A DNA stretch of 64,000 bases from positions 1 to 64,000 of IMG/VR virus record IMGVR_UViG_3300034039_000011. One strand, given 5' to 3'. This document shows, in pieces, positions 1 to 64,000 of the stretch (position 1 is the stretch's first letter; every line of letters starts with the position of its first letter). The translations under genes were made by a program, and so were the position numbers. The stretch comes from a virus. The notes under the pieces are model-generated. The model was not told where the DNA came from. It searched no databases and worked only from the letters and a program-made list of their open reading frames with translations.

Positions 1-499
1 TTATTGGTAATGATAATGATGTAAGTGATGGAAACAATGTTAATGTTAATGGGGATGATAACAATGTAACTGATGGAACTAATACTACCGTAAATGGAAA
101 TGATAACACAACCACATTAACAGAAAACACAACAGTTAATGGAAATACAAATATTTTATATAATACAGAATGTGTTGAAGTATGTGGAGATAGCAATGAA
201 GTAAATGATACAACATCTACTGATGTATCTGGCAATTATAACACTGTTAATTACACAAATAATTCCACAATATCAGGATATGGCAATGAATCCACATCTA
301 ATACATACACAACAATAGGTGGATATAGTAATAATGTTTCTGATAGTGATAACACTTCTGTTATTGGAGATAGTAATACTGTTGATAGTGGAAATAATGT
401 TAATGTTAATGGGGATGATAACAATGTAACTGATGGTACAAATACTACCGTAAATGGAAATGATAACACAACTACATTAACAGAAAACACAACAGTTGA
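1..499 (+). repeat. 360-bp tandem duplication inside the fibre gene
   Basis: Bases 1-139 match 361-499 at an offset of exactly 360 bp with only scattered differences, most strongly from about 40 to 139 against 400 to 499. The following segments (140-360 against 500-720) align much more weakly but share codon-level patterns such as the Cys-x-x-x-Cys-Gly stretch near 170 and 530. This is an in-frame 120-residue unit within the solenoid. The first copy may extend beyond the window edge. Confidence 0.8.
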
Positions 500-3400
500 A
501 GGTAACTTAAACGAATTATATGATACTGGATGTTTTTATATATGTGGATATAATAATACCGTTTTAGAATCTTATAAAGGTGAATTAAGGGGGGATGAAA
601 ACAATATAAGTGGAACAACATATATTGAATCTCACGGAACAGGAAATACCTCATTTGATAATTTAAATATTGTTTTAAATGGATATGATAACTCTGGATT
701 TACTTTGACACATGGTGTAGTATATGGTGAAAGGAATAAAATTAGTGGTTCAACATTTTCAGACATATCTAATGGTTATGACAATAATATAGAAAATTCA
801 TCTTTAATTTCCATTATAAATTCTGTTTCTGGTGAAACAATATATTCAAATAATTCATCAATAATTTCATCAACAGATTCAAAAATATATTCTGCAAACA
901 CTTCCATTATTATTGGTGGAAAAAACAGTGAAACTATTGGTGGTAAATTTAATTTTATTGGTGTTGGTGAATATAATAAAATTGTTAAAGTAAGTGATTA
1001 TATATCTACTACAGCTATATCAACAGACCCAATATTCTCTTCCATATTAAGTGGACAAAAAAATAAAATATTGAATCCTTACCAATATTATTCTCATTCA
1101 GTTATTTGTGGTGGATATGGAAACTTAATAGGCTCATATAAAACATTTTATGGTGGAAATTATCTTTATTATAATCATTTTTCTACAATTGTTGGTGGTA
1201 GATATAATACAATTTTAGGACCACATTCATTTATTGGTGGTGGCGCATTTAACTCCATAAATTCTCATAGTTGGTATGGTAATATAATAAATGGTGGTCA
1301 TTATAACTATATTGGTGATAAGTGGTATAGAAATCAAAATAATACAATTAATATAATTGGTGGAGGGCAAAGTAATACAATTACCACATCTGATGTATAT
1401 ATTAGTGGTAATATAATTGGTGGAGGGCAAATTAATAGTATTGGTAAATATCACATATATTTTGGAGAAAGTTTATATTATAATTATGATAGTTTTTATG
1501 TTAAAAACAATTCAATTTTAGGAGGACGTGCTAATGAAATATTTGGATATTATTTACATGATAATATAATAATAGGTGGTAGTAGTAATAAAATAGCATC
1601 AATAAATAAGACCAATACTTCTCCATCTTCTAAAAGTGTAATTCGCAATATAATATTAAATGGTTCAAGTAGTTCAATAAAATCAATTAACACAAAATAT
1701 TCAATTATTGGTGGTAATAGCAATGGTATAATTAATGATGTATTTAATAAAGATCTTGTAGTACCATTTTCTAAAATTTCTGGTTTTAGAAGAACTGATT
1801 CAACAATAGTATTTGGCGAACATAATTTAATATCAAATTCATTATCTTTTGATACGATTATTAATGGTTCACACAATAAAATATATTTATCAACTTTTAA
1901 TATACCAACAATCGAAACAATTAAACGACCAAATAAAGGTTCATTTACATCAATATTAGGTGGTAGCTATAATATAATTACATGGGATAAAAACTCATCA
2001 AATAAAGAAGTTGTACCAGTAGCTTCAACAATAATAAATGGATTTAATAATAAAATAAGACATTCATCTTATTCTTTAATTGGTGTAGGTTCAGATAATG
2101 TTATTTATACTCAAAATACTTATAATAACATATATAAATCAAACCTAATTTTGGGTGGATTTAAAAATAAAATATCTAATGCTGGAAATTCACCCACTAC
2201 ACCAAATATTTATTCAAATTCTTATAATTCAATATTAAATGGATTTGGTAATATAATAAAAGTAATTGCCGATCCATTATACACTATGTCTAGATTTAAC
2301 ACCATAAATAACGGATATGGAAATATAATAGAAGAAAGAACAAATTATTCAACAATTATAAATGGTAGAAATAATAAAATTAAACATTATAATTCATCTC
2401 ATTTTAATAACTATACAACAATAATAAATGGATATTATAATACTTTACAGGATGGTAGATATACTACTTTATTAAATGGTTATTATAATAAGTCAATACA
2501 AGGAGAATATTCAGTATTATTTGGATATAATAACTATTCAAAAGGCTCTTTTTCTTCTATTGAATTAGGTTCATCAAGTAAAAATTATTATAATTATTCA
2601 ACTCTAACTATGGTTAGAGAATCTTATGTTAGATATTCACAATACTCATTATTATTTGGAAAACATAATAATTTAAATTATCAATATCATACTATAGGTT
2701 TTGGTTATAACAATAATACTAATAATAATGATTATTTAATATTTAACTCCTCAAATTGTAATATTAATTATTCTAATTATTCAATAATCAATTCTGAAAA
2801 TACACAAATAAATAACACAAACTTTTCAATAATTTCAACATCATCTGGTACAATAAATCAAACAACCAACACAATTGGTATTGGTAATACAATAATTAGT
2901 GGTAGTTCAATTAATAGTATAATTATTGATGGTTGGACACATGATGTTTTAAATTCTATTATTATTAATAGTAAAGGGTTTGGTTCTAATTTAATAAGTG
3001 GTAATACTATAATTGGTATTTCTTCTGATTCTTCAACTATAATTGGTAACAACATTATTACAATAAATTCACAAAATTCTACCATAGATAGTGATCAATC
3101 AATATCTATAAATTCAGAACTTTCTACAATTTCAGGTTCAACAAATTCAACTCTTATTGATAGTCCAAATTCACAAATAACATTATCAAACAATTCTTTG
3201 ATTTTAAATTCAGAAAATTCATCTATTGATAATGTTGAAAATGGTTTAATAATAAATTCAAATAATTCAACCCTTACTCATTCAGGTTCTACAATAATCG
3301 GTGGTAGTAATATTGTATCAGTAGATTATGATACTGTACATGTTCAAAAATTAAATATTGGAGAAGTAAGTGCTAGTACAACATCCACAGAACTTCTTGT

Positions 3401-3662
3401 TAGGGAGAGCAATGGAATGATAAACACAATAAATATTCCAAACATTTCAACATCAACAGGAAAATATGTTGCAACTGTATTAATTACTGGTGGGACTCCT
3501 GTAACAATAACACATAATCTTAATACTGAAGATGTAATAGTACAATTAAAAGATTCTACAGGTAAATTAATAATACCAGATGTTGTTAATAATTATACAA
3601 ATAACAGTGTTGATATTCAAGTATCAAATACTGATACATATAAAGTAATAATAATTGGATAA
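3..3662 (+). CDS. Fibre protein of Gly-Gly/Asn beta-solenoid repeats (5' end outside window)
   Basis: The frame is open from the first full codon of the window to the stop at 3660-3662, so at least 1219 residues are present and the true start lies upstream. The TTG at 705 is only an internal Leu codon. Nearly the whole protein is a degenerate repeat of the form 'S-x-I-x-GG-x-x-N-x-I' (for example IIGGGQSNTI, SIIGGNSNGI), typical of beta-solenoid shafts of phage fibres. The first 230 residues are Asp/Asn/Thr-rich and include a 120-residue duplication. The last ~100 residues lose the repeat and form a compact C-terminal domain (motifs VATVLITGG and VIVQLKDSTG) that could be a trimerisation or tip domain. 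It probably decorates the tail or head and contacts the host surface. The fibre call is from repeat style and neighbours; the attachment point in the virion is unknown. Confidence 0.75.
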   Translation: MGNDNDVSDGNNVNVNGDDNNVTDGTNTTVNGNDNTTTLTENTTVNGNTNILYNTECVEVCGDSNEVNDTTSTDVSGNYNTVNYTNNSTISGYGNESTSNTYTTIGGYSNNVSDSDNTSVIGDSNTVDSGNNVNVNGDDNNVTDGTNTTVNGNDNTTTLTENTTVEGNLNELYDTGCFYICGYNNTVLESYKGELRGDENNISGTTYIESHGTGNTSFDNLNIVLNGYDNSGFTLTHGVVYGERNKISGSTFSDISNGYDNNIENSSLISIINSVSGETIYSNNSSIISSTDSKIYSANTSIIIGGKNSETIGGKFNFIGVGEYNKIVKVSDYISTTAISTDPIFSSILSGQKNKILNPYQYYSHSVICGGYGNLIGSYKTFYGGNYLYYNHFSTIVGGRYNTILGPHSFIGGGAFNSINSHSWYGNIINGGHYNYIGDKWYRNQNNTINIIGGGQSNTITTSDVYISGNIIGGGQINSIGKYHIYFGESLYYNYDSFYVKNNSILGGRANEIFGYYLHDNIIIGGSSNKIASINKTNTSPSSKSVIRNIILNGSSSSIKSINTKYSIIGGNSNGIINDVFNKDLVVPFSKISGFRRTDSTIVFGEHNLISNSLSFDTIINGSHNKIYLSTFNIPTIETIKRPNKGSFTSILGGSYNIITWDKNSSNKEVVPVASTIINGFNNKIRHSSYSLIGVGSDNVIYTQNTYNNIYKSNLILGGFKNKISNAGNSPTTPNIYSNSYNSILNGFGNIIKVIADPLYTMSRFNTINNGYGNIIEERTNYSTIINGRNNKIKHYNSSHFNNYTTIINGYYNTLQDGRYTTLLNGYYNKSIQGEYSVLFGYNNYSKGSFSSIELGSSSKNYYNYSTLTMVRESYVRYSQYSLLFGKHNNLNYQYHTIGFGYNNNTNNNDYLIFNSSNCNINYSNYSIINSENTQINNTNFSIISTSSGTINQTTNTIGIGNTIISGSSINSIIIDGWTHDVLNSIIINSKGFGSNLISGNTIIGISSDSSTIIGNNIITINSQNSTIDSDQSISINSELSTISGSTNSTLIDSPNSQITLSNNSLILNSENSSIDNVENGLIINSNNSTLTHSGSTIIGGSNIVSVDYDTVHVQKLNIGEVSASTTSTELLVRESNGMINTINIPNISTSTGKYVATVLITGGTPVTITHNLNTEDVIVQLKDSTGKLIIPDVVNNYTNNSVDIQVSNTDTYKVIIIG

Positions 3663-3673
3663 ATAATAATAAA

Positions 3674-4624
3674 ATGGAAATAAGAGGAAATATACTTTCA
3701 GGTAAAGACAATATCATAAGTGGTAGTTCAAATTCAGACATAATTGGTGGAATTTATAATGTAATTGATAGTGGGTGTAAATATGTTTCTATATTAGGTG
3801 GTATTAGAAATAAAATAAAATCAACAAGTTCATCAATTATAATATCTTCTGAAAATAGTGAATTTGAAAATGGTGATGGTGTAATAATTAAATCAAATTT
3901 TAGCAAAGTATATTATAATTCTAGTAGTGGAATAATTATAGGTGGCGCTTTAAATATTATTAAAAATTATTCAACAAACAATTTTATAAGTGGTGGTTTT
4001 AATAATATAATTAATAATTCAGACTATTCTATTATAATTGGTGGAAAAAATAATACAGTAACTGGTAGCACAAATTCTGATATTATTGGAGGATATAATA
4101 GTATAATAGATGGAAGTAATATATCTGGAATTGGTTCAGGTGACTTTAACAAAATCATAAACAGTTCATTTAGTATAATTGCTGGAGGATACAATAATAA
4201 TATTCATAATAATTCTTTATCATGTTTTATTGGTGGGGGGTATAACAATAAGATATATAATAATAGTAGATATTCAACAATAGTTGGTGGTATTGGTAAT
4301 GTAATATATGGTGGTGGTGGTAATATTGCATCATACAATGTAGTCGGTGGTTATTATAATAATGTTTATTATGCAAGACAAAATTTTATTGGTGGGGGTA
4401 GATATAATATAATTAAAAACGTTTCATCTACAAGTGTAAACATAACTAGATATTCATCAATAGTTGGTGGGGATAAAAATTTAATAGAGCAAAGTGGATA
4501 TTCATTTATTGGTGGTGGTCATAGTATAACAGTTAATGCTGATGCTAATGGAGATTTATTAAGTGATTTAACTAATGGTGAGGTTGATTTATATATTTAT
4601 ATTTCACCAATACAAATAATATAA
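3674..4624 (+). CDS. Second Gly-Gly/Asn-repeat fibre protein
   Basis: A 316-residue protein starting 11 bp after the large fibre gene, in a different frame with its own ATG. The same repeat (IIGGKNNTV, FIGGGYNNKI, IVGGIGNVI) runs from about residue 5 to 285. It lacks the C-terminal domain of its larger neighbour and ends in a short Asp/Leu/Ile-rich tail. The shared repeat and tight spacing suggest duplication and co-expression, perhaps as a shorter partner fibre. No catalytic motif is visible. Leader is A/T-rich without a Shine-Dalgarno sequence. Confidence 0.65.
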   Translation: MEIRGNILSGKDNIISGSSNSDIIGGIYNVIDSGCKYVSILGGIRNKIKSTSSSIIISSENSEFENGDGVIIKSNFSKVYYNSSSGIIIGGALNIIKNYSTNNFISGGFNNIINNSDYSIIIGGKNNTVTGSTNSDIIGGYNSIIDGSNISGIGSGDFNKIINSSFSIIAGGYNNNIHNNSLSCFIGGGYNNKIYNNSRYSTIVGGIGNVIYGGGGNIASYNVVGGYYNNVYYARQNFIGGGRYNIIKNVSSTSVNITRYSSIVGGDKNLIEQSGYSFIGGGHSITVNADANGDLLSDLTNGEVDLYIYISPIQII

Positions 4625-4630
4625 ATTAAA

Positions 4631-4648
4631 ATATTTATATAATACAAT
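4631..4648 (+). promoter_or_regulatory. Candidate late promoter motif before neck gene
   Basis: The string ATATTTATATAATACAAT lies about 40 bp before the ATG at 4689. It resembles motifs at similar distances before other structural units (11519, 15364, 17416, 21203, 61825 and, on the - strand, 43137). It is one of the weaker members. Confidence 0.3.
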
Positions 4649-4688
4649 AAAATAATCCATAAAAGAATAAAATAAATACTTATAATAT

Positions 4689-5837
4689 ATGAGCGTACCC
4701 CAATCAGAAAAAGAAAAATTATTTAGGCAATTTAGACATTCTTTAGGCGCACCTTTAAGAAAAATTGAAGTTACCAATGAACAATTGGAAACATTATTAG
4801 AGATTGCCATTGAAGATTACACACAATACGTACTTGAATATTTAATTGAACATCAATGGCAATCTTTCATTGGTAAAGAGATTGACAATATAGATATGGC
4901 GTTTGCATTAACCACAAGAAGTTTTGATTTTATGACTCAATTTACATATGCATATTCAAAACAAGTTGGTTTGCAAACAAACGGACCATGGGAACTGAAA
5001 AAGGATTTTATTGAAATTGTTCCAGGAAAACAAGTTTATGAAATACCAAAAGGTCGTGAAATAAATCAAGTATTATGGTTAACCCCACCAACAATGGATC
5101 ATGCTTTATTTGCATATTATGGTGGTTTTGATTTGGGATTTGGTGGTGGATATGCTCAAGTTGGAAGAGGTTGGGGAGCATCAACAACTGGTGGATATGG
5201 TTATGCTGGATATGGTGGTTATTATGTTGCCCCAGCATATGACGTTTTATTAACCGCAGCAGATTTCAATTTAAAACATAGAATGTTAAGAAGTGAACTT
5301 GTATATAAAATAACTGCTGGACCAAACGGAACAAGATTATTGCATTTATTATCAACACCAGGTTCTAGATTAACATTTATGAGAGGTGTTGGGGCAAATC
5401 AAATTGGATTGGCTGGATGCAAAGTTTGGTATTATTATTATGATATAAATGGAAAAAGTCCTGATGAATGTAGAAAAGATAATCCTGATGTAATAAAATT
5501 ACCAAATGAAGTTCCTTTGGGCAAACTTGATTATAGTGAATTTAATGAACCAACGAAAATTTTAATACGTAAATTATTTATAGCTGAAGCAAAAAGAACA
5601 TTAGGAAGAACTCGTGGAAAATTTGGTGGTGTTGTAGGTCCACCCAATGCTCAATTTACTATGGATTATGAAAGTTTAATACAAGAAGGTAATGCAGAAA
5701 GGGAAGAAGTATTAAAAAGATTGGATGAGTGGTTGTCAAGATTAAGTACTGAAAAAATGTTGGAGAGAGCTGCCAATGAAAGTGAAAATCTTAATAAACA
5801 TCTTAAATATAGACCATTAGGTTTTTATGTATATTAA
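4689..5837 (+). CDS. Neck / head-tail connector protein (gp13-like type)
   Basis: A 382-residue virion protein. The N-terminus (residues ~1-60) carries the pattern RHSLGAPLRKIEVTNEQLET followed by an acidic helix, a layout I associate with head-closure or neck proteins of T4-like marine phages, in which 'LGAP...I.(V/L)T.EQ' precedes 'A.E.Y..Y'. A segment at ~105-125 (IVPGKQVYEIPKG) matches the 'V..G...Y.IP' turn of the same proteins. Residues ~143-182 are an insertion very rich in Gly, Tyr and Phe, probably a flexible loop. The C-terminal third is helical and charged. It converges with the polymerase gene, only 7 bp apart. The family call is from memory of motif order, so the exact T4 equivalent is uncertain. 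Confidence 0.55.
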   Translation: MSVPQSEKEKLFRQFRHSLGAPLRKIEVTNEQLETLLEIAIEDYTQYVLEYLIEHQWQSFIGKEIDNIDMAFALTTRSFDFMTQFTYAYSKQVGLQTNGPWELKKDFIEIVPGKQVYEIPKGREINQVLWLTPPTMDHALFAYYGGFDLGFGGGYAQVGRGWGASTTGGYGYAGYGGYYVAPAYDVLLTAADFNLKHRMLRSELVYKITAGPNGTRLLHLLSTPGSRLTFMRGVGANQIGLAGCKVWYYYYDINGKSPDECRKDNPDVIKLPNEVPLGKLDYSEFNEPTKILIRKLFIAEAKRTLGRTRGKFGGVVGPPNAQFTMDYESLIQEGNAEREEVLKRLDEWLSRLSTEKMLERAANESENLNKHLKYRPLGFYVY

Positions 5838-5844
5838 GATTTGT

Positions 5845-8800
5845 TTAAACTTCATTATCTTTTAAACAATAACAAGTTTTTCCATCATAACCACAATTTT
5901 CATTCCCACAATTTATGTTATCATTTCCTTCAAGAAATACATCTTTACCCAATTTTGACATTTCTTGAAACCATATATCAAATTTATTATTATTGTTTAA
6001 AGAAAATTTAACCCAATTATTTTTATACCATCCTTTTCTAAATAATGCGGTTTTTTTGTATTTAAAAATACTTTTTAATGGTGCTATTTTAACGCCCCAT
6101 TTTTTTGAATAAAAATAATATTCATTATTAAATTCTTTAATATCAAGAAATGTTAATATTTTTTTTGGCAAATTCCCACTTTTCTTTATTTTAACCAAAT
6201 CATCATATTCAAGTCTTTTAATAATATTAAATAACATTTCCTTTTCATTTAATATTGATTGCTTTTTCTTTTTCTCATTTCTTATTTTCCAATCTTCCAC
6301 AATTTTATCAAATTCAATTTCATCAATATTATTTGGTATTTTATTAACATTAACCCAAAATTCTATTTCATCATCTGACATTTTAAGTAAATCATCTAAA
6401 TTATCTTGGTCTGATGGTTTTATTGGATAACCTGATACCAATTCACATTCTTTTTTTGTAAAATATGATCTTTCTTCAAGAAAGAGTTTGCCAGTTTTTC
6501 TATCTTTTTTTACTGATATTAAAATATTGTCTCTAATATCTTCATTAAATACCACTAACATTCTTTTTATTCTTTTATTTAAAGCATCTATGTATTTGGA
6601 TACATTATATTTTATTTTTTTTGAATTTCCATTTTCCAAATCTTTTTCATCAATATACACACAATTTAATATTATATCTTCAATTTCACCATTTTTATTT
6701 TTTTTAACGGTTACATCTCCTGCATTTTTGTTATCACTTGTATTCACGTAATACACAGTATCGCCCAAATCCTTTTTTATCTTATGTTTTATTAACAATT
6801 CCATGTGGGCTTGTCTTGATTTAAGTATTCCTGTTTTTGTTCTTTCTTTTGTATATATGTTAATATAATCTTCTACTGTTTGCTTAACACGTTTTTTTGT
6901 TGCAATTTCTGAAATTGGAATTTCCATGTTAAATATTTTTTCCACATAATCATAATAATATTCTATAAATTCATATCCTTTTCCATCAAGCAGTAAGGAA
7001 ATTCCATTTTTAATAAAATTTTCTATATATGTGGGTATTGTTTTTGAACTAAATGTATTTCCGACAATTGTTATATCATCTCCTTTTTTATATGCATAAT
7101 TTTTTCTTGCAAAGTTAATTGTTGAATCAATATATTCATCAATATCAAGTCCCAATCTTCCAATCATATATTTTTCATTAAATTCGCATAACACGGCTTC
7201 AATTCCATTAACCACCGTATTTGGGGGATATTTTTTGGTTTTCCAATGCGAACCCTTCACCACATATTTATATTCATCAATATTTTCGGGTATTTTAAAA
7301 TTAAAACCATCCGTGTTATGAGCAACTATATTTCCAATCCCAGCAATAAACGTTCCATCCGCTGATATATCATATACATAATCATCATAAGAATCTTTTA
7401 TTTCAATATTAACAACATAATCTTCTAATATATTATTCTCTTCATTATCAATTTTATTCCTTTTATATATTTTAAGAACAAAATTTTCATTATCTGAATC
7501 AAAAATAACATCAACATCATATCCTACATCTCTTAACAATAAATTTAATGCACATATTAATTGATATGATTTATGGGAAATTTCATTTATATTATCAATT
7601 GAATCCGAACCATTATATCCTTTGGCAAATCCTTCCAAAAATATTTTTTTTGTATTAATATCAGAATTTAATATTGCTTCTGATATTTTTTCAATTTTAA
7701 AATCTCCAATTCCGATAAAATATCCATTTAAACGAGCAAATGATTCCATTACTTTTATTCCATTCTTTGGCAAATCAAAATTTATGGTGTCTATTTTATC
7801 ACCATAACTTAAATTGGTTGGTTTTATTTCAATATTATTTGAAAATAATGAATGGTCTGATGTGCATTCAATAAATCCGTGTTTGGTATTTATTCGATAT
7901 ATCTTTTTATTTGTTTTATGTCTGTATATATATTTTATATCTTTCCAACCATTTTTTGTTAAAATTTGATAATTTTTTGGTGAAAAATCTCTTTGTTGTC
8001 CGTTTATATCAATATAATCATCATTAAACAATTCTTTTATTGGCAATATATTAACCATCATTGTATCCTTATATCTTATGTATACTGGTGTTTCTCCAGT
8101 AACGGAATCTCCAACCAATGGTTCAAATCCTTTTGACATCATATATTTAACCATCAGTCTTAATAATTGCCTTCCCCTACAAGTTGTTTCTTCTGCTGCT
8201 TTTATGTCCCCCCAGGGAAATATATATGGCGCACCGAATGAACCAAAGAATGAGTTTGCCAAAATCTTTATCGGCATTTCTTCTTTTGATATTTCTTGTA
8301 TTTTTTTTAATACCTTTTCTTTATCATCAAATTCATTCAATCTTGATTTTAAATCTTCTTTTAAAAATTTAAGTTCATCACGTTCATCAACCACATATTC
8401 CAAAAACATAATCATTGCATTCGTAAAATCATATTCGCTCTTTATGTTATATGTTATTTCGGTTTTTGGATATAGTGCGGCATAATCAAATTTAACAACA
8501 TTTCTTTCAAAACCAACTTTTAATAATCTTGATAATCCGCCGACAAATGATTTTTTTTCACCAAAATCGGGTATTGCAAGATTGTTATAATATGACCATG
8601 ATGTCATTATCAATTTCCAAATGGCTGCCGTTCCAGATGTGGTTGCCGTTTGGAATGTTGTTGGAATTATTTTGGATATGTGATAACTTGCCTTATTATA
8701 TATGTTATCAACCTCCATTGTTTCCCATAAGTCATCAATCAAATATCTGTTAACAATATATTCCCCATTAACTTCCTTATATTTTCCAGAATTTATTTTG

Positions 8801-9993
8801 TTAATATGTTCTTCATTATTTTCATCATATTCAAACCAATCGCCATTTTCATTATTAAAATAAAATTTATTTCTTGAATATAATATTTTGTTTATTTTAT
8901 CACCTTTAATATAAACACGATTTTCCTTATTTATTTTTGAATATTTTGTAATATATTTAAGATTATTTTTCTTAATTTTTCTATCAATGCTTTGCGCCCG
9001 TCTTACCGCATGAATGGTATCAATTATTGAATATCCGAACAATATGGTTTTTTCATATCTTTCAACCTCTTCACCTATTTTAAGATATGATGGTTTTCTT
9101 ATTAATGTTGTCCCCTTCTTTAATCCCGATACATATTTTGTCAAATCAAAACCCAAATGTTTTGATCTTTCAATCATAAAATAAAAATCGAAGTTTTCGC
9201 TATTGTATCCTGCGATTATTGATGGTTTTATTTCTGAAATATATTTGAAAAATTTAACGATTGCAATTGCTTCTGATTTATATAATTCATCATTTATTAT
9301 TTTTCTTTCCTCATCCGTTGGTTCTCTTTTTTCTTCAAAATATATTTTATGGTATGTTTTGCTTTTTACGGTTATTACTTTTTTAACCCCACGATTATCA
9401 TACATACCGATTTTTGTTATTCTATGTTTTTCTGGATTTAATCCTTCCGTTTCAATATCGAATACCAATTTATGAACATCTTCATAATCATTAAATCCTT
9501 TGAACAACCTAATTCCTTTTTGCAACATAAATTGTTCTGTGGGGTGCAAATAATAGAATTTGTTTTTATTTTCTTTTTTATATATGCTTACACCACCTTC
9601 TGAAAAAAATGATATTATATCATTAAATGAATTTGTTGTATGGATAATATATTTATATGAATTTAATAATCTTTCTGGAACTTTTTCATCAGGTGTATCA
9701 TCATTTTTATATTTTAATTTTCTTACCTTTAATCCATATTTTTTTAAAGCCTTTTTTATTTTTATATTATTCCCACCATATAATTCTCTAAACACATCTT
9801 CTTTAACCCACATAAAGGGTTTAAACCTTTGCTTTTTTATCAATTTACCATGTTCGGGATGATCAATAATCAGATAAGCAATGTTTGAATAATAATCACA
9901 TTCAATATTTGTTACATATTTTTCATCACTTAAACCTTCAAGAAATTTTTTTACAATTTCATTTTTATTTTCTAATGTTATAGTTTTGCTCAT
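5845..9993 (-). CDS. polB: Family B DNA polymerase with intein in motif C
   Basis: Replicative DNA polymerase, 1382 residues including a 264-residue intein; the spliced enzyme would be about 1118 residues, longer than T4 gp43 (about 900). The 3'-5' exonuclease motifs are visible: Exo I at ~176-186 (VFDIETEGL) and Exo II near 260-272 (AGYNSENFDFYF). Polymerase motif A is at ~499-510 (FDYAALYPK), motif B at ~575-588 (KILANSFFGSFGAP), and motif C is split by the intein: GD at 628-629 and TDGF from 894, giving VGDTDG after splicing. The extreme C-terminus has four Cys in 15 residues, possibly a metal site. The ATG at 9993 has a TATTTTTG box 23-30 bp upstream. It converges with the neck gene. Confidence 0.95.
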   Translation of the reverse strand: MSKTITLENKNEIVKKFLEGLSDEKYVTNIECDYYSNIAYLIIDHPEHGKLIKKQRFKPFMWVKEDVFRELYGGNNIKIKKALKKYGLKVRKLKYKNDDTPDEKVPERLLNSYKYIIHTTNSFNDIISFFSEGGVSIYKKENKNKFYYLHPTEQFMLQKGIRLFKGFNDYEDVHKLVFDIETEGLNPEKHRITKIGMYDNRGVKKVITVKSKTYHKIYFEEKREPTDEERKIINDELYKSEAIAIVKFFKYISEIKPSIIAGYNSENFDFYFMIERSKHLGFDLTKYVSGLKKGTTLIRKPSYLKIGEEVERYEKTILFGYSIIDTIHAVRRAQSIDRKIKKNNLKYITKYSKINKENRVYIKGDKINKILYSRNKFYFNNENGDWFEYDENNEEHINKINSGKYKEVNGEYIVNRYLIDDLWETMEVDNIYNKASYHISKIIPTTFQTATTSGTAAIWKLIMTSWSYYNNLAIPDFGEKKSFVGGLSRLLKVGFERNVVKFDYAALYPKTEITYNIKSEYDFTNAMIMFLEYVVDERDELKFLKEDLKSRLNEFDDKEKVLKKIQEISKEEMPIKILANSFFGSFGAPYIFPWGDIKAAEETTCRGRQLLRLMVKYMMSKGFEPLVGDSVTGETPVYIRYKDTMMVNILPIKELFNDDYIDINGQQRDFSPKNYQILTKNGWKDIKYIYRHKTNKKIYRINTKHGFIECTSDHSLFSNNIEIKPTNLSYGDKIDTINFDLPKNGIKVMESFARLNGYFIGIGDFKIEKISEAILNSDINTKKIFLEGFAKGYNGSDSIDNINEISHKSYQLICALNLLLRDVGYDVDVIFDSDNENFVLKIYKRNKIDNEENNILEDYVVNIEIKDSYDDYVYDISADGTFIAGIGNIVAHNTDGFNFKIPENIDEYKYVVKGSHWKTKKYPPNTVVNGIEAVLCEFNEKYMIGRLGLDIDEYIDSTINFARKNYAYKKGDDITIVGNTFSSKTIPTYIENFIKNGISLLLDGKGYEFIEYYYDYVEKIFNMEIPISEIATKKRVKQTVEDYINIYTKERTKTGILKSRQAHMELLIKHKIKKDLGDTVYYVNTSDNKNAGDVTVKKNKNGEIEDIILNCVYIDEKDLENGNSKKIKYNVSKYIDALNKRIKRMLVVFNEDIRDNILISVKKDRKTGKLFLEERSYFTKKECELVSGYPIKPSDQDNLDDLLKMSDDEIEFWVNVNKIPNNIDEIEFDKIVEDWKIRNEKKKKQSILNEKEMLFNIIKRLEYDDLVKIKKSGNLPKKILTFLDIKEFNNEYYFYSKKWGVKIAPLKSIFKYKKTALFRKGWYKNNWVKFSLNNNNKFDIWFQEMSKLGKDVFLEGNDNINCGNENCGYDGKTCYCLKDNEV
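7315..8106 (-). other. Intein in DNA polymerase (pol-c type site)
   Basis: Residues 630-893 of the polymerase. It begins with Ser (SVTGETPVYI), has a block B (ECTSDHSL) and ends IVAHN before Thr894, all expected of a class 1 splicing domain. It splits motif C between Gly-Asp and Thr-Asp, the same place used by archaeal family B polymerase inteins. The middle contains stretches that look like worn LAGLIDADG motifs (LNGYFIGIGDF and IFLEGFAKGYNG) without a clean acidic catalytic pair, so the endonuclease is probably inactive. Confidence 0.9.
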
Positions 9994-10015
9994 ACCATAA
10001 TTAAATTATGTGTAA

Positions 10016-10023
10016 CAAAAATA
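10016..10023 (-). promoter_or_regulatory. Host-type -7 box (TATTTTTG) before DNA polymerase
   Basis: On the - strand the sequence TATTTTTG fits the Bacteroidota sigma -7 consensus TAnnTTTG and lies about 23 bp before the polymerase ATG. A TTG occurs about 15 bases further upstream, closer than the usual ~19. Supported by similar boxes at 32422, 36089 and 36868. Confidence 0.4.
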
Positions 10024-10102
10024 TAAAAAAAATTAACACAATTAAGTTTAATCGAAAAAAAATATAAAGAATTTTAGATTAACTAAATGAGAGGTAATAA
10101 AA

Positions 10103-10456
10103 TTATATAATATGTATATACAATATATCTTTTATTGGGACAATTAATTTATTTCCATCAGAAAATTTTATTATAAATTCTCCAATATATCTTCCAGGTT
10201 TTGAAGTGTCTTTTTCACTAAAGGTATAACCAATATAAAATTCTTCATCCAATGAATCCGATTGTTTAATTTTTTGAAACAATTCACCACGTTTCATTCC
10301 CAAAACCTTTTTTCCAGTTTGGGCATCATACATATTAAAAAATATATCAGAATTTTGAATGTCATAATATAATTTTCTGAAATCATTTCTTCCATCATTG
10401 ACAAGTTCCAATTTGAGTATTGGCAATGTAGATTTTTGTTTTATATAAAAATCCAT
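10103..10456 (-). CDS. Small phage protein, probable beta-sandwich, unknown role
   Basis: A 117-residue protein with alternating hydrophobic strands and few helices. The C-terminal half (YIGEFIIKFSDGNKLIVPIK) has the look of small phage proteins with an immunoglobulin-like or baseplate-upper fold, in which a 'G(E/D)F.I.F.DG..L.VP' strand pair is common. No catalytic residues, signal peptide or membrane segment are seen. It lies downstream of a strong hairpin that separates it from the sulfotransferase, and upstream of the polymerase on the same strand. Function not recognised; a virion role is a guess. Confidence 0.5.
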   Translation of the reverse strand: MDFYIKQKSTLPILKLELVNDGRNDFRKLYYDIQNSDIFFNMYDAQTGKKVLGMKRGELFQKIKQSDSLDEEFYIGYTFSEKDTSKPGRYIGEFIIKFSDGNKLIVPIKDILYIHII

Positions 10457-10503
10457 TTTATATTTTATTTTAATATTTTATCCTCAATTATTAAATACCT
10501 TAA

Positions 10504-10539
10504 AAATTAAAATCCCACCAATTGGCGGGATTTTAATTT
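10504..10539 (-). terminator. Strong hairpin after sulfotransferase gene
   Basis: A perfect 13-bp stem (10504-10516 with 10527-10539) has GGG/CCC at the loop end and an A/T-rich base, with a 10-base loop that itself contains CCAATTGG. It lies about 50 bp past the sulfotransferase stop and ahead of the next - strand gene. Flanking A and T runs would let it act in both directions. Confidence 0.75.
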
Positions 10540-10592
10540 GTTTAAATTTTAGTATAACTTCCCAATTTCAGTTGGGTTGATAAATATCTTTC

Positions 10593-11426
10593 TTAAATCT
10601 GTTCATTTATCTTATTTTTTGCATATTCATTAACCCATGCAAATCTTGTATTTATTTTTTCAATTATATGGTCTGGAAATTTATGTTCATGTTTTACATA
10701 TTTAATTTCCCCTTCTTTAATTGTATGGGGGAATTTATAATTATAAAACATATCATATTCAACTGTGGTCTGTTTCAAATCGGAGAAATTATTTTTATCG
10801 TAATCAAATCTTTCAATTCCGAGAAATTTATGAATTTTATCCATTGTATCTTGGGTTCTGTTGGTTAATGACCAATAATCAATTATTAATATTCTGTCCT
10901 CATATCCCATTTCAATTGCATCATTTAATAACCAAACTGGTCTTGCAACAATTCCACCGTCATTTATAAACGCATCCACTCTTGCTGATAATGTGGTAAA
11001 ATTAACCCCACCAGCCTCATCCACATTTTCCATTAAAATTGTTTTTCTGTGTTGTCTTTCAATTGACCATAATATATCAATGGGATTTCTGTATGTCCAA
11101 ATAACTTTTGTTTCTTTATTGTCCATTATTTCATCCAATAACATTAAATGGGCTGTCCAACCTCTTGATTTGTCAAATATATATTTTTTCCCATCATAAT
11201 AACCCTTTAAAAAACCAAGCATTCCATTTTTCATATTATTATATAATGAAATTCTGTCATTTGTTTTAAAGGTGATATTATTTGAAAAATTTGTTCTCAT
11301 TGACAACAAAACATCCAATACTGGGGATGTTGATGTTGCATGAAAATTTGGATTCATATTTAAAATATTGCATAATAGAGTTGAACCGCTTCTTGGTAAT
11401 CCTGCAATTAATGTTAGTTTTTCCAT
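10593..11426 (-). CDS. Sulfotransferase family protein
   Basis: A 277-residue enzyme expected to transfer a sulfo group from PAPS to an acceptor. The 5'-phosphosulfate loop is at residues ~8-17 (AGLPRSGSTLLC) and the 3'-phosphate site at ~130-145 (WTYRNPIDILWSIERQHR), in the correct order and spacing for a cytosolic-type P-loop sulfotransferase. Length is normal for the family. The acceptor cannot be read; cell-surface glycan, phage glycan or a small molecule are possible. The gene stands alone between a terminator downstream and a ~200-bp divergent region upstream, suggesting its own promoter and a recently acquired accessory gene. No signal peptide, so it should act in the cytoplasm. Confidence 0.85.
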   Translation of the reverse strand: MEKLTLIAGLPRSGSTLLCNILNMNPNFHATSTSPVLDVLLSMRTNFSNNITFKTNDRISLYNNMKNGMLGFLKGYYDGKKYIFDKSRGWTAHLMLLDEIMDNKETKVIWTYRNPIDILWSIERQHRKTILMENVDEAGGVNFTTLSARVDAFINDGGIVARPVWLLNDAIEMGYEDRILIIDYWSLTNRTQDTMDKIHKFLGIERFDYDKNNFSDLKQTTVEYDMFYNYKFPHTIKEGEIKYVKHEHKFPDHIIEKINTRFAWVNEYAKNKINEQI

Positions 11427-11518
11427 TTAATAATTTTTTTTTATTTTATTATGTTTAAAGAAAAGATAAATATTATAAAAAAAATGTTATATTTTTTTGT
11501 ATTATTTCCAAATCATTT

Positions 11519-11536
11519 CTATTTATGTTATGAAAG
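11519..11536 (+). promoter_or_regulatory. Candidate late promoter motif
   Basis: CTATTTATGTTATGAAAG is nearly identical to CTATTTATATTATGGAAAG before the sheath gene. It sits ~94 bp before the ATG at 11630 in the 203-bp divergent region between the sulfotransferase and the + strand gene. The rest of that region holds a 5-bp hairpin (ATCGC/GCGAT, around 11577-11592) and long A/T runs. Confidence 0.45.
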
Positions 11537-11629
11537 AAAATTAAAACGTTTTAATTATCCCTGGGGATGTGAATAAATCGCTTAAATGCGATAAAATAAT
11601 AATAATAACAAATAAAAAAATTTAAAATT

Positions 11630-12031
11630 ATGTCAGTAATAATAAATGATAGTTTGGTAGGTCAAAAAATAAAAATTGATTCTTTTACTATTCATGGCAA
11701 AAAAGTTTATGATCAAGGAAGAGGAAAAAAGATGTTCCAAGCAACACCAAGACATCTTATAGTAGATGATCACACTTTATCAATTGCTAATTTTTCTGTT
11801 TTCAATTTTATGGATGCGCTTTATGCATTATTTGGTGGTGTTAACTTTAATGAAGGTTGGAATTTAGTTTTACCACACAAATCTAGTTTAAATGATTTAA
11901 TTAGCTTAGCAAGTTCAGGTCAGTATAATGAATTCATTTTAAAAATTAATAAAGATGAGAAAAATGTATTATTTGATATAAAAATTGATAACGTTCCATT
12001 TAGTGGTATAACAAACACATTGGCACTTTAA
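11630..12031 (+). CDS. Unknown phage protein, probably late-expressed
   Basis: A 133-residue protein with no motif I recognise. It is mixed alpha/beta, contains a basic N-terminal stretch (KIDSFTIHGKKVYDQGRGKK) and an Asn/Phe-rich middle. No signal peptide, membrane segment or cysteine is present. It is followed at once by a strong terminator, and preceded by a late-type promoter motif, so it appears to be a single-gene transcription unit. Strong expression of a small stand-alone protein would suit a minor capsid or DNA-binding role, but the sequence does not decide. Confidence 0.6.
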   Translation: MSVIINDSLVGQKIKIDSFTIHGKKVYDQGRGKKMFQATPRHLIVDDHTLSIANFSVFNFMDALYALFGGVNFNEGWNLVLPHKSSLNDLISLASSGQYNEFILKINKDEKNVLFDIKIDNVPFSGITNTLAL

Positions 12032-12046
12032 CAAACCTTAAACAAC

Positions 12047-12085
12047 AACCCACCCATAACAAATATTGTGGGTGGGTTTATTTTT
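12047..12085 (+). terminator. Rho-independent terminator
   Basis: A perfect 10-bp stem, AACCCACCCA (12047-12056) with TGGGTGGGTT (12069-12078), has a 12-base loop and is followed by TATTTTT. It lies 16 bp after the stop of the 133-residue protein and is one of the most GC-rich spots in the region. Confidence 0.9.
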
Positions 12086-12121
12086 AATAAAAAATAACCA
12101 ACCAATAAAAACTGTTTAAAT

Positions 12122-12343
12122 ATGCAAGTTTTATTTGATTATAGAAAAGAGGAAAAGGTTATCACAACACAAAAGGGTGATAAAATTGTGAAAGTTATAA
12201 GAAGAGGACCAAGAGGTATTGTAGCAAGAGTTATTGGTTACGGTATTATTGTAATTTATGATAAGACTGAAGCTGATGATCACATGAACGATACTGAAGA
12301 ACAGCTATTAACAGCACTCATTTCAAAAATTGATGCTATTTAA
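12122..12343 (+). CDS. Small unknown protein
   Basis: A 73-residue protein with a short basic central part (VKVIRRGPRGIVARVIG) and an acidic C-terminal helix ending ALISKIDAI. The composition, strands followed by a helix, could fit a small nucleic-acid-binding or regulatory protein, but no family is recognised. It starts 37 bp past the terminator and its last four bases overlap the end of the convergent glutaredoxin gene. No clear promoter is visible in the short leader. Confidence 0.5.
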   Translation: MQVLFDYRKEEKVITTQKGDKIVKVIRRGPRGIVARVIGYGIIVIYDKTEADDHMNDTEEQLLTALISKIDAI

Positions 12344-12609
12344 TTTTTATTCATAAATTCCATTATCAATTTAAATGCCTGATCAATTGTTTTAAACGAT
12401 TTATCAGGTGCCAACAGATGTTTTTTGTTTATTAAAATCATAGGAACATAATCATTACCGCTAATTTTTGTCAATTTTTCAAATTCTTCTTCATTTTTTT
12501 CATCAGATACATCAACATCATAATATTCAATTCCTTCATTTTCCAATTTACTTTTTAGTTTTTTACAATATACACAATCTGGCATTGTATAAATTCTAAT
12601 CTCTTTCAT
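12340..12609 (-). CDS. Glutaredoxin-like thiol-disulfide protein
   Basis: An 89-residue thioredoxin-fold protein. The CVYC redox pair is at residues 12-15 in the context YTMPDCVYCKKLKSKL, typical of glutaredoxin, and the cis-proline loop is near residue 56 (YVPMILIN). The length is right for a single-domain glutaredoxin. Phages often carry one as electron donor for ribonucleotide reductase; no reductase is in this window, so that partner is inferred. It lies 12 bp downstream of the SNF2 helicase gene on the same strand, so the two are probably co-transcribed. Confidence 0.88.
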   Translation of the reverse strand: MKEIRIYTMPDCVYCKKLKSKLENEGIEYYDVDVSDEKNEEEFEKLTKISGNDYVPMILINKKHLLAPDKSFKTIDQAFKLIMEFMNKN

Positions 12610-12621
12610 ATCTTAATTTTT

Positions 12622-15327
12622 TTAACCAAAATTATTTTTTAATATATAATCTAAAATATATTCAGATTCAGAATAAGAATTTTTATTTTCTGATAGAATA
12701 GTATTTATAATATCTTTTTTATTTTTTAACACATTCCACATTATTTCGCTCACGGTATTAACAAACAGTTGGTATTTTACAATTGTTCGTTTTGTTTGAC
12801 CAATTCTATAACATCTATCTTCTGCTTGTTCATTATTACCAGTAACCCAATCAAAAGAATTAAAAATTACATAATTTGATTTTGTTAATGTAATTCCCAC
12901 TCCAGCAGAAATAATATTTCCGATAAACACTTTTATTTTATCATTATTTTGAAATTCATCAACACTTATTTGTTTATCCTTATCAGACATCCCCCCATAA
13001 TGTATAACGCTTTTATTTCCGAAATGCTCATGCAATTCCATTAATTCATCCGTAAATGTGGTAAATATAACAACTTTATTTCCATTTTCAATAATTTCAT
13101 TTACATCTTCTATTGTATATGGGATATTTTCCATTGCAATAAATTTCCTTAATAATGTAAGTTCCACCAATTCTCTTCTTGGTCTCCCTCTCTTTTTTTC
13201 TTCCCTTCTTTTTTCCAAATAATCTTCCCACAAATTTTCATATTCAAGCCTTTTCTCTTGTGTTAATTCATGATATTGTGGCATTATTATTTTTTCTGGC
13301 AAATCAATAACCTCATCTTTTAATCTTCTAAGCAAAACATTTTTTGTTTTTCTTGAAAGTTCATCAAGATTTGATGCTCCATTTGTTATCCATATTGTTT
13401 TCTTCTTTCCGCTTTTTAAACGTTTATTTATTTTTTTTGCATCACAATATCTTTTAACATAAAAATCCCATCTGTCAGCCACAGGATGTCTTATTAATTT
13501 TAATAAATTATAAAAATCAATTGGTCTGTTAACAATTGGGGTTCCAGTCAACAACCACACCCTTTCAATTCCATGATTTAATATTATATCGCTTAATATT
13601 TTTGCACGTATTGATTTATAATTTTTAAGATAATGTGCTTCATCAATAATAACCAAATCAAATTTGCTATTAACAATTTGTTTGTTATTCTCAATTAATA
13701 TCCCTTCTTCATTTCTTATCCCATTCCCTATTGTGTGGAAGTTTTTAAGAATATCATAATTTATTATTGTGAATCTGCTACTATCCCATTTTCTTCCATT
13801 AACAATAACCACATTATCATCAAAATTTTTTATTTCACGTTCCCAATTTATTTTTACAGATGATGGACATACAATTAGAACTTTTTTTGCATTTATTTCC
13901 AATGCCGATATTATGGCTTGATATGTATTATGTGTAACAATCCCACCTTTTGTTACAAATAAATGAGATTTTGAATCCAATAAATAACAAACGCTTTCAT
14001 TCATCCCTACATATTCAATATCAACAATATATTTTTCATATTTTGAATTTAAATGTTTATGTTTTAAATAAAAAAATAAATCCATATCAATTGACATGGG
14101 TATTATTTCTTCTGGAAATATAAGGCTTAATTTATAATAATCATTTTCTTTTATATATTCCCCAACACCACCCAAAGATTGTGTAACCTCAATTATATCT
14201 TTTGCCAAATTTATATATTTGGTTTTATAAATAATTTTTAAATATTCATCCAATTCCAATTCAACATTGTTGTCAAATAATCCTTTTAATAAAGAAATTC
14301 TATCATATATGGAAGAATATTTGTATTCATTTTTTATTTCTTTATTTTTTAAATTTGGTTTGTCCTTGTAATATGTTTCTGATAAAATTTTCCCATATAA
14401 ATAAGGGTCTGTAATTAACGCTTTATTATTTTTAAATTCAATTGGTTTTGGCAATTGTATTTTCCATATATATTCATCATTTATTTTATAATATGTTTTT
14501 ATTTTTTCACCATCAACATTTATTTCATTATCTTTATCACATAATTGTTTTGTGGTTAAAAACAACTCTTTATTATCATCTCTTTTAATAACCTTCCATA
14601 AATGGTCATCCGTAACGGTTAATGACGTATTATCATTAAATTTTACCTTATATAACTTTCTTTTATCCTCATTATATATAACTTTTTTAACCTTTACTGG
14701 TTCACCATTTTCATCAATTAAAAAATCACCAACTTTAATATCCTTTGATTTCACAATTCCATTTGGTGTATAAACATATTCATTTAAACCAATACATTTT
14801 CCCAATCCCATATCATCTGATAATATGCAACCTTTTCTTGAAACCAAAAATTTTATTCCTTCCTCTTGATGTTTAAATGGTTTTCTTTTTAATTTATCCA
14901 ATTTTTCATATTTTGAAAAATCTATATCTATTTCTACATTATCAAAAAACAAATCGTCCACCAATTGGGTTTTTGGTAACCAAAACAATTCGGAATTTTT
15001 TTGATTTTTTGTTAATTTTCCAATAACATGATAAGAATTTTCATTTTCAGCCAAAAATTTTTCCACCAGCATTTTTTTGGGAACAAATCCCAAATTATAT
15101 TTTTCTTTGAAATGTTCACCAAGATATGGGGTAATTTCAATTATTTTATTTATTGTTTCGGGTTCTTTATTATAATTGTTTATTATATAATCAATTTGTT
15201 TTGTTGTTAAACTTTTTCTTTTCAATACCTCAACATCATATTTTAATTTTTTTAAATATGGATTATTTCCATTATAATTTAACAACAAATTATATGCTTC
15301 TATATATTTTAGCTCTTTGTCTAACAC
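12622..15327 (-). CDS. SNF2-family DNA helicase/translocase with intein in Walker A
   Basis: A 901-residue superfamily 2 ATPase of which 290 residues are an intein, leaving ~611. Motif I is split: DDMGLGK at 171-177 joins to Thr468 after splicing. Further motifs: DEAH near 559-563 (IIDEAHYLKN), motif III (LLTGTPIVNRP), motif V (ISAGVGITLT) and motif VI (QAEDRCYRIGQT), the last being the SNF2 signature. In phages such proteins act in replication, recombination or fork restart, similar in role to T4 UvsW. The start is GTG at 15327: an in-frame stop lies directly upstream and the next Met is about 85 residues in. The N-terminal ~150 residues are not recognised. Confidence 0.92.
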   Translation of the reverse strand: MLDKELKYIEAYNLLLNYNGNNPYLKKLKYDVEVLKRKSLTTKQIDYIINNYNKEPETINKIIEITPYLGEHFKEKYNLGFVPKKMLVEKFLAENENSYHVIGKLTKNQKNSELFWLPKTQLVDDLFFDNVEIDIDFSKYEKLDKLKRKPFKHQEEGIKFLVSRKGCILSDDMGLGKCIGLNEYVYTPNGIVKSKDIKVGDFLIDENGEPVKVKKVIYNEDKRKLYKVKFNDNTSLTVTDDHLWKVIKRDDNKELFLTTKQLCDKDNEINVDGEKIKTYYKINDEYIWKIQLPKPIEFKNNKALITDPYLYGKILSETYYKDKPNLKNKEIKNEYKYSSIYDRISLLKGLFDNNVELELDEYLKIIYKTKYINLAKDIIEVTQSLGGVGEYIKENDYYKLSLIFPEEIIPMSIDMDLFFYLKHKHLNSKYEKYIVDIEYVGMNESVCYLLDSKSHLFVTKGGIVTHNTYQAIISALEINAKKVLIVCPSSVKINWEREIKNFDDNVVIVNGRKWDSSRFTIINYDILKNFHTIGNGIRNEEGILIENNKQIVNSKFDLVIIDEAHYLKNYKSIRAKILSDIILNHGIERVWLLTGTPIVNRPIDFYNLLKLIRHPVADRWDFYVKRYCDAKKINKRLKSGKKKTIWITNGASNLDELSRKTKNVLLRRLKDEVIDLPEKIIMPQYHELTQEKRLEYENLWEDYLEKRREEKKRGRPRRELVELTLLRKFIAMENIPYTIEDVNEIIENGNKVVIFTTFTDELMELHEHFGNKSVIHYGGMSDKDKQISVDEFQNNDKIKVFIGNIISAGVGITLTKSNYVIFNSFDWVTGNNEQAEDRCYRIGQTKRTIVKYQLFVNTVSEIMWNVLKNKKDIINTILSENKNSYSESEYILDYILKNNFG
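13927..14796 (-). other. Intein in SNF2 helicase
   Basis: Residues 178-467 of the helicase. It starts with Cys (CIGLNEYVYTPNG), carries block B with His-Leu-Trp (TDDHLWKV), a Cys in block F (SVCYLLDS) and ends GIVTHN before Thr468. The insertion is exactly between Lys and Thr of the P-loop. The middle has degenerate endonuclease motifs: DPYLYGKILSET in place of a 'DPYLLGLLLGDG' type motif, and LLKGLFDNNVE in place of 'LLRGLMDTDG'. The acidic catalytic positions appear altered, so homing activity is probably lost while splicing residues are kept. Confidence 0.9.
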
Positions 15328-15363
15328 TTAAAAAATATAAATATATTTATTCCTTTGTTAAAA

Positions 15364-15380
15364 CTATTTATTATATGAGG
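15364..15380 (+). promoter_or_regulatory. Candidate late promoter motif
   Basis: CTATTTATTATATGAGG lies ~48 bp before the ATG at 15428, in the 100-bp divergent region with the SNF2 gene. It matches the motif before the sheath gene (CTATTTATATTATGGA) apart from a small shift. On the other strand TATATTTA at about 15339-15346 is a near match to the host -7 box for the SNF2 gene. Confidence 0.4.
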
Positions 15381-15427
15381 ATTTGTATTATATATTATAC
15401 AATAATAAAATTACCAAAAAAATATAA

Positions 15428-15940
15428 ATGAATAAAAAATTACCCATAAAACGATTAAATAAATTTTATTCTGAAGAGGATTATAAATTGGATATTGAGA
15501 TGGGTATGGAAGCTCTTGGTGATTCCAATTTTACCGTAATATTGTTTAGGGTTGATTATGATAGAACCGAAAGTGATGATTTGTATGGTGAATCTCCAAG
15601 AAACGGAATATCATTTTATCCCCCAGTTGAAATTACGGTATTTCCTTCAATATCAGAAGCTGAAAATAAAGCATACAATGAAAATGCTGGTTCATTAAGA
15701 TATATGCAAGATGGTAAATTGGAATTTTATGTATATGAAACGGAACTTCAAATGAGAAATGTTGATATTAAATATGGGGATTATATCGGTTATCAAATTG
15801 ATGAGGATAGAATTAAATATTTTGTTGTAACAAATGATGGCAAAATAAATTATGATGATGAAAAAACAATAATGGGATATAAACATACTTATAGAAAAAT
15901 AACATGTGCAATTGCAGATGAAAACGAATTTAACGGTTAA
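15428..15940 (+). CDS. Conserved-looking virion protein of the head-tail region
   Basis: A 170-residue protein. The opening (KFYSEEDYKLDIEMGMEAL, then NFTVILFRVDYDRTESDDLYGE) is a pattern I associate with a virion structural protein of uncultured T4-like phages, usually next to neck and tail-completion genes. A 'PPVEITVF' strand and a C-terminal domain with IKYGDYIGYQIDED follow. The start is supported by the late-type motif upstream, and it sits 2 bp before the next gene, so the two are co-expressed. Its role is most likely head completion or tail attachment, by position only. Confidence 0.55.
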   Translation: MNKKLPIKRLNKFYSEEDYKLDIEMGMEALGDSNFTVILFRVDYDRTESDDLYGESPRNGISFYPPVEITVFPSISEAENKAYNENAGSLRYMQDGKLEFYVYETELQMRNVDIKYGDYIGYQIDEDRIKYFVVTNDGKINYDDEKTIMGYKHTYRKITCAIADENEFNG

Positions 15941-15942
15941 AT

Positions 15943-16977
15943 ATGGGTTTACCAAAAGGATATTTAAAACATATGATGTTAAAAAAGTCCCCACAGGGGA
16001 ATGAGAAAAGATATGAATTTTTTAAAAATATACAAAAGAATGTCGGTCATTTACCAAAAGGGGTGTTATATGAAGATATTGATTCATCGTTCATAAATTT
16101 TGCCAATGAAAACTTTACCATTTTAATTGATGGAGAAAAAATACCAGTAATTTTTTTAACAATTCAAAGATGGAATGAATTTAAAAAGACTTGGTCATTT
16201 TCAGATAAAGATAAAAACATAAAATTACCATTCGTTACCATAACACGAAAACCCGATATTCAATTTGGAACTGCACATGCTGGTAATTGGAATATACCCC
16301 ATAATGAACAATATACATATGTAAAAGTTCCTGTTAATAAAGATGGGAGAGAAGGAATTGATATATATAAAATACCACAACCAATACCAGTAGATATTAC
16401 TTATGAGGTGAGATTTTTCTGCAATAAGATGAAAGATTTAAATAAAATTTATTTAAAAATACATAACTTATTTAAGAGCAGACAATATTATATATCCCCA
16501 AATAATCATTTTATGCCAGTTGTTCTTGAAAACATTGGTGATGAAAGTACAATTAGCAATTTTGAAGATAGAAGATATTATGTTCAACTATTTGAAATGA
16601 AAGTTTTGGGATATATTTTGGATGAAAATGATTTTATTGTTGAACCTGCTGTTACACGTGGAATTATTTTAAATGAATTATATACAGACAATGATGTGAT
16701 AAATGTTAAGGTTGATACGGATAAAGAAAATAGAACATTTACATATAATATATTATTTAAACCTTTATCCAAAAATTGGATTGAAATAGACCCAGATATT
16801 GATGGGCAAGTTTTAACCGTAAACAAAATATCAAACATATATTCTTATGATATTTACCTAAATGGTGTTAAAGTTACCGAACCATTTAATTTTACAGCTG
16901 ATGACATTATAAAAATAAACATAACAAGAGACGCAAACATTGAATCCAAAATAATTATTAATGGTATTATAATTTAA
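15943..16977 (+). CDS. Probable tail completion / sheath terminator protein (gp15-like)
   Basis: A 344-residue protein. Residues ~55-75 (KIPVIFLTIQRWNEFKKTW) and ~135-160 (IPVDITYEVRFFCNKMKDLN, then a helix) match in order and type the T4 gp15 layout: a strand ending in an aromatic helix, a 'YEL..FTRYEDDMFQI'-like segment, and later 'RRYYVQLFEMKVLGYILDE', like the RR-x-x-W strand of gp15. gp15 caps the contractile tail and joins it to the neck. The C-terminal ~100 residues, after TRGIIL, form an extra beta domain absent from T4 gp15. The assignment is by motif order, not by alignment. Confidence 0.5.
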   Translation: MGLPKGYLKHMMLKKSPQGNEKRYEFFKNIQKNVGHLPKGVLYEDIDSSFINFANENFTILIDGEKIPVIFLTIQRWNEFKKTWSFSDKDKNIKLPFVTITRKPDIQFGTAHAGNWNIPHNEQYTYVKVPVNKDGREGIDIYKIPQPIPVDITYEVRFFCNKMKDLNKIYLKIHNLFKSRQYYISPNNHFMPVVLENIGDESTISNFEDRRYYVQLFEMKVLGYILDENDFIVEPAVTRGIILNELYTDNDVINVKVDTDKENRTFTYNILFKPLSKNWIEIDPDIDGQVLTVNKISNIYSYDIYLNGVKVTEPFNFTADDIIKINITRDANIESKIIINGIII

Positions 16978-16982
16978 ATGTA

Positions 16983-17378
16983 ATGAGTTGTAATTCAAAC
17001 CCCAAAAATATAAATAAAACTTTTATTGTTGAGCGTGTAGATAATGATGAAGATTTAATACAAATAAGTGCTTGTACAGCCACTTATACAAATAAAATTC
17101 ATTCTTGTTATGATGACACTGAAATTATATTAAGCGGTGATGTTATAACCAATAAAAACATATTGCCAACAGAAGATAATACTTTTACCATTGGTTCTTC
17201 CAATTTAAGATTTAGAAAAATAAATTCTGTTGAAGGTGAAGTTACCGTTTTTAAAGTTACATCATCAATAGAAACTCCCTCATTAGATTTGGGTTATGAT
17301 AATAATGGCGAACATAGGATAATAACAGCTAACAATTCAATAATACAAGATGATATTTTAAGCGGGGGAACTTTTTAA
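16983..17378 (+). CDS. Small fibre-like structural protein
   Basis: A 131-residue protein beginning 5 bp after the preceding gene (the ATG at 16983 follows an earlier ATG-TAA). It has the motif NTFTIGSSNLRFRKIN near residues 66-81, a beta-prism style repeat found in many phage fibre proteins ('..IGS...RF..I'). The N-terminal third has three Cys (ISACTATY, HSCYDD, and one at residue 3). It ends with SGGTF, close to the C-terminal DGGTY of the next fibre protein. It is probably a fibre adaptor or accessory. Confidence 0.55.
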   Translation: MSCNSNPKNINKTFIVERVDNDEDLIQISACTATYTNKIHSCYDDTEIILSGDVITNKNILPTEDNTFTIGSSNLRFRKINSVEGEVTVFKVTSSIETPSLDLGYDNNGEHRIITANNSIIQDDILSGGTF

Positions 17379-17387
17379 AATGATATA

Positions 17388-17415
17388 ATTAAAATATTGT
17401 TTTAATATTTTTTTT
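17388..17415 (+). terminator. Weak A/T-only hairpin with T run
   Basis: ATTAAAA (17388-17394) pairs with TTTTAAT (17400-17406) and is followed by a run of T. There is no GC pair in the stem, so termination would be weak. Confidence 0.3.
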
Positions 17416-17433
17416 GATATTTAATAATAGGTG
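17416..17433 (+). promoter_or_regulatory. Candidate late promoter motif
   Basis: GATATTTAATAATAGGTGA lies ~43 bp before the ATG at 17476 and resembles GGATATTTATATTGTAGGTG before the gp25 gene. It would let the fibre block be transcribed apart from the upstream head-tail genes. Confidence 0.35.
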
Positions 17434-17475
17434 ATAGAAATAAAAAAATAACATTGTTAATATAAGTTAATAAAA

Positions 17476-18714
17476 ATGGCAATTAGAAAAACAACACATG
17501 TATTAAAGCATAGTACAATACCAAATAGAGCATTACCCTCATCATTATTGACAGGCGAACCAATTGTTAATACTGCTGAAGGTATTGTTTATTTTTCGGG
17601 AGTATCATCTTCAACAAATGAATGGGTGCCTTCAGGTGTTAACCCAAATTTTTTTGAGGTAGGTTCTAATTTATATGATTTATCATTAAGAAATAGAATT
17701 ATTAAATATGAAGGACAATCAGGATCTGCATTAGTTGATAAAATATTAGTAGGAACTAGTAGTGGATTTACTTTAGTAGATAAATCTACATTAGTATCAT
17801 CATTGGATACTTATGTTACTGGTGCAACTTATGATCAAGCAACAGACACATTAACATTGTCTTTTAATCAAGGAAAACCTGATATTAATGTTACAGGAAT
17901 TACTGATTATTATGTTACTGGTGCTACCTTAATTGGAAGTACTGTATATTTTAATAGAAATGATACATTATCAGCTTTTACATTAGATTTAAGTTCATTA
18001 GATGTAAATGACACTTATGTTAGCGGAATGACTTATTCTCCAAGTCAATTGACGCTATCAAGAACTGAAGGAGAACCAGACCTTACTGTTATTATTGATA
18101 CTTTTACTGGTGCAACAGTACAAGATTTAACACAAGGAAGAGTTGTGTTTGTTGGAACAAACGGAAAGCTAATTGACCAAGCTGGATTTACATATGATTC
18201 AACAACAAAAACATTATCAACGCCCACAGATGGGGCAATGAATGTTGGTACTGGAGGGTTGATTGTTGGTTCTGGTGGTGATCCTGATACTCCTGGTGTT
18301 GGAGATGTTGTTATTCATGGTAATTTAACTGTTTTTGGTGATTCTGTAAAATCATTTACTAATGAATTATATGCAGAAGATCCCAGAATTACTTTAAACT
18401 ATAATCCTACAGGAGACACTTCTAATTCTTCTGTAAATTCAGGAATTGTTATACAAGATGGTTCAGGTGTTGCTGGTTCTGATGTTGTATTTGCTATTGT
18501 TAGGGGAGCTAATTTAACTGGTACAACAACATCTACTATACCTGATATTTCAGAATATACAGGAACTACAGGCTATGGAAACAGAGTATTTATTACTGAA
18601 TTAAATGATATAGTAATAAGAAGTACAGATTCATTTGATGATGGAACTGCTGGTAGTGTTAATGGAGTTAGAGTGTTGGCTGAATTTGATATATTGGATG
18701 GCGGAACATATTAA
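17476..18714 (+). CDS. Tail fibre protein
   Basis: A 412-residue protein. The N-terminus (LKHSTIPNRALPSSLLTGEP, then IVNTAEGIVYF) is the short domain seen in many phage fibres as 'LKRS...G..P....L..GELALNTADGKLY', thought to attach the fibre to the virion. The body has repeats of the type YVTGATYDQATDTLTLSFN and YVSGMTYSPSQLTLSRTEG, each about 45-50 residues, ending in a Gly/Asp/Thr-rich part and a C-terminal ~150-residue domain. It is a paralogue of the next gene (same N-terminal motif, same 'Y-x-T/S-G-x-T' repeat). It probably forms a trimeric receptor-binding or connector fibre. Confidence 0.8.
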   Translation: MAIRKTTHVLKHSTIPNRALPSSLLTGEPIVNTAEGIVYFSGVSSSTNEWVPSGVNPNFFEVGSNLYDLSLRNRIIKYEGQSGSALVDKILVGTSSGFTLVDKSTLVSSLDTYVTGATYDQATDTLTLSFNQGKPDINVTGITDYYVTGATLIGSTVYFNRNDTLSAFTLDLSSLDVNDTYVSGMTYSPSQLTLSRTEGEPDLTVIIDTFTGATVQDLTQGRVVFVGTNGKLIDQAGFTYDSTTKTLSTPTDGAMNVGTGGLIVGSGGDPDTPGVGDVVIHGNLTVFGDSVKSFTNELYAEDPRITLNYNPTGDTSNSSVNSGIVIQDGSGVAGSDVVFAIVRGANLTGTTTSTIPDISEYTGTTGYGNRVFITELNDIVIRSTDSFDDGTAGSVNGVRVLAEFDILDGGTY

Positions 18715-18740
18715 TTGTTAGTGTAAAATTTTAATAACAC

Positions 18741-18757
18741 AGCCTATATAGGCTTTT
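18741..18757 (+). terminator. Palindromic terminator-like site
   Basis: AGCCTATATAGGCT is a perfect 14-bp palindrome followed by TTTTT. It lies 27 bp past the upstream fibre stop and 21 bp before the next fibre ATG. The stem is short, so it may attenuate rather than stop transcription. Confidence 0.45.
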
Positions 18758-18777
18758 TTAAATATCCATATAGATAT

Positions 18778-19614
18778 ATGGCTAATCGTAAAAGTAGATT
18801 TATTTTAAAGAGGTCAAATGTACCTGGAAAAGTACCGACATTATCTGATTTGATTACTGGTGAATTAGCATTAAATACAGCAGATGCTAAATTATATACC
18901 GAATCAACATCACAAGGTGCAATTGTTGAAATTGGATGGGATAAAGTATCGAAGTCAGGAGATACAATGTCAGGACAATTGGTTGCCCCATCGTTTTCAG
19001 CAAACACATATTATGGTGATGGGTCAAATCTTACAGGAATTGAAGATTCTTATTTAACTGGTGGAACATTTTCATCAAACGGAACGTTAACATTAACTTT
19101 AAACAACTCAAAACCTGATGTTAATATAAATTTAAGTGGAATTAAAAGATTATCATTTAATTCACAGCAAGCATTTCAAGTAAGTACCACTACAGCATAT
19201 TTTACAACTTCATCAATGTCATTTATTGCATTTGATGGTACAGGAAATTCAAGTGAGAGATGTTCTTTTGAATTTATTGTCCCGACAGACTATGTATCAG
19301 GTGGAACTTTTTATATTATATACATGACACAAGCGACAACAGAAAACATTAAATTTGAAATTGATATAACATCTGTAAATATTGGAGATTCGGCTGCAAA
19401 CCTGACAGAAACGGGTCTATATGTTGTTGTGCCAGGCTCATCATCTGATTATATATTACAAGAATCACCACAAATATCCCCAGTAACAACTAATTTCACA
19501 CCAAATAAAATAACATCTGTTACATTAATTAGACTTGCAGGAGATACAGAAGATAATTATAATGGAACTGCTTATGTATGGGGGATTATATTTGAATATT
19601 ATGGAATAATGTAA
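18778..19614 (+). CDS. Tail fibre protein, paralogue of upstream gene
   Basis: A 278-residue protein whose N-terminus (LKRSNVPGKVPTLSDLITGE, then LALNTADAKLYTE) fits the fibre attachment motif better than its neighbour. Residues ~75-120 carry the spacer 'FSANTYYGDGSNLTGIEDSY' and one repeat (YLTGGTFSSNGTLTLTLNN). The C-terminal ~155 residues form a distinct beta-rich domain (from RLSFNSQQAFQV) that may be a receptor-binding head. Together with the neighbours it forms a fibre cluster of four genes, suggesting a branched or multi-protein fibre. Confidence 0.8.
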   Translation: MANRKSRFILKRSNVPGKVPTLSDLITGELALNTADAKLYTESTSQGAIVEIGWDKVSKSGDTMSGQLVAPSFSANTYYGDGSNLTGIEDSYLTGGTFSSNGTLTLTLNNSKPDVNINLSGIKRLSFNSQQAFQVSTTTAYFTTSSMSFIAFDGTGNSSERCSFEFIVPTDYVSGGTFYIIYMTQATTENIKFEIDITSVNIGDSAANLTETGLYVVVPGSSSDYILQESPQISPVTTNFTPNKITSVTLIRLAGDTEDNYNGTAYVWGIIFEYYGIM

Positions 19615-19631
19615 TTAAATAAATTGATTAA

Positions 19632-20204
19632 ATGGGAGAATTAAAAATTAAAAATCATATAATTAATGGTGATTTAACAAAAATAAAAAATGTTTCACCA
19701 TCAGATTATTTTTTACAATTAAGTGGTGGGACTATAACTGGTGATTTATCTATTAATGGAAATTTAACTGTTAATGAAATTAGTGAAACAAAAAAAATAT
19801 GTTCATTATATAATTATGGATTAAATTATACAGTTAATTTTCCAGCAAAAAATGTATGGGTAGCACCAAACGTTACATATAACCAAAAATTTTTATTTAA
19901 TTTTTCAGTAAGTGGAAACAGTATTACATACACTCATCAAACAACTGATTATTTTTTAATAATTTTAAGTGGAAATATTGAAAGAAATACTGAAAATGTT
20001 GATGTTTCAATGGGTATTTCAATAAATGATTCTATTCCTTCAATGGGTTATGTCTTTAAAAAATTAACTCATAAAGTTTCATTTACCATAACATCTATTT
20101 ATCAATTAAATCAGAATGATGTTATTAAAATGGCATTAATGAGTGCAACAAATAATTCAAGTGTAATAATAAACGATGTTGACATAAACATAATAAAAAT
20201 TTAA
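19632..20204 (+). CDS. Fibre/tip protein with jelly-roll-like C-terminus
   Basis: A 190-residue protein. The N-terminal part has the fibre signature FLQLSGGTITGDLSINGNLT at ~27-46. The remaining ~130 residues are strand-rich (VWVAPNVTYNQKFLFNFSVS and VDVSMGISINDSIPSMGYVF), which resembles the small jelly-roll domains that tip many phage fibres. It follows its neighbour by 17 bp and precedes the next gene by 3 bp. It is probably the distal subunit of the fibre. Confidence 0.65.
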   Translation: MGELKIKNHIINGDLTKIKNVSPSDYFLQLSGGTITGDLSINGNLTVNEISETKKICSLYNYGLNYTVNFPAKNVWVAPNVTYNQKFLFNFSVSGNSITYTHQTTDYFLIILSGNIERNTENVDVSMGISINDSIPSMGYVFKKLTHKVSFTITSIYQLNQNDVIKMALMSATNNSSVIINDVDINIIKI

Positions 20205-20207
20205 AAC

Positions 20208-20918
20208 ATGGGACAAATATTAGGTAAATTAAAAACACCAAATAATAAAATATTCAATGAAACAGATGTTGTTAACCCAGATTATATTGCTGTGAGTGGT
20301 ACAACATTAGATACCACATTATATGATGACATTACATCAATTGAAAATTGGGATAAATATGGTGAATTGGCATGTACGGATTATTTTCAAATAAGAGATA
20401 ATATCATTGATATAATGACTGATTTAAGATGGAGTGGGTTAACATCTAATGAAAAATATATTGCAATAAAATATTATGCAAGAGAAAAAGACGTGGATAT
20501 AAATACATCAGACACCGATAAAGTAATGTTTTTAATGGGTGAAGGTTATTCATATGATGATGCTGTGGCATATGTTAAAAAATCTTATGTAATACATAGA
20601 GAAAAATTAATTGAATCTTGTATGTCAAGAGCAAATTCACATAAGTTAATTGAAGTAGTTTCAACATATTTGGATTTAAATGATGCATCAGATTTAATAA
20701 ACGTAACTTATAAATTATTTGAATTATATAAAACACAAGCGATTTTTGGTATAAGCGGTGGTGATGGACAAGAAGGTATATTTGATTTTGTACTAAGTTA
20801 TCCAGGAACATCATTTGAATTTAGTGGTTTAGAACAACAAAATTATACCCTTAAAACTGGAACGTGGGATGATTTTAAAACTGATATAATGTCAATAATA
20901 AAATATGGAATATATTAA
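20208..20918 (+). CDS. Unknown structural-block protein
   Basis: A 236-residue, mainly helical acidic protein packed 3 bp after the fibre-tip gene and 2 bp before the next gene. The region GLTSNEKYIAIKYYAREKDV followed by long helices has no family I recognise. A Gly-rich loop (GISGGDGQEGIFDF) near residue 185 precedes a beta end. Its place between fibres and sheath suggests a fibre chaperone, a connector or a virion protein, but nothing in the sequence chooses among these. Confidence 0.5.
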   Translation: MGQILGKLKTPNNKIFNETDVVNPDYIAVSGTTLDTTLYDDITSIENWDKYGELACTDYFQIRDNIIDIMTDLRWSGLTSNEKYIAIKYYAREKDVDINTSDTDKVMFLMGEGYSYDDAVAYVKKSYVIHREKLIESCMSRANSHKLIEVVSTYLDLNDASDLINVTYKLFELYKTQAIFGISGGDGQEGIFDFVLSYPGTSFEFSGLEQQNYTLKTGTWDDFKTDIMSIIKYGIY

Positions 20919-20920
20919 TT

Positions 20921-21169
20921 ATGGCTAAAGTTAATTTCACAATTGATGAACTTGTTTATAACACTGTTTTAAGCGGTGTAAACATATATTATTATGGTGA
21001 ATTAAAAACCATTGATTACGTAAAAGTAGTGAAACACACAAGACAAATAAGTGTTCATTGTACTGATGGTTCTATTTTTTTAGTTAATCAAGATGAGGCT
21101 TTTGATTTTGAAGTAAATAATGAAAAAATAAATAAAATTCCAAATAAGAAAAAATTAAAAGGAAAATAA
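20921..21169 (+). CDS. Small unknown protein of the fibre operon
   Basis: An 82-residue protein with strands in the first 60 residues and a very basic tail (KIPNKKKLKGK). It starts 2 bp after the preceding gene and ends the fibre unit, since the sheath gene has its own promoter motif. The tail could bind nucleic acid or an acidic partner. No family recognised. Confidence 0.45.
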   Translation: MAKVNFTIDELVYNTVLSGVNIYYYGELKTIDYVKVVKHTRQISVHCTDGSIFLVNQDEAFDFEVNNEKINKIPNKKKLKGK

Positions 21170-21202
21170 TTTTATAAAAAATGTAATTACCAAAAAAAAA
21201 CA

Positions 21203-21218
21203 CTATTTATATTATGGA
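21203..21218 (+). promoter_or_regulatory. Candidate late promoter of the tail sheath gene
   Basis: CTATTTATATTATGGA lies ~71 bp before the sheath ATG within a 119-bp A/T-rich gap. It is the best example of the motif shared with 11519 and 15364. The sheath gene has only an AAAATTAAAATATA leader in place of a Shine-Dalgarno sequence. Confidence 0.5.
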
Positions 21219-21288
21219 AAGTAAAACCCATATTAAATATAATTTAATATATATTTTTGAATAATAATTACAATAAAATTAAAATATA

Positions 21289-24135
21289 ATGGCATCAAAC
21301 AAAGTATTTATTAGTCCTGGAGTATATACTTCTGAAAAAGACTTAACTTTTGTAACAAGAAACGTAGGTGTAACAACATTAGGATTAGTTGGAGAAACTG
21401 TTAAAGGTCCAGCTTTTCAACCTATATTTATAACAAATTATGATGAATTTGTTTCATATTTTGGTGGATTAAATCCTGAATTAATTAAAGATAATGGCGC
21501 ACCAAGATATGAATTGTCATATATTGCAAAAGAATATTTAAAAGAATCTAATCAATTATTTGTAACAAGAGTTCTTGGTTTGTCTGGTTATGACGCTGGA
21601 TATGCTTGGGCTATTACATTAGATGCTGATTTGGATACTACAACAACTGCTACAACTCAAACTATAACATACAACGGTACACCAAATTTAATTGAATTTA
21701 CCGCATCAACAACAGGATTTTTAAATATTGTTATTAATGATCCGTTAGCCCAAACTTTATATAATAATGGTGTTCTTGATTTAACAGAAATAATCAATTC
21801 TTTTCTTGGTGATAATATAACAACTTCACCAGTATTTGATAAATTAAATGAAAATTCATGTGATTTTAGTGGTGTTTCACTAAATATGGATATTGTATCC
21901 TATGGATTGGACAGCAATAACAATATAACTGGAGCCACTACTGGTGTTACCACTTATTATAGCGGTTCTTGTTATTCTGATGTGGAAGACAGAGTTGTGG
22001 CATTGTTGCGTTCAAGAGGTCGTTATGATGGTAATGAACAATTATTTTTCAATTGTACTGGTAACACTATTGGTATTGATCCTATAAATGGTGAAATGTA
22101 TAGAAATCCATTAGGTTCATTTAATATTACAGGAACATCTTATTTTGATGGTGCTTTTTCAATAAATGTATCTTTGGATAAAACTAAAAGAAATTATATA
22201 TCAAGAGTTTTAGGTAAGAAGGCATTAGACAAAAATACACCTTTATTTGTTGAAGAAATATATGAAAACATGTTTCAAGATTTAATTGATAGTGGAAAAA
22301 TTAGAGGTGTCAATTCAACATTAGTATATTATGGTAAAGAATTTAGCAATTATAAACAAAGATATAAAGAAGCTAATACACCATATATTGTATCAGAGGT
22401 TCGTGGTAATAAAGTTATTAAATTGTTTAGATTTAAAACAATTACCGATGGAGATGCTGCTAACAAAGAATTTAAAATTTCAATCACTAATATTAAACCT
22501 GATGAAAAATTATTTGATGTTGAAATTAGAGCATTCAATGATACTGATGCCAATAAAGTAGTTTTAGAAAAATTTGTTAAATGTAATCTTGATCCTTCTA
22601 CAGAAAATTACATTGGTAGAAAGATTGGAACTATAGATGGTTCATACCCTTCAAAATCTAAATATGTTTTGGTTGAATTTAACAGTAATGATGATATTTC
22701 AGACGCTTTCCCAGCAGGTTTCTTGGGTTATCCAATGAGAGACTATCAAATTGGTGGAAATGGAAATGTGTCATATCCTGAATTACAATACAAAACAACA
22801 TATTCTCAATTTGAGAAAAAAAGAAAAGTTTATTTAGGAATTTCAGATACTGTTGGAATAGACCAAGATTTCTTTGATTATAAAGGATTACCTAATACAA
22901 ATGATGCTTTATCTTGGACAGCTTATACAAAAGGTTTCCATATGGACATTACCGCAACAGGAGTTACTGTTGAAGATAGTGAAATTGTTATAAACTCAAC
23001 TGGTGGAACAATAAATGTTATATATTCTTTTGATGTTGGTAATGCTGAATTTAAAAATGAATTTGATTTAATTGGAACAGATTATGAAAAAATTGAAGCA
23101 AGAAAATTCACATTAGTTCCTTATGGTGGTTTCGATGGTTGGGATGTTTATAGAACAAGAAGAACTAATTTAAATAAATATAAAATAAATGGTTCTTCAG
23201 GTATTTTAGGATTAACAAATGGAACTTTTGATAATTATGTTATGAGTGATGGTACACAAGGCATAAATTCTGATTACTATGCTTATCTTGAAGCTATCAG
23301 AACTTTTGAGAATCCTAATGAAACCAATATAAACGTATTTGCAACACCTGGCATTGATTTATTAGACAATTCAGATTTGGTTAATGAAACAATAGAAATG
23401 ATTGAAGAAAAACGTGGAGATTCAATTTACTTACCTACATTACCAGATACTGATAGTAGTGGAAATCCGTTAATGCCTGAAGATGTTGTATCAATTATTG
23501 AGGGAGAATTTGATTCAAACTATACCGCTGTATATTATCCCTGGATACAAATAAACGATACTGAAAATAATCAATACTTATGGATACCCCCAACAAGGGA
23601 TGTAGTTAGAAATTTAGCATTGACTGATAATAAAGCATTCCCCTGGTTCGCTTCCGCAGGTGTTGATAGAGGTAAAGTTAATGCGGTTAATGTAAGATTG
23701 AAACTTAACCTTGACGATACCGATACCTTATATGAAAATAGAATTAATCCGCTTGTTAGATTTAATACTGAAGGTATCGTTATAATGGGTAACAAAAACA
23801 TGCAAATTAAAGAAAGTGCATTAAATAGAATAAATGTTAGAAGATTATTATTGCAAGCAAGAAAACTTATATCAGCAGTTTCAATTAGATTACTATTCGA
23901 CCAAAATGATGATGTGGTAAGAAATCAATTCTTAACCCTTGTTACACCAATACTTGAAAATATTAGAGCTGAAAGAGGTTTGTCTGATTTTAGAATTGAA
24001 TTGGATAACAGCCCTGAATCAATAGATAGAAGAGAATTGTGTGGTAAAATATTTATTAAACCCACATCTTCATTAGAATACATATGTATCGAATTTAATG
24101 TATTGAATACTGGAGCAAGTTTTGAAGATGTTTAA
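21289..24135 (+). CDS. Contractile tail sheath protein (gp18-like)
   Basis: A 948-residue protein that should polymerise around the tail tube and contract at infection. The N-terminus (VFISPGVYTSEKD, then VGVTTLGLVGETVKGPAFQP) and the following segment (YFGGLNPELI, then LFVTRVLG) are typical of sheath proteins, as is the C-terminal domain (RINVRRLLLQARKLISAVSI; FLTLVTPILENIRAERGLSD; RELCGKIFIKPTSSLEYI). It is much longer than T4 gp18 (about 660), the extra length being the central variable domains (~130-620) expected on the outer surface. It stands as its own unit between a promoter motif and a strong terminator, consistent with very high expression. Confidence 0.95.
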   Translation: MASNKVFISPGVYTSEKDLTFVTRNVGVTTLGLVGETVKGPAFQPIFITNYDEFVSYFGGLNPELIKDNGAPRYELSYIAKEYLKESNQLFVTRVLGLSGYDAGYAWAITLDADLDTTTTATTQTITYNGTPNLIEFTASTTGFLNIVINDPLAQTLYNNGVLDLTEIINSFLGDNITTSPVFDKLNENSCDFSGVSLNMDIVSYGLDSNNNITGATTGVTTYYSGSCYSDVEDRVVALLRSRGRYDGNEQLFFNCTGNTIGIDPINGEMYRNPLGSFNITGTSYFDGAFSINVSLDKTKRNYISRVLGKKALDKNTPLFVEEIYENMFQDLIDSGKIRGVNSTLVYYGKEFSNYKQRYKEANTPYIVSEVRGNKVIKLFRFKTITDGDAANKEFKISITNIKPDEKLFDVEIRAFNDTDANKVVLEKFVKCNLDPSTENYIGRKIGTIDGSYPSKSKYVLVEFNSNDDISDAFPAGFLGYPMRDYQIGGNGNVSYPELQYKTTYSQFEKKRKVYLGISDTVGIDQDFFDYKGLPNTNDALSWTAYTKGFHMDITATGVTVEDSEIVINSTGGTINVIYSFDVGNAEFKNEFDLIGTDYEKIEARKFTLVPYGGFDGWDVYRTRRTNLNKYKINGSSGILGLTNGTFDNYVMSDGTQGINSDYYAYLEAIRTFENPNETNINVFATPGIDLLDNSDLVNETIEMIEEKRGDSIYLPTLPDTDSSGNPLMPEDVVSIIEGEFDSNYTAVYYPWIQINDTENNQYLWIPPTRDVVRNLALTDNKAFPWFASAGVDRGKVNAVNVRLKLNLDDTDTLYENRINPLVRFNTEGIVIMGNKNMQIKESALNRINVRRLLLQARKLISAVSIRLLFDQNDDVVRNQFLTLVTPILENIRAERGLSDFRIELDNSPESIDRRELCGKIFIKPTSSLEYICIEFNVLNTGASFEDV

Positions 24136-24146
24136 AAATGAATAAG

Positions 24147-24190
24147 ATAATTTCCCAGCATATATTATATGTTGGGAAATTATTTTTTTA
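24147..24190 (+). terminator. Strong terminator after the sheath gene
   Basis: ATAATTTCCCA (24147-24157) pairs perfectly with TGGGAAATTAT (24173-24183). The stem continues through a G-T wobble and five more pairs to a tiny loop, and is followed by a T run to 24189. It begins 12 bp after the sheath stop. Confidence 0.9.
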
Positions 24191-24207
24191 TTTAAAATTA
24201 AAAATAA

Positions 24208-25290
24208 ATGAAAAAAATTTTCATAACCGATTCACAATTAAAACATATTATTGAGAAAAAAAGAAATAAAAAAATTGTAATAACCGATTCTCAATTAAAA
24301 TATGTTATTGAAAATTTAAAAAAGAAAAAACAAATCAATGAAGAGGTTGTTGAAGAAGGTTTAAAGGAATTTGCTCTTGCTGGGTTAATGACATTGGCTT
24401 CTCTTACCAATATTGCACAAGTAAAAGATAAAAATATCTCACAAGATAAATTGAAAGCTGCCGAATATGTTCAAAAAAGATTAGAAAAGGGTGATTTAGA
24501 CGGTGATGGAGTTAAAGATTTAAAGGAATATTTTGATAAGTTACATATTGAAATGAATGAAGATAATTTAAAAAAATTAAAAAGTGCTGATGTTGATAAA
24601 CTTGTAACAATTAAAACAACTGATGAGGATAGAGCTAAAAAATTAATAGAAAAAGGATATGTTTTATCTGATGTTAAAATTGATAGAGATACAACGTTTG
24701 AAGATATTGGTGGTGGTGGATTGGTTGAAGTATCTTCTTTAATAGACATTTCTAATGATGGGTTTAAAACTGGTTCTTATGAGCTTTCAGAAAAGACTAA
24801 ACAAGAACTTGATAGTATTATAAAAAATGTTAAAGAACTTAATGGGGAAATAAATAATTTATATATAGAATCTTCTACTGATAAAGAACCAATTAAAATA
24901 GGAAACGAAAAATTGGCTAAATTAAGAGCAAATGCAGTTAAAGATTATATATTAAATTCTGGAGTTAAAGTTAATAATATTGAAATTAAAACTTTACCTG
25001 AACAAGGTCCAGACATTTATACCAAAACAATGAGTAAAGAAGAACGTGAGCAAGCAAGGAAAGAAACTAAAAAATATAGATATGTTAAAGTAAATATGGA
25101 TTTTTCATATAATGTTGCAAATATAGGTCCAGAGAAAAAAATTAAAGATGTTGTAGAAAAAGCCACTTTTTATCTAATTAAAAAATCGGAACATAAACCA
25201 GAAATTAAAAAAGACAATGTTAAAATAAAAATTAAAAACTGTAAAATTAAAACAAAAACTGGTAAAGATATACCTTGTCCAGTATTCTAA
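24208..25290 (+). CDS. OmpA-like domain protein with duplicated N-terminal ITDSQL motif
   Basis: A 360-residue protein. Residues ~185-310 look like an OmpA C-terminal, peptidoglycan-binding-type domain: GSYELSEKTKQELDSIIKNV, a strand with ESSTDKEP, then GNEKLAKLRANAVKDYILNS. The expected 'GHTD' is changed to 'SSTD', so cell-wall binding is uncertain. The N-terminus holds two tandem copies of KKI(F/V)ITDSQLK(H/Y)(I/V)IE, a short motif that opens several proteins in related phages and may be a targeting or maturation signal. A calcium-loop-like DLDGDGVKDLKE is near residue 98. There is no signal peptide. It may be a virion protein that meets peptidoglycan or the host envelope. An IS607-type element lies directly downstream. 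Confidence 0.6.
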   Translation: MKKIFITDSQLKHIIEKKRNKKIVITDSQLKYVIENLKKKKQINEEVVEEGLKEFALAGLMTLASLTNIAQVKDKNISQDKLKAAEYVQKRLEKGDLDGDGVKDLKEYFDKLHIEMNEDNLKKLKSADVDKLVTIKTTDEDRAKKLIEKGYVLSDVKIDRDTTFEDIGGGGLVEVSSLIDISNDGFKTGSYELSEKTKQELDSIIKNVKELNGEINNLYIESSTDKEPIKIGNEKLAKLRANAVKDYILNSGVKVNNIEIKTLPEQGPDIYTKTMSKEEREQARKETKKYRYVKVNMDFSYNVANIGPEKKIKDVVEKATFYLIKKSEHKPEIKKDNVKIKIKNCKIKTKTGKDIPCPVF

Positions 25291-25316
25291 AATACAAAAT
25301 TCAACAAATTAAATAA

Positions 25317-26615
25317 TTAATCATAAAAAACATAATTTAAAACCATGCTTTTTGATGTTGAATTTTGCTGAAAAACATTAAATGAATGTTTACATTCATT
25401 TAATGAAACTCGATATTTCAATTTCAAGTTTTTTATTTCAATAAAGAATTTATTCCAATCTGTATATTTGGTGACCATTTCCTTCCATTGGTGTTTCACC
25501 AACAGTTTTGGATAAAATCCCTTATTGTTTTTCTTTATTCTATATTCATAACCTCTTCTTGCGATTTCTATCGAAGCATTAACTGCATCTGTATAGTCAT
25601 ACATTAAATTACCAATAAAACTCGAATATGCTGGATTAACTGAATATAGCTTAATTCCTAAAATGTTTAATCTTTTTGTTAAGTTATCGATAAACAAATT
25701 TCTTTTCCAAAGATTTTCATTCTTTCTGTTTGATATTTTAATTGTTGAAGAACCTTTAAAATGTAAATCTTCAATAAAAACTGTTTTACATTTAAATTGT
25801 TTGGCTATTAAAGATATAGATTTTGATATTTCAAATGTTTCAAACTTCAATTTGTTTTGAAAGTATTTCATTCTATTTGAATTGGAACTTAACTTTTCAT
25901 TCATTATTTTATCGAATATTGGTTTCAAGCTAAATTCTCGTGCATAAATTACTTTTTCATTTTCTAAAACAGAAATACCAATTGTATCTGGGTTTAAGTC
26001 TATACCTAAGTATCTATTTTCATTTAATTTAATCGGTTCTTGTTTAAATTCTTCAAAACTTATGTAAATATAGTTTAAGTCAAGTTTTATTGAATATGTA
26101 TATCCTTTTTGTCCCTGTTTAACTTCATTAAGTTGCTGAAGTTTAAATAACTCTTTCTTTATATTGTTTCTTAAATTAGGTAATTGTAGTTCGATATGTT
26201 TATTTCTGTTTAATTTAAAGATGATTTGGTTGTTTTTAATTACATCTAATTTAAATGACCTATTTCCTTGTTTAAGTTCTTCGCCTTGAATATTTATAGG
26301 ACATAATCTTTTAAGTTGATAATCTTCTTTAGATATTTTATTTTTTAGTCTATTGATTAGATTATGTTTACCACCAAAAATAACTTTTTCATTTTTAAAC
26401 CTTGTTTGTATTGCTTTACCATCTTTAATAGCACACTGAATTAACCATGAATTAAGTAAGTTAATGTTGTTCAATGATTTAGTTAACTTTCTTATATCCT
26501 TTTCTGTTTTGCCTTCAAGAAAACGATTATAGCTATACCTAACAACATTAGAATATTGTTTAAGTATAGAAGTTAAATCTTCAGTAGTTTTATATGGTAA
26601 TTTAATTGTTTTCAC
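25317..26615 (-). CDS. tnpB: TnpB-family protein lacking the zinc ribbon
   Basis: A 432-residue RuvC-type protein of the TnpB family, whose members are RNA-guided DNA nucleases encoded by IS200/605 and IS607 elements. RuvC I is visible near residue 208 (YLGIDLNPDTIGISV), RuvC II near 283 (CKTVFIEDLHFKG) and RuvC III near 342 (YDYTDAVNASIEIARRG), so all three acidic residues are present. The CxxC...CxxC zinc ribbon between II and III is absent, replaced by NPAYSSFIGNL. The start overlaps the end of tnpA by 14 bp, suggesting translational coupling. A perfect hairpin lies inside the 3' end of the gene. Nuclease activity is plausible but unproven. Confidence 0.88.
   Translation of the reverse strand: MKTIKLPYKTTEDLTSILKQYSNVVRYSYNRFLEGKTEKDIRKLTKSLNNINLLNSWLIQCAIKDGKAIQTRFKNEKVIFGGKHNLINRLKNKISKEDYQLKRLCPINIQGEELKQGNRSFKLDVIKNNQIIFKLNRNKHIELQLPNLRNNIKKELFKLQQLNEVKQGQKGYTYSIKLDLNYIYISFEEFKQEPIKLNENRYLGIDLNPDTIGISVLENEKVIYAREFSLKPIFDKIMNEKLSSNSNRMKYFQNKLKFETFEISKSISLIAKQFKCKTVFIEDLHFKGSSTIKISNRKNENLWKRNLFIDNLTKRLNILGIKLYSVNPAYSSFIGNLMYDYTDAVNASIEIARRGYEYRIKKNNKGFYPKLLVKHQWKEMVTKYTDWNKFFIEIKNLKLKYRVSLNECKHSFNVFQQNSTSKSMVLNYVFYD
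25376..25405 (-). ncRNA. 13-bp hairpin in 3' end of tnpB, possible guide-RNA part
   Basis: CATTAAATGAATG (25376-25388) and CATTCATTTAATG (25393-25405) form a perfect 13-bp stem with a 4-base loop, inside the tnpB coding region about 60 bp before its stop. TnpB guide RNAs (omegaRNA) arise from the 3' end of tnpB and the element end, so the hairpin could be part of one. It might also simply be an mRNA-stabilising stem or a site used in transposition. Confidence 0.35.
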
Positions 26616-27198
26616 TTTTCTGTTTTAATACTTTTTTTAAAGCGTTTAATTCTTTTCTTCTATTAGAATACATTTTCATACTAAAATGATGTATAATTGA
26701 AATTAAATCTTGAGTTAATTCTGTCTGGAAATCTTCTTCTTTAGTTAAATTAACAACTTCAATTTCAGTACCAAACATTTTAAATATGTATTCAAAATAG
26801 TTATAACCAAATCTCGCTAATCTATCTTTGTATGAAATAAATACTTTATTTACTTTATTTTCAACAACCAATTTAATAAGCTCGTTCAAGTCTTTTCTCG
26901 ATTCATTCATACCAGAAGCAATATCTTTAAAGACATAATCAACTTTATATCCGTTTGAAATTGCATATTCTTTCAATATTTGTTCTTGTTTATTTAAATC
27001 ATCTTTTTGTTTTGTATTTGAAACTCTACAATAAATTACATTATAACGATTTGCATCAGTTTCAATATTTTCTTCAAGCCAATAGAAATAAATGCCATTA
27101 ACTTTTTTAAATTTTACTTTACCTTTCTTACGTCTTTCATATAAGGCTTGATTTGATAAACCAAGTATCTTTTTAAATTCTTTAGATTTTACCCACAT
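26602..27198 (-). CDS. tnpA: IS607-family serine recombinase
   Basis: A 198-residue transposase. Residues ~1-45 are a MerR-like helix-turn-helix (MWVKSKEFKKILGLSNQALY, then a wing ending YFYWLEE). The resolvase catalytic domain follows: YCRVSNTKQKDDL with the nucleophilic Ser near residue 60, a 'DIASGMNESRKDL' loop, and SYKDRLARFGY near residue 125 with the active-site arginines. Length and layout are standard for IS607 TnpA, where the HTH precedes rather than follows the catalytic domain. It appears intact. Confidence 0.92.
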   Translation of the reverse strand: MWVKSKEFKKILGLSNQALYERRKKGKVKFKKVNGIYFYWLEENIETDANRYNVIYCRVSNTKQKDDLNKQEQILKEYAISNGYKVDYVFKDIASGMNESRKDLNELIKLVVENKVNKVFISYKDRLARFGYNYFEYIFKMFGTEIEVVNLTKEEDFQTELTQDLISIIHHFSMKMYSNRRKELNALKKVLKQKSENN

Positions 27199-27300
27199 AA
27201 AATTTATTTCCTTTTTATTATATAAATATATATATATTAAAGAAAATTATTTTTTTTATGATTTTTATGTTAAATTATTGTCAATTTATAATATTAAAAA

Positions 27301-29439
27301 TTATAATAAACCTTTTATAATATTTTTTTCTTTTATTGATTTGTTTTCTTTTGTTTGAAGGAATGTTATCGGGTTTGTTTTGCTTGCATCAATTATCATT
27401 CTTGAATTATCAAATATAATATCTTCAAATACAACACCATCTTTACCAAATCTGGATTTTAAAACCGCTAATGTTGCTGTATTATATTCTTTTTGTTCCA
27501 ATGTCTTGGCTATTGATAATAAGAAATGTCCTATTTGTCCTTTTTTTATTGAACCACCCATTTGATTAGATTGCACCACATCTGAAGTTATGGATGATCT
27601 ATTTCCTTGTACGGCTGTCCAACCAGCTATATCAAAATCAGATAATAAACTTTCAAATTCTCTCATCACACTCCCTTCTCCAGAATATTCATCTTTAAAA
27701 TCTTTTGATGGTGATACACAATCAATATAATCCAACACAATCATATCTGGTTTAAATCCTTTTGAAATCAATCTCCTAATCAATTGTCTTATGTTGTTTA
27801 TAGTTACCCTATCACTTGGCATTTTTTTAAGCACTATATTACCTGGTTGTGCTTTCATTAAATTTACAACTTCAATTATTTCGTCCCTATGATTTGATAA
27901 TTCTAATAATTCATATTTACCACCCATCCAACAAGCATAATGTTTTCTTTGAATTTCGGTTAATTTATCTTCAAAAAATACTTGCAATACATTCTTACCA
28001 TTATTTTTACAAGAATTTGCTATTTTAGTTAGCATGGTTGTATTATGTGTTACTATAAAATCATCTGTAAGATATAGTTTTTCCTCATCATCAATAGATA
28101 TGCAAACACACTCTTTTTCTTTATCCAGTAACTCTACTTTTACAATTTTACGCATATTAAATTCATCAACCCCAGAACCATAATATTCAATTTTGTTATA
28201 CATGTAAGAATCTCTAAATACTAATTTTAGTAATTTTTTATATGAAAGTGTATCTTCAACTAACACAATCCCACCCATAGAATTTACCATATTTACGAAA
28301 AAATTGTATGTTTCATCTGATAATGAATTATCAATATATATTTCATCACCATTTTTATATTGCTCAATAAAACCTTTAACCAATTCTATTTTTTCATCTA
28401 AAGATAAGTTATGTGATATTATATACGATTCTGGAAAATCATATCCGTTTAATGCAATATGTTTACCCAGACTTTCATAAAATTCTTTACTTCCATTACT
28501 TATATTATGTTCTTTTAATGATATATTTGTACATAATGGTATAAATAATTCTTTATTTTCATTTAATAATGATATAATTTCTTCAGTATTGATTACCACA
28601 TATTTACCATCTAAATAAACTTTCCATAAATGAGAAATATCACATTCTGTTGAGGAATTATCATTAAAAATTATTTTACATACTTTTCTTTTACCTTGAG
28701 GAAAAATACCATTTATTTTTGATATTTTATTTCTTGGTGTTATTATTTTATCACCTATTTTTAATTTTCCAATTTCTTCCCAACCATTTATTGTCATTAC
28801 TTTACGGTTTAATGGTTGAGCTTTACCTACACCGAATGGTGCTAATATTATGCCAAGCTCCCCTTTGCTTAAACCGCCGTTCATTATTTCATCCAAACCT
28901 TTAATTCCTGTTGGTATAGGATCTCTATAATCATCTCTTAACGCATCTTCTGGATTTTCAAAAACGGATTTTGTATCATTTTTATCTTCACCAATCTCTA
29001 AAAATTTCTTAAATTCATTTTCTATAATATCTATATTATTAACTTCACCACTATCTATTAATTTATTTAATTTTATTGATAATTTTTTTGCTTCTTGTTC
29101 TTTGCAAAATCTAATGGCTAATTTTTTAATAATTTCACCATCATTTAATTTGGTGTTTTTTATTTTTAAAATTGTTGATTTTATTATTCCCTTAACACTT
29201 TCTTTTTTTGCCTTTGATAATAATCTTATTTCTAGTGAACCAATATCTGGGATTGTCCCATCTTCATCAAAAGCATTTTTAATTTCTCTAACAATAATTC
29301 TTAAAACATCTATATCAAAATAGTTTGGTTTTAAAATATCTAATATTGTTTCTGCAAATTTATAATCAGTTAGGATTTGTAATATTAATCTATACTGATA
29401 ATCAACACCTAAATAACCCAGATTTTTATTTTCAGACAT
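27301..29439 (-). CDS. dnaB: Replicative DnaB-type helicase with intein in Walker A
   Basis: A 712-residue protein that reduces to ~452 residues without its 260-residue intein, the usual size of DnaB/T4 gp41 helicases. The N-terminal ~150 residues are the helical primase-interacting domain. The P-loop FGVGK ends at residue 206 and continues with Thr467. Walker B (MIVLDYIDCVSP) is near 566-575 and the Q/R motif (GWTAVQGNRSS) near 610. The C-terminus (LAVLKSRFGKDGVVFEDIIF) matches the RecA-fold end of DnaB helicases. It should unwind DNA at the fork with the window's family B polymerase. The MazG-like gene lies 27 bp upstream on the same strand. Confidence 0.93.
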   Translation of the reverse strand: MSENKNLGYLGVDYQYRLILQILTDYKFAETILDILKPNYFDIDVLRIIVREIKNAFDEDGTIPDIGSLEIRLLSKAKKESVKGIIKSTILKIKNTKLNDGEIIKKLAIRFCKEQEAKKLSIKLNKLIDSGEVNNIDIIENEFKKFLEIGEDKNDTKSVFENPEDALRDDYRDPIPTGIKGLDEIMNGGLSKGELGIILAPFGVGKAQPLNRKVMTINGWEEIGKLKIGDKIITPRNKISKINGIFPQGKRKVCKIIFNDNSSTECDISHLWKVYLDGKYVVINTEEIISLLNENKELFIPLCTNISLKEHNISNGSKEFYESLGKHIALNGYDFPESYIISHNLSLDEKIELVKGFIEQYKNGDEIYIDNSLSDETYNFFVNMVNSMGGIVLVEDTLSYKKLLKLVFRDSYMYNKIEYYGSGVDEFNMRKIVKVELLDKEKECVCISIDDEEKLYLTDDFIVTHNTTMLTKIANSCKNNGKNVLQVFFEDKLTEIQRKHYACWMGGKYELLELSNHRDEIIEVVNLMKAQPGNIVLKKMPSDRVTINNIRQLIRRLISKGFKPDMIVLDYIDCVSPSKDFKDEYSGEGSVMREFESLLSDFDIAGWTAVQGNRSSITSDVVQSNQMGGSIKKGQIGHFLLSIAKTLEQKEYNTATLAVLKSRFGKDGVVFEDIIFDNSRMIIDASKTNPITFLQTKENKSIKEKNIIKGLL
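28042..28821 (-). other. Class 3-type intein in DnaB helicase
   Basis: Residues 207-466. The first residue is Ala (AQPLNRKVMTINGWEEIGKL), not Cys or Ser, and the intein ends FIVTHN before Thr467. Block B has His-x-Trp (CDISHLWKV), block F has Cys (CVCISIDD) and block G has Thr before His-Asn. This Trp-Cys-Thr set is the mark of class 3 inteins, in which the block F Cys starts splicing. The central region (EKIELVKGFIEQYKNGDE, then a stretch ending NSMGG) looks like an eroded LAGLIDADG endonuclease. Confidence 0.85.
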
Positions 29440-29466
29440 ATTTTTTTTATTAAAAATACAATTTTT

Positions 29467-29769
29467 TTAATTGCTTTTTATAAAAACTCCATTAATTATT
29501 TTTCCATTTCTTTTTTTAATTATTTCATAAGCATAATTGATGCATTCTTCAATTGACATACCTTTTAATTCTGCCAATGATGTTAGAACTACAACACAAT
29601 CTCCAATAGCATCTTTAAATGCCTCATCATCATTTTTTAAAATTGATTCGGCAAGTTCTCCACATTCTTCAAGCAATTTAACATATTGTGTTTTAATGTC
29701 TGATTTTTCTAAAATATTTTTTTCTTTTAACCAATCTTTAATTGGTTTAAATTCATTTTTCAATTTCAT
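29467..29769 (-). CDS. MazG-like nucleotide pyrophosphohydrolase
   Basis: A 100-residue all-alpha protein. The motif KLLEECGELAESI (residues ~29-41) followed by AIGDCVVVLTSLAELKG gives the EExxE...D metal-binding pattern of the MazG/dUTPase-like family. Such enzymes hydrolyse nucleoside triphosphates to monophosphates; in phages they are proposed to clean the nucleotide pool or change ppGpp levels. Length fits a single-domain phage MazG. It lies between dnaB and a methyltransferase gene on the same strand and is probably co-transcribed with both. Confidence 0.82.
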   Translation of the reverse strand: MKLKNEFKPIKDWLKEKNILEKSDIKTQYVKLLEECGELAESILKNDDEAFKDAIGDCVVVLTSLAELKGMSIEECINYAYEIIKKRNGKIINGVFIKSN

Positions 29770-29786
29770 GGTATTAGTTTTTTTAA

Positions 29787-30602
29787 TTAAACAAAATCAA
29801 TTTCTTTTTGAATATTAGATAATCTATTTTTTATGAAATTACAATAATTTTCAGATATTTCTATACCTATCCATCTTCTCCCAAGTTTTTCTGCAGATAA
29901 TGCAGTTGTTCCACTCCCCATGAATATATCTAATATTAAATCATTTTTATATGATAAGCCTTTTATTATATTATTTGGTATATCTAAACTAAAATTTGCT
30001 TTTGTTAATTTTCTGGTTTCGGGACGATAATATATTTTTCCGCTAACAAGATTAACAAATTCTTCTTTTTCTATATCAGATTCCCCTTTATATGTCTTTT
30101 TCCAAACCTCATTGTATCCAATTAATACACATTCTTTTGGATTATATATGTATGGAGCTGATGCTGACAAATAACTCCCCCATGCTGTATATTTAACTCT
30201 TTGAGGGTGTTTTTCTTCTAAATCTATAATTGTATTATAATTTAATCCAACATCTTTTATTATTTGATAATATTCGCATAATAAAGAAATCCTTTTATTA
30301 TTATCATGTTTAATCTTAACTTCATAAGGAATGTTTATCGCAAATCTACCACATTTTTTTAATTTTTTCTTTAATGTTGATAACGTTTTTTTTATAAAAA
30401 AAATATATTCATCCAATTTCATTTTATCATCCCAAGAATCATAATCTATACCAACATTATAAGGCGGTGATGTTATCATTAAATCAATTGATTCATCATC
30501 AAAAGTATTTAAAACTTCTAAACAATCTCCATTATATAAAATACCATTTTCTGTTTCAAAAAATCTATTTTTTTTAGGAAAAAAATTTTTCCAATTTTTC
30601 AT
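29787..30602 (-). CDS. DNA methyltransferase (TSPPY type), copy 2 of a tandem pair
   Basis: A 271-residue amino-methyltransferase. The catalytic motif IV is TSPPYNVGIDYDSW near residue 44, and the SAM-binding motif I lies at the C-terminal side (LDIFMGSGTTALSAEKLGRR, ~residue 226), the beta-class order. Enzymes with SPPY make N4-methylcytosine or N6-methyladenine; the base cannot be told here. The first 30 residues (FETENGILYNGDCLEVL) are nearly the same as those of the upstream gene, so they are paralogues. Its ATG overlaps the stop of the upstream copy by 4 bp. No restriction nuclease is nearby, so genome protection is the likely role. Confidence 0.9.
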   Translation of the reverse strand: MKNWKNFFPKKNRFFETENGILYNGDCLEVLNTFDDESIDLMITSPPYNVGIDYDSWDDKMKLDEYIFFIKKTLSTLKKKLKKCGRFAINIPYEVKIKHDNNKRISLLCEYYQIIKDVGLNYNTIIDLEEKHPQRVKYTAWGSYLSASAPYIYNPKECVLIGYNEVWKKTYKGESDIEKEEFVNLVSGKIYYRPETRKLTKANFSLDIPNNIIKGLSYKNDLILDIFMGSGTTALSAEKLGRRWIGIEISENYCNFIKNRLSNIQKEIDFV

Positions 30603-31462
30603 AAATTTAATGATTTTTGTATATTAGACAATCTGTTTTTGGTTATATCACAATATTCATAACTAATATCAGAACCTAACCATCTCCTATTTAAAATTTC
30701 ACATTGTTTAGCAACAGTCCCGCTTCCCATGAAAGGATCGAATACCAAATCATTTTCATTTGACCAAGAAATTATATGGTCATATGCCAATTGTTCAGGA
30801 AATGTGGCTGGATGTTGAAATGCAATATCATCTTTTTGACTAAAACCTTTCCCAACATTATATTTCCAAATGTTATATCTCATTCCATATTCAGACATAA
30901 TTCTTCTCTTCTTTTCTACCAATTTACCGTCTTTTGTTCTTATAGTATTTCTTCCCCAACTAGTTTGTCCAGCATATTTATTTTTTTTATCTTTTATTGG
31001 ATTAAATGTTTTTGGTTTTCCTTTGCTAAATATAAACATATATTCAAACACTTGATGGTATCTGTTGTGTGATGGTTTTGAAAATCCGTTTTTCGCATAA
31101 ATCATTGTATCATGTATATTTAAACCACATTTTTCTTTAAAATATAATGCTTGTTTAAAACTGCTGCCAGTTTCGCTACCTTTTATCGTAGCATCACCGA
31201 CAACCCACACAATAACACCACCATTTTTCAAAACTCTTGTTAATTCTTTTGCAATGTTTTTGAAAACATCAAAACACCATATTTCATCAATATTATTTTT
31301 ATAACTTCTCAATGAATCGTATGGTGGTGATGTAACAACTAAATCAATTGTATCTTCAGGGAAATTTTTCATTATTTCTAAGCAATCCCCACAGTATAAA
31401 ATACCATTTTCTGTTTCAAAATGACGATTTTCATAGTTAAATGATTTTTTCCAACCTTTCAT
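30599..31462 (-). CDS. DNA methyltransferase (TSPPY type), copy 1 of a tandem pair
   Basis: A 287-residue beta-class methyltransferase: TSPPYDSLRSY near residue 43 and FDPFMGSGTVAKQCEILNRR near residue 240. It shares the FETENGILYCGDCLEIM N-terminus and the C-terminal 'KNRLSNIQK' with the following paralogue, but the central recognition region (GSSFKQALYFKEKCGLN; TSWGRNTIRTKDGKL) is unrelated, so the two should modify different sites. The first gene of the pair; its leader overlaps the end of DUF4326 by none, with a 21-bp gap. Confidence 0.9.
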   Translation of the reverse strand: MKGWKKSFNYENRHFETENGILYCGDCLEIMKNFPEDTIDLVVTSPPYDSLRSYKNNIDEIWCFDVFKNIAKELTRVLKNGGVIVWVVGDATIKGSETGSSFKQALYFKEKCGLNIHDTMIYAKNGFSKPSHNRYHQVFEYMFIFSKGKPKTFNPIKDKKNKYAGQTSWGRNTIRTKDGKLVEKKRRIMSEYGMRYNIWKYNVGKGFSQKDDIAFQHPATFPEQLAYDHIISWSNENDLVFDPFMGSGTVAKQCEILNRRWLGSDISYEYCDITKNRLSNIQKSLNL

Positions 31463-31483
31463 AAATTTAATTTTTAAAAATTT

Positions 31484-31777
31484 TCACAAATATTTGTTTA
31501 TCAATTCTACAAGAATATCGCCATGACAAGGTTTTGGTTTGCACCAACAACCAAGTGTTTTGCCTTTTAGTTCATGAAGGTCTTTCAGAAGGTGCTTACC
31601 ATCTCCTTCTGTAATCCATTCTCTGTATTTCTCAATAGCTTCTTCTCTTGAAGATACGACGTATTCCGCTTTAGTCTTTTTATCTTTTATGTGGGTAAAC
31701 GGATTTCCCCACTTACTTGGTCTCCCAATATATACGTCGTACTTCTCTTTTTTGCAATGTACTACTTTTGTTTTCAT
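31484..31777 (-). CDS. DUF4326 protein
   Basis: A 97-residue protein with the three marks of DUF4326: VYIGRPSKWGNPF at ~16-28, a central basic helix (EAIEKYREWITEG), and LGCWCKPKPCHGDILVEL at the C-terminus. The family is widespread in phages and bacteria; its biochemical role is unknown to me, though the conserved Cys/His end suggests metal binding or catalysis. It lies among methyltransferase genes on the same strand. Base use is slightly more GC-rich than its neighbours. Confidence 0.88.
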   Translation of the reverse strand: MKTKVVHCKKEKYDVYIGRPSKWGNPFTHIKDKKTKAEYVVSSREEAIEKYREWITEGDGKHLLKDLHELKGKTLGCWCKPKPCHGDILVELINKYL

Positions 31778-31795
31778 AGAATTATAAAATTAAAT

Positions 31796-31855
31796 CTCTT
31801 GGTTAGGCATCGCCAGGATTCTGTTTTAATAATAAGACGACACTTCAGCCAAGAG
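31796..31855. other. Inverted repeat in methyltransferase-DUF4326 gap
   Basis: CTCTTGG (31796-31802) and CCAAGAG (31849-31855) are a perfect 7-bp inverted repeat enclosing 46 bases that include a small GGC-ATC-GCC dyad. It fills the 88-bp gap between the two genes and is noticeably GC-richer than other gaps. It might fold in the mRNA as a processing or regulatory element. It is not a convincing tRNA. Confidence 0.45.
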
Positions 31856-31865
31856 CTTGTGTTAT

Positions 31866-32393
31866 TTATTGTTTATTTATACTCTCAAATATTATATCTT
31901 TTGGTAACAGTTTCCAACAGAAATAACTTGTATTAAACCAGCATCCTGTTTTTGTTTCCTTACCTGGTGTCACGTCATAAAACTCAATTCTTCTGTCTAA
32001 AACAATAAGCTGTAAACCATACTTTCTATACAGTTTGTTTCTCTTTATCCCTTCAAGAGTTGTAATCGGAAGTAGCAGTGCGAATGGTTTGCCAAGTTCG
32101 TAACACCTTTCAAGAATCTTGTCTTTAATAGAATACGGAGGGTTGCTTATTATTATATCGAAATCATTTGGTTGATATTCAAAGAAGTCTTGTTTATAGT
32201 TTATATGTGTATGTATAACATCATTTCCGTTTTCTTTTAACAGCTTGACATAGTTTGAATCTTCAGTATCAAATGGACACCAAATTTTTGCATGTTTAGG
32301 AATATACTTTAGTAATGGAAATATAGCATAATCTGGTGTATATACTTCATCAGAAATTTCGTTTTTTGAATAGTTTATTAATGCTTGTTTCAT
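31866..32393 (-). CDS. Adenine-specific DNA methyltransferase-like protein (NPPY)
   Basis: A 175-residue protein with a short SAM-fold: a first strand at WCPFDTEDSNYVKLLKENG (~39-57, motif I region), HINYKQDFFE, and the catalytic IISNPPYSIKDKIL near residue 82. NPPY is typical of N6-adenine methyltransferases acting on DNA (or less often on protein or RNA). It is shorter than the tandem pair and unrelated to them. The opening DEVYTPDYAIFPLLKYI is common to small phage-encoded versions. It has a perfect host-type -7 box about 29 bp before its ATG, so it is probably the first gene of an early operon reading into DUF4326 and the pair. Confidence 0.8.
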   Translation of the reverse strand: MKQALINYSKNEISDEVYTPDYAIFPLLKYIPKHAKIWCPFDTEDSNYVKLLKENGNDVIHTHINYKQDFFEYQPNDFDIIISNPPYSIKDKILERCYELGKPFALLLPITTLEGIKRNKLYRKYGLQLIVLDRRIEFYDVTPGKETKTGCWFNTSYFCWKLLPKDIIFESINKQ

Positions 32394-32421
32394 AATATAT
32401 TTTTAAATTGGTTTACATTAT

Positions 32422-32429
32422 CAAATATA
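32422..32429 (-). promoter_or_regulatory. Host-type -7 box (TATATTTG)
   Basis: On the - strand TATATTTG is an exact fit to TAnnTTTG, about 29 bp before the methyltransferase ATG at 32393. The usual -33 TTG is not clear at the expected distance. Confidence 0.45.
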
Positions 32430-32450
32430 CAAAAAAAATAAGAATAAACA

Positions 32451-32798
32451 TCATTTATTTCTGTTTTTTTTAAAATTTTCAAGCAATCTTTCAATATTTT
32501 CTTTTCCAACAGAATTTGCTGAATGTACATTATATTCAGGCAAATCCAAATTATTGTCCAAACAATAATTAACTAACCATTTGGCACAATCATAACCAGT
32601 ATATTCCTTCCCATTTTTATAATCTCCCAAATCATGGTCAAAAGATATGAAATCTGGGAGACCATTCTTTTTTATATAATTAACAAATTCATCATAAGAT
32701 TTAGCCCAATAAACCTTATTTCTAATTGCTCTACTGAAAGGAATCCAATGATAAGGATCTCTCACATCATCAAGCCATAGTGTTACTTTTTTCTCCAT
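32451..32798 (-). CDS. cREC (cyclic-phosphate-processing receiver-like) domain protein
   Basis: A 115-residue receiver-like protein: TLWLDDVRDP at residues ~6-15, SFDHDLGDY near 52, then a GYDCAKWLVNYC helix and a VHSAN strand near 92. The DD...DHDLG pattern matches the receiver domain family named for cyclic-phosphate-processing systems linked to RNA repair. It may bind or hydrolyse a phosphate-containing ligand; the function in phages is not established. Its start overlaps the end of the next gene upstream by 29 bp, and that gene contains a second copy of the domain. Confidence 0.78.
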   Translation of the reverse strand: MEKKVTLWLDDVRDPYHWIPFSRAIRNKVYWAKSYDEFVNYIKKNGLPDFISFDHDLGDYKNGKEYTGYDCAKWLVNYCLDNNLDLPEYNVHSANSVGKENIERLLENFKKNRNK

Positions 32799-33720
32799 TC
32801 TCTTTTAACTTTGATAAGTTAATTAATAATTTTGAAAATCTATTACAAGAATCAATTATATCTTCATCTTTGTTTAAATCCATTCTTATTAAAAATGTTT
32901 GCAAACCACTTATAATTATTTCATCTGGATAATCCGATTTAAATGATTTAACTACCTCTCCAATATTAAAGTCTGAAATATTATATTCAAATGATTGTAG
33001 TTTATTTTTGTGAAAATGATATTCAAAAGAAACATCTTTTCTATCTAATCTTATTACACCATCACTAATTTGGGTATAAAAATAGTTTTTTAATTTTTCT
33101 TCTATCAACACAATACCATAATTTTTAAATAAATTTTTAATGTGATTTTTATAATGTTCTTCTTCACAATGAACATCCCATTCAGGTATTTCAATATTAT
33201 TTTTTATACAATATTTAATTAACCATACAGCACAATCGTAACCGTTTTTATTATCAATATTATTATTTGATAAATCATAATCAAATGAAACGTATTCAGG
33301 GATTCCATTGGTTTTTATATGATCGACAAATTGAGTATATGAATTAACCCAAACTACTGTATTAGTAAAAAATTTTGCTTTTTTATAATATCTTCTTGGA
33401 TTTATTTTATCATCCAACCATAAAGTTATATCTCTATTAATATCTTTATCTCCAATATTATTTCCATATTTTTTCTTATATGTTTCTTTTATTTCCAAAA
33501 CTTTTCCAAATAATTTATAATTATTTATTTTTGTTATGAATTTATAATTAAAACCTTTTCCATTACAATCCAAACACCTGATTCTTTCACCATCAACTAT
33601 GCGAATAAAACCATCACCATAACAAGTATGGCACATTTTTTCAAATGAATATTCTTCACCAGATATTTTTTTTCCAAAAGTTTTAAATAAAAATTTTGTT
33701 ATTGTGTTCAACATATACAT
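32770..33720 (-). CDS. Zinc-finger + cREC domain fusion protein
   Basis: A 316-residue protein in three parts. Residues ~28-56 have CHTCYGDGF and CLDCNGKGF, a pair of CxxCxGxG motifs like the DnaJ zinc finger. Residues ~97-205 repeat the cREC layout of the following gene (TLWLDDKINPRR, SFDYDLSNNN, GYDCAVWLIKYC, WDVHCEEEHY), though the second acidic motif reads DYDL rather than DHDL. The remaining ~110 residues, with 'VIRLDRKDVSFEYHFHKNKL', are not recognised. The tandem copies and gene overlap indicate duplication, with this copy gaining extra domains. Confidence 0.75.
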   Translation of the reverse strand: MYMLNTITKFLFKTFGKKISGEEYSFEKMCHTCYGDGFIRIVDGERIRCLDCNGKGFNYKFITKINNYKLFGKVLEIKETYKKKYGNNIGDKDINRDITLWLDDKINPRRYYKKAKFFTNTVVWVNSYTQFVDHIKTNGIPEYVSFDYDLSNNNIDNKNGYDCAVWLIKYCIKNNIEIPEWDVHCEEEHYKNHIKNLFKNYGIVLIEEKLKNYFYTQISDGVIRLDRKDVSFEYHFHKNKLQSFEYNISDFNIGEVVKSFKSDYPDEIIISGLQTFLIRMDLNKDEDIIDSCNRFSKLLINLSKLKENGEKSNTMA

Positions 33721-33725
33721 AAATA

Positions 33726-34019
33726 TTATAAACTAATTATTGAAAAACCTATATAATGTTTTATTAAAACTGTATCACCAATATTAAATTTTGAATATAA
33801 ACCAAAAGAAACTTTCATTTCAGAACCATCACTAAAAGCAAATTTGTGAACAGGTTCTCTATTATAAAAATAAATTGTCTCTTTATTAATAATAACCTCT
33901 TTAGTTATGGTATAAGATGATTCTTGTTTGCAAGATAAGATATTTAAGTATAATAAAATAAAAATATAAATAAAAATTTTAATATAAATAAATGTTTTAA
34001 TATATTTCATTGTTAACAT
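33726..34019 (-). CDS. Small predicted lipoprotein
   Basis: A 97-residue protein with a basic start (MKYIKTFIYIK), a hydrophobic stretch (IFIYIFILLYLNILSC) and a lipobox-like I-L-S-C with Lys-Gln after the Cys, so it should be a lipoprotein of the inner or outer membrane. The mature part is ~65 residues of beta type (VIIN..., FAFSDGSEMKVSFGLYS). The true start may be the second Met at 34010. Small phage lipoproteins often block superinfection or lysis timing; that is inference. An 8-bp dyad lies 20 bp upstream of the start. Confidence 0.6.
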   Translation of the reverse strand: MLTMKYIKTFIYIKIFIYIFILLYLNILSCKQESSYTITKEVIINKETIYFYNREPVHKFAFSDGSEMKVSFGLYSKFNIGDTVLIKHYIGFSIISL

Positions 34020-34038
34020 TTTTTCATATTATGTTTTA

Positions 34039-34057
34039 ATATTGTTGATAACAATAT
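34039..34057. promoter_or_regulatory. Perfect dyad upstream of lipoprotein gene
   Basis: ATATTGTT-GAT-AACAATAT is a perfect 8-bp inverted repeat with a 3-base centre, 20 bp before the lipoprotein ATG. It overlaps the place where a - strand -7 box (TATATTGT, a near match) would lie, so an operator role is possible. A second short dyad (TAAAC/GTTTA, 34057-34071) adjoins it. Confidence 0.45.
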
Positions 34058-34119
34058 AAACCTTTAGTTTATGTAAAAAATATCATTACAAATATATAAA
34101 AAATACCAATTTAAAATCA

Positions 34120-34371
34120 TTATTCCAAATTAGTTTTAATAATTTCACATTCTACATTCCTATATACATTATCAAGATAACCAATTTCATTGCACATTTT
34201 AACATACTCTCCACAATTTCTCCATGTGTTTAATTTAATAAAAGTGTTGTTTGCTTTTTCAACATATTTTTCTGCTTTTTCCTTGTCTCTTGTGGCAAAC
34301 AAAACTTTTTTATCCACAATATCATAAGAATCAGAAATGTTCAGACAAACCACATATATAATTTCTTTCAT
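34120..34371 (-). CDS. Small unknown cytoplasmic protein
   Basis: An 83-residue protein: a first strand (IIYVVCLNISDSYDIVDKKV), a helix (DKEKAEKYVEKANNTF) and a C-terminal strand (VECEIIKTN). The pattern 'F.t.d.e.Ae.y.e..n' is common in small phage proteins of unknown role. No catalytic motif. It lies 27 bp after the peptidase gene on the same strand, while a ~100-bp gap with A/T-rich sequence separates it from the lipoprotein gene. Confidence 0.5.
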   Translation of the reverse strand: MKEIIYVVCLNISDSYDIVDKKVLFATRDKEKAEKYVEKANNTFIKLNTWRNCGEYVKMCNEIGYLDNVYRNVECEIIKTNLE

Positions 34372-34398
34372 AATATTTAGTTATTTATATTTAATGAA

Positions 34399-34899
34399 TC
34401 AAACATCAAATAAATAAACTTTATCATTGGATGGATTAAAAAACACGTCAATATGTACCCAAGAAATTGGTTTTCCTTTCATATTATGTTCTAATCTTAC
34501 ATGGTAAGGCAATTCATTTTCCATTTCCTTCAGCCACATTCTAACTTCTTCAGCACTCATTCCTTTTGCATCAAAATCCACTGCCTTGCCCATAGTATGA
34601 GCAGATAAATACATTTTACCAGACTTGGTTTTTTTGCTTACTATATCAGATGTATTTTCTCTTAAACCTCTTTGTGAAAAATTACCACCCCATTTCCAAT
34701 TATTAATTGTCATAGGCTTGTCAAGATTTGTTCTAATCCATAAAATAGTTTTCAACAATCTTGGACATATAAATTGCCAAGAAGTCTCCCCATATCTATT
34801 ATATACATTTGGTGATACAAACTCTTCCACACAGAAATATTTTTTAATCTCTTTTATTAATTCTAAATCAGTTAAATTTAAAATTTCTTCTTTTTTCAT
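34399..34899 (-). CDS. M15-family peptidase, probable endolysin
   Basis: A 166-residue metallopeptidase of the M15A (D-Ala-D-Ala carboxypeptidase-like) type. The zinc site is visible: SAHTMGKAVDFDAKGM (residues ~99-114) gives the first His and Asp, and the C-terminal SWVHIDVFF (~146-154) the second His. A conserved substrate-side segment (MTINNWKWGGNFSQRGLR) precedes them, and the opening 'YFCVEEFVSPNVYNRYGE' is usual for the family. It should cut peptide cross-links of peptidoglycan. No signal peptide, so release needs a holin; no certain holin is seen, but a two-segment membrane protein lies at 36115. Confidence 0.85.
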   Translation of the reverse strand: MKKEEILNLTDLELIKEIKKYFCVEEFVSPNVYNRYGETSWQFICPRLLKTILWIRTNLDKPMTINNWKWGGNFSQRGLRENTSDIVSKKTKSGKMYLSAHTMGKAVDFDAKGMSAEEVRMWLKEMENELPYHVRLEHNMKGKPISWVHIDVFFNPSNDKVYLFDV

Positions 34900-34927
34900 A
34901 ATTTATAATTTTAAAATTTGTTATTTA

Positions 34928-35314
34928 TTAAAGTTTATAACGTAATATTCTCTCTTCTAATTCTAAAATCTTTAATTCCATTTCATTTACAATGTTTTCA
35001 AGATTGTTTTTTTCATATCTCAATTCTTCAATTATTGATTCGTATTGGTTAATTTGAGATTTTAAATCATCAACGGTTTCATATAATTCATTACCCCAAT
35101 CTCTGAGTATGCTATTTGCATTGCGAACTTCTTCAATATAATCAACTGCATCTTCTATATATTCAAGTGAAGATTTTAGTTCATATTCGTATTCTATGTC
35201 ATTTTCTTTTATTAATATATCTTTTATTTCTTCCTTTGCTTCTTTCAAATAATCTAATATTTTATCTATAGTATTACATGTAGGTTCTACAGGGGCATTA
35301 TCAAAACGGCTCAT
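34928..35314 (-). CDS. Coiled-coil protein of unknown function
   Basis: A 128-residue acidic protein that is helical throughout. From residue ~80 to the end it has clear heptads (LKSQINQYESIIEELRYEKN and onwards), a predicted coiled coil. The N-terminus has MSRFDNAPVEPTC. It could be a spanin-like, scaffold or regulatory oligomer, but there is no membrane segment. Its start overlaps the preceding gene by 4 bp, so the two are coupled. Confidence 0.6.
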   Translation of the reverse strand: MSRFDNAPVEPTCNTIDKILDYLKEAKEEIKDILIKENDIEYEYELKSSLEYIEDAVDYIEEVRNANSILRDWGNELYETVDDLKSQINQYESIIEELRYEKNNLENIVNEMELKILELEERILRYKL

Positions 35315-35673
35315 AGTAAAAATTTTTTTGTTAAAATAATATCAATATTTTCAATAAGTTTTTCAAAAATAAAAAAATATTTTATAATTGATAAATCATC
35401 ATCATTATAAAAAGGAACATTGTATTTTAAAATAAATTTATTATCTGAAAATTCAACCATAAGGTCATTTTCATAACAAAATTTAACAATATCACCAGTT
35501 ATATTATAAGATGTCAATTCTTTTTCACCAGTATAAAAAAATAAATTATCACAATTAAAATAAATAATATCAGTTTCAGATGTAGTTTCAATGCTAATAT
35601 AAGAATTATGTTCTTTGACTTTTAATCCTAAATTTTTAAATTTTTCGACTAAAGAAGAACACATAATATACAT
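35311..35673 (-). CDS. Unknown protein of the small-gene cluster
   Basis: About 120 residues from the ATG at 35673 (MYIMCSSLVEKFKNLGLKV). A longer version begins with TTG at 35691 but would overlap the upstream gene, so the ATG is preferred. The body is alternating strands with Asn, Asp and Tyr; no motif is recognised. It belongs to a run of four tightly packed - strand genes (34928-36065) that look like early accessory genes. Confidence 0.5.
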   Translation of the reverse strand: MYIMCSSLVEKFKNLGLKVKEHNSYISIETTSETDIIYFNCDNLFFYTGEKELTSYNITGDIVKFCYENDLMVEFSDNKFILKYNVPFYNDDDLSIIKYFFIFEKLIENIDIILTKKFLL

Positions 35674-35674
35674 T

Positions 35675-35863
35675 TTATTTTTTATTTTCAACTGCTTTCA
35701 AGCCATTAATTGGATTTTCAAGCAAGTTTATTTTTTTTCCACTAAAATTATATATTGCTGAATATATAATATTTTCAGTTACACTATCTATCACAACTTG
35801 ATGGAAATTACCATCATTTAATTTAGCTATTACAAAAATTTTTTCAATTTTTTTATTTTCCAT
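35675..35863 (-). CDS. Small unknown protein
   Basis: A 62-residue protein with strands 'KIFVIAKLNDGNFHQVVIDS' then a helix-poor end. It overlaps the upstream gene by 11 bp. It has no recognised family; size and position suggest a phage accessory protein. Confidence 0.4.
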   Translation of the reverse strand: MENKKIEKIFVIAKLNDGNFHQVVIDSVTENIIYSAIYNFSGKKINLLENPINGLKAVENKK

Positions 35864-36065
35864 TTTCTTCTATTTTTTTGTTTTTGCGAATATAATAATC
35901 TTCTATTGCTTTTGCTAATGAAATAAAACTATCTGGTTCAAATCTTGCAATTAAAACATCATCATAAACTAAATCAATGGTTGAATGTGGTGAATCTATA
36001 CAAAAAGAAATGTCATCAAATTCACCATTATCATTTACAAAACCATTTATTTTTAATTCAAACAT
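35853..36065 (-). CDS. Small unknown protein, first of cluster
   Basis: A 70-residue acidic protein (FELKINGFVNDNGEFDDISF, then SFISLAKAIEDYYIRKNKK). It is the first gene of the packed cluster and has an exact host-type -7 box about 24 bp before its ATG, which supports early transcription of the group. Family not recognised. Confidence 0.45.
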   Translation of the reverse strand: MFELKINGFVNDNGEFDDISFCIDSPHSTIDLVYDDVLIARFEPDSFISLAKAIEDYYIRKNKKIEENGK

Positions 36066-36088
36066 ATTATTATTTTTTTTATTTAATG

Positions 36089-36096
36089 CAAATATA
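36089..36096 (-). promoter_or_regulatory. Host-type -7 box (TATATTTG)
   Basis: On the - strand TATATTTG sits about 24 bp before the ATG at 36065, an exact TAnnTTTG match at the same spacing as at 32422. The surrounding bases are nearly all A and T. Confidence 0.45.
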
Positions 36097-36114
36097 TAAA
36101 AAAAAATTATATTA

Positions 36115-36294
36115 TCAAATAAAATTTAAAAATTTTAAATAAAAAACAGTGCTAACCTGAACCAAAAGACCAGTTAAAAGCGGTATTTTTCTTTCATCTT
36201 TAAACCAAAAATCAATATTGATAATGCACAAACACAAATATATAATACCTATTATTGGAATATTCCACACTATCTTTTTAAAAGTTTCTTCCAT
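36115..36294 (-). CDS. Small membrane protein (possible holin-like)
   Basis: About 59 residues from the ATG at 36294 (MEETFKKIVWNIPIIG). A longer reading to 36333 would start inside the transposon end hairpin and is not favoured. There are two hydrophobic stretches: IVWNIPIIGIIYLCLCIINI and PLLTGLLVQVSTVFYLKFLN, separated by a charged turn (DFWFKDERK). Two-segment topology and size would suit a holin, and a peptidase gene is in the same region, but this is a weak inference. Its promoter may have been displaced by the IS605-type insertion just upstream. Confidence 0.45.
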   Translation of the reverse strand: MEETFKKIVWNIPIIGIIYLCLCIINIDFWFKDERKIPLLTGLLVQVSTVFYLKFLNFI

Positions 36295-36328
36295 AATGAA
36301 AATCAAATTTATATGACGGAGCGTAAAA

Positions 36329-36352
36329 CCCACCCATCAGAACGTGGGTGGG
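36329..36352. repeat. Left-end hairpin of IS605-type element
   Basis: CCCACCCA (36329-36336) pairs with TGGGTGGG (36345-36352) across an 8-base loop (TCAGAACG). Such subterminal stems are the substrate recognised by Y1 transposases on single-stranded DNA. Confidence 0.75.
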
Positions 36353-36365
36353 ATGTAAGCGACCA

Positions 36366-36767
36366 CTAACCTTGTGATAAGATATACTGACGTATTGTTT
36401 CTGGTGATGCTTCACCTATTGAACAGACAAAATAACCATCACTCCATAAGAGACGCTGATACCAATAATATTGACGTAATGTAGTATGATGTAACAGCCA
36501 TAACTGACGAGTAGATTCTTGTTTTAACCTACGGACTAATTGAGAAACAGATATACGTGGTATATACCTAATTAAGAAATGTACGTGATTAATGTCGCTT
36601 TCCATAACTTCAATTTCAAAATCTGAATTATCAGCTATGGAACTGAATATATCTTTTAAATCATCATTTAACTGACCGACTAAGATATTTCTACGATACT
36701 TGGTTACTAAGATTAAATGACATTTTAAGTAATGTTTTGAACGATTTGTACTGATGTAGTGAGACAT
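36366..36767 (-). CDS. tnpA: Y1 (HUH) transposase of IS200/IS605 family
   Basis: A 133-residue single-strand DNA transposase. The opening (YISTNRSKHYLKCHLILVTK, then YRRNIL), the HUH motif HVHFLI near residue 62 and the catalytic Tyr near residue 128 (ETIRQYILSQG) are all present. Length is standard. It cuts and joins single-stranded element ends, often at replication forks. No sign of decay. Confidence 0.95.
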   Translation of the reverse strand: MSHYISTNRSKHYLKCHLILVTKYRRNILVGQLNDDLKDIFSSIADNSDFEIEVMESDINHVHFLIRYIPRISVSQLVRRLKQESTRQLWLLHHTTLRQYYWYQRLLWSDGYFVCSIGEASPETIRQYILSQG

Positions 36768-36867
36768 ATTGTGGAAGTTTTTTACCCGAAGACGGAAACT
36801 TTTACAATATGTTGAACGGCATTTTACAGAAAAAATAAAAAAACTTTAAAATGAAAGCAACTTTTTG

Positions 36868-36875
36868 TATATTTG
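36868..36875 (+). promoter_or_regulatory. Host-type -7 box (TATATTTG) before tnpB
   Basis: TATATTTG lies 17 bp before the tnpB ATG at 36893, an exact TAnnTTTG match within the element's central region. It supports origin of the element in a Bacteroidota genome. Confidence 0.45.
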
Positions 36876-36892
36876 TACGTATTTAATAATAT

Positions 36893-38065
36893 ATGTTGAA
36901 GTCATTTAAATATAGAATTTCACCTACGAAGGCACAAGCCGAACTAATCAATAAGCATATTGGTAGTTCAAGGTTTGTGTATAACCTTGCGTTGGAGACC
37001 AAAACAATGGCTTACGCTGGTAATCAAATAAACCTATCTTGTTTTGACCTAATCAAACAATTGCCAGATTTAAAGAAAGAATGTACTTGGTTAAAAGAAA
37101 TTAATTCTCAATCATTACAAGCACCAATAAGAAATTTGGATAATGCTTTCACAAGATTTTACAAAGGACAAGGGAACTTTCCTAAATATAAATCTAAAAG
37201 AAGCGGTAAACAATCATTCCATATCCCACAAAATGTAATTGTAGAGAATGGGAAGTTAATCATTCCTAAATTTAAAGAGGGAATTGATATTGTATTACAT
37301 AGAGAAACCAAAGGTGTAATTAAATCAGCAACTATATCAAGAACACCAACAGGTAAATACTTTGTTTCTATTCTTTGTGATACTAAAGAAGAAATACCAA
37401 CTAAAGCATCAATAACCGAAAGTACGACTATTGGTATCGACTTAGGAATTAAAGACTTTGCAATTACATCAAAAGGTGAAGTTTTTGAAAATCCAAAATA
37501 CCTACGTAAAGCACAAAGTAAATTAAAATATGTACAACGTAAATATTCAAAACACAAAGGTAAGCGTACTAAAAAGAAACTTGCCAAACTACACGAAGAT
37601 GTAGTAAACAAGCGCAAAGATTTTTTACACAAAGTTTCAACTAAACTAATTCGTGAGAACCAAACGATAGCACTTGAAACTCTAGCTGTAAAGAATATTG
37701 TTAAAAACCACAATTTAGCACAATCTATTAGTGATGCAAGTTGGTCAACTTTTGTCTCTATGTTAGAATACAAGGCTGAATGGTATGGTAAAAATATCCT
37801 ACGAATAGGGCGATTTGCACCATCATCAAAGACTTGCTCCTGCGGAGTAATCAACAAGGACTTAAAACTATCCGACAGAGAGTGGACTTGTAAGTCTTGT
37901 GGAACTACACACGATAGAGATATTTTAGCTGCTTGTAACATAAAATCTTTTGCCTTAAAAAATATCTTATCTGGAACGGATAGGAAAAATCAGGACGAAC
38001 TGCCCACGTTGGTGGGAGTGTTGACTCCTGAAGCCCAACCCATCGCCTCTGGCGTGGGTGGGTAG
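36893..38065 (+). CDS. tnpB: TnpB RNA-guided nuclease of IS605-type element
   Basis: A 390-residue protein with a complete TnpB set. The N-terminus (LKSFKYRISPTKAQAELINK) is the family opening. RuvC I is TTIGIDLGIKDFAI near residue 180, RuvC II is QTIALETLAVKNI near 262, the zinc ribbon is CSCGVINKDLKLSDREWTC followed by KSCG near 315-338, and RuvC III is THDRDILAACNI near 341. The tail EAQPIASGVGG overlaps the right-end hairpin of the element. It probably cuts the donor site with a guide RNA from the element end. Unlike the IS607-type TnpB in this window, it keeps the zinc ribbon. Confidence 0.95.
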   Translation: MLKSFKYRISPTKAQAELINKHIGSSRFVYNLALETKTMAYAGNQINLSCFDLIKQLPDLKKECTWLKEINSQSLQAPIRNLDNAFTRFYKGQGNFPKYKSKRSGKQSFHIPQNVIVENGKLIIPKFKEGIDIVLHRETKGVIKSATISRTPTGKYFVSILCDTKEEIPTKASITESTTIGIDLGIKDFAITSKGEVFENPKYLRKAQSKLKYVQRKYSKHKGKRTKKKLAKLHEDVVNKRKDFLHKVSTKLIRENQTIALETLAVKNIVKNHNLAQSISDASWSTFVSMLEYKAEWYGKNILRIGRFAPSSKTCSCGVINKDLKLSDREWTCKSCGTTHDRDILAACNIKSFALKNILSGTDRKNQDELPTLVGVLTPEAQPIASGVGG

Positions 38066-38075
38066 TTCACATTTT
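37940..38075 (+). ncRNA. Predicted omegaRNA region at IS605 right end
   Basis: In this family the guide RNA is made from the 3' end of tnpB and the right end. Here the last ~120 bp of tnpB contain several GC-rich dyads (GCCCACGTTGGTGGG at 38002-38016 and the right-end stem), unlike the A/T-rich surroundings, as expected of a structured RNA. The guide would be the bases just beyond the element end. Confidence 0.4.
38039..38058. repeat. Right-end hairpin of IS605-type element
   Basis: CCCA-T-CGCC (38039-38047) pairs with GGCG-TGGG (38051-38058) with one bulged T and a TCT loop. It overlaps the last codons of tnpB and precedes the stop by 5 bases. Confidence 0.75.
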
Positions 38076-38077
38076 TT

Positions 38078-38713
38078 TTAATTCCAGAAACCGTTTTTTT
38101 TCATATACCCCAGACAACAAGTATATGCATCACTCATATCAAAGTTTTCCTTTTTTAATTCACCTTTTTTGTTATAAATCCATTGAATATCATTTTCCTT
38201 TTCATTAACTTTCTCCCAAATTATTTTTTTCTTATCAACATTTTTATCATATGCACCAAATAAGGTAGGTTTTATTTTATCAATATTTTTTTTCTTATTA
38301 CCATTTGAATCATATATTCTTTTCCCCATTAGTTCAGGAAATGCATATTTTCTTGAATCGTATGATGATATAAAATCTGGTATTACTCCAGTATAATCAT
38401 AACACGATTTTGATATTAATGAATTAAATCTTAATAATAAGCCAACGGTATTTATATTGTTTGATCTTAATAATGGTTCTTCTATTATTATTTTTTCAAA
38501 ATCAAGATCAACGAATTTAACTAAAAATTGATTTTCAAAAATTTCTACTTTTCTAAATAATTCTTCAAGTTTATTTTCTGGTTTAGGTTTTACAATTAAT
38601 TTAACATGTTTTAATAATATTAGTTTTCCTTCATTTCCAAGATTTTCAAAAACTGCAACACCAATTGTGCTGGTTGAAACATCAAGTCCCATTATATACT
38701 TTTTTTTATCCAT
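38078..38713 (-). CDS. RuvC-like Holliday-junction resolvase/nuclease
   Basis: A 211-residue RNase H-fold nuclease. The first strand motif is MGLDVSTSTIGVAVF (residues ~9-23, catalytic Asp), a second acidic motif is KIIIEEPLL near 75, and the last is DMSDAYTCCLGYM near 192, giving the D-E-D set of the RuvC superfamily. Similar proteins occur in large Bacteroidota phages, where they are thought to resolve branched DNA before packaging. It ends the long - strand structural block, 4 bp after the T9SS-tailed protein gene, and abuts the IS605-type element. Confidence 0.8.
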   Translation of the reverse strand: MDKKKYIMGLDVSTSTIGVAVFENLGNEGKLILLKHVKLIVKPKPENKLEELFRKVEIFENQFLVKFVDLDFEKIIIEEPLLRSNNINTVGLLLRFNSLISKSCYDYTGVIPDFISSYDSRKYAFPELMGKRIYDSNGNKKKNIDKIKPTLFGAYDKNVDKKKIIWEKVNEKENDIQWIYNKKGELKKENFDMSDAYTCCLGYMKKNGFWN

Positions 38714-38717
38714 TTCT

Positions 38718-39767
38718 TTAATAAATAACTTCTTTAAATGTGATTATTTTATTATCATATATAAATGTGAATATATACAAACCAACATTAAGTTTAAATG
38801 TAAATTTATCTATGTTTATATTTGATTTTATAATTAATTTACCGCTAATATCATAAACATAAAGAATGTAATTAACATCATTATTGGTTGTAATTTCAAC
38901 AAATGAGTTCTTTTTTTTTATATTAAAAATAACATCATCATTATCTTTTTTATTAAATTTAAATGTTGTTAATTTATTAATATCACCATTAACATCTTTT
39001 TCATATAAAACATAATAATTTAAACCGTTTTTTATATTATAATCATTAAAATAATATTTATTTAATGTTCGTTTTTTTGGCGTTATTGTCCCATAATTAA
39101 CTAAACCATTTATAAATTTATATATGTAATATTTTTCTATTGAACTTTCATCTGATGTTGAAAAATATAATGTTAAATAATCGCCATTATCATAAATTTC
39201 TTTTTCCAATATTTTTGTTGGTAATGGAAAGTCATATGTAATACATATTTCAATATAATCTATACATAATACATTATTATTTAAATTTGATTCAAATTTA
39301 ACTTTTAAACCAAAATTTGAATCATTTACATCAGAAGGTGTCAATGAAAGTGAATTATCAGTATAAATTGTAGTATCATCAATACCATTATTTCCAATTA
39401 TTGAACAACCACTTTCTTTTATTCCATTAATACCATTATTATATAATCGTATTTCTGATTTTTTACAACCATTATTTAATAACCAATAACCTTCTATTAA
39501 TATATCTATGTTTGTTATGATTGCATTATTTGGGATTGAAAAATTAAATCCAACAAAATAACCATCTATCTTTTCCTTTTTATTTAATACTATACAATTA
39601 TAATCATTGTCTGATGATGACAGGTTGTTACCTTGAGATGCTAATGAATTGTTAAAATCTATGCCTTTATTCTTAATATATATTGTTGGACTTGAACATA
39701 CCACATTTTGAGAAAAACCATAAATGGATATAAATAATAATAATTGAATTATAAAAATTCTAATCAT
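38718..39767 (-). CDS. Secreted protein with T9SS-type C-terminal sorting domain
   Basis: A 349-residue protein. The N-terminus (MIRIFIIQLLLFISIYGFSQ, then N) is a textbook signal peptide of the flavobacterial kind, with cleavage likely before or after Gln. The middle contains a beta-sandwich (~25-180) and a fibronectin-like part (~185-275). The last ~75 residues resemble the type A T9SS sorting domain: a strand, NYILYVYDISGKLIIKSN, KFTFKLNVGLYIFTFIY and a final FKEVIY. In hosts this tail sends proteins across the outer membrane. Its ATG overlaps the stop of the preceding virion gene by 4 bp, so it is expressed late. Confidence 0.75.
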   Translation of the reverse strand: MIRIFIIQLLLFISIYGFSQNVVCSSPTIYIKNKGIDFNNSLASQGNNLSSSDNDYNCIVLNKKEKIDGYFVGFNFSIPNNAIITNIDILIEGYWLLNNGCKKSEIRLYNNGINGIKESGCSIIGNNGIDDTTIYTDNSLSLTPSDVNDSNFGLKVKFESNLNNNVLCIDYIEICITYDFPLPTKILEKEIYDNGDYLTLYFSTSDESSIEKYYIYKFINGLVNYGTITPKKRTLNKYYFNDYNIKNGLNYYVLYEKDVNGDINKLTTFKFNKKDNDDVIFNIKKKNSFVEITTNNDVNYILYVYDISGKLIIKSNINIDKFTFKLNVGLYIFTFIYDNKIITFKEVIY

Positions 39768-40954
39768 AGAACCAGTTTTATAGTAAAATAAATAAAGTCA
39801 AGTTTTGTTTTTTTAATTGGTTCACTAACTCTCCCAACTGCAATTACATTATCTTTTTCATCCAACAAATATATTGAAGTTATATAAGTATATTCATTTT
39901 CATTATATGTTGGATTTAATGAGGTATTAAAAGAATTTTGTTCTATTCTTATCGGTATAATGCATTCAACAGCAGATTCATAAGATGTTAATACTCCATT
40001 ATGAGATGTACTTGATAAATTTAAATCGCTAACAATTGTCTGGTCTGTTATAACAACCAAACCGCTTAATAAATCCACATATCCTACAGGTTTATCTCTA
40101 ACAATTCCTGAATTTGGAACATCTATATAATTATATAATGGTTTACCATGTTTTGAGTATGGATATATTTTGCCATATCCATCTCCCCATGATTTTGTAG
40201 GATCATTGTTTGGTGGTTGAATTTCATCTGAAAATAATAAAATTTTATATTCACCTAAAGCATTAACAACATTGTTAGAATCGTCATATAATTTATTGTC
40301 TAATAATTTACGTCTGGTAAGGTTGTTTTGAAGTGTCCCATATAATGTATACGTATTTAAATTTCCAAATAATTCTAATTTAATTTCACTACCCGATATA
40401 ATATTTCCAAACTTACTATCATCTATAGATATTACAATAACATTATCAACATTCAAAAATTCTAATGCTGTATTATAATAACCACCACGTTTATAATCTA
40501 ATATATAATAACTTTTTTGATTATCTGTCAATGGAAAATTTAAATATTGTAAAATACCAATATATTGGTTTGAAGTATTTGTTCTGTCAATTGATAAAAA
40601 AGAAAAATCTGAATTTGATAATGTTTGTGTAGGTATTTTTTTGTTTGTTTGAGATATTTTTATATCTTCTTCATTTAATTCTTGATAATATTTATCATCT
40701 TTATATTTTAAAATACTTTTGGGTATCTTATAATCATAAGCTGAATTATTGCTTATATTACCAACAAAATCTAATTTTCCAGATATTGATGGGACATACC
40801 CATTAGGTAATACTAAATCTGATGAATAATCAATTCCTTCATCAGATACTGCAAATTTTTTAATATCATTAATTGTATTACTTAACAAAAAATCTCTACC
40901 ATATGAGGTAAGTCTTGTAACAATTGTTTTAGGTGGTTCTGTTATAAATCCCAT
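39764..40954 (-). CDS. Tail/baseplate fibre protein, paralogue of next gene upstream
   Basis: A 396-residue protein. The N-terminus (TRLTSYGRDFLLSNTINDIK, then KFAVSDEGIDYS) is a tail-fibre style opening, 'T..G...(I/L)......A.gD..I.Y', shared with the upstream 703-residue protein. The C-terminus (YTYITSIYLLDEKDNVIAVG, then RVSEPIKKT) matches the end of that paralogue in layout: an 'S.I.(I/L).D......G..S.PI' strand set. Such pairs recall the P2 gpH/J family in which these ends attach to the baseplate. The middle is variable. Spacing of 10 bp to the paralogue indicates one operon. Confidence 0.65.
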   Translation of the reverse strand: MGFITEPPKTIVTRLTSYGRDFLLSNTINDIKKFAVSDEGIDYSSDLVLPNGYVPSISGKLDFVGNISNNSAYDYKIPKSILKYKDDKYYQELNEEDIKISQTNKKIPTQTLSNSDFSFLSIDRTNTSNQYIGILQYLNFPLTDNQKSYYILDYKRGGYYNTALEFLNVDNVIVISIDDSKFGNIISGSEIKLELFGNLNTYTLYGTLQNNLTRRKLLDNKLYDDSNNVVNALGEYKILLFSDEIQPPNNDPTKSWGDGYGKIYPYSKHGKPLYNYIDVPNSGIVRDKPVGYVDLLSGLVVITDQTIVSDLNLSSTSHNGVLTSYESAVECIIPIRIEQNSFNTSLNPTYNENEYTYITSIYLLDEKDNVIAVGRVSEPIKKTKLDFIYFTIKLVL

Positions 40955-40964
40955 AATATTTAAT

Positions 40965-43076
40965 TTAAAAATCTATTGATAATTCAACCATTATTGTACT
41001 ACCTGGTTCTAATTCTATTGGTTTACTTGTTTTACCCAACAGAACTAAATTTTGTTCATCATCATAAATACCAATTTCACTAACTCTAATATTAGTATCT
41101 AAATCACTTGACCATGTTTTATTTGTCGTTGCAATAAATTTATCTGAATTAATTCTTATATCAAAAATACTTTTAAAAATTGTAGCTCCAATATGAGTAT
41201 TTATATTACCATAAAATATTCTTTCATCACCAAATTGCAATCTTTCAGGTTCTGTTAATAATGGCAAATCAAATAAATTAAACAAATTATATGTTGTAGC
41301 AGATAAATCAACCGTAGAATCAATAATAAAACCGTTTACTGTCGGGTCTTGAACTTCAATCAAATTCGGATCAATTGTTTCATTTGCATTAACTGTTATT
41401 CCTGTTGATGTGAAATCTGCAACCTTCCATGAAGAAGGATCTGGTCTATCATTTTCATCATCAACAATCTGATATAAAATTTTAAATTTATCTGCATAAA
41501 ACCCAAGCCCATCATATGTTGGATATTCAATCTTTCTCATATATGGGAATAACTCCAAATCTTCAAAAGTAAATAACACATCTCTTGATGTTGATGTTTT
41601 ATTGGTAATTTTTGTATAATATTGACAATGTAATGGTGTAGTATGTCCACTAGACATGGTATTTTCAAAGATATATGTTAAATACATTGTTTTATTTTGT
41701 TCTAAAACTCCAGTTGATGTTGGAGATGATAGATTTGCTTTCAATGGCGGTAATGTCCAATTTCTATTACTTTTATATGACATTGCCATAACAATTTCAT
41801 CATCATCAATTACCACAAATTTTAATTTATTAAATACTTTACCAACAACTTTTGGTTCTTTATTTGGATCTATAAAATTCGGATTTTCAATTAAATCATA
41901 ATATTCAATATTAGTATTTTCTATTGTTTTTACATCACCAGTAGATATAAAATACATACCCATTTCATCCCCTGTTCCGTTACCACCAGAAAAATATCTT
42001 CTATGATACATTATTGTAGGTAAATACAATTCAAAATGTTTATTATTATCATGGTCAATATTAAAATATTCACCATATACATTAGACAACAAATTATTGG
42101 TATAATGAATAATAGATATACTTTTTCGTACAGGGTCTATAATACTTTCACCATCACATTTAGGAGATGTGTCTATAAATGTATCAAAACAATTATAATT
42201 TAAAAATGGATATTTTTCGCCTAAATATTGATAAGAACCAAAATATTCATAATTTTCATGAGTGTTACCTGAATATCCTGCTAAATCTTCACACCATATA
42301 TTATTCATGTTCCATATTGGAATATCCTTACAAGTTACTTCGGATATGGCGTCAAAAGATAATGTTCCACTATCCCAATAAGCAGTTGTGTCTCCACTAT
42401 ATATTGTTGAATAAAAATCGTTAGGATATAAATGATATTCCACATCAACACTTTCACCAGATAAATTAGGAAATGCCCTATCAACTTCTATTGTGTTTCC
42501 AGTAATACCTTCTATTTTATACCATAATGTTGGTGTGGGAGTAGTTGCATCTAATGGTTGTAATAATCCTGCTGTATCGTTTGTAAATCTTATTAAGATA
42601 TAATCATTAACATTTGCATTACCATTAAACCCAGAATAAATTTTAGTACCGGTAAACCCAGAAGCTGGTAATATTCCATACTCCATTTCATAAGACGAAC
42701 CACTTAATATATTCCAACCACTTGTAGTGTCCCCAGTAAAAAAACCTCTTTCTTTAGCTTTGTTACTAACAACTAATTTTAATGTTTTAAATTCATCAGT
42801 ACCTATTTCATTAAAAGGATTTAAAGAGCTATTCCCATCATATACATAAGATACGAAATCATTGTTATCATCAACTGGTCTTAATAATTTTGTAGTTGCA
42901 GATAATGTAACATCAGATGTGTTGTTTTCTACTAAAAATTCTCTTTCATAATTTATTTCAGAATCTCCAATAGCCCAATATTTAAAGTTTAAATTTCCAG
43001 ATGCGATTCTTTCTCTACCCTTTTCTGTTAACTTTGTGCTAATATATGGGTCTGAATTGTTTATTATAAATGACAT
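40965..43076 (-). CDS. Large tail/baseplate fibre protein
   Basis: A 703-residue protein. The N-terminus (STKLTEKGRERIASGNLNFK, then YWAIGDSEINYE) fits the opening 'T..G...I..G...F...aiGD..I.Y' seen in phage baseplate-attached fibres. The C-terminus (NIRVSEIGIYDDEQNLVLLG, then KTSKPIELEPG) is the conserved end shared with the following paralogue. The central ~500 residues are beta-rich with Gly, Thr and Asn. It is the first gene of a - strand unit that has a late-type motif ~61 bp upstream; the 106-bp gap before it is the only real break in the structural block. Confidence 0.7.
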   Translation of the reverse strand: MSFIINNSDPYISTKLTEKGRERIASGNLNFKYWAIGDSEINYEREFLVENNTSDVTLSATTKLLRPVDDNNDFVSYVYDGNSSLNPFNEIGTDEFKTLKLVVSNKAKERGFFTGDTTSGWNILSGSSYEMEYGILPASGFTGTKIYSGFNGNANVNDYILIRFTNDTAGLLQPLDATTPTPTLWYKIEGITGNTIEVDRAFPNLSGESVDVEYHLYPNDFYSTIYSGDTTAYWDSGTLSFDAISEVTCKDIPIWNMNNIWCEDLAGYSGNTHENYEYFGSYQYLGEKYPFLNYNCFDTFIDTSPKCDGESIIDPVRKSISIIHYTNNLLSNVYGEYFNIDHDNNKHFELYLPTIMYHRRYFSGGNGTGDEMGMYFISTGDVKTIENTNIEYYDLIENPNFIDPNKEPKVVGKVFNKLKFVVIDDDEIVMAMSYKSNRNWTLPPLKANLSSPTSTGVLEQNKTMYLTYIFENTMSSGHTTPLHCQYYTKITNKTSTSRDVLFTFEDLELFPYMRKIEYPTYDGLGFYADKFKILYQIVDDENDRPDPSSWKVADFTSTGITVNANETIDPNLIEVQDPTVNGFIIDSTVDLSATTYNLFNLFDLPLLTEPERLQFGDERIFYGNINTHIGATIFKSIFDIRINSDKFIATTNKTWSSDLDTNIRVSEIGIYDDEQNLVLLGKTSKPIELEPGSTIMVELSIDF

Positions 43077-43136
43077 AATATATTTTTTAGTTTTCTTTTT
43101 ATTTTAATATTTTTAATTATTTAAATAGGTTCTATA

Positions 43137-43154
43137 CTCTGTAATATAAATATA
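43137..43154 (-). promoter_or_regulatory. Candidate late promoter motif (- strand)
   Basis: Read on the - strand the sequence is TATATTTATATTACAGAG, ~61 bp before the ATG at 43076. The core ATATTTATATT is identical to that before gp25. It lies in the 106-bp gap that splits the structural block. Confidence 0.4.
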
Positions 43155-43182
43155 AAATTTGTATTTTTTTTGTTATATAAAA

Positions 43183-45015
43183 TTAATATGAATTTATTGC
43201 ATTTGACATTATTGTTATTTTAACTGTATCACTATTTTTAGTTCTAATTATCTTATCTCCATTAACTGTTTCATGTATTTTTTTATTTACAACTCTATAA
43301 TATAAAATATCACCAATTGAACCACTTACCAATAATTTGGTATTATATCCACTTTTACCTTTAACATATGGTATTGAATCTGTATATAAAATATTATTAA
43401 ATGAAATGTCATTAGATACTTCCACAACAAATTCACCGCTATCTGTATCTATAGGTCTTGAAACATACCATGATATTGTCGGGGTATTTGTATATACTTC
43501 TCCTACATATTCTGGTGCTTGTACATATATTACATTTATTACATCATTAGGTAATAAATTACCTTCTAATATAATCCTTTTAGGGTTGGATATTGATTGA
43601 TAATAATCAATATTATTTGATAATGTAACACCGTTTAAGGTTACAATAATATCGTTTGGTGATATTGGATAATATTCAATAAATATTTCGTATTTTGACG
43701 TGTCTGTATTATAATATACTTTATTATCACCTTCCATATTTGTTTGTCCAGAGGATATTGGATTTGGTGCTATAATGGTTTCGCTATATGGTGAATTTAA
43801 TGATTGGTTAGACACATATACCAAAGTAACTACATCTCCCTCATATATGGTATCATTAAATGTTATTGTGTTAGATGAGAAGGTATAATCATTGTCTTTA
43901 GACAACATCAAACCATTTAAATAAACCAAAACATCACCATTTATCTCATTATTTATTATAATTGATGTTTCACCCTCTTCCATTATTTTCGTTGTAGAAT
44001 AAAGAGAGCCTGTCGAAACGTCTTCATCAATTGTATTTTTGTTAAATAATGGCTCTAATGGTTCAACAATACCCACAAAATATAAATCTCTTTCCTTAGT
44101 ATATAAACCATATTCTTTTCCATTTTTATATTTATCAGTAATTAACCTATCCCCAGTTAATGAAATTATTTTATTACAATGTGGTATATCATAATAAGAT
44201 TTTAATAAATAATCACCATCAAAATCTAATTCTTCACCACTTAATTCTACAGTTAAAACACCAGTTTTATATATTTCTGATGCTAATACATATTCTGATG
44301 TATATATTGGTATTTTATTAAATTGTTTACTATCTTTATTGTATTTATATATTTCAAATTTATATTTTGAATCATCAATAAGATATTGACTTAACGGAAA
44401 TTGTAAATCAAATGTAATAGTATCAGATTTATTGTCTATAATAAAAACATTTGAATCATTTTCTGTTAATGAACTGAATGAATAGTTTAACCAACTATTA
44501 TCACTTAAAATGCAAGAATTATTACTATTATCAATTATTTCAGGTAATAAATTTATGGAGATGTAAGAAACCCCATTTGGTTTTTCAATATATATTAAAC
44601 TACCATCAAAATAATAATTATAACCCAAAGTTTTAAAACCACGACTTAATGATAATTTAATTGTATTTTCAGATGGAGTTCCTGTAAAAGTATGAGTTGA
44701 TATTGTGCCACTTAAAATATTATTATCATCTTCTAACACATAATTATATTTTGTTTTAGTTACGGCAGAAACTGGGATTGAACAACCGTTTAAACCATAA
44801 AAAATTCCAGATGTTTCGGAAGAAGTTACGATACCGCTAAATGATAAATTGTTTATATCATCACTATCCCATCCTTTTATAATTTTATATAACTTGTCAG
44901 AAGTTATTATTGGTTCAATAAATGAGCAAATTTCAGAACTGGTATTAACTGTGTTTATTTCTATATTTTTATTAAAGATTCCTGTCTTATTATATATTTT
45001 TTCTTGAAATCTCAT
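43183..45015 (-). CDS. Structural protein with tandem fibre-type beta domains
   Basis: A 610-residue protein. The region ~345-490 holds two copies of a ~65-residue beta domain: VLVYLNGLMLSKDNDYTFSS, then FNDTIYEGDVVTLVYV, and VTLNGVTLSNNIDYYQSISN, then PNDVINVIYV. This 'V.LNG..l....DY.......I.......GD.V.V.Y' unit is common in phage fibre proteins. A fibronectin-like segment (TPTISWYVSRPIDTDSGEFV) follows to the C-terminus. The first ~330 residues are not recognised. Its ATG overlaps the preceding 75-residue gene's stop by 1 bp. Confidence 0.65.
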   Translation of the reverse strand: MRFQEKIYNKTGIFNKNIEINTVNTSSEICSFIEPIITSDKLYKIIKGWDSDDINNLSFSGIVTSSETSGIFYGLNGCSIPVSAVTKTKYNYVLEDDNNILSGTISTHTFTGTPSENTIKLSLSRGFKTLGYNYYFDGSLIYIEKPNGVSYISINLLPEIIDNSNNSCILSDNSWLNYSFSSLTENDSNVFIIDNKSDTITFDLQFPLSQYLIDDSKYKFEIYKYNKDSKQFNKIPIYTSEYVLASEIYKTGVLTVELSGEELDFDGDYLLKSYYDIPHCNKIISLTGDRLITDKYKNGKEYGLYTKERDLYFVGIVEPLEPLFNKNTIDEDVSTGSLYSTTKIMEEGETSIIINNEINGDVLVYLNGLMLSKDNDYTFSSNTITFNDTIYEGDVVTLVYVSNQSLNSPYSETIIAPNPISSGQTNMEGDNKVYYNTDTSKYEIFIEYYPISPNDIIVTLNGVTLSNNIDYYQSISNPKRIILEGNLLPNDVINVIYVQAPEYVGEVYTNTPTISWYVSRPIDTDSGEFVVEVSNDISFNNILYTDSIPYVKGKSGYNTKLLVSGSIGDILYYRVVNKKIHETVNGDKIIRTKNSDTVKITIMSNAINSY

Positions 45016-45242
45016 TAATAATCAATTTTATATTCAATGTATTTTATTCCATTGTTTTTATTAACTAATTTATAATCATAAAAACTAATAGCATTTTTTA
45101 ATTCAATCCCATTCTTTTCAAATGACATTATTTTAAAATATCTACCATAACCAACATCTCCAGATAGCGATTCTCTATAATCAAGTTCACTATCTATTGT
45201 TTCTAATATTTTACTTTCTATTTTTTTTATAAATACAGCCAT
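45015..45242 (-). CDS. Small virion-block protein
   Basis: A 75-residue protein overlapping both neighbours by a single base (stop/start overlap), so it is translated as part of the structural operon. The motif FIKKIESKILETIDSELDYR is helical; the rest is strand-rich (FYDYKLVNKNNGIKYIEYKI). No family recognised; probably a minor baseplate or chaperone protein. Confidence 0.5.
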   Translation of the reverse strand: MAVFIKKIESKILETIDSELDYRESLSGDVGYGRYFKIMSFEKNGIELKNAISFYDYKLVNKNNGIKYIEYKIDY

Positions 45243-48088
45243 TATATTTGTGTATTTGAATCAATAGTTATTATTTTATTAGATGTACAATTGTTGGTAT
45301 CTGTAACAGTTACTTCTATTTCAATAGAATCTGATTGAGTTATTTCAGTAAATGATGTTCCACTAATAGTAACAGTTTCATTATTTTCAGTGCCACTTAC
45401 AATTTCCCAATCACTAAAGTTTCCTGTTTTTGAATTTATTGACCAATTAAATGAATATGGTGCTGTACCTCCGACATATGTTGGTGTTAAATCAATGCTA
45501 CCATTTGATATATCTGAATTAATTTTATAATCAGATATTAATAAATCGCATTCATTTAAAACCCCTTCACCATTTTTCAATATTCTAATTTTTCCGATAA
45601 ATTCAGAACCAACATTAAATTGTTTAATGTTTATTTCTTCACATATGCTTGGTATTTCTTTTTCTTCATCACAAACATCTATAATTTTTCCATCATAAAC
45701 ATATGTGGTAACACCAGTAGTAACACCTGTTAAACTACTTGGATATTCTACATAATCACTTTCTTCACATGTAAAAATTGTATATTTTTTATAATTAAAT
45801 TTAGGTGAATCAAAAAATCCGTTTCTATATTTTATTACAGAGTTCCATATTGCAGTGGAAGGCATTACTTCCTCAACTAAATCAATCCAATTATTATTAA
45901 TTTTATCAATAATTTTTTCAATACTTTCATAAGTAAATGCATTACTTTCCACAGTTCCAGAAAAACTATTTAAATATCTTTCATATAACAATTTAATGGT
46001 TGGATATGATTTTATTGTTTTCCTATTCCTAACATCAATTAAATTGGATATTATGTTTTCTTTAAATTCATAAAAATTAGTTATATCATTAATTTCAAAT
46101 TCCAATAATTTGGATAAATCAATCCCAGAATCTCCACAATATCCTTCATTACATCCATTACAATCAGATGCTATTAAATCAACATCATCTCTTATTATTT
46201 TTGTACATTTAAAATCATTCGGATCACAAGTGTCCAATGAATAACCAGTAGGACAAGAATATCCGTTAACACTACCTAACTGAAAATAATCATTTATATA
46301 GTCTTTTGTGCTAAATACTGTTACTCCAGATAACTCTGATTCGCTTGTCATTCCAGATAATTGATCTATTGTAGCATCATATATTTCAGCACACATTCCA
46401 GCAATAGAAGTTACATTATAATATTCCATTTCAATAATATTCTTACCACTTTTAAGATAATATTCAAATATCCAAACATGTTGCATAAAAAGTGATAAGT
46501 TTGGTGATGTATATGGTGCTAATCTTGAATGTGGTAATGAATCAAATACCAATTCACCATTTATTTTTAACCTAAATCTATCATCCGCAGACAATGCAAT
46601 ATTATATACACCAGTTTTTGGTAAATCAATACAAAAAGAAAATCCAATCCATTCTTGAGTTGGGTTTCCTTGTGCTTTTATTCCAGCAGCGTTTAATCTA
46701 CCGTGATTAACTGATAACCCATCTCCCCATAAGGAATTTCTTATTGTGGGTGGTCCATAATAAGTACTACCAGTTCCAGGTCCACCAACAACAGCATTTA
46801 CAACTTCAAGATTTCCATCAACCACAAAATTAGTTCCTGAATAAGAACCTGCTTGACCTGTATATCCACTAAATTTTAATGGTTTTGGTCTTTCTGTTAT
46901 ATTGCCTAAAAAAACTGCACCATAATAATTATATTGTGAATATTTATCACCATCAACTGCAAGATATGGGGTCCCATTCAATGTCGGGTCTGTTGATTCA
47001 ATATATAAACATTCTGTTTTTTCAGGGGATAATTCACCAACAATACATCCAGGCTTATATCCCAATGAACAACCGATTAAATCATTATTTTCCAAAACAT
47101 AACAATATAAATCATATTCAATACCATTAGCCCCACATAAAACCAAATCAATCTCTTTACTGTTTAGAATTTGTTTCTCATTGTTTAATGTATATTTTGT
47201 CTCTCTATTTATAAAATCATAATCTCTTATTGTTTTAATATCAACATCTACCCAAGATTTTTTGTTATCAACAGTCTTTTCTAATTCAAACCCAATACAT
47301 TTACTTATAAAATTTGTAGTACTATTATCTACTAAGCATTTTTTTTCAATAACAACTTTATCTATTAAAATGGAAATATCAATATTTGAATTATAAACTT
47401 TTAATGATAATTTTATTTTATTATTTTTAATTTTATCAATTATTCCTTTATCTGAAATTTTAAATGTTTTACTAATCCATTCAGAATTTAATGTACAATC
47501 CTCTAAATATTTACAATTTTCACCTAATTCATTTTTTATACATGATTTTACATTCTTAATACAATTAGTATCTCCTGTTAATAATATTCCAGTTTCACAA
47601 TTGTCTATAATATATTCTGAAAAAATACCAGTATTTATTATTTCTTCTTCATATACTTCTTCTACTACATAATTTCCTATAGGTGTTTCCCCTTCATTTG
47701 GTTCTCTATATAAATCTACTGTTGATGATATTTTTATATCATTTAAAGCCTCTAAACAATTATCATAATTCAAAATATTATTACAATCTATAGAAACCAT
47801 AAAATCAAAAGAAATTTCCAAATAACAATCTTCATTTTCATCAACATCGAACAAAGAACCATCGTTGTATGTAGAGTTTACATTTATTTTATATGGAAAA
47901 TTATTTGAAACATCAGACCAATAACACCTACCAGTAGCTTCATTCCAATTTTTATTTAATGAATTACAACATTCTTTACCAATGGGATTATTGTTGCCAT
48001 CTGAATCAATTCCATAAACAATCCCATCTTCACCAAAAGATACTGTTTCTATAATATTTCCAAATATGTCTTTACAATCATTTGCCAT
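45242..48088 (-). CDS. Large baseplate/tail protein with ECC module, lectin-like and SprB-like domains
   Basis: A 948-residue, Cys-rich protein. Residues ~12-55 are one copy of the ECC module (GIVYGIDSDGNNNPIGKECC, then a later Cys) repeated in the gene upstream. Residues ~479-570 (WIGFSFCIDLPKTGVYNIAL, then DRFRLKINGELVFD) resemble PA14/fibro-slime-type carbohydrate-binding domains. Residues ~640-660 hold a Cys cluster (DCNGCNEGYCGDSG). The end (~852-945) is SprB-like, with GTAPYSFNWS and a closing VTVTDTNNCTSNKIITID. The layout suggests a surface-exposed adhesin. It is 11 bp from its upstream neighbour. Confidence 0.6.
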   Translation of the reverse strand: MANDCKDIFGNIIETVSFGEDGIVYGIDSDGNNNPIGKECCNSLNKNWNEATGRCYWSDVSNNFPYKINVNSTYNDGSLFDVDENEDCYLEISFDFMVSIDCNNILNYDNCLEALNDIKISSTVDLYREPNEGETPIGNYVVEEVYEEEIINTGIFSEYIIDNCETGILLTGDTNCIKNVKSCIKNELGENCKYLEDCTLNSEWISKTFKISDKGIIDKIKNNKIKLSLKVYNSNIDISILIDKVVIEKKCLVDNSTTNFISKCIGFELEKTVDNKKSWVDVDIKTIRDYDFINRETKYTLNNEKQILNSKEIDLVLCGANGIEYDLYCYVLENNDLIGCSLGYKPGCIVGELSPEKTECLYIESTDPTLNGTPYLAVDGDKYSQYNYYGAVFLGNITERPKPLKFSGYTGQAGSYSGTNFVVDGNLEVVNAVVGGPGTGSTYYGPPTIRNSLWGDGLSVNHGRLNAAGIKAQGNPTQEWIGFSFCIDLPKTGVYNIALSADDRFRLKINGELVFDSLPHSRLAPYTSPNLSLFMQHVWIFEYYLKSGKNIIEMEYYNVTSIAGMCAEIYDATIDQLSGMTSESELSGVTVFSTKDYINDYFQLGSVNGYSCPTGYSLDTCDPNDFKCTKIIRDDVDLIASDCNGCNEGYCGDSGIDLSKLLEFEINDITNFYEFKENIISNLIDVRNRKTIKSYPTIKLLYERYLNSFSGTVESNAFTYESIEKIIDKINNNWIDLVEEVMPSTAIWNSVIKYRNGFFDSPKFNYKKYTIFTCEESDYVEYPSSLTGVTTGVTTYVYDGKIIDVCDEEKEIPSICEEINIKQFNVGSEFIGKIRILKNGEGVLNECDLLISDYKINSDISNGSIDLTPTYVGGTAPYSFNWSINSKTGNFSDWEIVSGTENNETVTISGTSFTEITQSDSIEIEVTVTDTNNCTSNKIITIDSNTQI

Positions 48089-48099
48089 ACTACAAAATT

Positions 48100-51000
48100 T
48101 TATAATGCTGCATTACCAGTACTTGATTTACATCTTGTTATTCCAAACTCATCCGTTTCATAATTATATCCAAAGTAAGAACAACATTCAGGAGTAAATT
48201 CTTCTCTTCTTGTTCCAAAAATGTCAATAAACGTTATATAACCCGTGTTTGGATCAGTAGAATAATAAGTATAATGTTTACAATCCAAACTACAAACGAA
48301 ATTACCACCACCAGTATTACCAGCTATAAATCCATTAGAATTACAACAATCTTGTGAAACAAATTCTGTTACATTTTTTGTTGAATTATCTATCCAAAAT
48401 ACTAAACCTTGTTCATCTGAACCATATGCCACATAATTTCCACAGGATGGTGGTGGTTCTCCGCTCCCATCTCCATCTTGATTAACAACAACAGTATCGT
48501 CTACACAATAATCAACTCCTTTTACATTTGTTACTGAATAACCTTTAGCTGTACAACATTCCGAAGGAATTGAATCATAACTATTTTTATATATATCTAC
48601 AAAAGTTACAATACCAGTATTCGGATCTACACTGTCAACAGAATATTGATTACAAGATAATTTACATCTTATTCCTGCTTTTTGAGTATAATCAACATCA
48701 AATCCATACTCTCCACAACATTCAGCATTAATAACATAATTTGTTGTTGCTTTATTTGTAGTATCCATAAATAATATAATTCCATCGCTACTTACATCAC
48801 TTGGTACTAATGTTCCACATTTTGAACCTGTTAATGTTGAAGTATCTATACAATAATTGCCATTGTCATCACTAGCAGAACTATATCCACCATAAGAACA
48901 ACATTCACTACTAATATATATTGTTGTGTTACCTAAAGGATCAACAAACGTAACCACACCTGTTTCTTTATCTACGGATACTGGTTTATAAGAATCACAA
49001 CCAACATAACAATATGTTTGACCATTATCAACAAATGTTAAATATCCATTTTTAGAACAACATTCACTACTATCAACTATATATGTATTTGTGTTGTTTT
49101 CATCAACCCAAATAACAAAACCTTTTTCATCAATTGATGATGGAGATAATCCACTACAAGGTCCAGTAGGTATCATATTTTCATCCCACCAACAAGAAGT
49201 ATCACTTTCAGCAAAATATGTAAATCCCAAAACTTCACAACATTGTGGATTTGATATAAAAGTTGTGTTTGTACCATCATATAAATTAAATATTACATAA
49301 CCATTTGAATCAAACGTGAAACCAGTATATGGACAATCATTTACACCTTCACTTATATCTTCTTTTTTTGTAACAACATCTATTTTAATAGACCTGTCTA
49401 TTGAACCAGTTTCACACCCACAATCCGTTGTTTCCACAGTTGGCTTCGGATCATCTATTATTTCACCGCTTACCAACACAACATCAGATAAATCAACACC
49501 ATCTGTATTAACTACATCTAAATATACATCTGTTGATGAAGTATCATTTACATATCCACTATTATAATTTACAAAAATATTTTGAGAATATTCTTCAATA
49601 TCCTCATTTTTTATCATTACTGGAGAAAAATCATTTATTAAACATCTCAATTTTTCAAAATATTTATAACCACCATCATATTCTCCCACATGGGGGTTAT
49701 TACCTTCAAGTATATTAAAATTTGTATTATCTCCAGCAGTTTCTCTATACCATAAACCATTATTTTGGAAATAATCGTCAATTGAATCTGATTTTAATTT
49801 AGGGTAACCTTCATCATCAACAAAATAATCATTTAAATCATCGTTTAATTTTAATTCAGATAAAACTTTTTTAAAAGTATCAATATCTATTTTATTTTTG
49901 GCTTTATATACATATTCGTTAAACTCAATTAACCCTCTTGGTATCCCAAAAAAATCTAATATAAAATCAATTGCTTTTCTTGTTCCTTTTGATTTCCACA
50001 ACCAACTACTATTTAATATTAATCTTCTCCAAAATTCAATTTCCTTTTCTTTTAAAGTATATCCAACCGAATGTCCAGAAAATTCAGGTTCTTCTCTATT
50101 AAACAAATAATTTAATAAATTATTTTCATTTGAAAAGTTAATATTATAAAATCCAAGAGCTTTTGATATGTTTTTTATAAATTTATCGGGAACATTATCT
50201 TTTTTATTATATGTAACAGTATAAGCATAAGATATGGAATCAATATATCTTTTTATTTTATCAAATTCAACACCATAAATGTTTAATAATTTATTTATTT
50301 TTTGACTTTCTGAAATTATTACTTCACCATCACAAGTTCTTATACTATCAAATTCAGTTATAGATTTTGGTACTAAAAATCTTTTTATTAAATCTGTTTT
50401 AAATGAATCATAATTTTCTGAAATCTCCATTAACTTTTTAACATATGAAATATATTCAGGAGAATCATAGTCAATATTATACCCATCACTTGTATTCCAA
50501 GTTAATTTTTCTTTACTTCTAATTATTCTACCATCATTTGACCTTTTTAATATATTAAATTCTGCTGTATATTTTGGAATTGTATGCCTATTTAATAAGG
50601 TAGCTTCAAAATCATTTAATGACATGAAAAATTTATCTATTTCCACATCATTTGGTCTTATATGATAGTTTAAGGTATTATTTATATTTCCATCATTAAT
50701 ATTTCCTTCAACCTCAAAATATACATAACCAGATGATGCATCACTTGATCCTGTAAACGAAAGAATTTTATATGTTTTACCACTATAATCTACGACAAAT
50801 TTACCATATGATAATTTAAGATTTCTTAATTCATTATTTTCATTATACTTAGCTAATGGATTGCCATTTTCCAAATAACTTATTAAAAATTTATTTGATA
50901 TTGCCCCGACATTTATTTTAAAAGTAGATTTATTAGTAGTTATATCATAATTATAATCTTCTATTGTTTGATATGTTTGATTAGTAAAATCATTGGTGTT

Positions 51001-51396
51001 TTTTATATATAAAGATGCAGGATAATTTATTATTATATTTTCCAATGAAACTCTTACCATTTCAGCCATTGAGCTGAAATAAGAATAATTTGTTAATATT
51101 GAATTATCGTAATTTAATTTTACTGAAGAAAATTCATTATTTACTATCTCAATTGACTTCTCATCTAAATTAATATCACTTAAAGTTACAAAACTGCTAA
51201 ATTTCCTTGTAAGATATTGTTTTTCAGTCTTTTCAGTAGGTGATGGGACAATCAAAAAATTTCCAAAAGTAAACAAAGATTGGCTTTCTTTTGATGATAT
51301 TTGGTTTCCGACTAAATCGTCAGAAAAATTTCTATATTCTATACCATCATCAAAAAAAACTCTTTGTGCGTATCCTACTATTTTTACTTTTCCCAT
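48100..51396 (-). CDS. Baseplate-type protein with seven C-terminal ECC cysteine repeats
   Basis: A 1098-residue protein. Residues ~440-500 (EIEFWRRLILNSSWLWKSKG, then TRKAIDFILDFFGIP) match the 'W+R+L.NLP.LLKTKGT..SI...L...GIP' motif of phage baseplate wedge or P2 gpI-like proteins, so the first ~640 residues are likely part of the baseplate. Residues ~718-1075 hold seven modules of ~55-65 residues, each of type 'C..Y....D..G.V.FVD......ECC...GY.......C'. Two slightly different modules alternate, so the true unit is about 115 residues. I do not recognise this module. An eighth copy opens the next gene. Confidence 0.65.
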   Translation of the reverse strand: MGKVKIVGYAQRVFFDDGIEYRNFSDDLVGNQISSKESQSLFTFGNFLIVPSPTEKTEKQYLTRKFSSFVTLSDINLDEKSIEIVNNEFSSVKLNYDNSILTNYSYFSSMAEMVRVSLENIIINYPASLYIKNTNDFTNQTYQTIEDYNYDITTNKSTFKINVGAISNKFLISYLENGNPLAKYNENNELRNLKLSYGKFVVDYSGKTYKILSFTGSSDASSGYVYFEVEGNINDGNINNTLNYHIRPNDVEIDKFFMSLNDFEATLLNRHTIPKYTAEFNILKRSNDGRIIRSKEKLTWNTSDGYNIDYDSPEYISYVKKLMEISENYDSFKTDLIKRFLVPKSITEFDSIRTCDGEVIISESQKINKLLNIYGVEFDKIKRYIDSISYAYTVTYNKKDNVPDKFIKNISKALGFYNINFSNENNLLNYLFNREEPEFSGHSVGYTLKEKEIEFWRRLILNSSWLWKSKGTRKAIDFILDFFGIPRGLIEFNEYVYKAKNKIDIDTFKKVLSELKLNDDLNDYFVDDEGYPKLKSDSIDDYFQNNGLWYRETAGDNTNFNILEGNNPHVGEYDGGYKYFEKLRCLINDFSPVMIKNEDIEEYSQNIFVNYNSGYVNDTSSTDVYLDVVNTDGVDLSDVVLVSGEIIDDPKPTVETTDCGCETGSIDRSIKIDVVTKKEDISEGVNDCPYTGFTFDSNGYVIFNLYDGTNTTFISNPQCCEVLGFTYFAESDTSCWWDENMIPTGPCSGLSPSSIDEKGFVIWVDENNTNTYIVDSSECCSKNGYLTFVDNGQTYCYVGCDSYKPVSVDKETGVVTFVDPLGNTTIYISSECCSYGGYSSASDDNGNYCIDTSTLTGSKCGTLVPSDVSSDGIILFMDTTNKATTNYVINAECCGEYGFDVDYTQKAGIRCKLSCNQYSVDSVDPNTGIVTFVDIYKNSYDSIPSECCTAKGYSVTNVKGVDYCVDDTVVVNQDGDGSGEPPPSCGNYVAYGSDEQGLVFWIDNSTKNVTEFVSQDCCNSNGFIAGNTGGGNFVCSLDCKHYTYYSTDPNTGYITFIDIFGTRREEFTPECCSYFGYNYETDEFGITRCKSSTGNAAL
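48130..49330 (-). repeat. Tandem ECC cysteine-module array
   Basis: Seven modules with the double cysteine in QCCEVLGF, ECCSKNGY, ECCSYGGY, ECCGEYGF, ECCTAKGY, DCCNSNGF and ECCSYFGY. A single Cys precedes each by ~35-40 residues and another follows by ~12-15. The DNA copies are quite divergent, so the array is old, while the Cys positions are kept. Confidence 0.75.
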
Positions 51397-51402
51397 TACC
51401 TA

Positions 51403-52299
51403 TTAAACATTTGTAATATCATCAAAACCTTTATTAAAGTCAATATCTAATTTTTGTTCTTTAACTTCAAACAATGGTTTTCCTGTAAATTCATCTTTTA
51501 TTTCATATAAATTATATTGTCTATAAATCTCATTGTCAAAATTATATATTGTATATATTCCATCTTCAAGAGATTTAGTTTGATTTCCATATAAGGCATA
51601 TGCCAATGTTTCAATATCATGTTCAACTATTTCAACTTCAAGAAGTAATGGGTTAAAATATGTATTTGTTATTATAACATCTTGATTAGGATTACCAATA
51701 AAAGGAACTGCATTTGGCTTTACATTACTTGTAGAAGAAGGTGTTAAAGTACAAAACACCAATGAAGAACTATCATTAAATCTATACCTTATTGCTTTTT
51801 GGTTGCTATTTGTTAAATTTTGATTTACTGGTTCACATTTATTATTACTTGTAACAATTCTAAAAAGATTTGGTATTTTTAATCCTTCTCCATTAAGGTA
51901 TTCTATTCTAAATCCAACCAAATTACCATTTTGGAATTTATTCACAAAATTATTTGGTATTTCATTTAAATCAAATACTAGACCTTTAACATTAGGAGAT
52001 GTTGCTAATACTCCACAATCAACAATTCTTGTTCTTATTTCTGCTGGTCTTATGTAGATATTATAAATTCCAATAGCATTAAATATTGTGGTTGGTATTT
52101 TCAAATCATATAAACCTCCCATTAATTCAATACCATTTCCATTGGGGTTTTCTATTTTTGATAAAACTTGATCCCCAGATAATTTTGTTATTGTAGGACT
52201 TTCTGTAGAGGTTCTTGATGGTGTATAATATACAATAACCTCAACGTCTGTTAACTCAACGTCTGCTGGTCTTACTGTTCCAAATGTTCCTGTTGCCAT
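51403..52299 (-). CDS. Conserved-looking virion protein of baseplate block
   Basis: A 298-residue protein starting ATGTFGTVRPADVELTDVEV, followed by VYYTPSR. I associate this opening with a virion protein of uncultured T4-like phages next to baseplate genes. The rest is beta-rich: IYIRPAEIRTRIVDCGVLA and VGFRIEYLNGEGLKIPNLFR. There are two Cys pairs but no metal motif. It lies between tight neighbours (6 and 4 bp), so is part of the same mRNA. Exact role unknown. Confidence 0.55.
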   Translation of the reverse strand: MATGTFGTVRPADVELTDVEVIVYYTPSRTSTESPTITKLSGDQVLSKIENPNGNGIELMGGLYDLKIPTTIFNAIGIYNIYIRPAEIRTRIVDCGVLATSPNVKGLVFDLNEIPNNFVNKFQNGNLVGFRIEYLNGEGLKIPNLFRIVTSNNKCEPVNQNLTNSNQKAIRYRFNDSSSLVFCTLTPSSTSNVKPNAVPFIGNPNQDVIITNTYFNPLLLEVEIVEHDIETLAYALYGNQTKSLEDGIYTIYNFDNEIYRQYNLYEIKDEFTGKPLFEVKEQKLDIDFNKGFDDITNV

Positions 52300-52303
52300 A
52301 TTT

Positions 52304-53110
52304 TTATGTTTTATTTATATTAAAAAAACCGTTACCAAATAATTCTAAATGTTCTAAACTCTTAACATCTACTAATGATAAGTGATATTCAAATACACTA
52401 TTCTCACCTCTATCTATAAATACATCACTTTTAACTTCTGGTTCTTCACTTATATTCATTAAATATTCTTCTTTAAAAATTGCTTTAATATCTGTATTTG
52501 TATCGTTCCAACCTTCTGATTTGTATCTTATTATTGTTGTTCCATCATCAAGTTTTACCAGTCTAAACCCACCTTTTTGTTGGTCAGTTCCGATATTTGA
52601 ATCATCATTGGCATCAATAACATATTCTATTACATCACCACTTATTGAAATAACTCTATTTACACCGTTTATTAAATCATTTTTATAATTATAATAAACT
52701 TCTTTTTTAACATCGAAACCAACAATATATGGTGAATTTGATTTTATTGTTCTTACTTCAGATAATCTACTCTCACTTGTTAATGCTATTTCATCACCTT
52801 CAGCAAAATATTTTTGCGGCGTTGAAAAATCTATTCTAGTATCACCTGTAAAACCACTATAATTAAAAACATATATTGGATTGTTAAAAAATCCAAATGT
52901 AATACCACTTTGAGATAACTTATCAATTAAAACATCATAATTTACTTGTGTTGTTAAATAATTATCATGAGAATAATAACCAACATCATTTATATTTTGT
53001 GTTAATAAAATTTTAAATGTTACATATTCTTTATCAATTGAACCATAAAATCCACCACCCTCACGAGTGATTAAATCTTCTATTGATATTTTATAACGTT
53101 TTATATCCAT
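52304..53110 (-). CDS. Virion-block protein, unknown
   Basis: A 268-residue beta-rich protein with the N-terminal segment 'YKISIEDLITREGGGFYGSI'. A region with YVFNYSGFTGDTRIDFSTPQ precedes a 'GDEI' turn. It overlaps the following gene's end by a single base. Its N-terminus and that of the 274-residue neighbour both start with a short Arg-Tyr-Lys strand (RYKISIEDL, RYKLNLNKL), which hints at distant duplication. No function recognised; likely tail or baseplate. Confidence 0.5.
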   Translation of the reverse strand: MDIKRYKISIEDLITREGGGFYGSIDKEYVTFKILLTQNINDVGYYSHDNYLTTQVNYDVLIDKLSQSGITFGFFNNPIYVFNYSGFTGDTRIDFSTPQKYFAEGDEIALTSESRLSEVRTIKSNSPYIVGFDVKKEVYYNYKNDLINGVNRVISISGDVIEYVIDANDDSNIGTDQQKGGFRLVKLDDGTTIIRYKSEGWNDTNTDIKAIFKEEYLMNISEEPEVKSDVFIDRGENSVFEYHLSLVDVKSLEHLELFGNGFFNINKT

Positions 53111-53934
53111 TATTTAACTTGAACTTCGTATAATTCAATAATATATTCATTATTGGAATATGTTATATTATTTGAATATGTTTCATCAATTAAATAATAT
53201 AATTTATTATTATCTTCTTTTAAAGTAAATTTCATAAATAATGACTTGTTTATTTCATTTATTTCAAGTTTCGTATTACTTGTAGATAAATTTTTTGTTT
53301 TACCATTTGATGCATTATTCCATGTTGCTCTCATAAATAAATCCAATGGTAAATCTTTTTTATTATATAAAATATAATATCCATCAGATAATAAATCACT
53401 ATTTTTACTTGAATCACCAACAATAAATCTTATTGGTATTTGTTGCAATGGTTTTGGTTTATTTGAATCCAATGCTGATGACAATACTCCTTGCTGTGGT
53501 TTAATAATATCTGAATCATATAATCTGCAATATATTATTGTCTGAAATAAAAAGTTTTGATTTGTTACATCATCACTATCAAAAAACATTAATCTTAAAA
53601 AAGAACGTTTAAATTTGTTTTTATTATATCTTAAATCCCCATATGTAAACCCTTCAATGTCATATGTGGTGTGGTTTATTAAATTACCATTATCGTCTAA
53701 TAAATTTAAATAATACGATATTTTATCTACATCACCATTATTATTTGTTGGTATAAACCTATATTTTTCATAATCAACAATAGGATTTATTGCTTTTTCA
53801 ACTTCTACTGAAATAAAATCTTTTTCCAATATTTCAGCTTGACCATACCAATCTTCATTTTGAATTATTGGTATTTTAAAGTTTATATAATCGCTTTTTA
53901 ATTTATTTAAATTTAATTTATATCTATTTAACAT
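53110..53934 (-). CDS. Virion-block protein, unknown
   Basis: A 274-residue beta-rich protein (LNRYKLNLNKLKSDYINFKI; FLRLMFFDSDDVTNQNFLFQ). The pattern 'RSFLRLMFFDSD....QNFLF' is of the kind found in baseplate-associated proteins of Bacteroidota phages. It overlaps its neighbours by 1 and 7 bp, typical of translationally coupled structural genes. Not assigned to any known family. Confidence 0.5.
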   Translation of the reverse strand: MLNRYKLNLNKLKSDYINFKIPIIQNEDWYGQAEILEKDFISVEVEKAINPIVDYEKYRFIPTNNNGDVDKISYYLNLLDDNGNLINHTTYDIEGFTYGDLRYNKNKFKRSFLRLMFFDSDDVTNQNFLFQTIIYCRLYDSDIIKPQQGVLSSALDSNKPKPLQQIPIRFIVGDSSKNSDLLSDGYYILYNKKDLPLDLFMRATWNNASNGKTKNLSTSNTKLEINEINKSLFMKFTLKEDNNKLYYLIDETYSNNITYSNNEYIIELYEVQVK

Positions 53935-55631
53935 ATTTCACTGCTTTTATTTACTTTAAATTTATCACTTAATACATATCCTCTTGGATCAGATGGAAAC
54001 TCATCTGAATATAACCCATATAATCCATTAGGGTCTTGTCTTTTTAATAATAAACATATTTTTTTATGTATATAATGCCTTCCATTTATAAATGGGTAAT
54101 CTAATGGTTTATTGCTAGTGTCAGATATACCTAAATCTAATAAATCTCTCCATAACCATCTACCATCTCCCAAGTCCTCAGCATAATCAGGTATTCCATA
54201 TGTAGATTCATCACCTTGTTCCACATAATTTGAAAATTCTCTAATTTTAATTAAATGATGAGGTTTATAATAATATCCTTCATATCTTGGTGATACAGTA
54301 ATTGAGCTTTCAGCACCTGTAAGATCAGTAATAGTTCCACCAAGTATTCTATTATTTGTGTTAAATCTATGCATAACTTCAGCCAAAACAGTTTCTTTAA
54401 CCTCAAACCTGTTATATTCTACAATATCACCAAAAAAGTGTGTGTTACTTATATCTACATTTGTTTCTAATGACACATGTGGAATTGGTGATGAACCATT
54501 ATGTATTCTATGTATATCAGGTATTATATTTGGAAAATTTATCATTGATGGTATATATGGTGCTTCAATACCAGATTTTATTTCCGTAAACATATCACCA
54601 TTACCATCATTAAAATTACTTCTTTTTTTTATGAATGTAAAATATAATTCTGAAATTGGTCTGTTTAAATTATCTCTTATATTAGCTAAATCAATATCAT
54701 AATTTAATAAAAAATGATAATTTACATCATTAAAAATATTTTTTGAAAAAGATAATTTATTTATTAAAAATTTATCAGTATCAACATATCCGTTAACTAT
54801 TGGTATTTTTTTAAACATTCTGGCATAATATGTTGATTCCTCACCTCTAAAAATTCTAACCATTCTTGAGTTGTTTGATATTTCACCACCTTCCATCTCA
54901 ATTGAAAAGAAATAATCACTAAGTTCATTTTTTTCATTTCCTATTTTAAAAACAGTATAAATACCATCTTTACTATTATCAAGTAAATTTTTCAATCTCA
55001 CAGTATCTCCAGGTAATAAATTATGTTTTATTGGCGTTGCAAATTGATATACTGTTTTCCCACCTATCTCTAATTGTGTTGATTCAATAATTATTATTCC
55101 ACCATCAATTAAATCAATTGTTTTGTTATAATCGGGATATGTGATAGCCAAATCCCAATTTGTTGGATTTATTTCAAAATGATTTCTAGATGGATACATG
55201 TCGTTCCATTTACAACCATCTGTTGATCCTATGTTTGGGTCTAGATAACCAAACCACCCATCAACTTCTTTTAAATTTTGTTCTATTGCTTCTTTATAAG
55301 TAATATCTTCTTCCTCATCAAAATCAACTGTATTTGGTGGGTATGACCTATCCCTAAAATAGGGATTAACCATAAAAGTCTCAAAACTATTATCACCAGT
55401 AATGTTCATTAAACAATTTGAAAATATTGTTGTTACATCAAAAGTAAACCTATATTTATATGATTCTTGTCTTTCTTTATTAAATTGTTCACTTTGACTT
55501 ATTATTTTATTAATTTCAGAATATGGTAATAATTTTGATTTTGAAGATAATATAATTTTGTTCTTTTTGCTTATATCACTTTTTTCCTTTGATTTTGAAC
55601 TTTCAAATATGTATTTAAATTTATTTTCCAT
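53928..55631 (-). CDS. Large virion-block protein, unknown
   Basis: A 567-residue protein. The first ~40 residues are basic and Ser-rich (KYIFESSKSKEKSDISKKNK), probably disordered. Distinct segments are YRFTFDVTTIFSNCLMNITG, a proline/acid-rich loop (PPNTVDFDEEEDITYKEAIE), and 'VNYHFLLNYDIDLANIRDNL'. The sequence looks like a large baseplate-associated structural protein; no catalytic or receptor motif is recognised. Starts with 1-bp overlap on the SprB-repeat gene and ends with a 7-bp overlap. Confidence 0.5.
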   Translation of the reverse strand: MENKFKYIFESSKSKEKSDISKKNKIILSSKSKLLPYSEINKIISQSEQFNKERQESYKYRFTFDVTTIFSNCLMNITGDNSFETFMVNPYFRDRSYPPNTVDFDEEEDITYKEAIEQNLKEVDGWFGYLDPNIGSTDGCKWNDMYPSRNHFEINPTNWDLAITYPDYNKTIDLIDGGIIIIESTQLEIGGKTVYQFATPIKHNLLPGDTVRLKNLLDNSKDGIYTVFKIGNEKNELSDYFFSIEMEGGEISNNSRMVRIFRGEESTYYARMFKKIPIVNGYVDTDKFLINKLSFSKNIFNDVNYHFLLNYDIDLANIRDNLNRPISELYFTFIKKRSNFNDGNGDMFTEIKSGIEAPYIPSMINFPNIIPDIHRIHNGSSPIPHVSLETNVDISNTHFFGDIVEYNRFEVKETVLAEVMHRFNTNNRILGGTITDLTGAESSITVSPRYEGYYYKPHHLIKIREFSNYVEQGDESTYGIPDYAEDLGDGRWLWRDLLDLGISDTSNKPLDYPFINGRHYIHKKICLLLKRQDPNGLYGLYSDEFPSDPRGYVLSDKFKVNKSSEIC

Positions 55632-58600
55632 TATACAATTATACTTACTGTTTCTGAACAGCCGTTATTATCAGTTACTTCTACAGTATAAGTTCCGATT
55701 GAATTTGGTGTATATGTATCACTACCACCAGAATAAATGTTTTTACTATATACTTGATTATTACTACTGTCATATATTTTTACCACATACGGTGCTTGTC
55801 CACCACTTGGGGATATTGTTATATCTCCACTACTAGTAGTAACACCTGGAGATATTGGACCAGGTTCATTTATTGGTATTGTAGCATAGATTTCACATCC
55901 ATTATCATCTGTTATTGTAATTTCATATTCACCTGGTTCCAAATTATCAAATACTACAGGACTTCCATTAAATGTTTCGGTTTGACCAAAATCAAACACA
56001 ATTGTATATGGTGGAACTCCTCCTGTTATATTACTTATTGTTATTGTACCATCATTATTACCATAACAGGTTACATCTGTAAATGTAATAGTAGGAGAAA
56101 TTTGTTGTGGTTCTGATATGTTTACTGTTTGAGTTACTGTTTGATTTAAAGAATCTGTTGCTGTTATTGTATATGTTCCACCTTCTAAATCATATAAATT
56201 TGTATTTGAACTTGAAAAACCATTTGGTCCAGTTATAGACCAAGTTATAGGTGGATTACCACTTGTATAATCTAAATAAATTTCACCATCATTAGCTCCA
56301 TAACACGTTATATCTGTTTTTTGGACATCAATAATCAATTCATCAGGTTCTATTATTGTAACTAATGCTGGAGAACATTTTACAGAATTATTATTAACAT
56401 CATAAATATTTACTTCATAATTTCCTGCTGGTAAATTAGTGAATGTATAAGAATTACTATTTGAAACTGTAGTAGTATTTATTATGTTACCATTATTATA
56501 ATCTTTTAATTCTAATGTATATGGTCCACCATCACCACCACTAATATCTGTAACAATTATTTTTCCATCATTTAAACCATGTTTGCTTATATTAACTGGA
56601 GTTAAAAAACAATATAATGGTAGCCCACCATTTATATAATAAGAATATGTAAATACCTTACCATCACTTGTAATTATTTTTAAAACATAAGTACCTTCAC
56701 ATAAATTTGATATATTTTGTGAAGTTGATGTAAACCCACCAGGTCCTTCCCATGAAATATCATAAGAACCTGAACTATATATAATTTCTAATGAAATTGA
56801 ACCATCACAAGAAGTTGATGAAGTTGCATGATTTATATCTGCATTAACAGTTATATTGGTTTTATTTTGACTCTTACAATCATTAAAATATTTTTCTTTC
56901 ATTAAATCCAATGCACTTTTTCCTGGTCTTAAACCGAAATAAAAATAAAATGAATTTGATGGTTGATTTATAATACCTATTTTAACACCTCTGTATAATT
57001 CATAAGCAACAGAATTAAACAATGCATGTTTATTGCTATCAGTAAAGTTTAATAAATCAATGCCTGAATTTGGTTCATTAAGTAATGCAAAATAATCTCT
57101 AATCAATAAATCATCAACATCACAATTATCAATAACTCTATCTATGCCCATACTTCCATTACACCCTAATTTTGGTGGTTCGTCTGTTCTATCTTCATCA
57201 AGACCTACACCAATTTCACAAATTCTTTTAATATTCTCACAGGTTCTTGCATTTGTTTCAATACCTGTACATGTTAAATTAAAAAACAAGGAATCTGCTA
57301 TATCATTGCTTGCTGAATCATAACCACTAACTATAACTTTATTGCCATCATATTCATCTAATAAATCAGGTGTTTTATATGATGTTATATTTAATCTGTC
57401 ATGTATTTTTAATATATTTTGCCAATCACAATCATACATACTACCTAATATAACTAAATCAGTAGCTAATAATTTATAATTATCATTATGTGATATTGGT
57501 GAATAATATAAAGTATCGTTATGTTTATTTATTAGTCCATCTCTTATTAAATCGCTTAAATTTGAATCCGCACCATCTGATGTACAAGTGTCAACTAAAT
57601 AATTATTTCTACATTTATTATCTCCTATGTTATCATTATTACCATCTACACCATCACCATAATCACTACAATTATTTTCACAAAACTTTTCTTTACCCTT
57701 TTTATTTTTCTTATACTTGAATAAAGGAAAATATAATACCCCATTTACCCAATCATTATAAAAATCAAATTTCCACACATCTAAAATTTCTGCTAATTGT
57801 ATTGATAAACAAAATGCCCATCCAGCGTCTTTTTTGGGAGACGTTTCATTTGCACCATGTCCTGGATGTCCATCATCAGGATAATGTTGTGGTTTGTCGT
57901 CTGTATTTCTGTATGGGGATATTTTATCCGAACTCTTTTCACATCCTGGACCATAAGTTTCATCATTACATTTTACTATAATACACCCTATATAATCAAT
58001 ATAATCTTTATTACAATCACAATCACATGAATTGTTACCACCACAATCACAATTAGCATCTCCTATACAAGCCTTTTTTTTACAATTGCATTTTTTACTA
58101 CCACTTTTAATTGAACAAGCAAGTTTACCAATGAACCATATTACTTTACAAATTACTTTTAATATATCATTTATAACTTTAAAAACAGAGTTTATTATTT
58201 TAAAGATAACAGAATTTAAAAAGACAATAATAAATGATATTATCTGTATTATAATACAAAGTATTAAAAACAATGGGTTTAATTTTGAATCTATCCTATT
58301 AAACGGAAATGGATTTGCTGTTCCTACACAATCATCAACATCTTTTATACCAATAAAAGTTCTTTTATTATGACCTGATGTGGCTTGAAATCTTGGTATA
58401 AAATTTTTAACAGTATATATTTTATTCCAATATAAATCTCTAAAATTTTCTTCTTTTGTTTCTTCATTAAAATTGTAATCAACATCATTTATGGTATTAG
58501 GATTATGTGGAACTAAATAAGATGCTCTTGTTCTTAATCTACCATCACCACCATCCATATCCAAACCAACTTTAAATCTAACCTTTGCCCTTGTAGGTAT

Positions 58601-59638
58601 TCCCTTATTCGGCGATTCACTTGGAACTAATTCACCAAATTCATTTGTTACCATATAATCCAAATTCATTGGAACTTGGAAAGCCCAAACACCATCATCA
58701 TTTATAACCCTTCCACCATCTATTGATATTTCTTCAACACCACCATCAACAGTTTTTCTTAAAATATTTATACTTCCAGGTGTAGTGGTCATATCACATA
58801 TATAACCTGTTTTTTTTCTTGGTCTGCACCTTTTATTTACTGAATTTTTATGACTATCTGTTATTGCAGAACCAATAAATAAAGCACTTGGTTGTATTTT
58901 TATTTTTGTATCGAAATCAATTCTTGTTATACCGATTTCACAATTTGATTTATCACCCCAAAAAGGAATTACATTTACAGAAGTTATATTTGATTTGAAT
59001 TGAGGTAATGTCAATAATTCTTTTGAGCTTTTAAATTGAGTTGTACCTTCAAAAATTTCTTTTGGTGAACCTTCCCTTATTAAATCATAAGGTCTTTGAG
59101 AATAAATTCCAATATCTGATATGTCAACGTTAAAAACAATATTATGTTCCCCTACAGGAACACCAAATATCATAAAATCACCAGCTTCATTTGTTACGGA
59201 AGTATATTTATAATATTTACAATATACATCAGAATATTTATCAACATCCAAAATCTCTCTTTTATCGGGGAATGAGCCTATTGGAGTATGACATTCAAAT
59301 TTTTGATTTTTTGGTAACAAATTATATATGATTCCATCATCATTCTTATCTAAAGGGGTTTCATATGGATAAAGTTCTTTTATTTCATCATCCAAATCAT
59401 CATATTCAGATGCCTTTACAAATATAGAAACTTTTGCATTAGGAACACCAACACCACCATTCATTATCACCCTACCAACTACAACACCATAATCTGAACA
59501 AAACCTTCTATAAGCCTCATTTTGAGAAATATTAAGAGATAAAATTTGTATAAAATCAAAATCTTGTTCAATATTTACTCTAATACTAGAACTTTTAAAA
59601 CTATTTGGTGTTGTTCTTATTCTTATGGTTTTGTCCAT
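55631..59638 (-). CDS. Giant structural adhesin with SprB-type repeats and hydrophobic segment
   Basis: A 1335-residue protein with a mixed layout. Residues ~50-165 look like a carboxypeptidase-regulatory/CnaB fold (VVVGRVIMNGGVGVPNAKVS and VTNEAGDFMIFGVPVGEHNI). Residues ~453-516 are a long hydrophobic stretch (NPLFLILCIIIQIISFIIVF and onwards) ending in a basic turn, followed by a dense Cys cluster to ~558 (KKCNCKKKACIGDANCDC). From ~930 to the end are at least five SprB-type repeats such as DVTCYGNNDGTITISNITGG with PGEYEITITDDNGC. SprB repeats are typical of gliding adhesins in Bacteroidota. It probably is a tail or whisker component contacting the cell. Confidence 0.65.
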   Translation of the reverse strand: MDKTIRIRTTPNSFKSSSIRVNIEQDFDFIQILSLNISQNEAYRRFCSDYGVVVGRVIMNGGVGVPNAKVSIFVKASEYDDLDDEIKELYPYETPLDKNDDGIIYNLLPKNQKFECHTPIGSFPDKREILDVDKYSDVYCKYYKYTSVTNEAGDFMIFGVPVGEHNIVFNVDISDIGIYSQRPYDLIREGSPKEIFEGTTQFKSSKELLTLPQFKSNITSVNVIPFWGDKSNCEIGITRIDFDTKIKIQPSALFIGSAITDSHKNSVNKRCRPRKKTGYICDMTTTPGSINILRKTVDGGVEEISIDGGRVINDDGVWAFQVPMNLDYMVTNEFGELVPSESPNKGIPTRAKVRFKVGLDMDGGDGRLRTRASYLVPHNPNTINDVDYNFNEETKEENFRDLYWNKIYTVKNFIPRFQATSGHNKRTFIGIKDVDDCVGTANPFPFNRIDSKLNPLFLILCIIIQIISFIIVFLNSVIFKIINSVFKVINDILKVICKVIWFIGKLACSIKSGSKKCNCKKKACIGDANCDCGGNNSCDCDCNKDYIDYIGCIIVKCNDETYGPGCEKSSDKISPYRNTDDKPQHYPDDGHPGHGANETSPKKDAGWAFCLSIQLAEILDVWKFDFYNDWVNGVLYFPLFKYKKNKKGKEKFCENNCSDYGDGVDGNNDNIGDNKCRNNYLVDTCTSDGADSNLSDLIRDGLINKHNDTLYYSPISHNDNYKLLATDLVILGSMYDCDWQNILKIHDRLNITSYKTPDLLDEYDGNKVIVSGYDSASNDIADSLFFNLTCTGIETNARTCENIKRICEIGVGLDEDRTDEPPKLGCNGSMGIDRVIDNCDVDDLLIRDYFALLNEPNSGIDLLNFTDSNKHALFNSVAYELYRGVKIGIINQPSNSFYFYFGLRPGKSALDLMKEKYFNDCKSQNKTNITVNADINHATSSTSCDGSISLEIIYSSGSYDISWEGPGGFTSTSQNISNLCEGTYVLKIITSDGKVFTYSYYINGGLPLYCFLTPVNISKHGLNDGKIIVTDISGGDGGPYTLELKDYNNGNIINTTTVSNSNSYTFTNLPAGNYEVNIYDVNNNSVKCSPALVTIIEPDELIIDVQKTDITCYGANDGEIYLDYTSGNPPITWSITGPNGFSSSNTNLYDLEGGTYTITATDSLNQTVTQTVNISEPQQISPTITFTDVTCYGNNDGTITISNITGGVPPYTIVFDFGQTETFNGSPVVFDNLEPGEYEITITDDNGCEIYATIPINEPGPISPGVTTSSGDITISPSGGQAPYVVKIYDSSNNQVYSKNIYSGGSDTYTPNSIGTYTVEVTDNNGCSETVSIIV
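55640..56860 (-). repeat. SprB-type repeat array
   Basis: About five repeats of ~75-80 residues. Each opens with a 'D(V/I)TCYG.NDG.I' strand, passes a 'GG.PPY' or 'G.PPI' turn and closes with 'L..G.Y.(V/I)...D..G'. The best are centred near 56050 and 56300. The first and last copies are more divergent and lack the first Cys. Confidence 0.75.
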
Positions 59639-59649
59639 TAAACTTTTTT

Positions 59650-59913
59650 TTATTCAAATAATTTAGATGGTGAAAAATCAAATTTAACCTCATCATTCAG
59701 TACAATAGTAACAAATAATGAATAAAAAATAAATCCGATTGATAATGGTAAGAATATTATTATAGAAAATGGTGTTAAAATTAAATATAATAATATTCTT
59801 ATGAATAACATATAAGTAAATTTAATTTTACTTTCTTTTTTATCAATTAAATCAATATTATTCAAATTAGAATTTATATTTTTTTTCTTTCTTTTACAGC
59901 TTTGACATCCCAT
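59650..59913 (-). CDS. Small membrane protein in baseplate operon
   Basis: An 87-residue protein with a Cys-x-x-Cys at the very start (MGCQSCKRKKKN), a basic linker, and two close hydrophobic segments (YMLFIRILLYLILTPFSIII; PLSIGFIFYSLFVTIVLN). It ends in an acidic/aromatic tail (FDFSPSKLFE). Placement between gp6 and the giant adhesin, itself with a hydrophobic stretch, suggests the two may interact. A membrane protein within a baseplate operon is unusual. Confidence 0.55.
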   Translation of the reverse strand: MGCQSCKRKKKNINSNLNNIDLIDKKESKIKFTYMLFIRILLYLILTPFSIIIFLPLSIGFIFYSLFVTIVLNDEVKFDFSPSKLFE

Positions 59914-59933
59914 AATTATAATTTTATAAATTA

Positions 59934-61754
59934 TTATTTTACTCTTACTTTAATATCAATTTCTGGGTATCTTATTTCAAACATGGCATTAGGTTCACCA
60001 AACAATGTATATTCACCCAACATATCAATTTGTTTTTTTTCTTCATCAATATATGGTTGAGCAATTTCATCCATTGAATATTTCCCTTCACCAACTTTAT
60101 TAAATGCTCTAATGTCCACAATATTTAAAACCCCATTTATATTATTTATTCTTTCAATAAGTTGGGATATATATATGTTTTCACCCATATAATGTTTATT
60201 TATATCAAAATAGTTTTTCACCTCATTTATTGTTTTAGAAATAATTTCAGTTTGTGGAACATTTTTATCAATAAACAAATCAATTTCAAAGGATAAATTT
60301 ATTACTTTACCATTTTTCACAACCACATAATCATTTATCATTCTAAATTCTGATAAATATCTTGAAATATTTTCTTTAATTGTGCTAGATATTTTTGTGC
60401 TTAATTTACCACTTGAATTTAATGTTAAAATATAAACAGCAATTTTATTTTGTTCTTCAATAACATTAACTCTAAACGGAACACCAAATTCACCTGGCAT
60501 TAAAGATATTCTTACCAGATAGTCTTTTAATGTTACACATCTGTTTTGAGAAGAAAAGTTATATTTAATTAGATTTCTTATTTCTTCATGAGACATTTCA
60601 TCTTTACCACCAATTGCAGGAATTGGATTATTTACTTTTAATGAACGCTTAACTAAATTATTGTCTGATTGATTTGGTCCGTTAACAATAATATCAGCAC
60701 TTACTACAGAATTTATTGTATTTGGACCAACGTTTGAAGATTTTCCACCACCAACTCTATATTTAACAAAAATTGTTTTATTTGGTGGTGGTATTTCCCC
60801 AAGTGATTTGTTATTTATAATATTGCCTATTTTATCAATTAAAGATTTATCATCATAAAAATCACACATATTGCTTACATCAACATTCCCCCCACCAAAA
60901 ATCAATTTCATAAATCCATTATCTGTATATTCGGTAATGAATTTTTTTGTTATTTTTTTCCACGTACCATTTTTTATTCCAGCTTCAGAACCAGAAGAGG
61001 TGTTAGTATCTTCAACAAATACCAAACTTTCAGCTAACGAATCAACTTCATACCATTTCAAATCTTCATCATAAAATTCATCTGATGAAGGTAATGTGTT
61101 AAAGTTAGTCCCATTTTTTATAATAACAGATTCTACCGATAATACATCTTTTTCAGGTAATAATAATTCCATAAATGGAACAACATCTTCAGAAGTAATT
61201 ACTTTTTTAAAAATTTTAGTTACACCATTTACAATAAATTCTCTTTTGGTTAAAGTATAATTTATTAGATTTCCATTTGAATCAAAATTTGGTATAACTA
61301 ATCTATTTGGTATCCCACCAGTAGTAAAAGGTGAAGCAAAATTAATATCATTTAAAACTTCAAATATTTTACCGTTTCCAGACACCTGCGCCCCGCTTTT
61401 TATTACAGGAGCATATCTTATATCAAATTTATCACCATTAACAGGTACAGTAACAGAAAAATCTGCAATAGTAACAGATGGTCTTTTTCCAGGAATTTTT
61501 ACACCAAATGTTCTTGCAATTGAAAGCAATGATTTTTTTTCTTTTGCGTAATCTATTTGTGTTTCTTGAAACATTCTATCTGTATGGAATGATAACATAT
61601 CTGCAACCGCAGCATTTAATTCAAGAAACAACATACCAACAGAAGAATCGTTAAAATCATTCAATATATCAGGATAATATTGTCTAATGAAATCAACAAG
61701 TTCTGAACGTATTGATTGAAAATCTCTATTATAATAATTTATTTGTTTTGACAT
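59934..61754 (-). CDS. Baseplate wedge protein (gp6 / baseplate J-like)
   Basis: A 606-residue protein. The opening (YYNRDFQSIRSELVDFIRQY, then YPDILNDFNDSSVGMLFLEL) and the following helix (AAVADMLSFHTDRMFQETQI) are typical of T4 gp6/P2 gpJ-type wedge proteins. A central beta domain (GSEAGIKNGTWKKITKKFIT) and the C-terminal 'PQTEIISKTINEVKNYFDIN ... ENIYISQLIERINNINGVLN' part are also standard. It forms the inner ring of the baseplate with gp25. First gene of the - strand block, facing the gp25 gene across a 143-bp divergent region. Confidence 0.9.
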   Translation of the reverse strand: MSKQINYYNRDFQSIRSELVDFIRQYYPDILNDFNDSSVGMLFLELNAAVADMLSFHTDRMFQETQIDYAKEKKSLLSIARTFGVKIPGKRPSVTIADFSVTVPVNGDKFDIRYAPVIKSGAQVSGNGKIFEVLNDINFASPFTTGGIPNRLVIPNFDSNGNLINYTLTKREFIVNGVTKIFKKVITSEDVVPFMELLLPEKDVLSVESVIIKNGTNFNTLPSSDEFYDEDLKWYEVDSLAESLVFVEDTNTSSGSEAGIKNGTWKKITKKFITEYTDNGFMKLIFGGGNVDVSNMCDFYDDKSLIDKIGNIINNKSLGEIPPPNKTIFVKYRVGGGKSSNVGPNTINSVVSADIIVNGPNQSDNNLVKRSLKVNNPIPAIGGKDEMSHEEIRNLIKYNFSSQNRCVTLKDYLVRISLMPGEFGVPFRVNVIEEQNKIAVYILTLNSSGKLSTKISSTIKENISRYLSEFRMINDYVVVKNGKVINLSFEIDLFIDKNVPQTEIISKTINEVKNYFDINKHYMGENIYISQLIERINNINGVLNIVDIRAFNKVGEGKYSMDEIAQPYIDEEKKQIDMLGEYTLFGEPNAMFEIRYPEIDIKVRVK

Positions 61755-61824
61755 ATCATAAATTTTTCATTGAATTTATTATGTGAACTTCTTATTTTAA
61801 ATATAATCAAAAATATTTTTATGG

Positions 61825-61840
61825 ATATTTATATTGTAGG
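61825..61840 (+). promoter_or_regulatory. Candidate late promoter before gp25
   Basis: ATATTTATATTGTAGG lies ~58 bp before the gp25 ATG in the 143-bp divergent region. The core ATATTTATATT recurs before the 703-residue fibre gene. On the other strand, a TATATTTAAAATAAG stretch could serve gp6 but is a weaker match. Confidence 0.45.
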
Positions 61841-61897
61841 TGTTTAATTAATATTTTTTTCTGAAAATTAAAATAAATTACTATAACTTAATATAAT

Positions 61898-62281
61898 ATG
61901 GCAGGTGAATACATTAATGTAAAATTCCCGTTTACTGAAAGTAAAAATGGAAGTTTTGTTGAATTAACTAAAACAAATTTTGATGCAATCAAATCTGATT
62001 TAATGTTATTGTTACTTACAAATAAAGGTGAAAGAATATATTATCCAGATTATGGAACATATTTATTGAAATATATATTTGAACCTAATGATAATATTAC
62101 ATTTAATTTAATGAAAGAAGATATTCAAAACACCATTAACAAATATATACCAAATCTAAAGATAAAAGATATTAAAGTAAATATTGGTGAATTTGATATA
62201 TATAAAGCAAATGTAAAAATAGAATATGTAATAACAGATAGTGTTTTTGAAAAAACGGATTTTGTTGAAATAAATCTATGA
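61898..62281 (+). CDS. Baseplate wedge protein (gp25-like)
   Basis: A 127-residue protein of the gp25/W family. The central KSDLMLLLLTNKGERIYYPD, then YGTYLLKYIFEPND, is the family core ('..il.T..GeR...p.yG..l...lf.p.d'), followed by the 'DIQNTINKYIPNLKIKDIKV' helix-strand. It nucleates the wedge with gp6 and meets the sheath's first ring. Unlike in many phages it is not in one operon with gp6: the two are divergent. Its last 6 bp overlap the end of the convergent glycosyltransferase gene. Confidence 0.92.
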   Translation: MAGEYINVKFPFTESKNGSFVELTKTNFDAIKSDLMLLLLTNKGERIYYPDYGTYLLKYIFEPNDNITFNLMKEDIQNTINKYIPNLKIKDIKVNIGEFDIYKANVKIEYVITDSVFEKTDFVEINL

Positions 62282-63820
62282 TTTCATTTTTTCATTAATA
62301 TTTTTAATGGTGTTTAACATAATATTTTGTATTATTTTCTTACTAGCACCAAATACATATTTTGCAATAAGTATATTTACAGAACATCTTTTAATTATTT
62401 TATCTTTATATTCATTAGAATTAATTATATTTGATTTATATGATTTTATTTTACCAAAATCTTCATTATATTTAGCAACTGCTTCACCACATACATAATT
62501 TACATAACCATTATTTATGGTTCTTAGAGATATATCATGTTTGATAGTAATATCTTTGTTCAATTCTAGTTCAAAACCATTTAATTTTTTAAATAAATCT
62601 TTTTTCATAAGAAAAATTGGAGAATCTACAAATAAAGTTTCTTTATTATAATGATAATAATAATATTTACTACCAAAACCATACATGAGATTTAATAATA
62701 ATATATTATTTTTGGCATTAATAATTCTAAGATATTCACCACTATAACATATATTATTATCTTTAAAATGAACTCTTGGAGATATTATACCTACAGGTTT
62801 ATTTATTTTTTCTATATTATACATAATAATAGAAACTACATCATTTAAGAAATTTATTTTTGGTGAGGTAAATAAAATATATTCAGAATCTATTTTTGAT
62901 ATAGTACTATTATAAAATTCATATTCATTTTCATCATTATATTCAATTATATTTAATTTATCATTTTTTTGTAATTTATCTATATCAATACTATTATGTA
63001 TTCCAAGAAATATATTATATTTCTCATAATTGGTTTTATCAATAATATTTGATATAAAATCATTTATTTTATTTTCATCAAATTCTTTGGAGATATATGA
63101 CAATATTGATATTGATTTTTTATTTTTAATATTTATTTTTTTGTTTTCAACAAAAATATCAATATCCATATCTATTGGAAGATATTCTTTATATTTTTCT
63201 TCAAATTTCCTTTTGTTTTTTTCCCATTCTTCATTTGGATTACCTAGAGATTTATGTATAATATCTATTTTGGTAAAACATCCTATTCTAACACCATTTA
63301 TGTAATTATTGAAAGTAAAATCAATATCGTAAAAATGGAATCCATCAAAACTTTCATCAAAGTTCTTTTTTATTTTATTTTTATTTACAAAAAAACATAG
63401 ACCATCTAGAATACAAGTATCAATAATATCAGTATATGTTGGAGAAGAATAAAATACTTTTTCCAAATTTCCATTTATTTTATGAATGACATTTTTATAA
63501 GAAGTTTCAGGTACTTCCCACCATTTACCACTAATTAATTTTGAAGTACCTGCAAATCCAATGATACCATAATTTGTTTTATTAAAACATTTTATTACTT
63601 TTCTACCCCAATTATTTGTAGTAAATTCAATATCATCATGTGAGAAACAAATAATATCATATTTTGCTTTATGTAATATTTCATTATATACTTTTGTTAA
63701 AGATTTACTACCATCATTTTCTATTGGGATTATTTCTATATTTTTTATACCAGATGTCTTTTTTACATGTGATATAAAATTTTCATCAATTTTTTTAGTA
63801 CTAAATCCAAATGTTATCAT
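62276..63820 (-). CDS. Two-domain glycosyltransferase (GT2-like)
   Basis: A 514-residue protein. Residues ~1-215 form a GT-A fold like the 'glycosyltransferase-like family' with an SHDDIEF acidic motif near 60 and a DGFHFYDIDF segment near 160-170. After a linker (~220-235) a second GT-A-like domain begins at SISILSYISKEFDENKINDF, with 'YILFTSPKINF' near 310 and 'IKHDISLRTINNGY' near 440. The first domain has the better set of acidic residues. Substrate unknown: modified phage DNA or virion glycans, or host surface sugars. It lies next to gp25, so glycosylation of tail proteins is possible. Followed to the right by a 180-bp A/T-rich region. Confidence 0.8.
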   Translation of the reverse strand: MITFGFSTKKIDENFISHVKKTSGIKNIEIIPIENDGSKSLTKVYNEILHKAKYDIICFSHDDIEFTTNNWGRKVIKCFNKTNYGIIGFAGTSKLISGKWWEVPETSYKNVIHKINGNLEKVFYSSPTYTDIIDTCILDGLCFFVNKNKIKKNFDESFDGFHFYDIDFTFNNYINGVRIGCFTKIDIIHKSLGNPNEEWEKNKRKFEEKYKEYLPIDMDIDIFVENKKINIKNKKSISILSYISKEFDENKINDFISNIIDKTNYEKYNIFLGIHNSIDIDKLQKNDKLNIIEYNDENEYEFYNSTISKIDSEYILFTSPKINFLNDVVSIIMYNIEKINKPVGIISPRVHFKDNNICYSGEYLRIINAKNNILLLNLMYGFGSKYYYYHYNKETLFVDSPIFLMKKDLFKKLNGFELELNKDITIKHDISLRTINNGYVNYVCGEAVAKYNEDFGKIKSYKSNIINSNEYKDKIIKRCSVNILIAKYVFGASKKIIQNIMLNTIKNINEKMKS

Positions 63821-64000
63821 ATTTTTTTATTTAAAAATACTGTTTTTTTTCTTATAATTTTTTATTTTTTTCATATAAAAAAAAATAGAATATACTATCC
63901 CCAAATCTATTAATAATAATAGATTATTTTATTTTTTATATGCCCTAAGATATTTTATAATAATTTCTAGAAAAATTCTAGAATATTTTATTTTATTTAT
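63821..64000. other. A/T-rich intergenic end of window with small dyad
   Basis: About 180 bp upstream of the glycosyltransferase gene with no plausible gene. TTCTAGA (63965-63971) and TCTAGAA (63977-63983) form a 7-bp inverted repeat; short repeats of ATATTTTAT flank it. It could hold the promoter of the - strand glycosyltransferase gene or of a gene past the window edge. Confidence 0.4.

Follow-up and report, generated by a model that had tools for sequence, protein, structure and literature searches.

A phage replicative helicase with a class 3 intein in its P-loop, predicted to splice in cis

The replicative helicase encoded by the phage fragment analysed here is interrupted by a predicted class 3 intein, which very probably splices in cis at the DnaB-b type site, in the P-loop of its host protein. 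The stretch of DNA under study, hereafter the window, makes up 64,000 of the 64,152 bases in one virus record. This degree of confidence is justified by exact boundaries, invariant residues, the spacing of the Trp, Cys and Thr residues of the class (WCT), matches to class 3 structures, and the occurrence in relatives of inteins at the same site as well as of empty sites that restore GVGKTT. The chemistry and the activity, like the inactivity of the endonuclease, are presumed. The helicase intein adds to its class a clean example, with correct boundaries, in the P-loop of a replicative helicase from a phage.

The intein-containing precursor of this gp41/DnaB-like replicative helicase (712 aa; 27301..29439) is encoded on the minus strand, as are all inteins and residues located below. 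Its N-extein (residues 1-206; 28822..29439) ends with LAPFGVGK, the first half of the P-loop, and its C-extein (residues 467-712; 27304..28041) begins with the P-loop Thr, which is the +1 residue and putative second branch point. Between them lies the intein of 260 aa (helicase residues 207-466; 28042..28821), which runs from Ala1 (block A; codon 28819..28821) to Asn260 (codon 28042..28044), and an earlier note on this DNA had placed it exactly, to the base. The insertion splits the P-loop as LAPFGVGK/AQPL...FIVTHN/TTMLTK (slashes mark the splice junctions). Excision in silico makes the GVGKTT P-loop intact again and leaves the extein frame unbroken, and intein-less relatives of the helicase at 25 loci span the exact insertion point with a gap of 0. 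The exteins match phrog_19 (E=7e-46), the best PDB matches to the host protein are gp41-type DnaB-like helicase structures, and Pfam DnaB_C stays below its cut-off on this protein. Judged by these matches, the host is a T4 gp41/DnaB-like phage helicase and not a cellular-type DnaB, which refines the name DnaB helicase given in the earlier note. Directly downstream of the helicase, an IS607-type transposase and a TnpB-like gene are found (25317-27198).

Alignment places the residues of the class 3 signature in the conserved intein blocks. Block B carries the catalytic His64 (B:10; 28630..28632) and, two residues further on, Trp66 (B:12; 28624..28626), the W of WCT. Block F carries Cys240 (F:4; 28102..28104), the putative initiating nucleophile, and block G carries Thr258 (G:5; 28048..28050), the T of WCT, followed by the C-terminal cleavage residues His259-Asn260 (G:6 and G:7; 28042..28047). 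All six of these residues, from His64 to Asn260, are invariant columns of the 26-row alignment A2, in which relatives were read from their loci. This is the block alignment by which the earlier note had proposed to check its Trp/Cys/Thr set, and the Trp and Cys do fall in blocks B and F, with the Thr in block G. Given the composition of the helicase intein, W, C and T would fall at three preset positions by chance with a probability of about 5e-6. Asp61 (B:7; 28639..28641) gives block B a DxxH motif instead of TxxH, a motif also known from M. smegmatis DnaBi1 (PMC6195587). Residue 1 is Ala, in keeping with class 3 inteins, which need no standard N-terminal nucleophile and mostly start with a non-nucleophilic residue, and the +1 residue is Thr, one of the nucleophiles (Thr, Ser or Cys) looked for at this position.

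An intein-only search of viral contigs gave no matches, and relatives were retrieved with a helicase extein search together with a profile search, which gathered 139 distinct WCT inteins from viral and genome contigs. The WCT set is present in 139/139, a tally that is partly biased since the profile used for extraction was derived from WCT inteins. The spacing from F:4 to G:5 is also constant, at 18 residues in 139/139, and it is the distance that separates Cys240 from Thr258. Because Ala1 opens 105 of the 139, GK precedes 120 and the +1 residue is Thr in 128 (Ser in the other 11), AQPL after GK and before T represents the standard form. Ala1 as an unusual feature could therefore be ruled out, as it is the commonest class 3 start here, and the emphasis that had been laid on it was misplaced. 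Class 3-type inteins occur in Bacteroidota-labelled contigs of the collected set at L136, L157 and L183. The helicase intein is a genuine but ordinary class 3 example, and it leaves the understanding of a class with 1701 members counted in 2020, 82.5% of them with LAGLIDADG motifs (PMC7891396), unchanged. Class 3 inteins have been viewed as monophyletic and phage-derived (PMC3196547); the earlier note saw added weight for this view in the window copy, but one extra phage example does not tell an origin in phages apart from a later spread between them.

The AlphaFold (AF2) model of the helicase intein has a mean pLDDT of 81.8, rising to about 90 over most of the splicing domain, and adopts the HINT fold. 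Compared by Foldseek, this model gives TM-scores on the target of 0.74-0.83 with the class 3 structures 6bs8, 6riy and 6rix, and it also matches other inteins and PI-SceI. Sequence-profile comparison retrieved 6rix, 6bs8 and gp41-1. Block alignment, solved class 3 structures and the large set of relatives agree with the class 3 assignment already made in the earlier note, so that by every feature of sequence and modelled fold examined the intein is class 3, and it is predicted to splice. Some positions of its splicing domain have diverged, given the long end branch (1.25) and a best identity over the blocks of 51%.

By analogy with proven homologues, whose class 3 chemistry has been described (PMC4031507, PMC5222942, PMC6195587), Cys240 would most likely attack the bond between Lys206 and Ala1, with His64 as helper and Asp61, Trp66 and Thr258 in positioning roles, to form a branched thioester at block F. 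The N-extein would then move to the +1 Thr, Asn260 would cyclise with the assistance of His259, and an O-N shift would link GVGK to TT and so make the ATP-binding loop whole again. The helicase should stay inactive before splicing, and the window copy may persist because it is still able to splice, its endonuclease being gone.

The WCT residues alone are no proof of activity. A dead class 3 relative, devoid of the F:4 Cys and the B:10 His, has been described (PMC3196547), and the degenerate endonuclease and long branch of the window intein would also suit a copy that has kept its frame and lost splicing, leaving the helicase non-functional and the phage either defective or using another helicase. 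Such a fate is nevertheless highly unlikely: the window intein keeps both residues that are absent from the dead relative and indeed every splicing residue, the extein frame is intact, and a dead intein in an essential replication gene should not persist. Even less credible is class 1- or class 2-like splicing, in which the +1 Thr would attack directly and Cys240 would merely assist. In its favour, class 2 (KlbA) inteins also start with Ala1 and a Cys is found at F:4 in some class 1 inteins (PMC4031507). Against it, Cys F:4 is accompanied by Trp B:12 and Thr G:5, and proven class 3 inteins are among those closest to the window intein in sequence and fold. Moreover, all known class 2 inteins are KlbA orthologues (PMC4031507, PMC3196547), and the window intein, with a helicase as host and the WCT set present, does not belong to that class.

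Another reading is that class 3 splicing was retained to serve as a conditional switch, such as one gated by redox state through Cys240 and the nearby Cys238 or Cys48, in an intein that is no longer mobile. A C48-C118 disulfide inhibits M. smegmatis DnaBi1, which occupies the same P-loop site (PMC6195587), and the window intein has Cys48, a C238-V-C240 arrangement and a lost endonuclease. However, a Cys at F:2 is common (36/139), a Cys at the Cys48 position is present in only 3/139, and the window Cys48 lies one residue off Msm C48 in the profile alignment, although phmmer pairs the two. A fixed intein will in any case lose its endonuclease by default, and a retained switch is improbable. Similarly little credence is given to its extension to all three inteins of the window, which would have lost their endonucleases and kept their splicing residues because splicing of three replication/helicase proteins had become a retained post-translational switch and was not a homing remnant. 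Cis-splicing by the class 3 route, with a decayed endonuclease, is the preferred reading.

The remnant of this LAGLIDADG homing endonuclease occupies approximately residues 70-222 (28156..28614), and its catalytic motifs are lost. Pfam gave no LAGLIDADG match in the window helicase intein, nor in those of L035 (269 aa) and L039 (233 aa), and found LAGLIDADG_3 in L025, L026, L032 and L061 (1.6e-7 to 2.4e-10). In the alignment, the second motif reads LLDTDG in L025 versus FIEQ plus a deletion in the window (EQ and two gaps in place of DTDG), and the two motifs with catalytic acidic residues of an active homing intein are not found in the window copy. Inteins at the same site in helicases of uncultivated phages (L025, L026, L032, L077, L080, L096, L107 and others) share with it the layout LAPxGVGK/A...THN/TT, Ala1 and the WCT set. 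The seven named here and L075 are 361-369 aa long with both LAGLIDADG motifs intact, whereas the window copy is reduced to 260 aa. One detectable motif is left in L105 (356 aa) and L061 (301 aa), and the other short copies are those of L035 and of L039, L040 and L042 (each of these three 233 aa). To judge from its sequence, the endonuclease that once mobilised the helicase intein has decayed and is presumably inactive.

The helicase site is occupied sporadically, in the pattern of a homing element. On the extein tree, intein presence and absence require 8 changes, at least 5 of them forced by well-supported branches, the count of 8 being approximate as several long branches are partly due to truncated or doubly interrupted exteins. 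The relatives display the homing cycle, from sites that lack an intein through full-length mobile copies to several that are shortened, and L004 and L025 form an empty/filled pair whose helicases are almost identical. A 106-column tree sets the window intein apart from the same-site helicase inteins; the AU test does not reject a single clade (p=0.425), and the window branches are long. Recent horizontal arrival was also considered, and base composition gives no sign of it, with a GC content of 23.8% in the intein against 26.0% for the window as a whole and 25.6% and 28.5% for the two exteins.

Two further inteins were found in the window. A Snf2-type helicase ORF (12622-15327), to which a match at 14623-14665 gave the lead, hosts a second class 3-type intein of 290 aa (13927..14796), also at a P-loop site, with the layout DDMGLGK/CIGLN...HLW...VCYLLD...IVTHN/TYQ. 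It combines Cys1 with the WCT set (W67, C270 and T288), its model reaches a pLDDT of 92.1, and its endonuclease region is degenerate. This mixed form is not unique, since the collected set holds four other Cys1 WCT inteins, which are mutual near-copies, and several with Ser1. The account of such Cys1 and Ser1 class 3 inteins given here rests on the present sequence set and on general background. The third intein (264 aa; 7315..8106) lies in DNA polymerase B, with the layout GD/SVTGETP...IVAHN/TDG, and is matched by Pfam and NCBIfam intein models. Having Ser1, an Asp at the apparent F:4 and no WCT set, it looks like a class 1 intein. A search of 50,697 phage records gave almost no relatives of it, just one weak match. 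No endonuclease domain was detected in any of the three inteins. Three endonuclease-less inteins in one phage, two of them of one class, make a handy set for studying intein fixation and decay, and together with the filled/empty allele series at the helicase site they lend the window a modest added interest.

Among known systems, M. smegmatis DnaBi1 (DnaB-b, PDB 6bs8) shares with the helicase intein Ala1, the DxxH block B, equivalents of its W67, C118 and T137, the P-loop insertion, a replicative helicase host and the lack of a working endonuclease. It differs in that the window host is a phage gp41-like helicase, that about 150 residues of endonuclease remnant are kept in the window, and that the +1 residue is Thr in the window and Ser in DnaBi1. 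The intein of Bacteroides phage BS-TP3 gp36 (GenBank PQ571276.1; GMGK/AQPL...HIW...CVCIKV...THN/TT) resembles that of the window in Ala1, P-loop site and class 3 signature, and both are carried by phages of Bacteroidota (in the window's case a probable assignment), but its host is a different P-loop ATPase, annotated as a terminase, and its LAGLIDADG motifs are intact. The class 3 prototypes from mycobacteriophage Bethlehem DnaB and Deinococcus radiodurans Snf2, known here from papers, share mechanism class and helicase hosts with the window intein. The gp41-1 intein has the same helicase family and overall HINT fold, but it is a split class 1 intein, and halves like it occur at TAVQGNR/C in L032 and L077, a site that is empty in the window. 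The helicases of L032 (1264-3711, 3753-4901, 4897-5382), L077 and L042 contain two inteins, a class 3 one at the P-loop and a gp41-1-like split class 1 N-half at TAVQGNR/C; in L032 a DUF559/REase_MTES_1575 nuclease-like ORF comes next, and after it the C-half together with the end of the helicase. To judge from this arrangement, a doubly interrupted helicase of the L032 type would depend on cis splicing as well as trans splicing.

The window comes from a contractile-tailed, T4-like phage, with sheath and baseplate wedge genes. Two regions (38718-39767 and 55631-59638) encode phage-borne proteins with a T9SS type A sorting domain (24.0 bits against a cut-off of 23) and SprB repeats (E=3e-16), traits of Bacteroidota surface proteins. 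These neighbouring ORFs lend indirect support to a Bacteroidota host, which the earlier note had also named. An IS200 transposase is found at 36366-38065 with a TnpB that is 51% identical to that of Methanohalobium. Two ORFs at 705-4624 (985 and 316 aa) consist of short repeats, rich in Asn/Ser/Ile and in Gly (IIGGxxNxI), and probably encode a repetitive beta-solenoid-like fibre.
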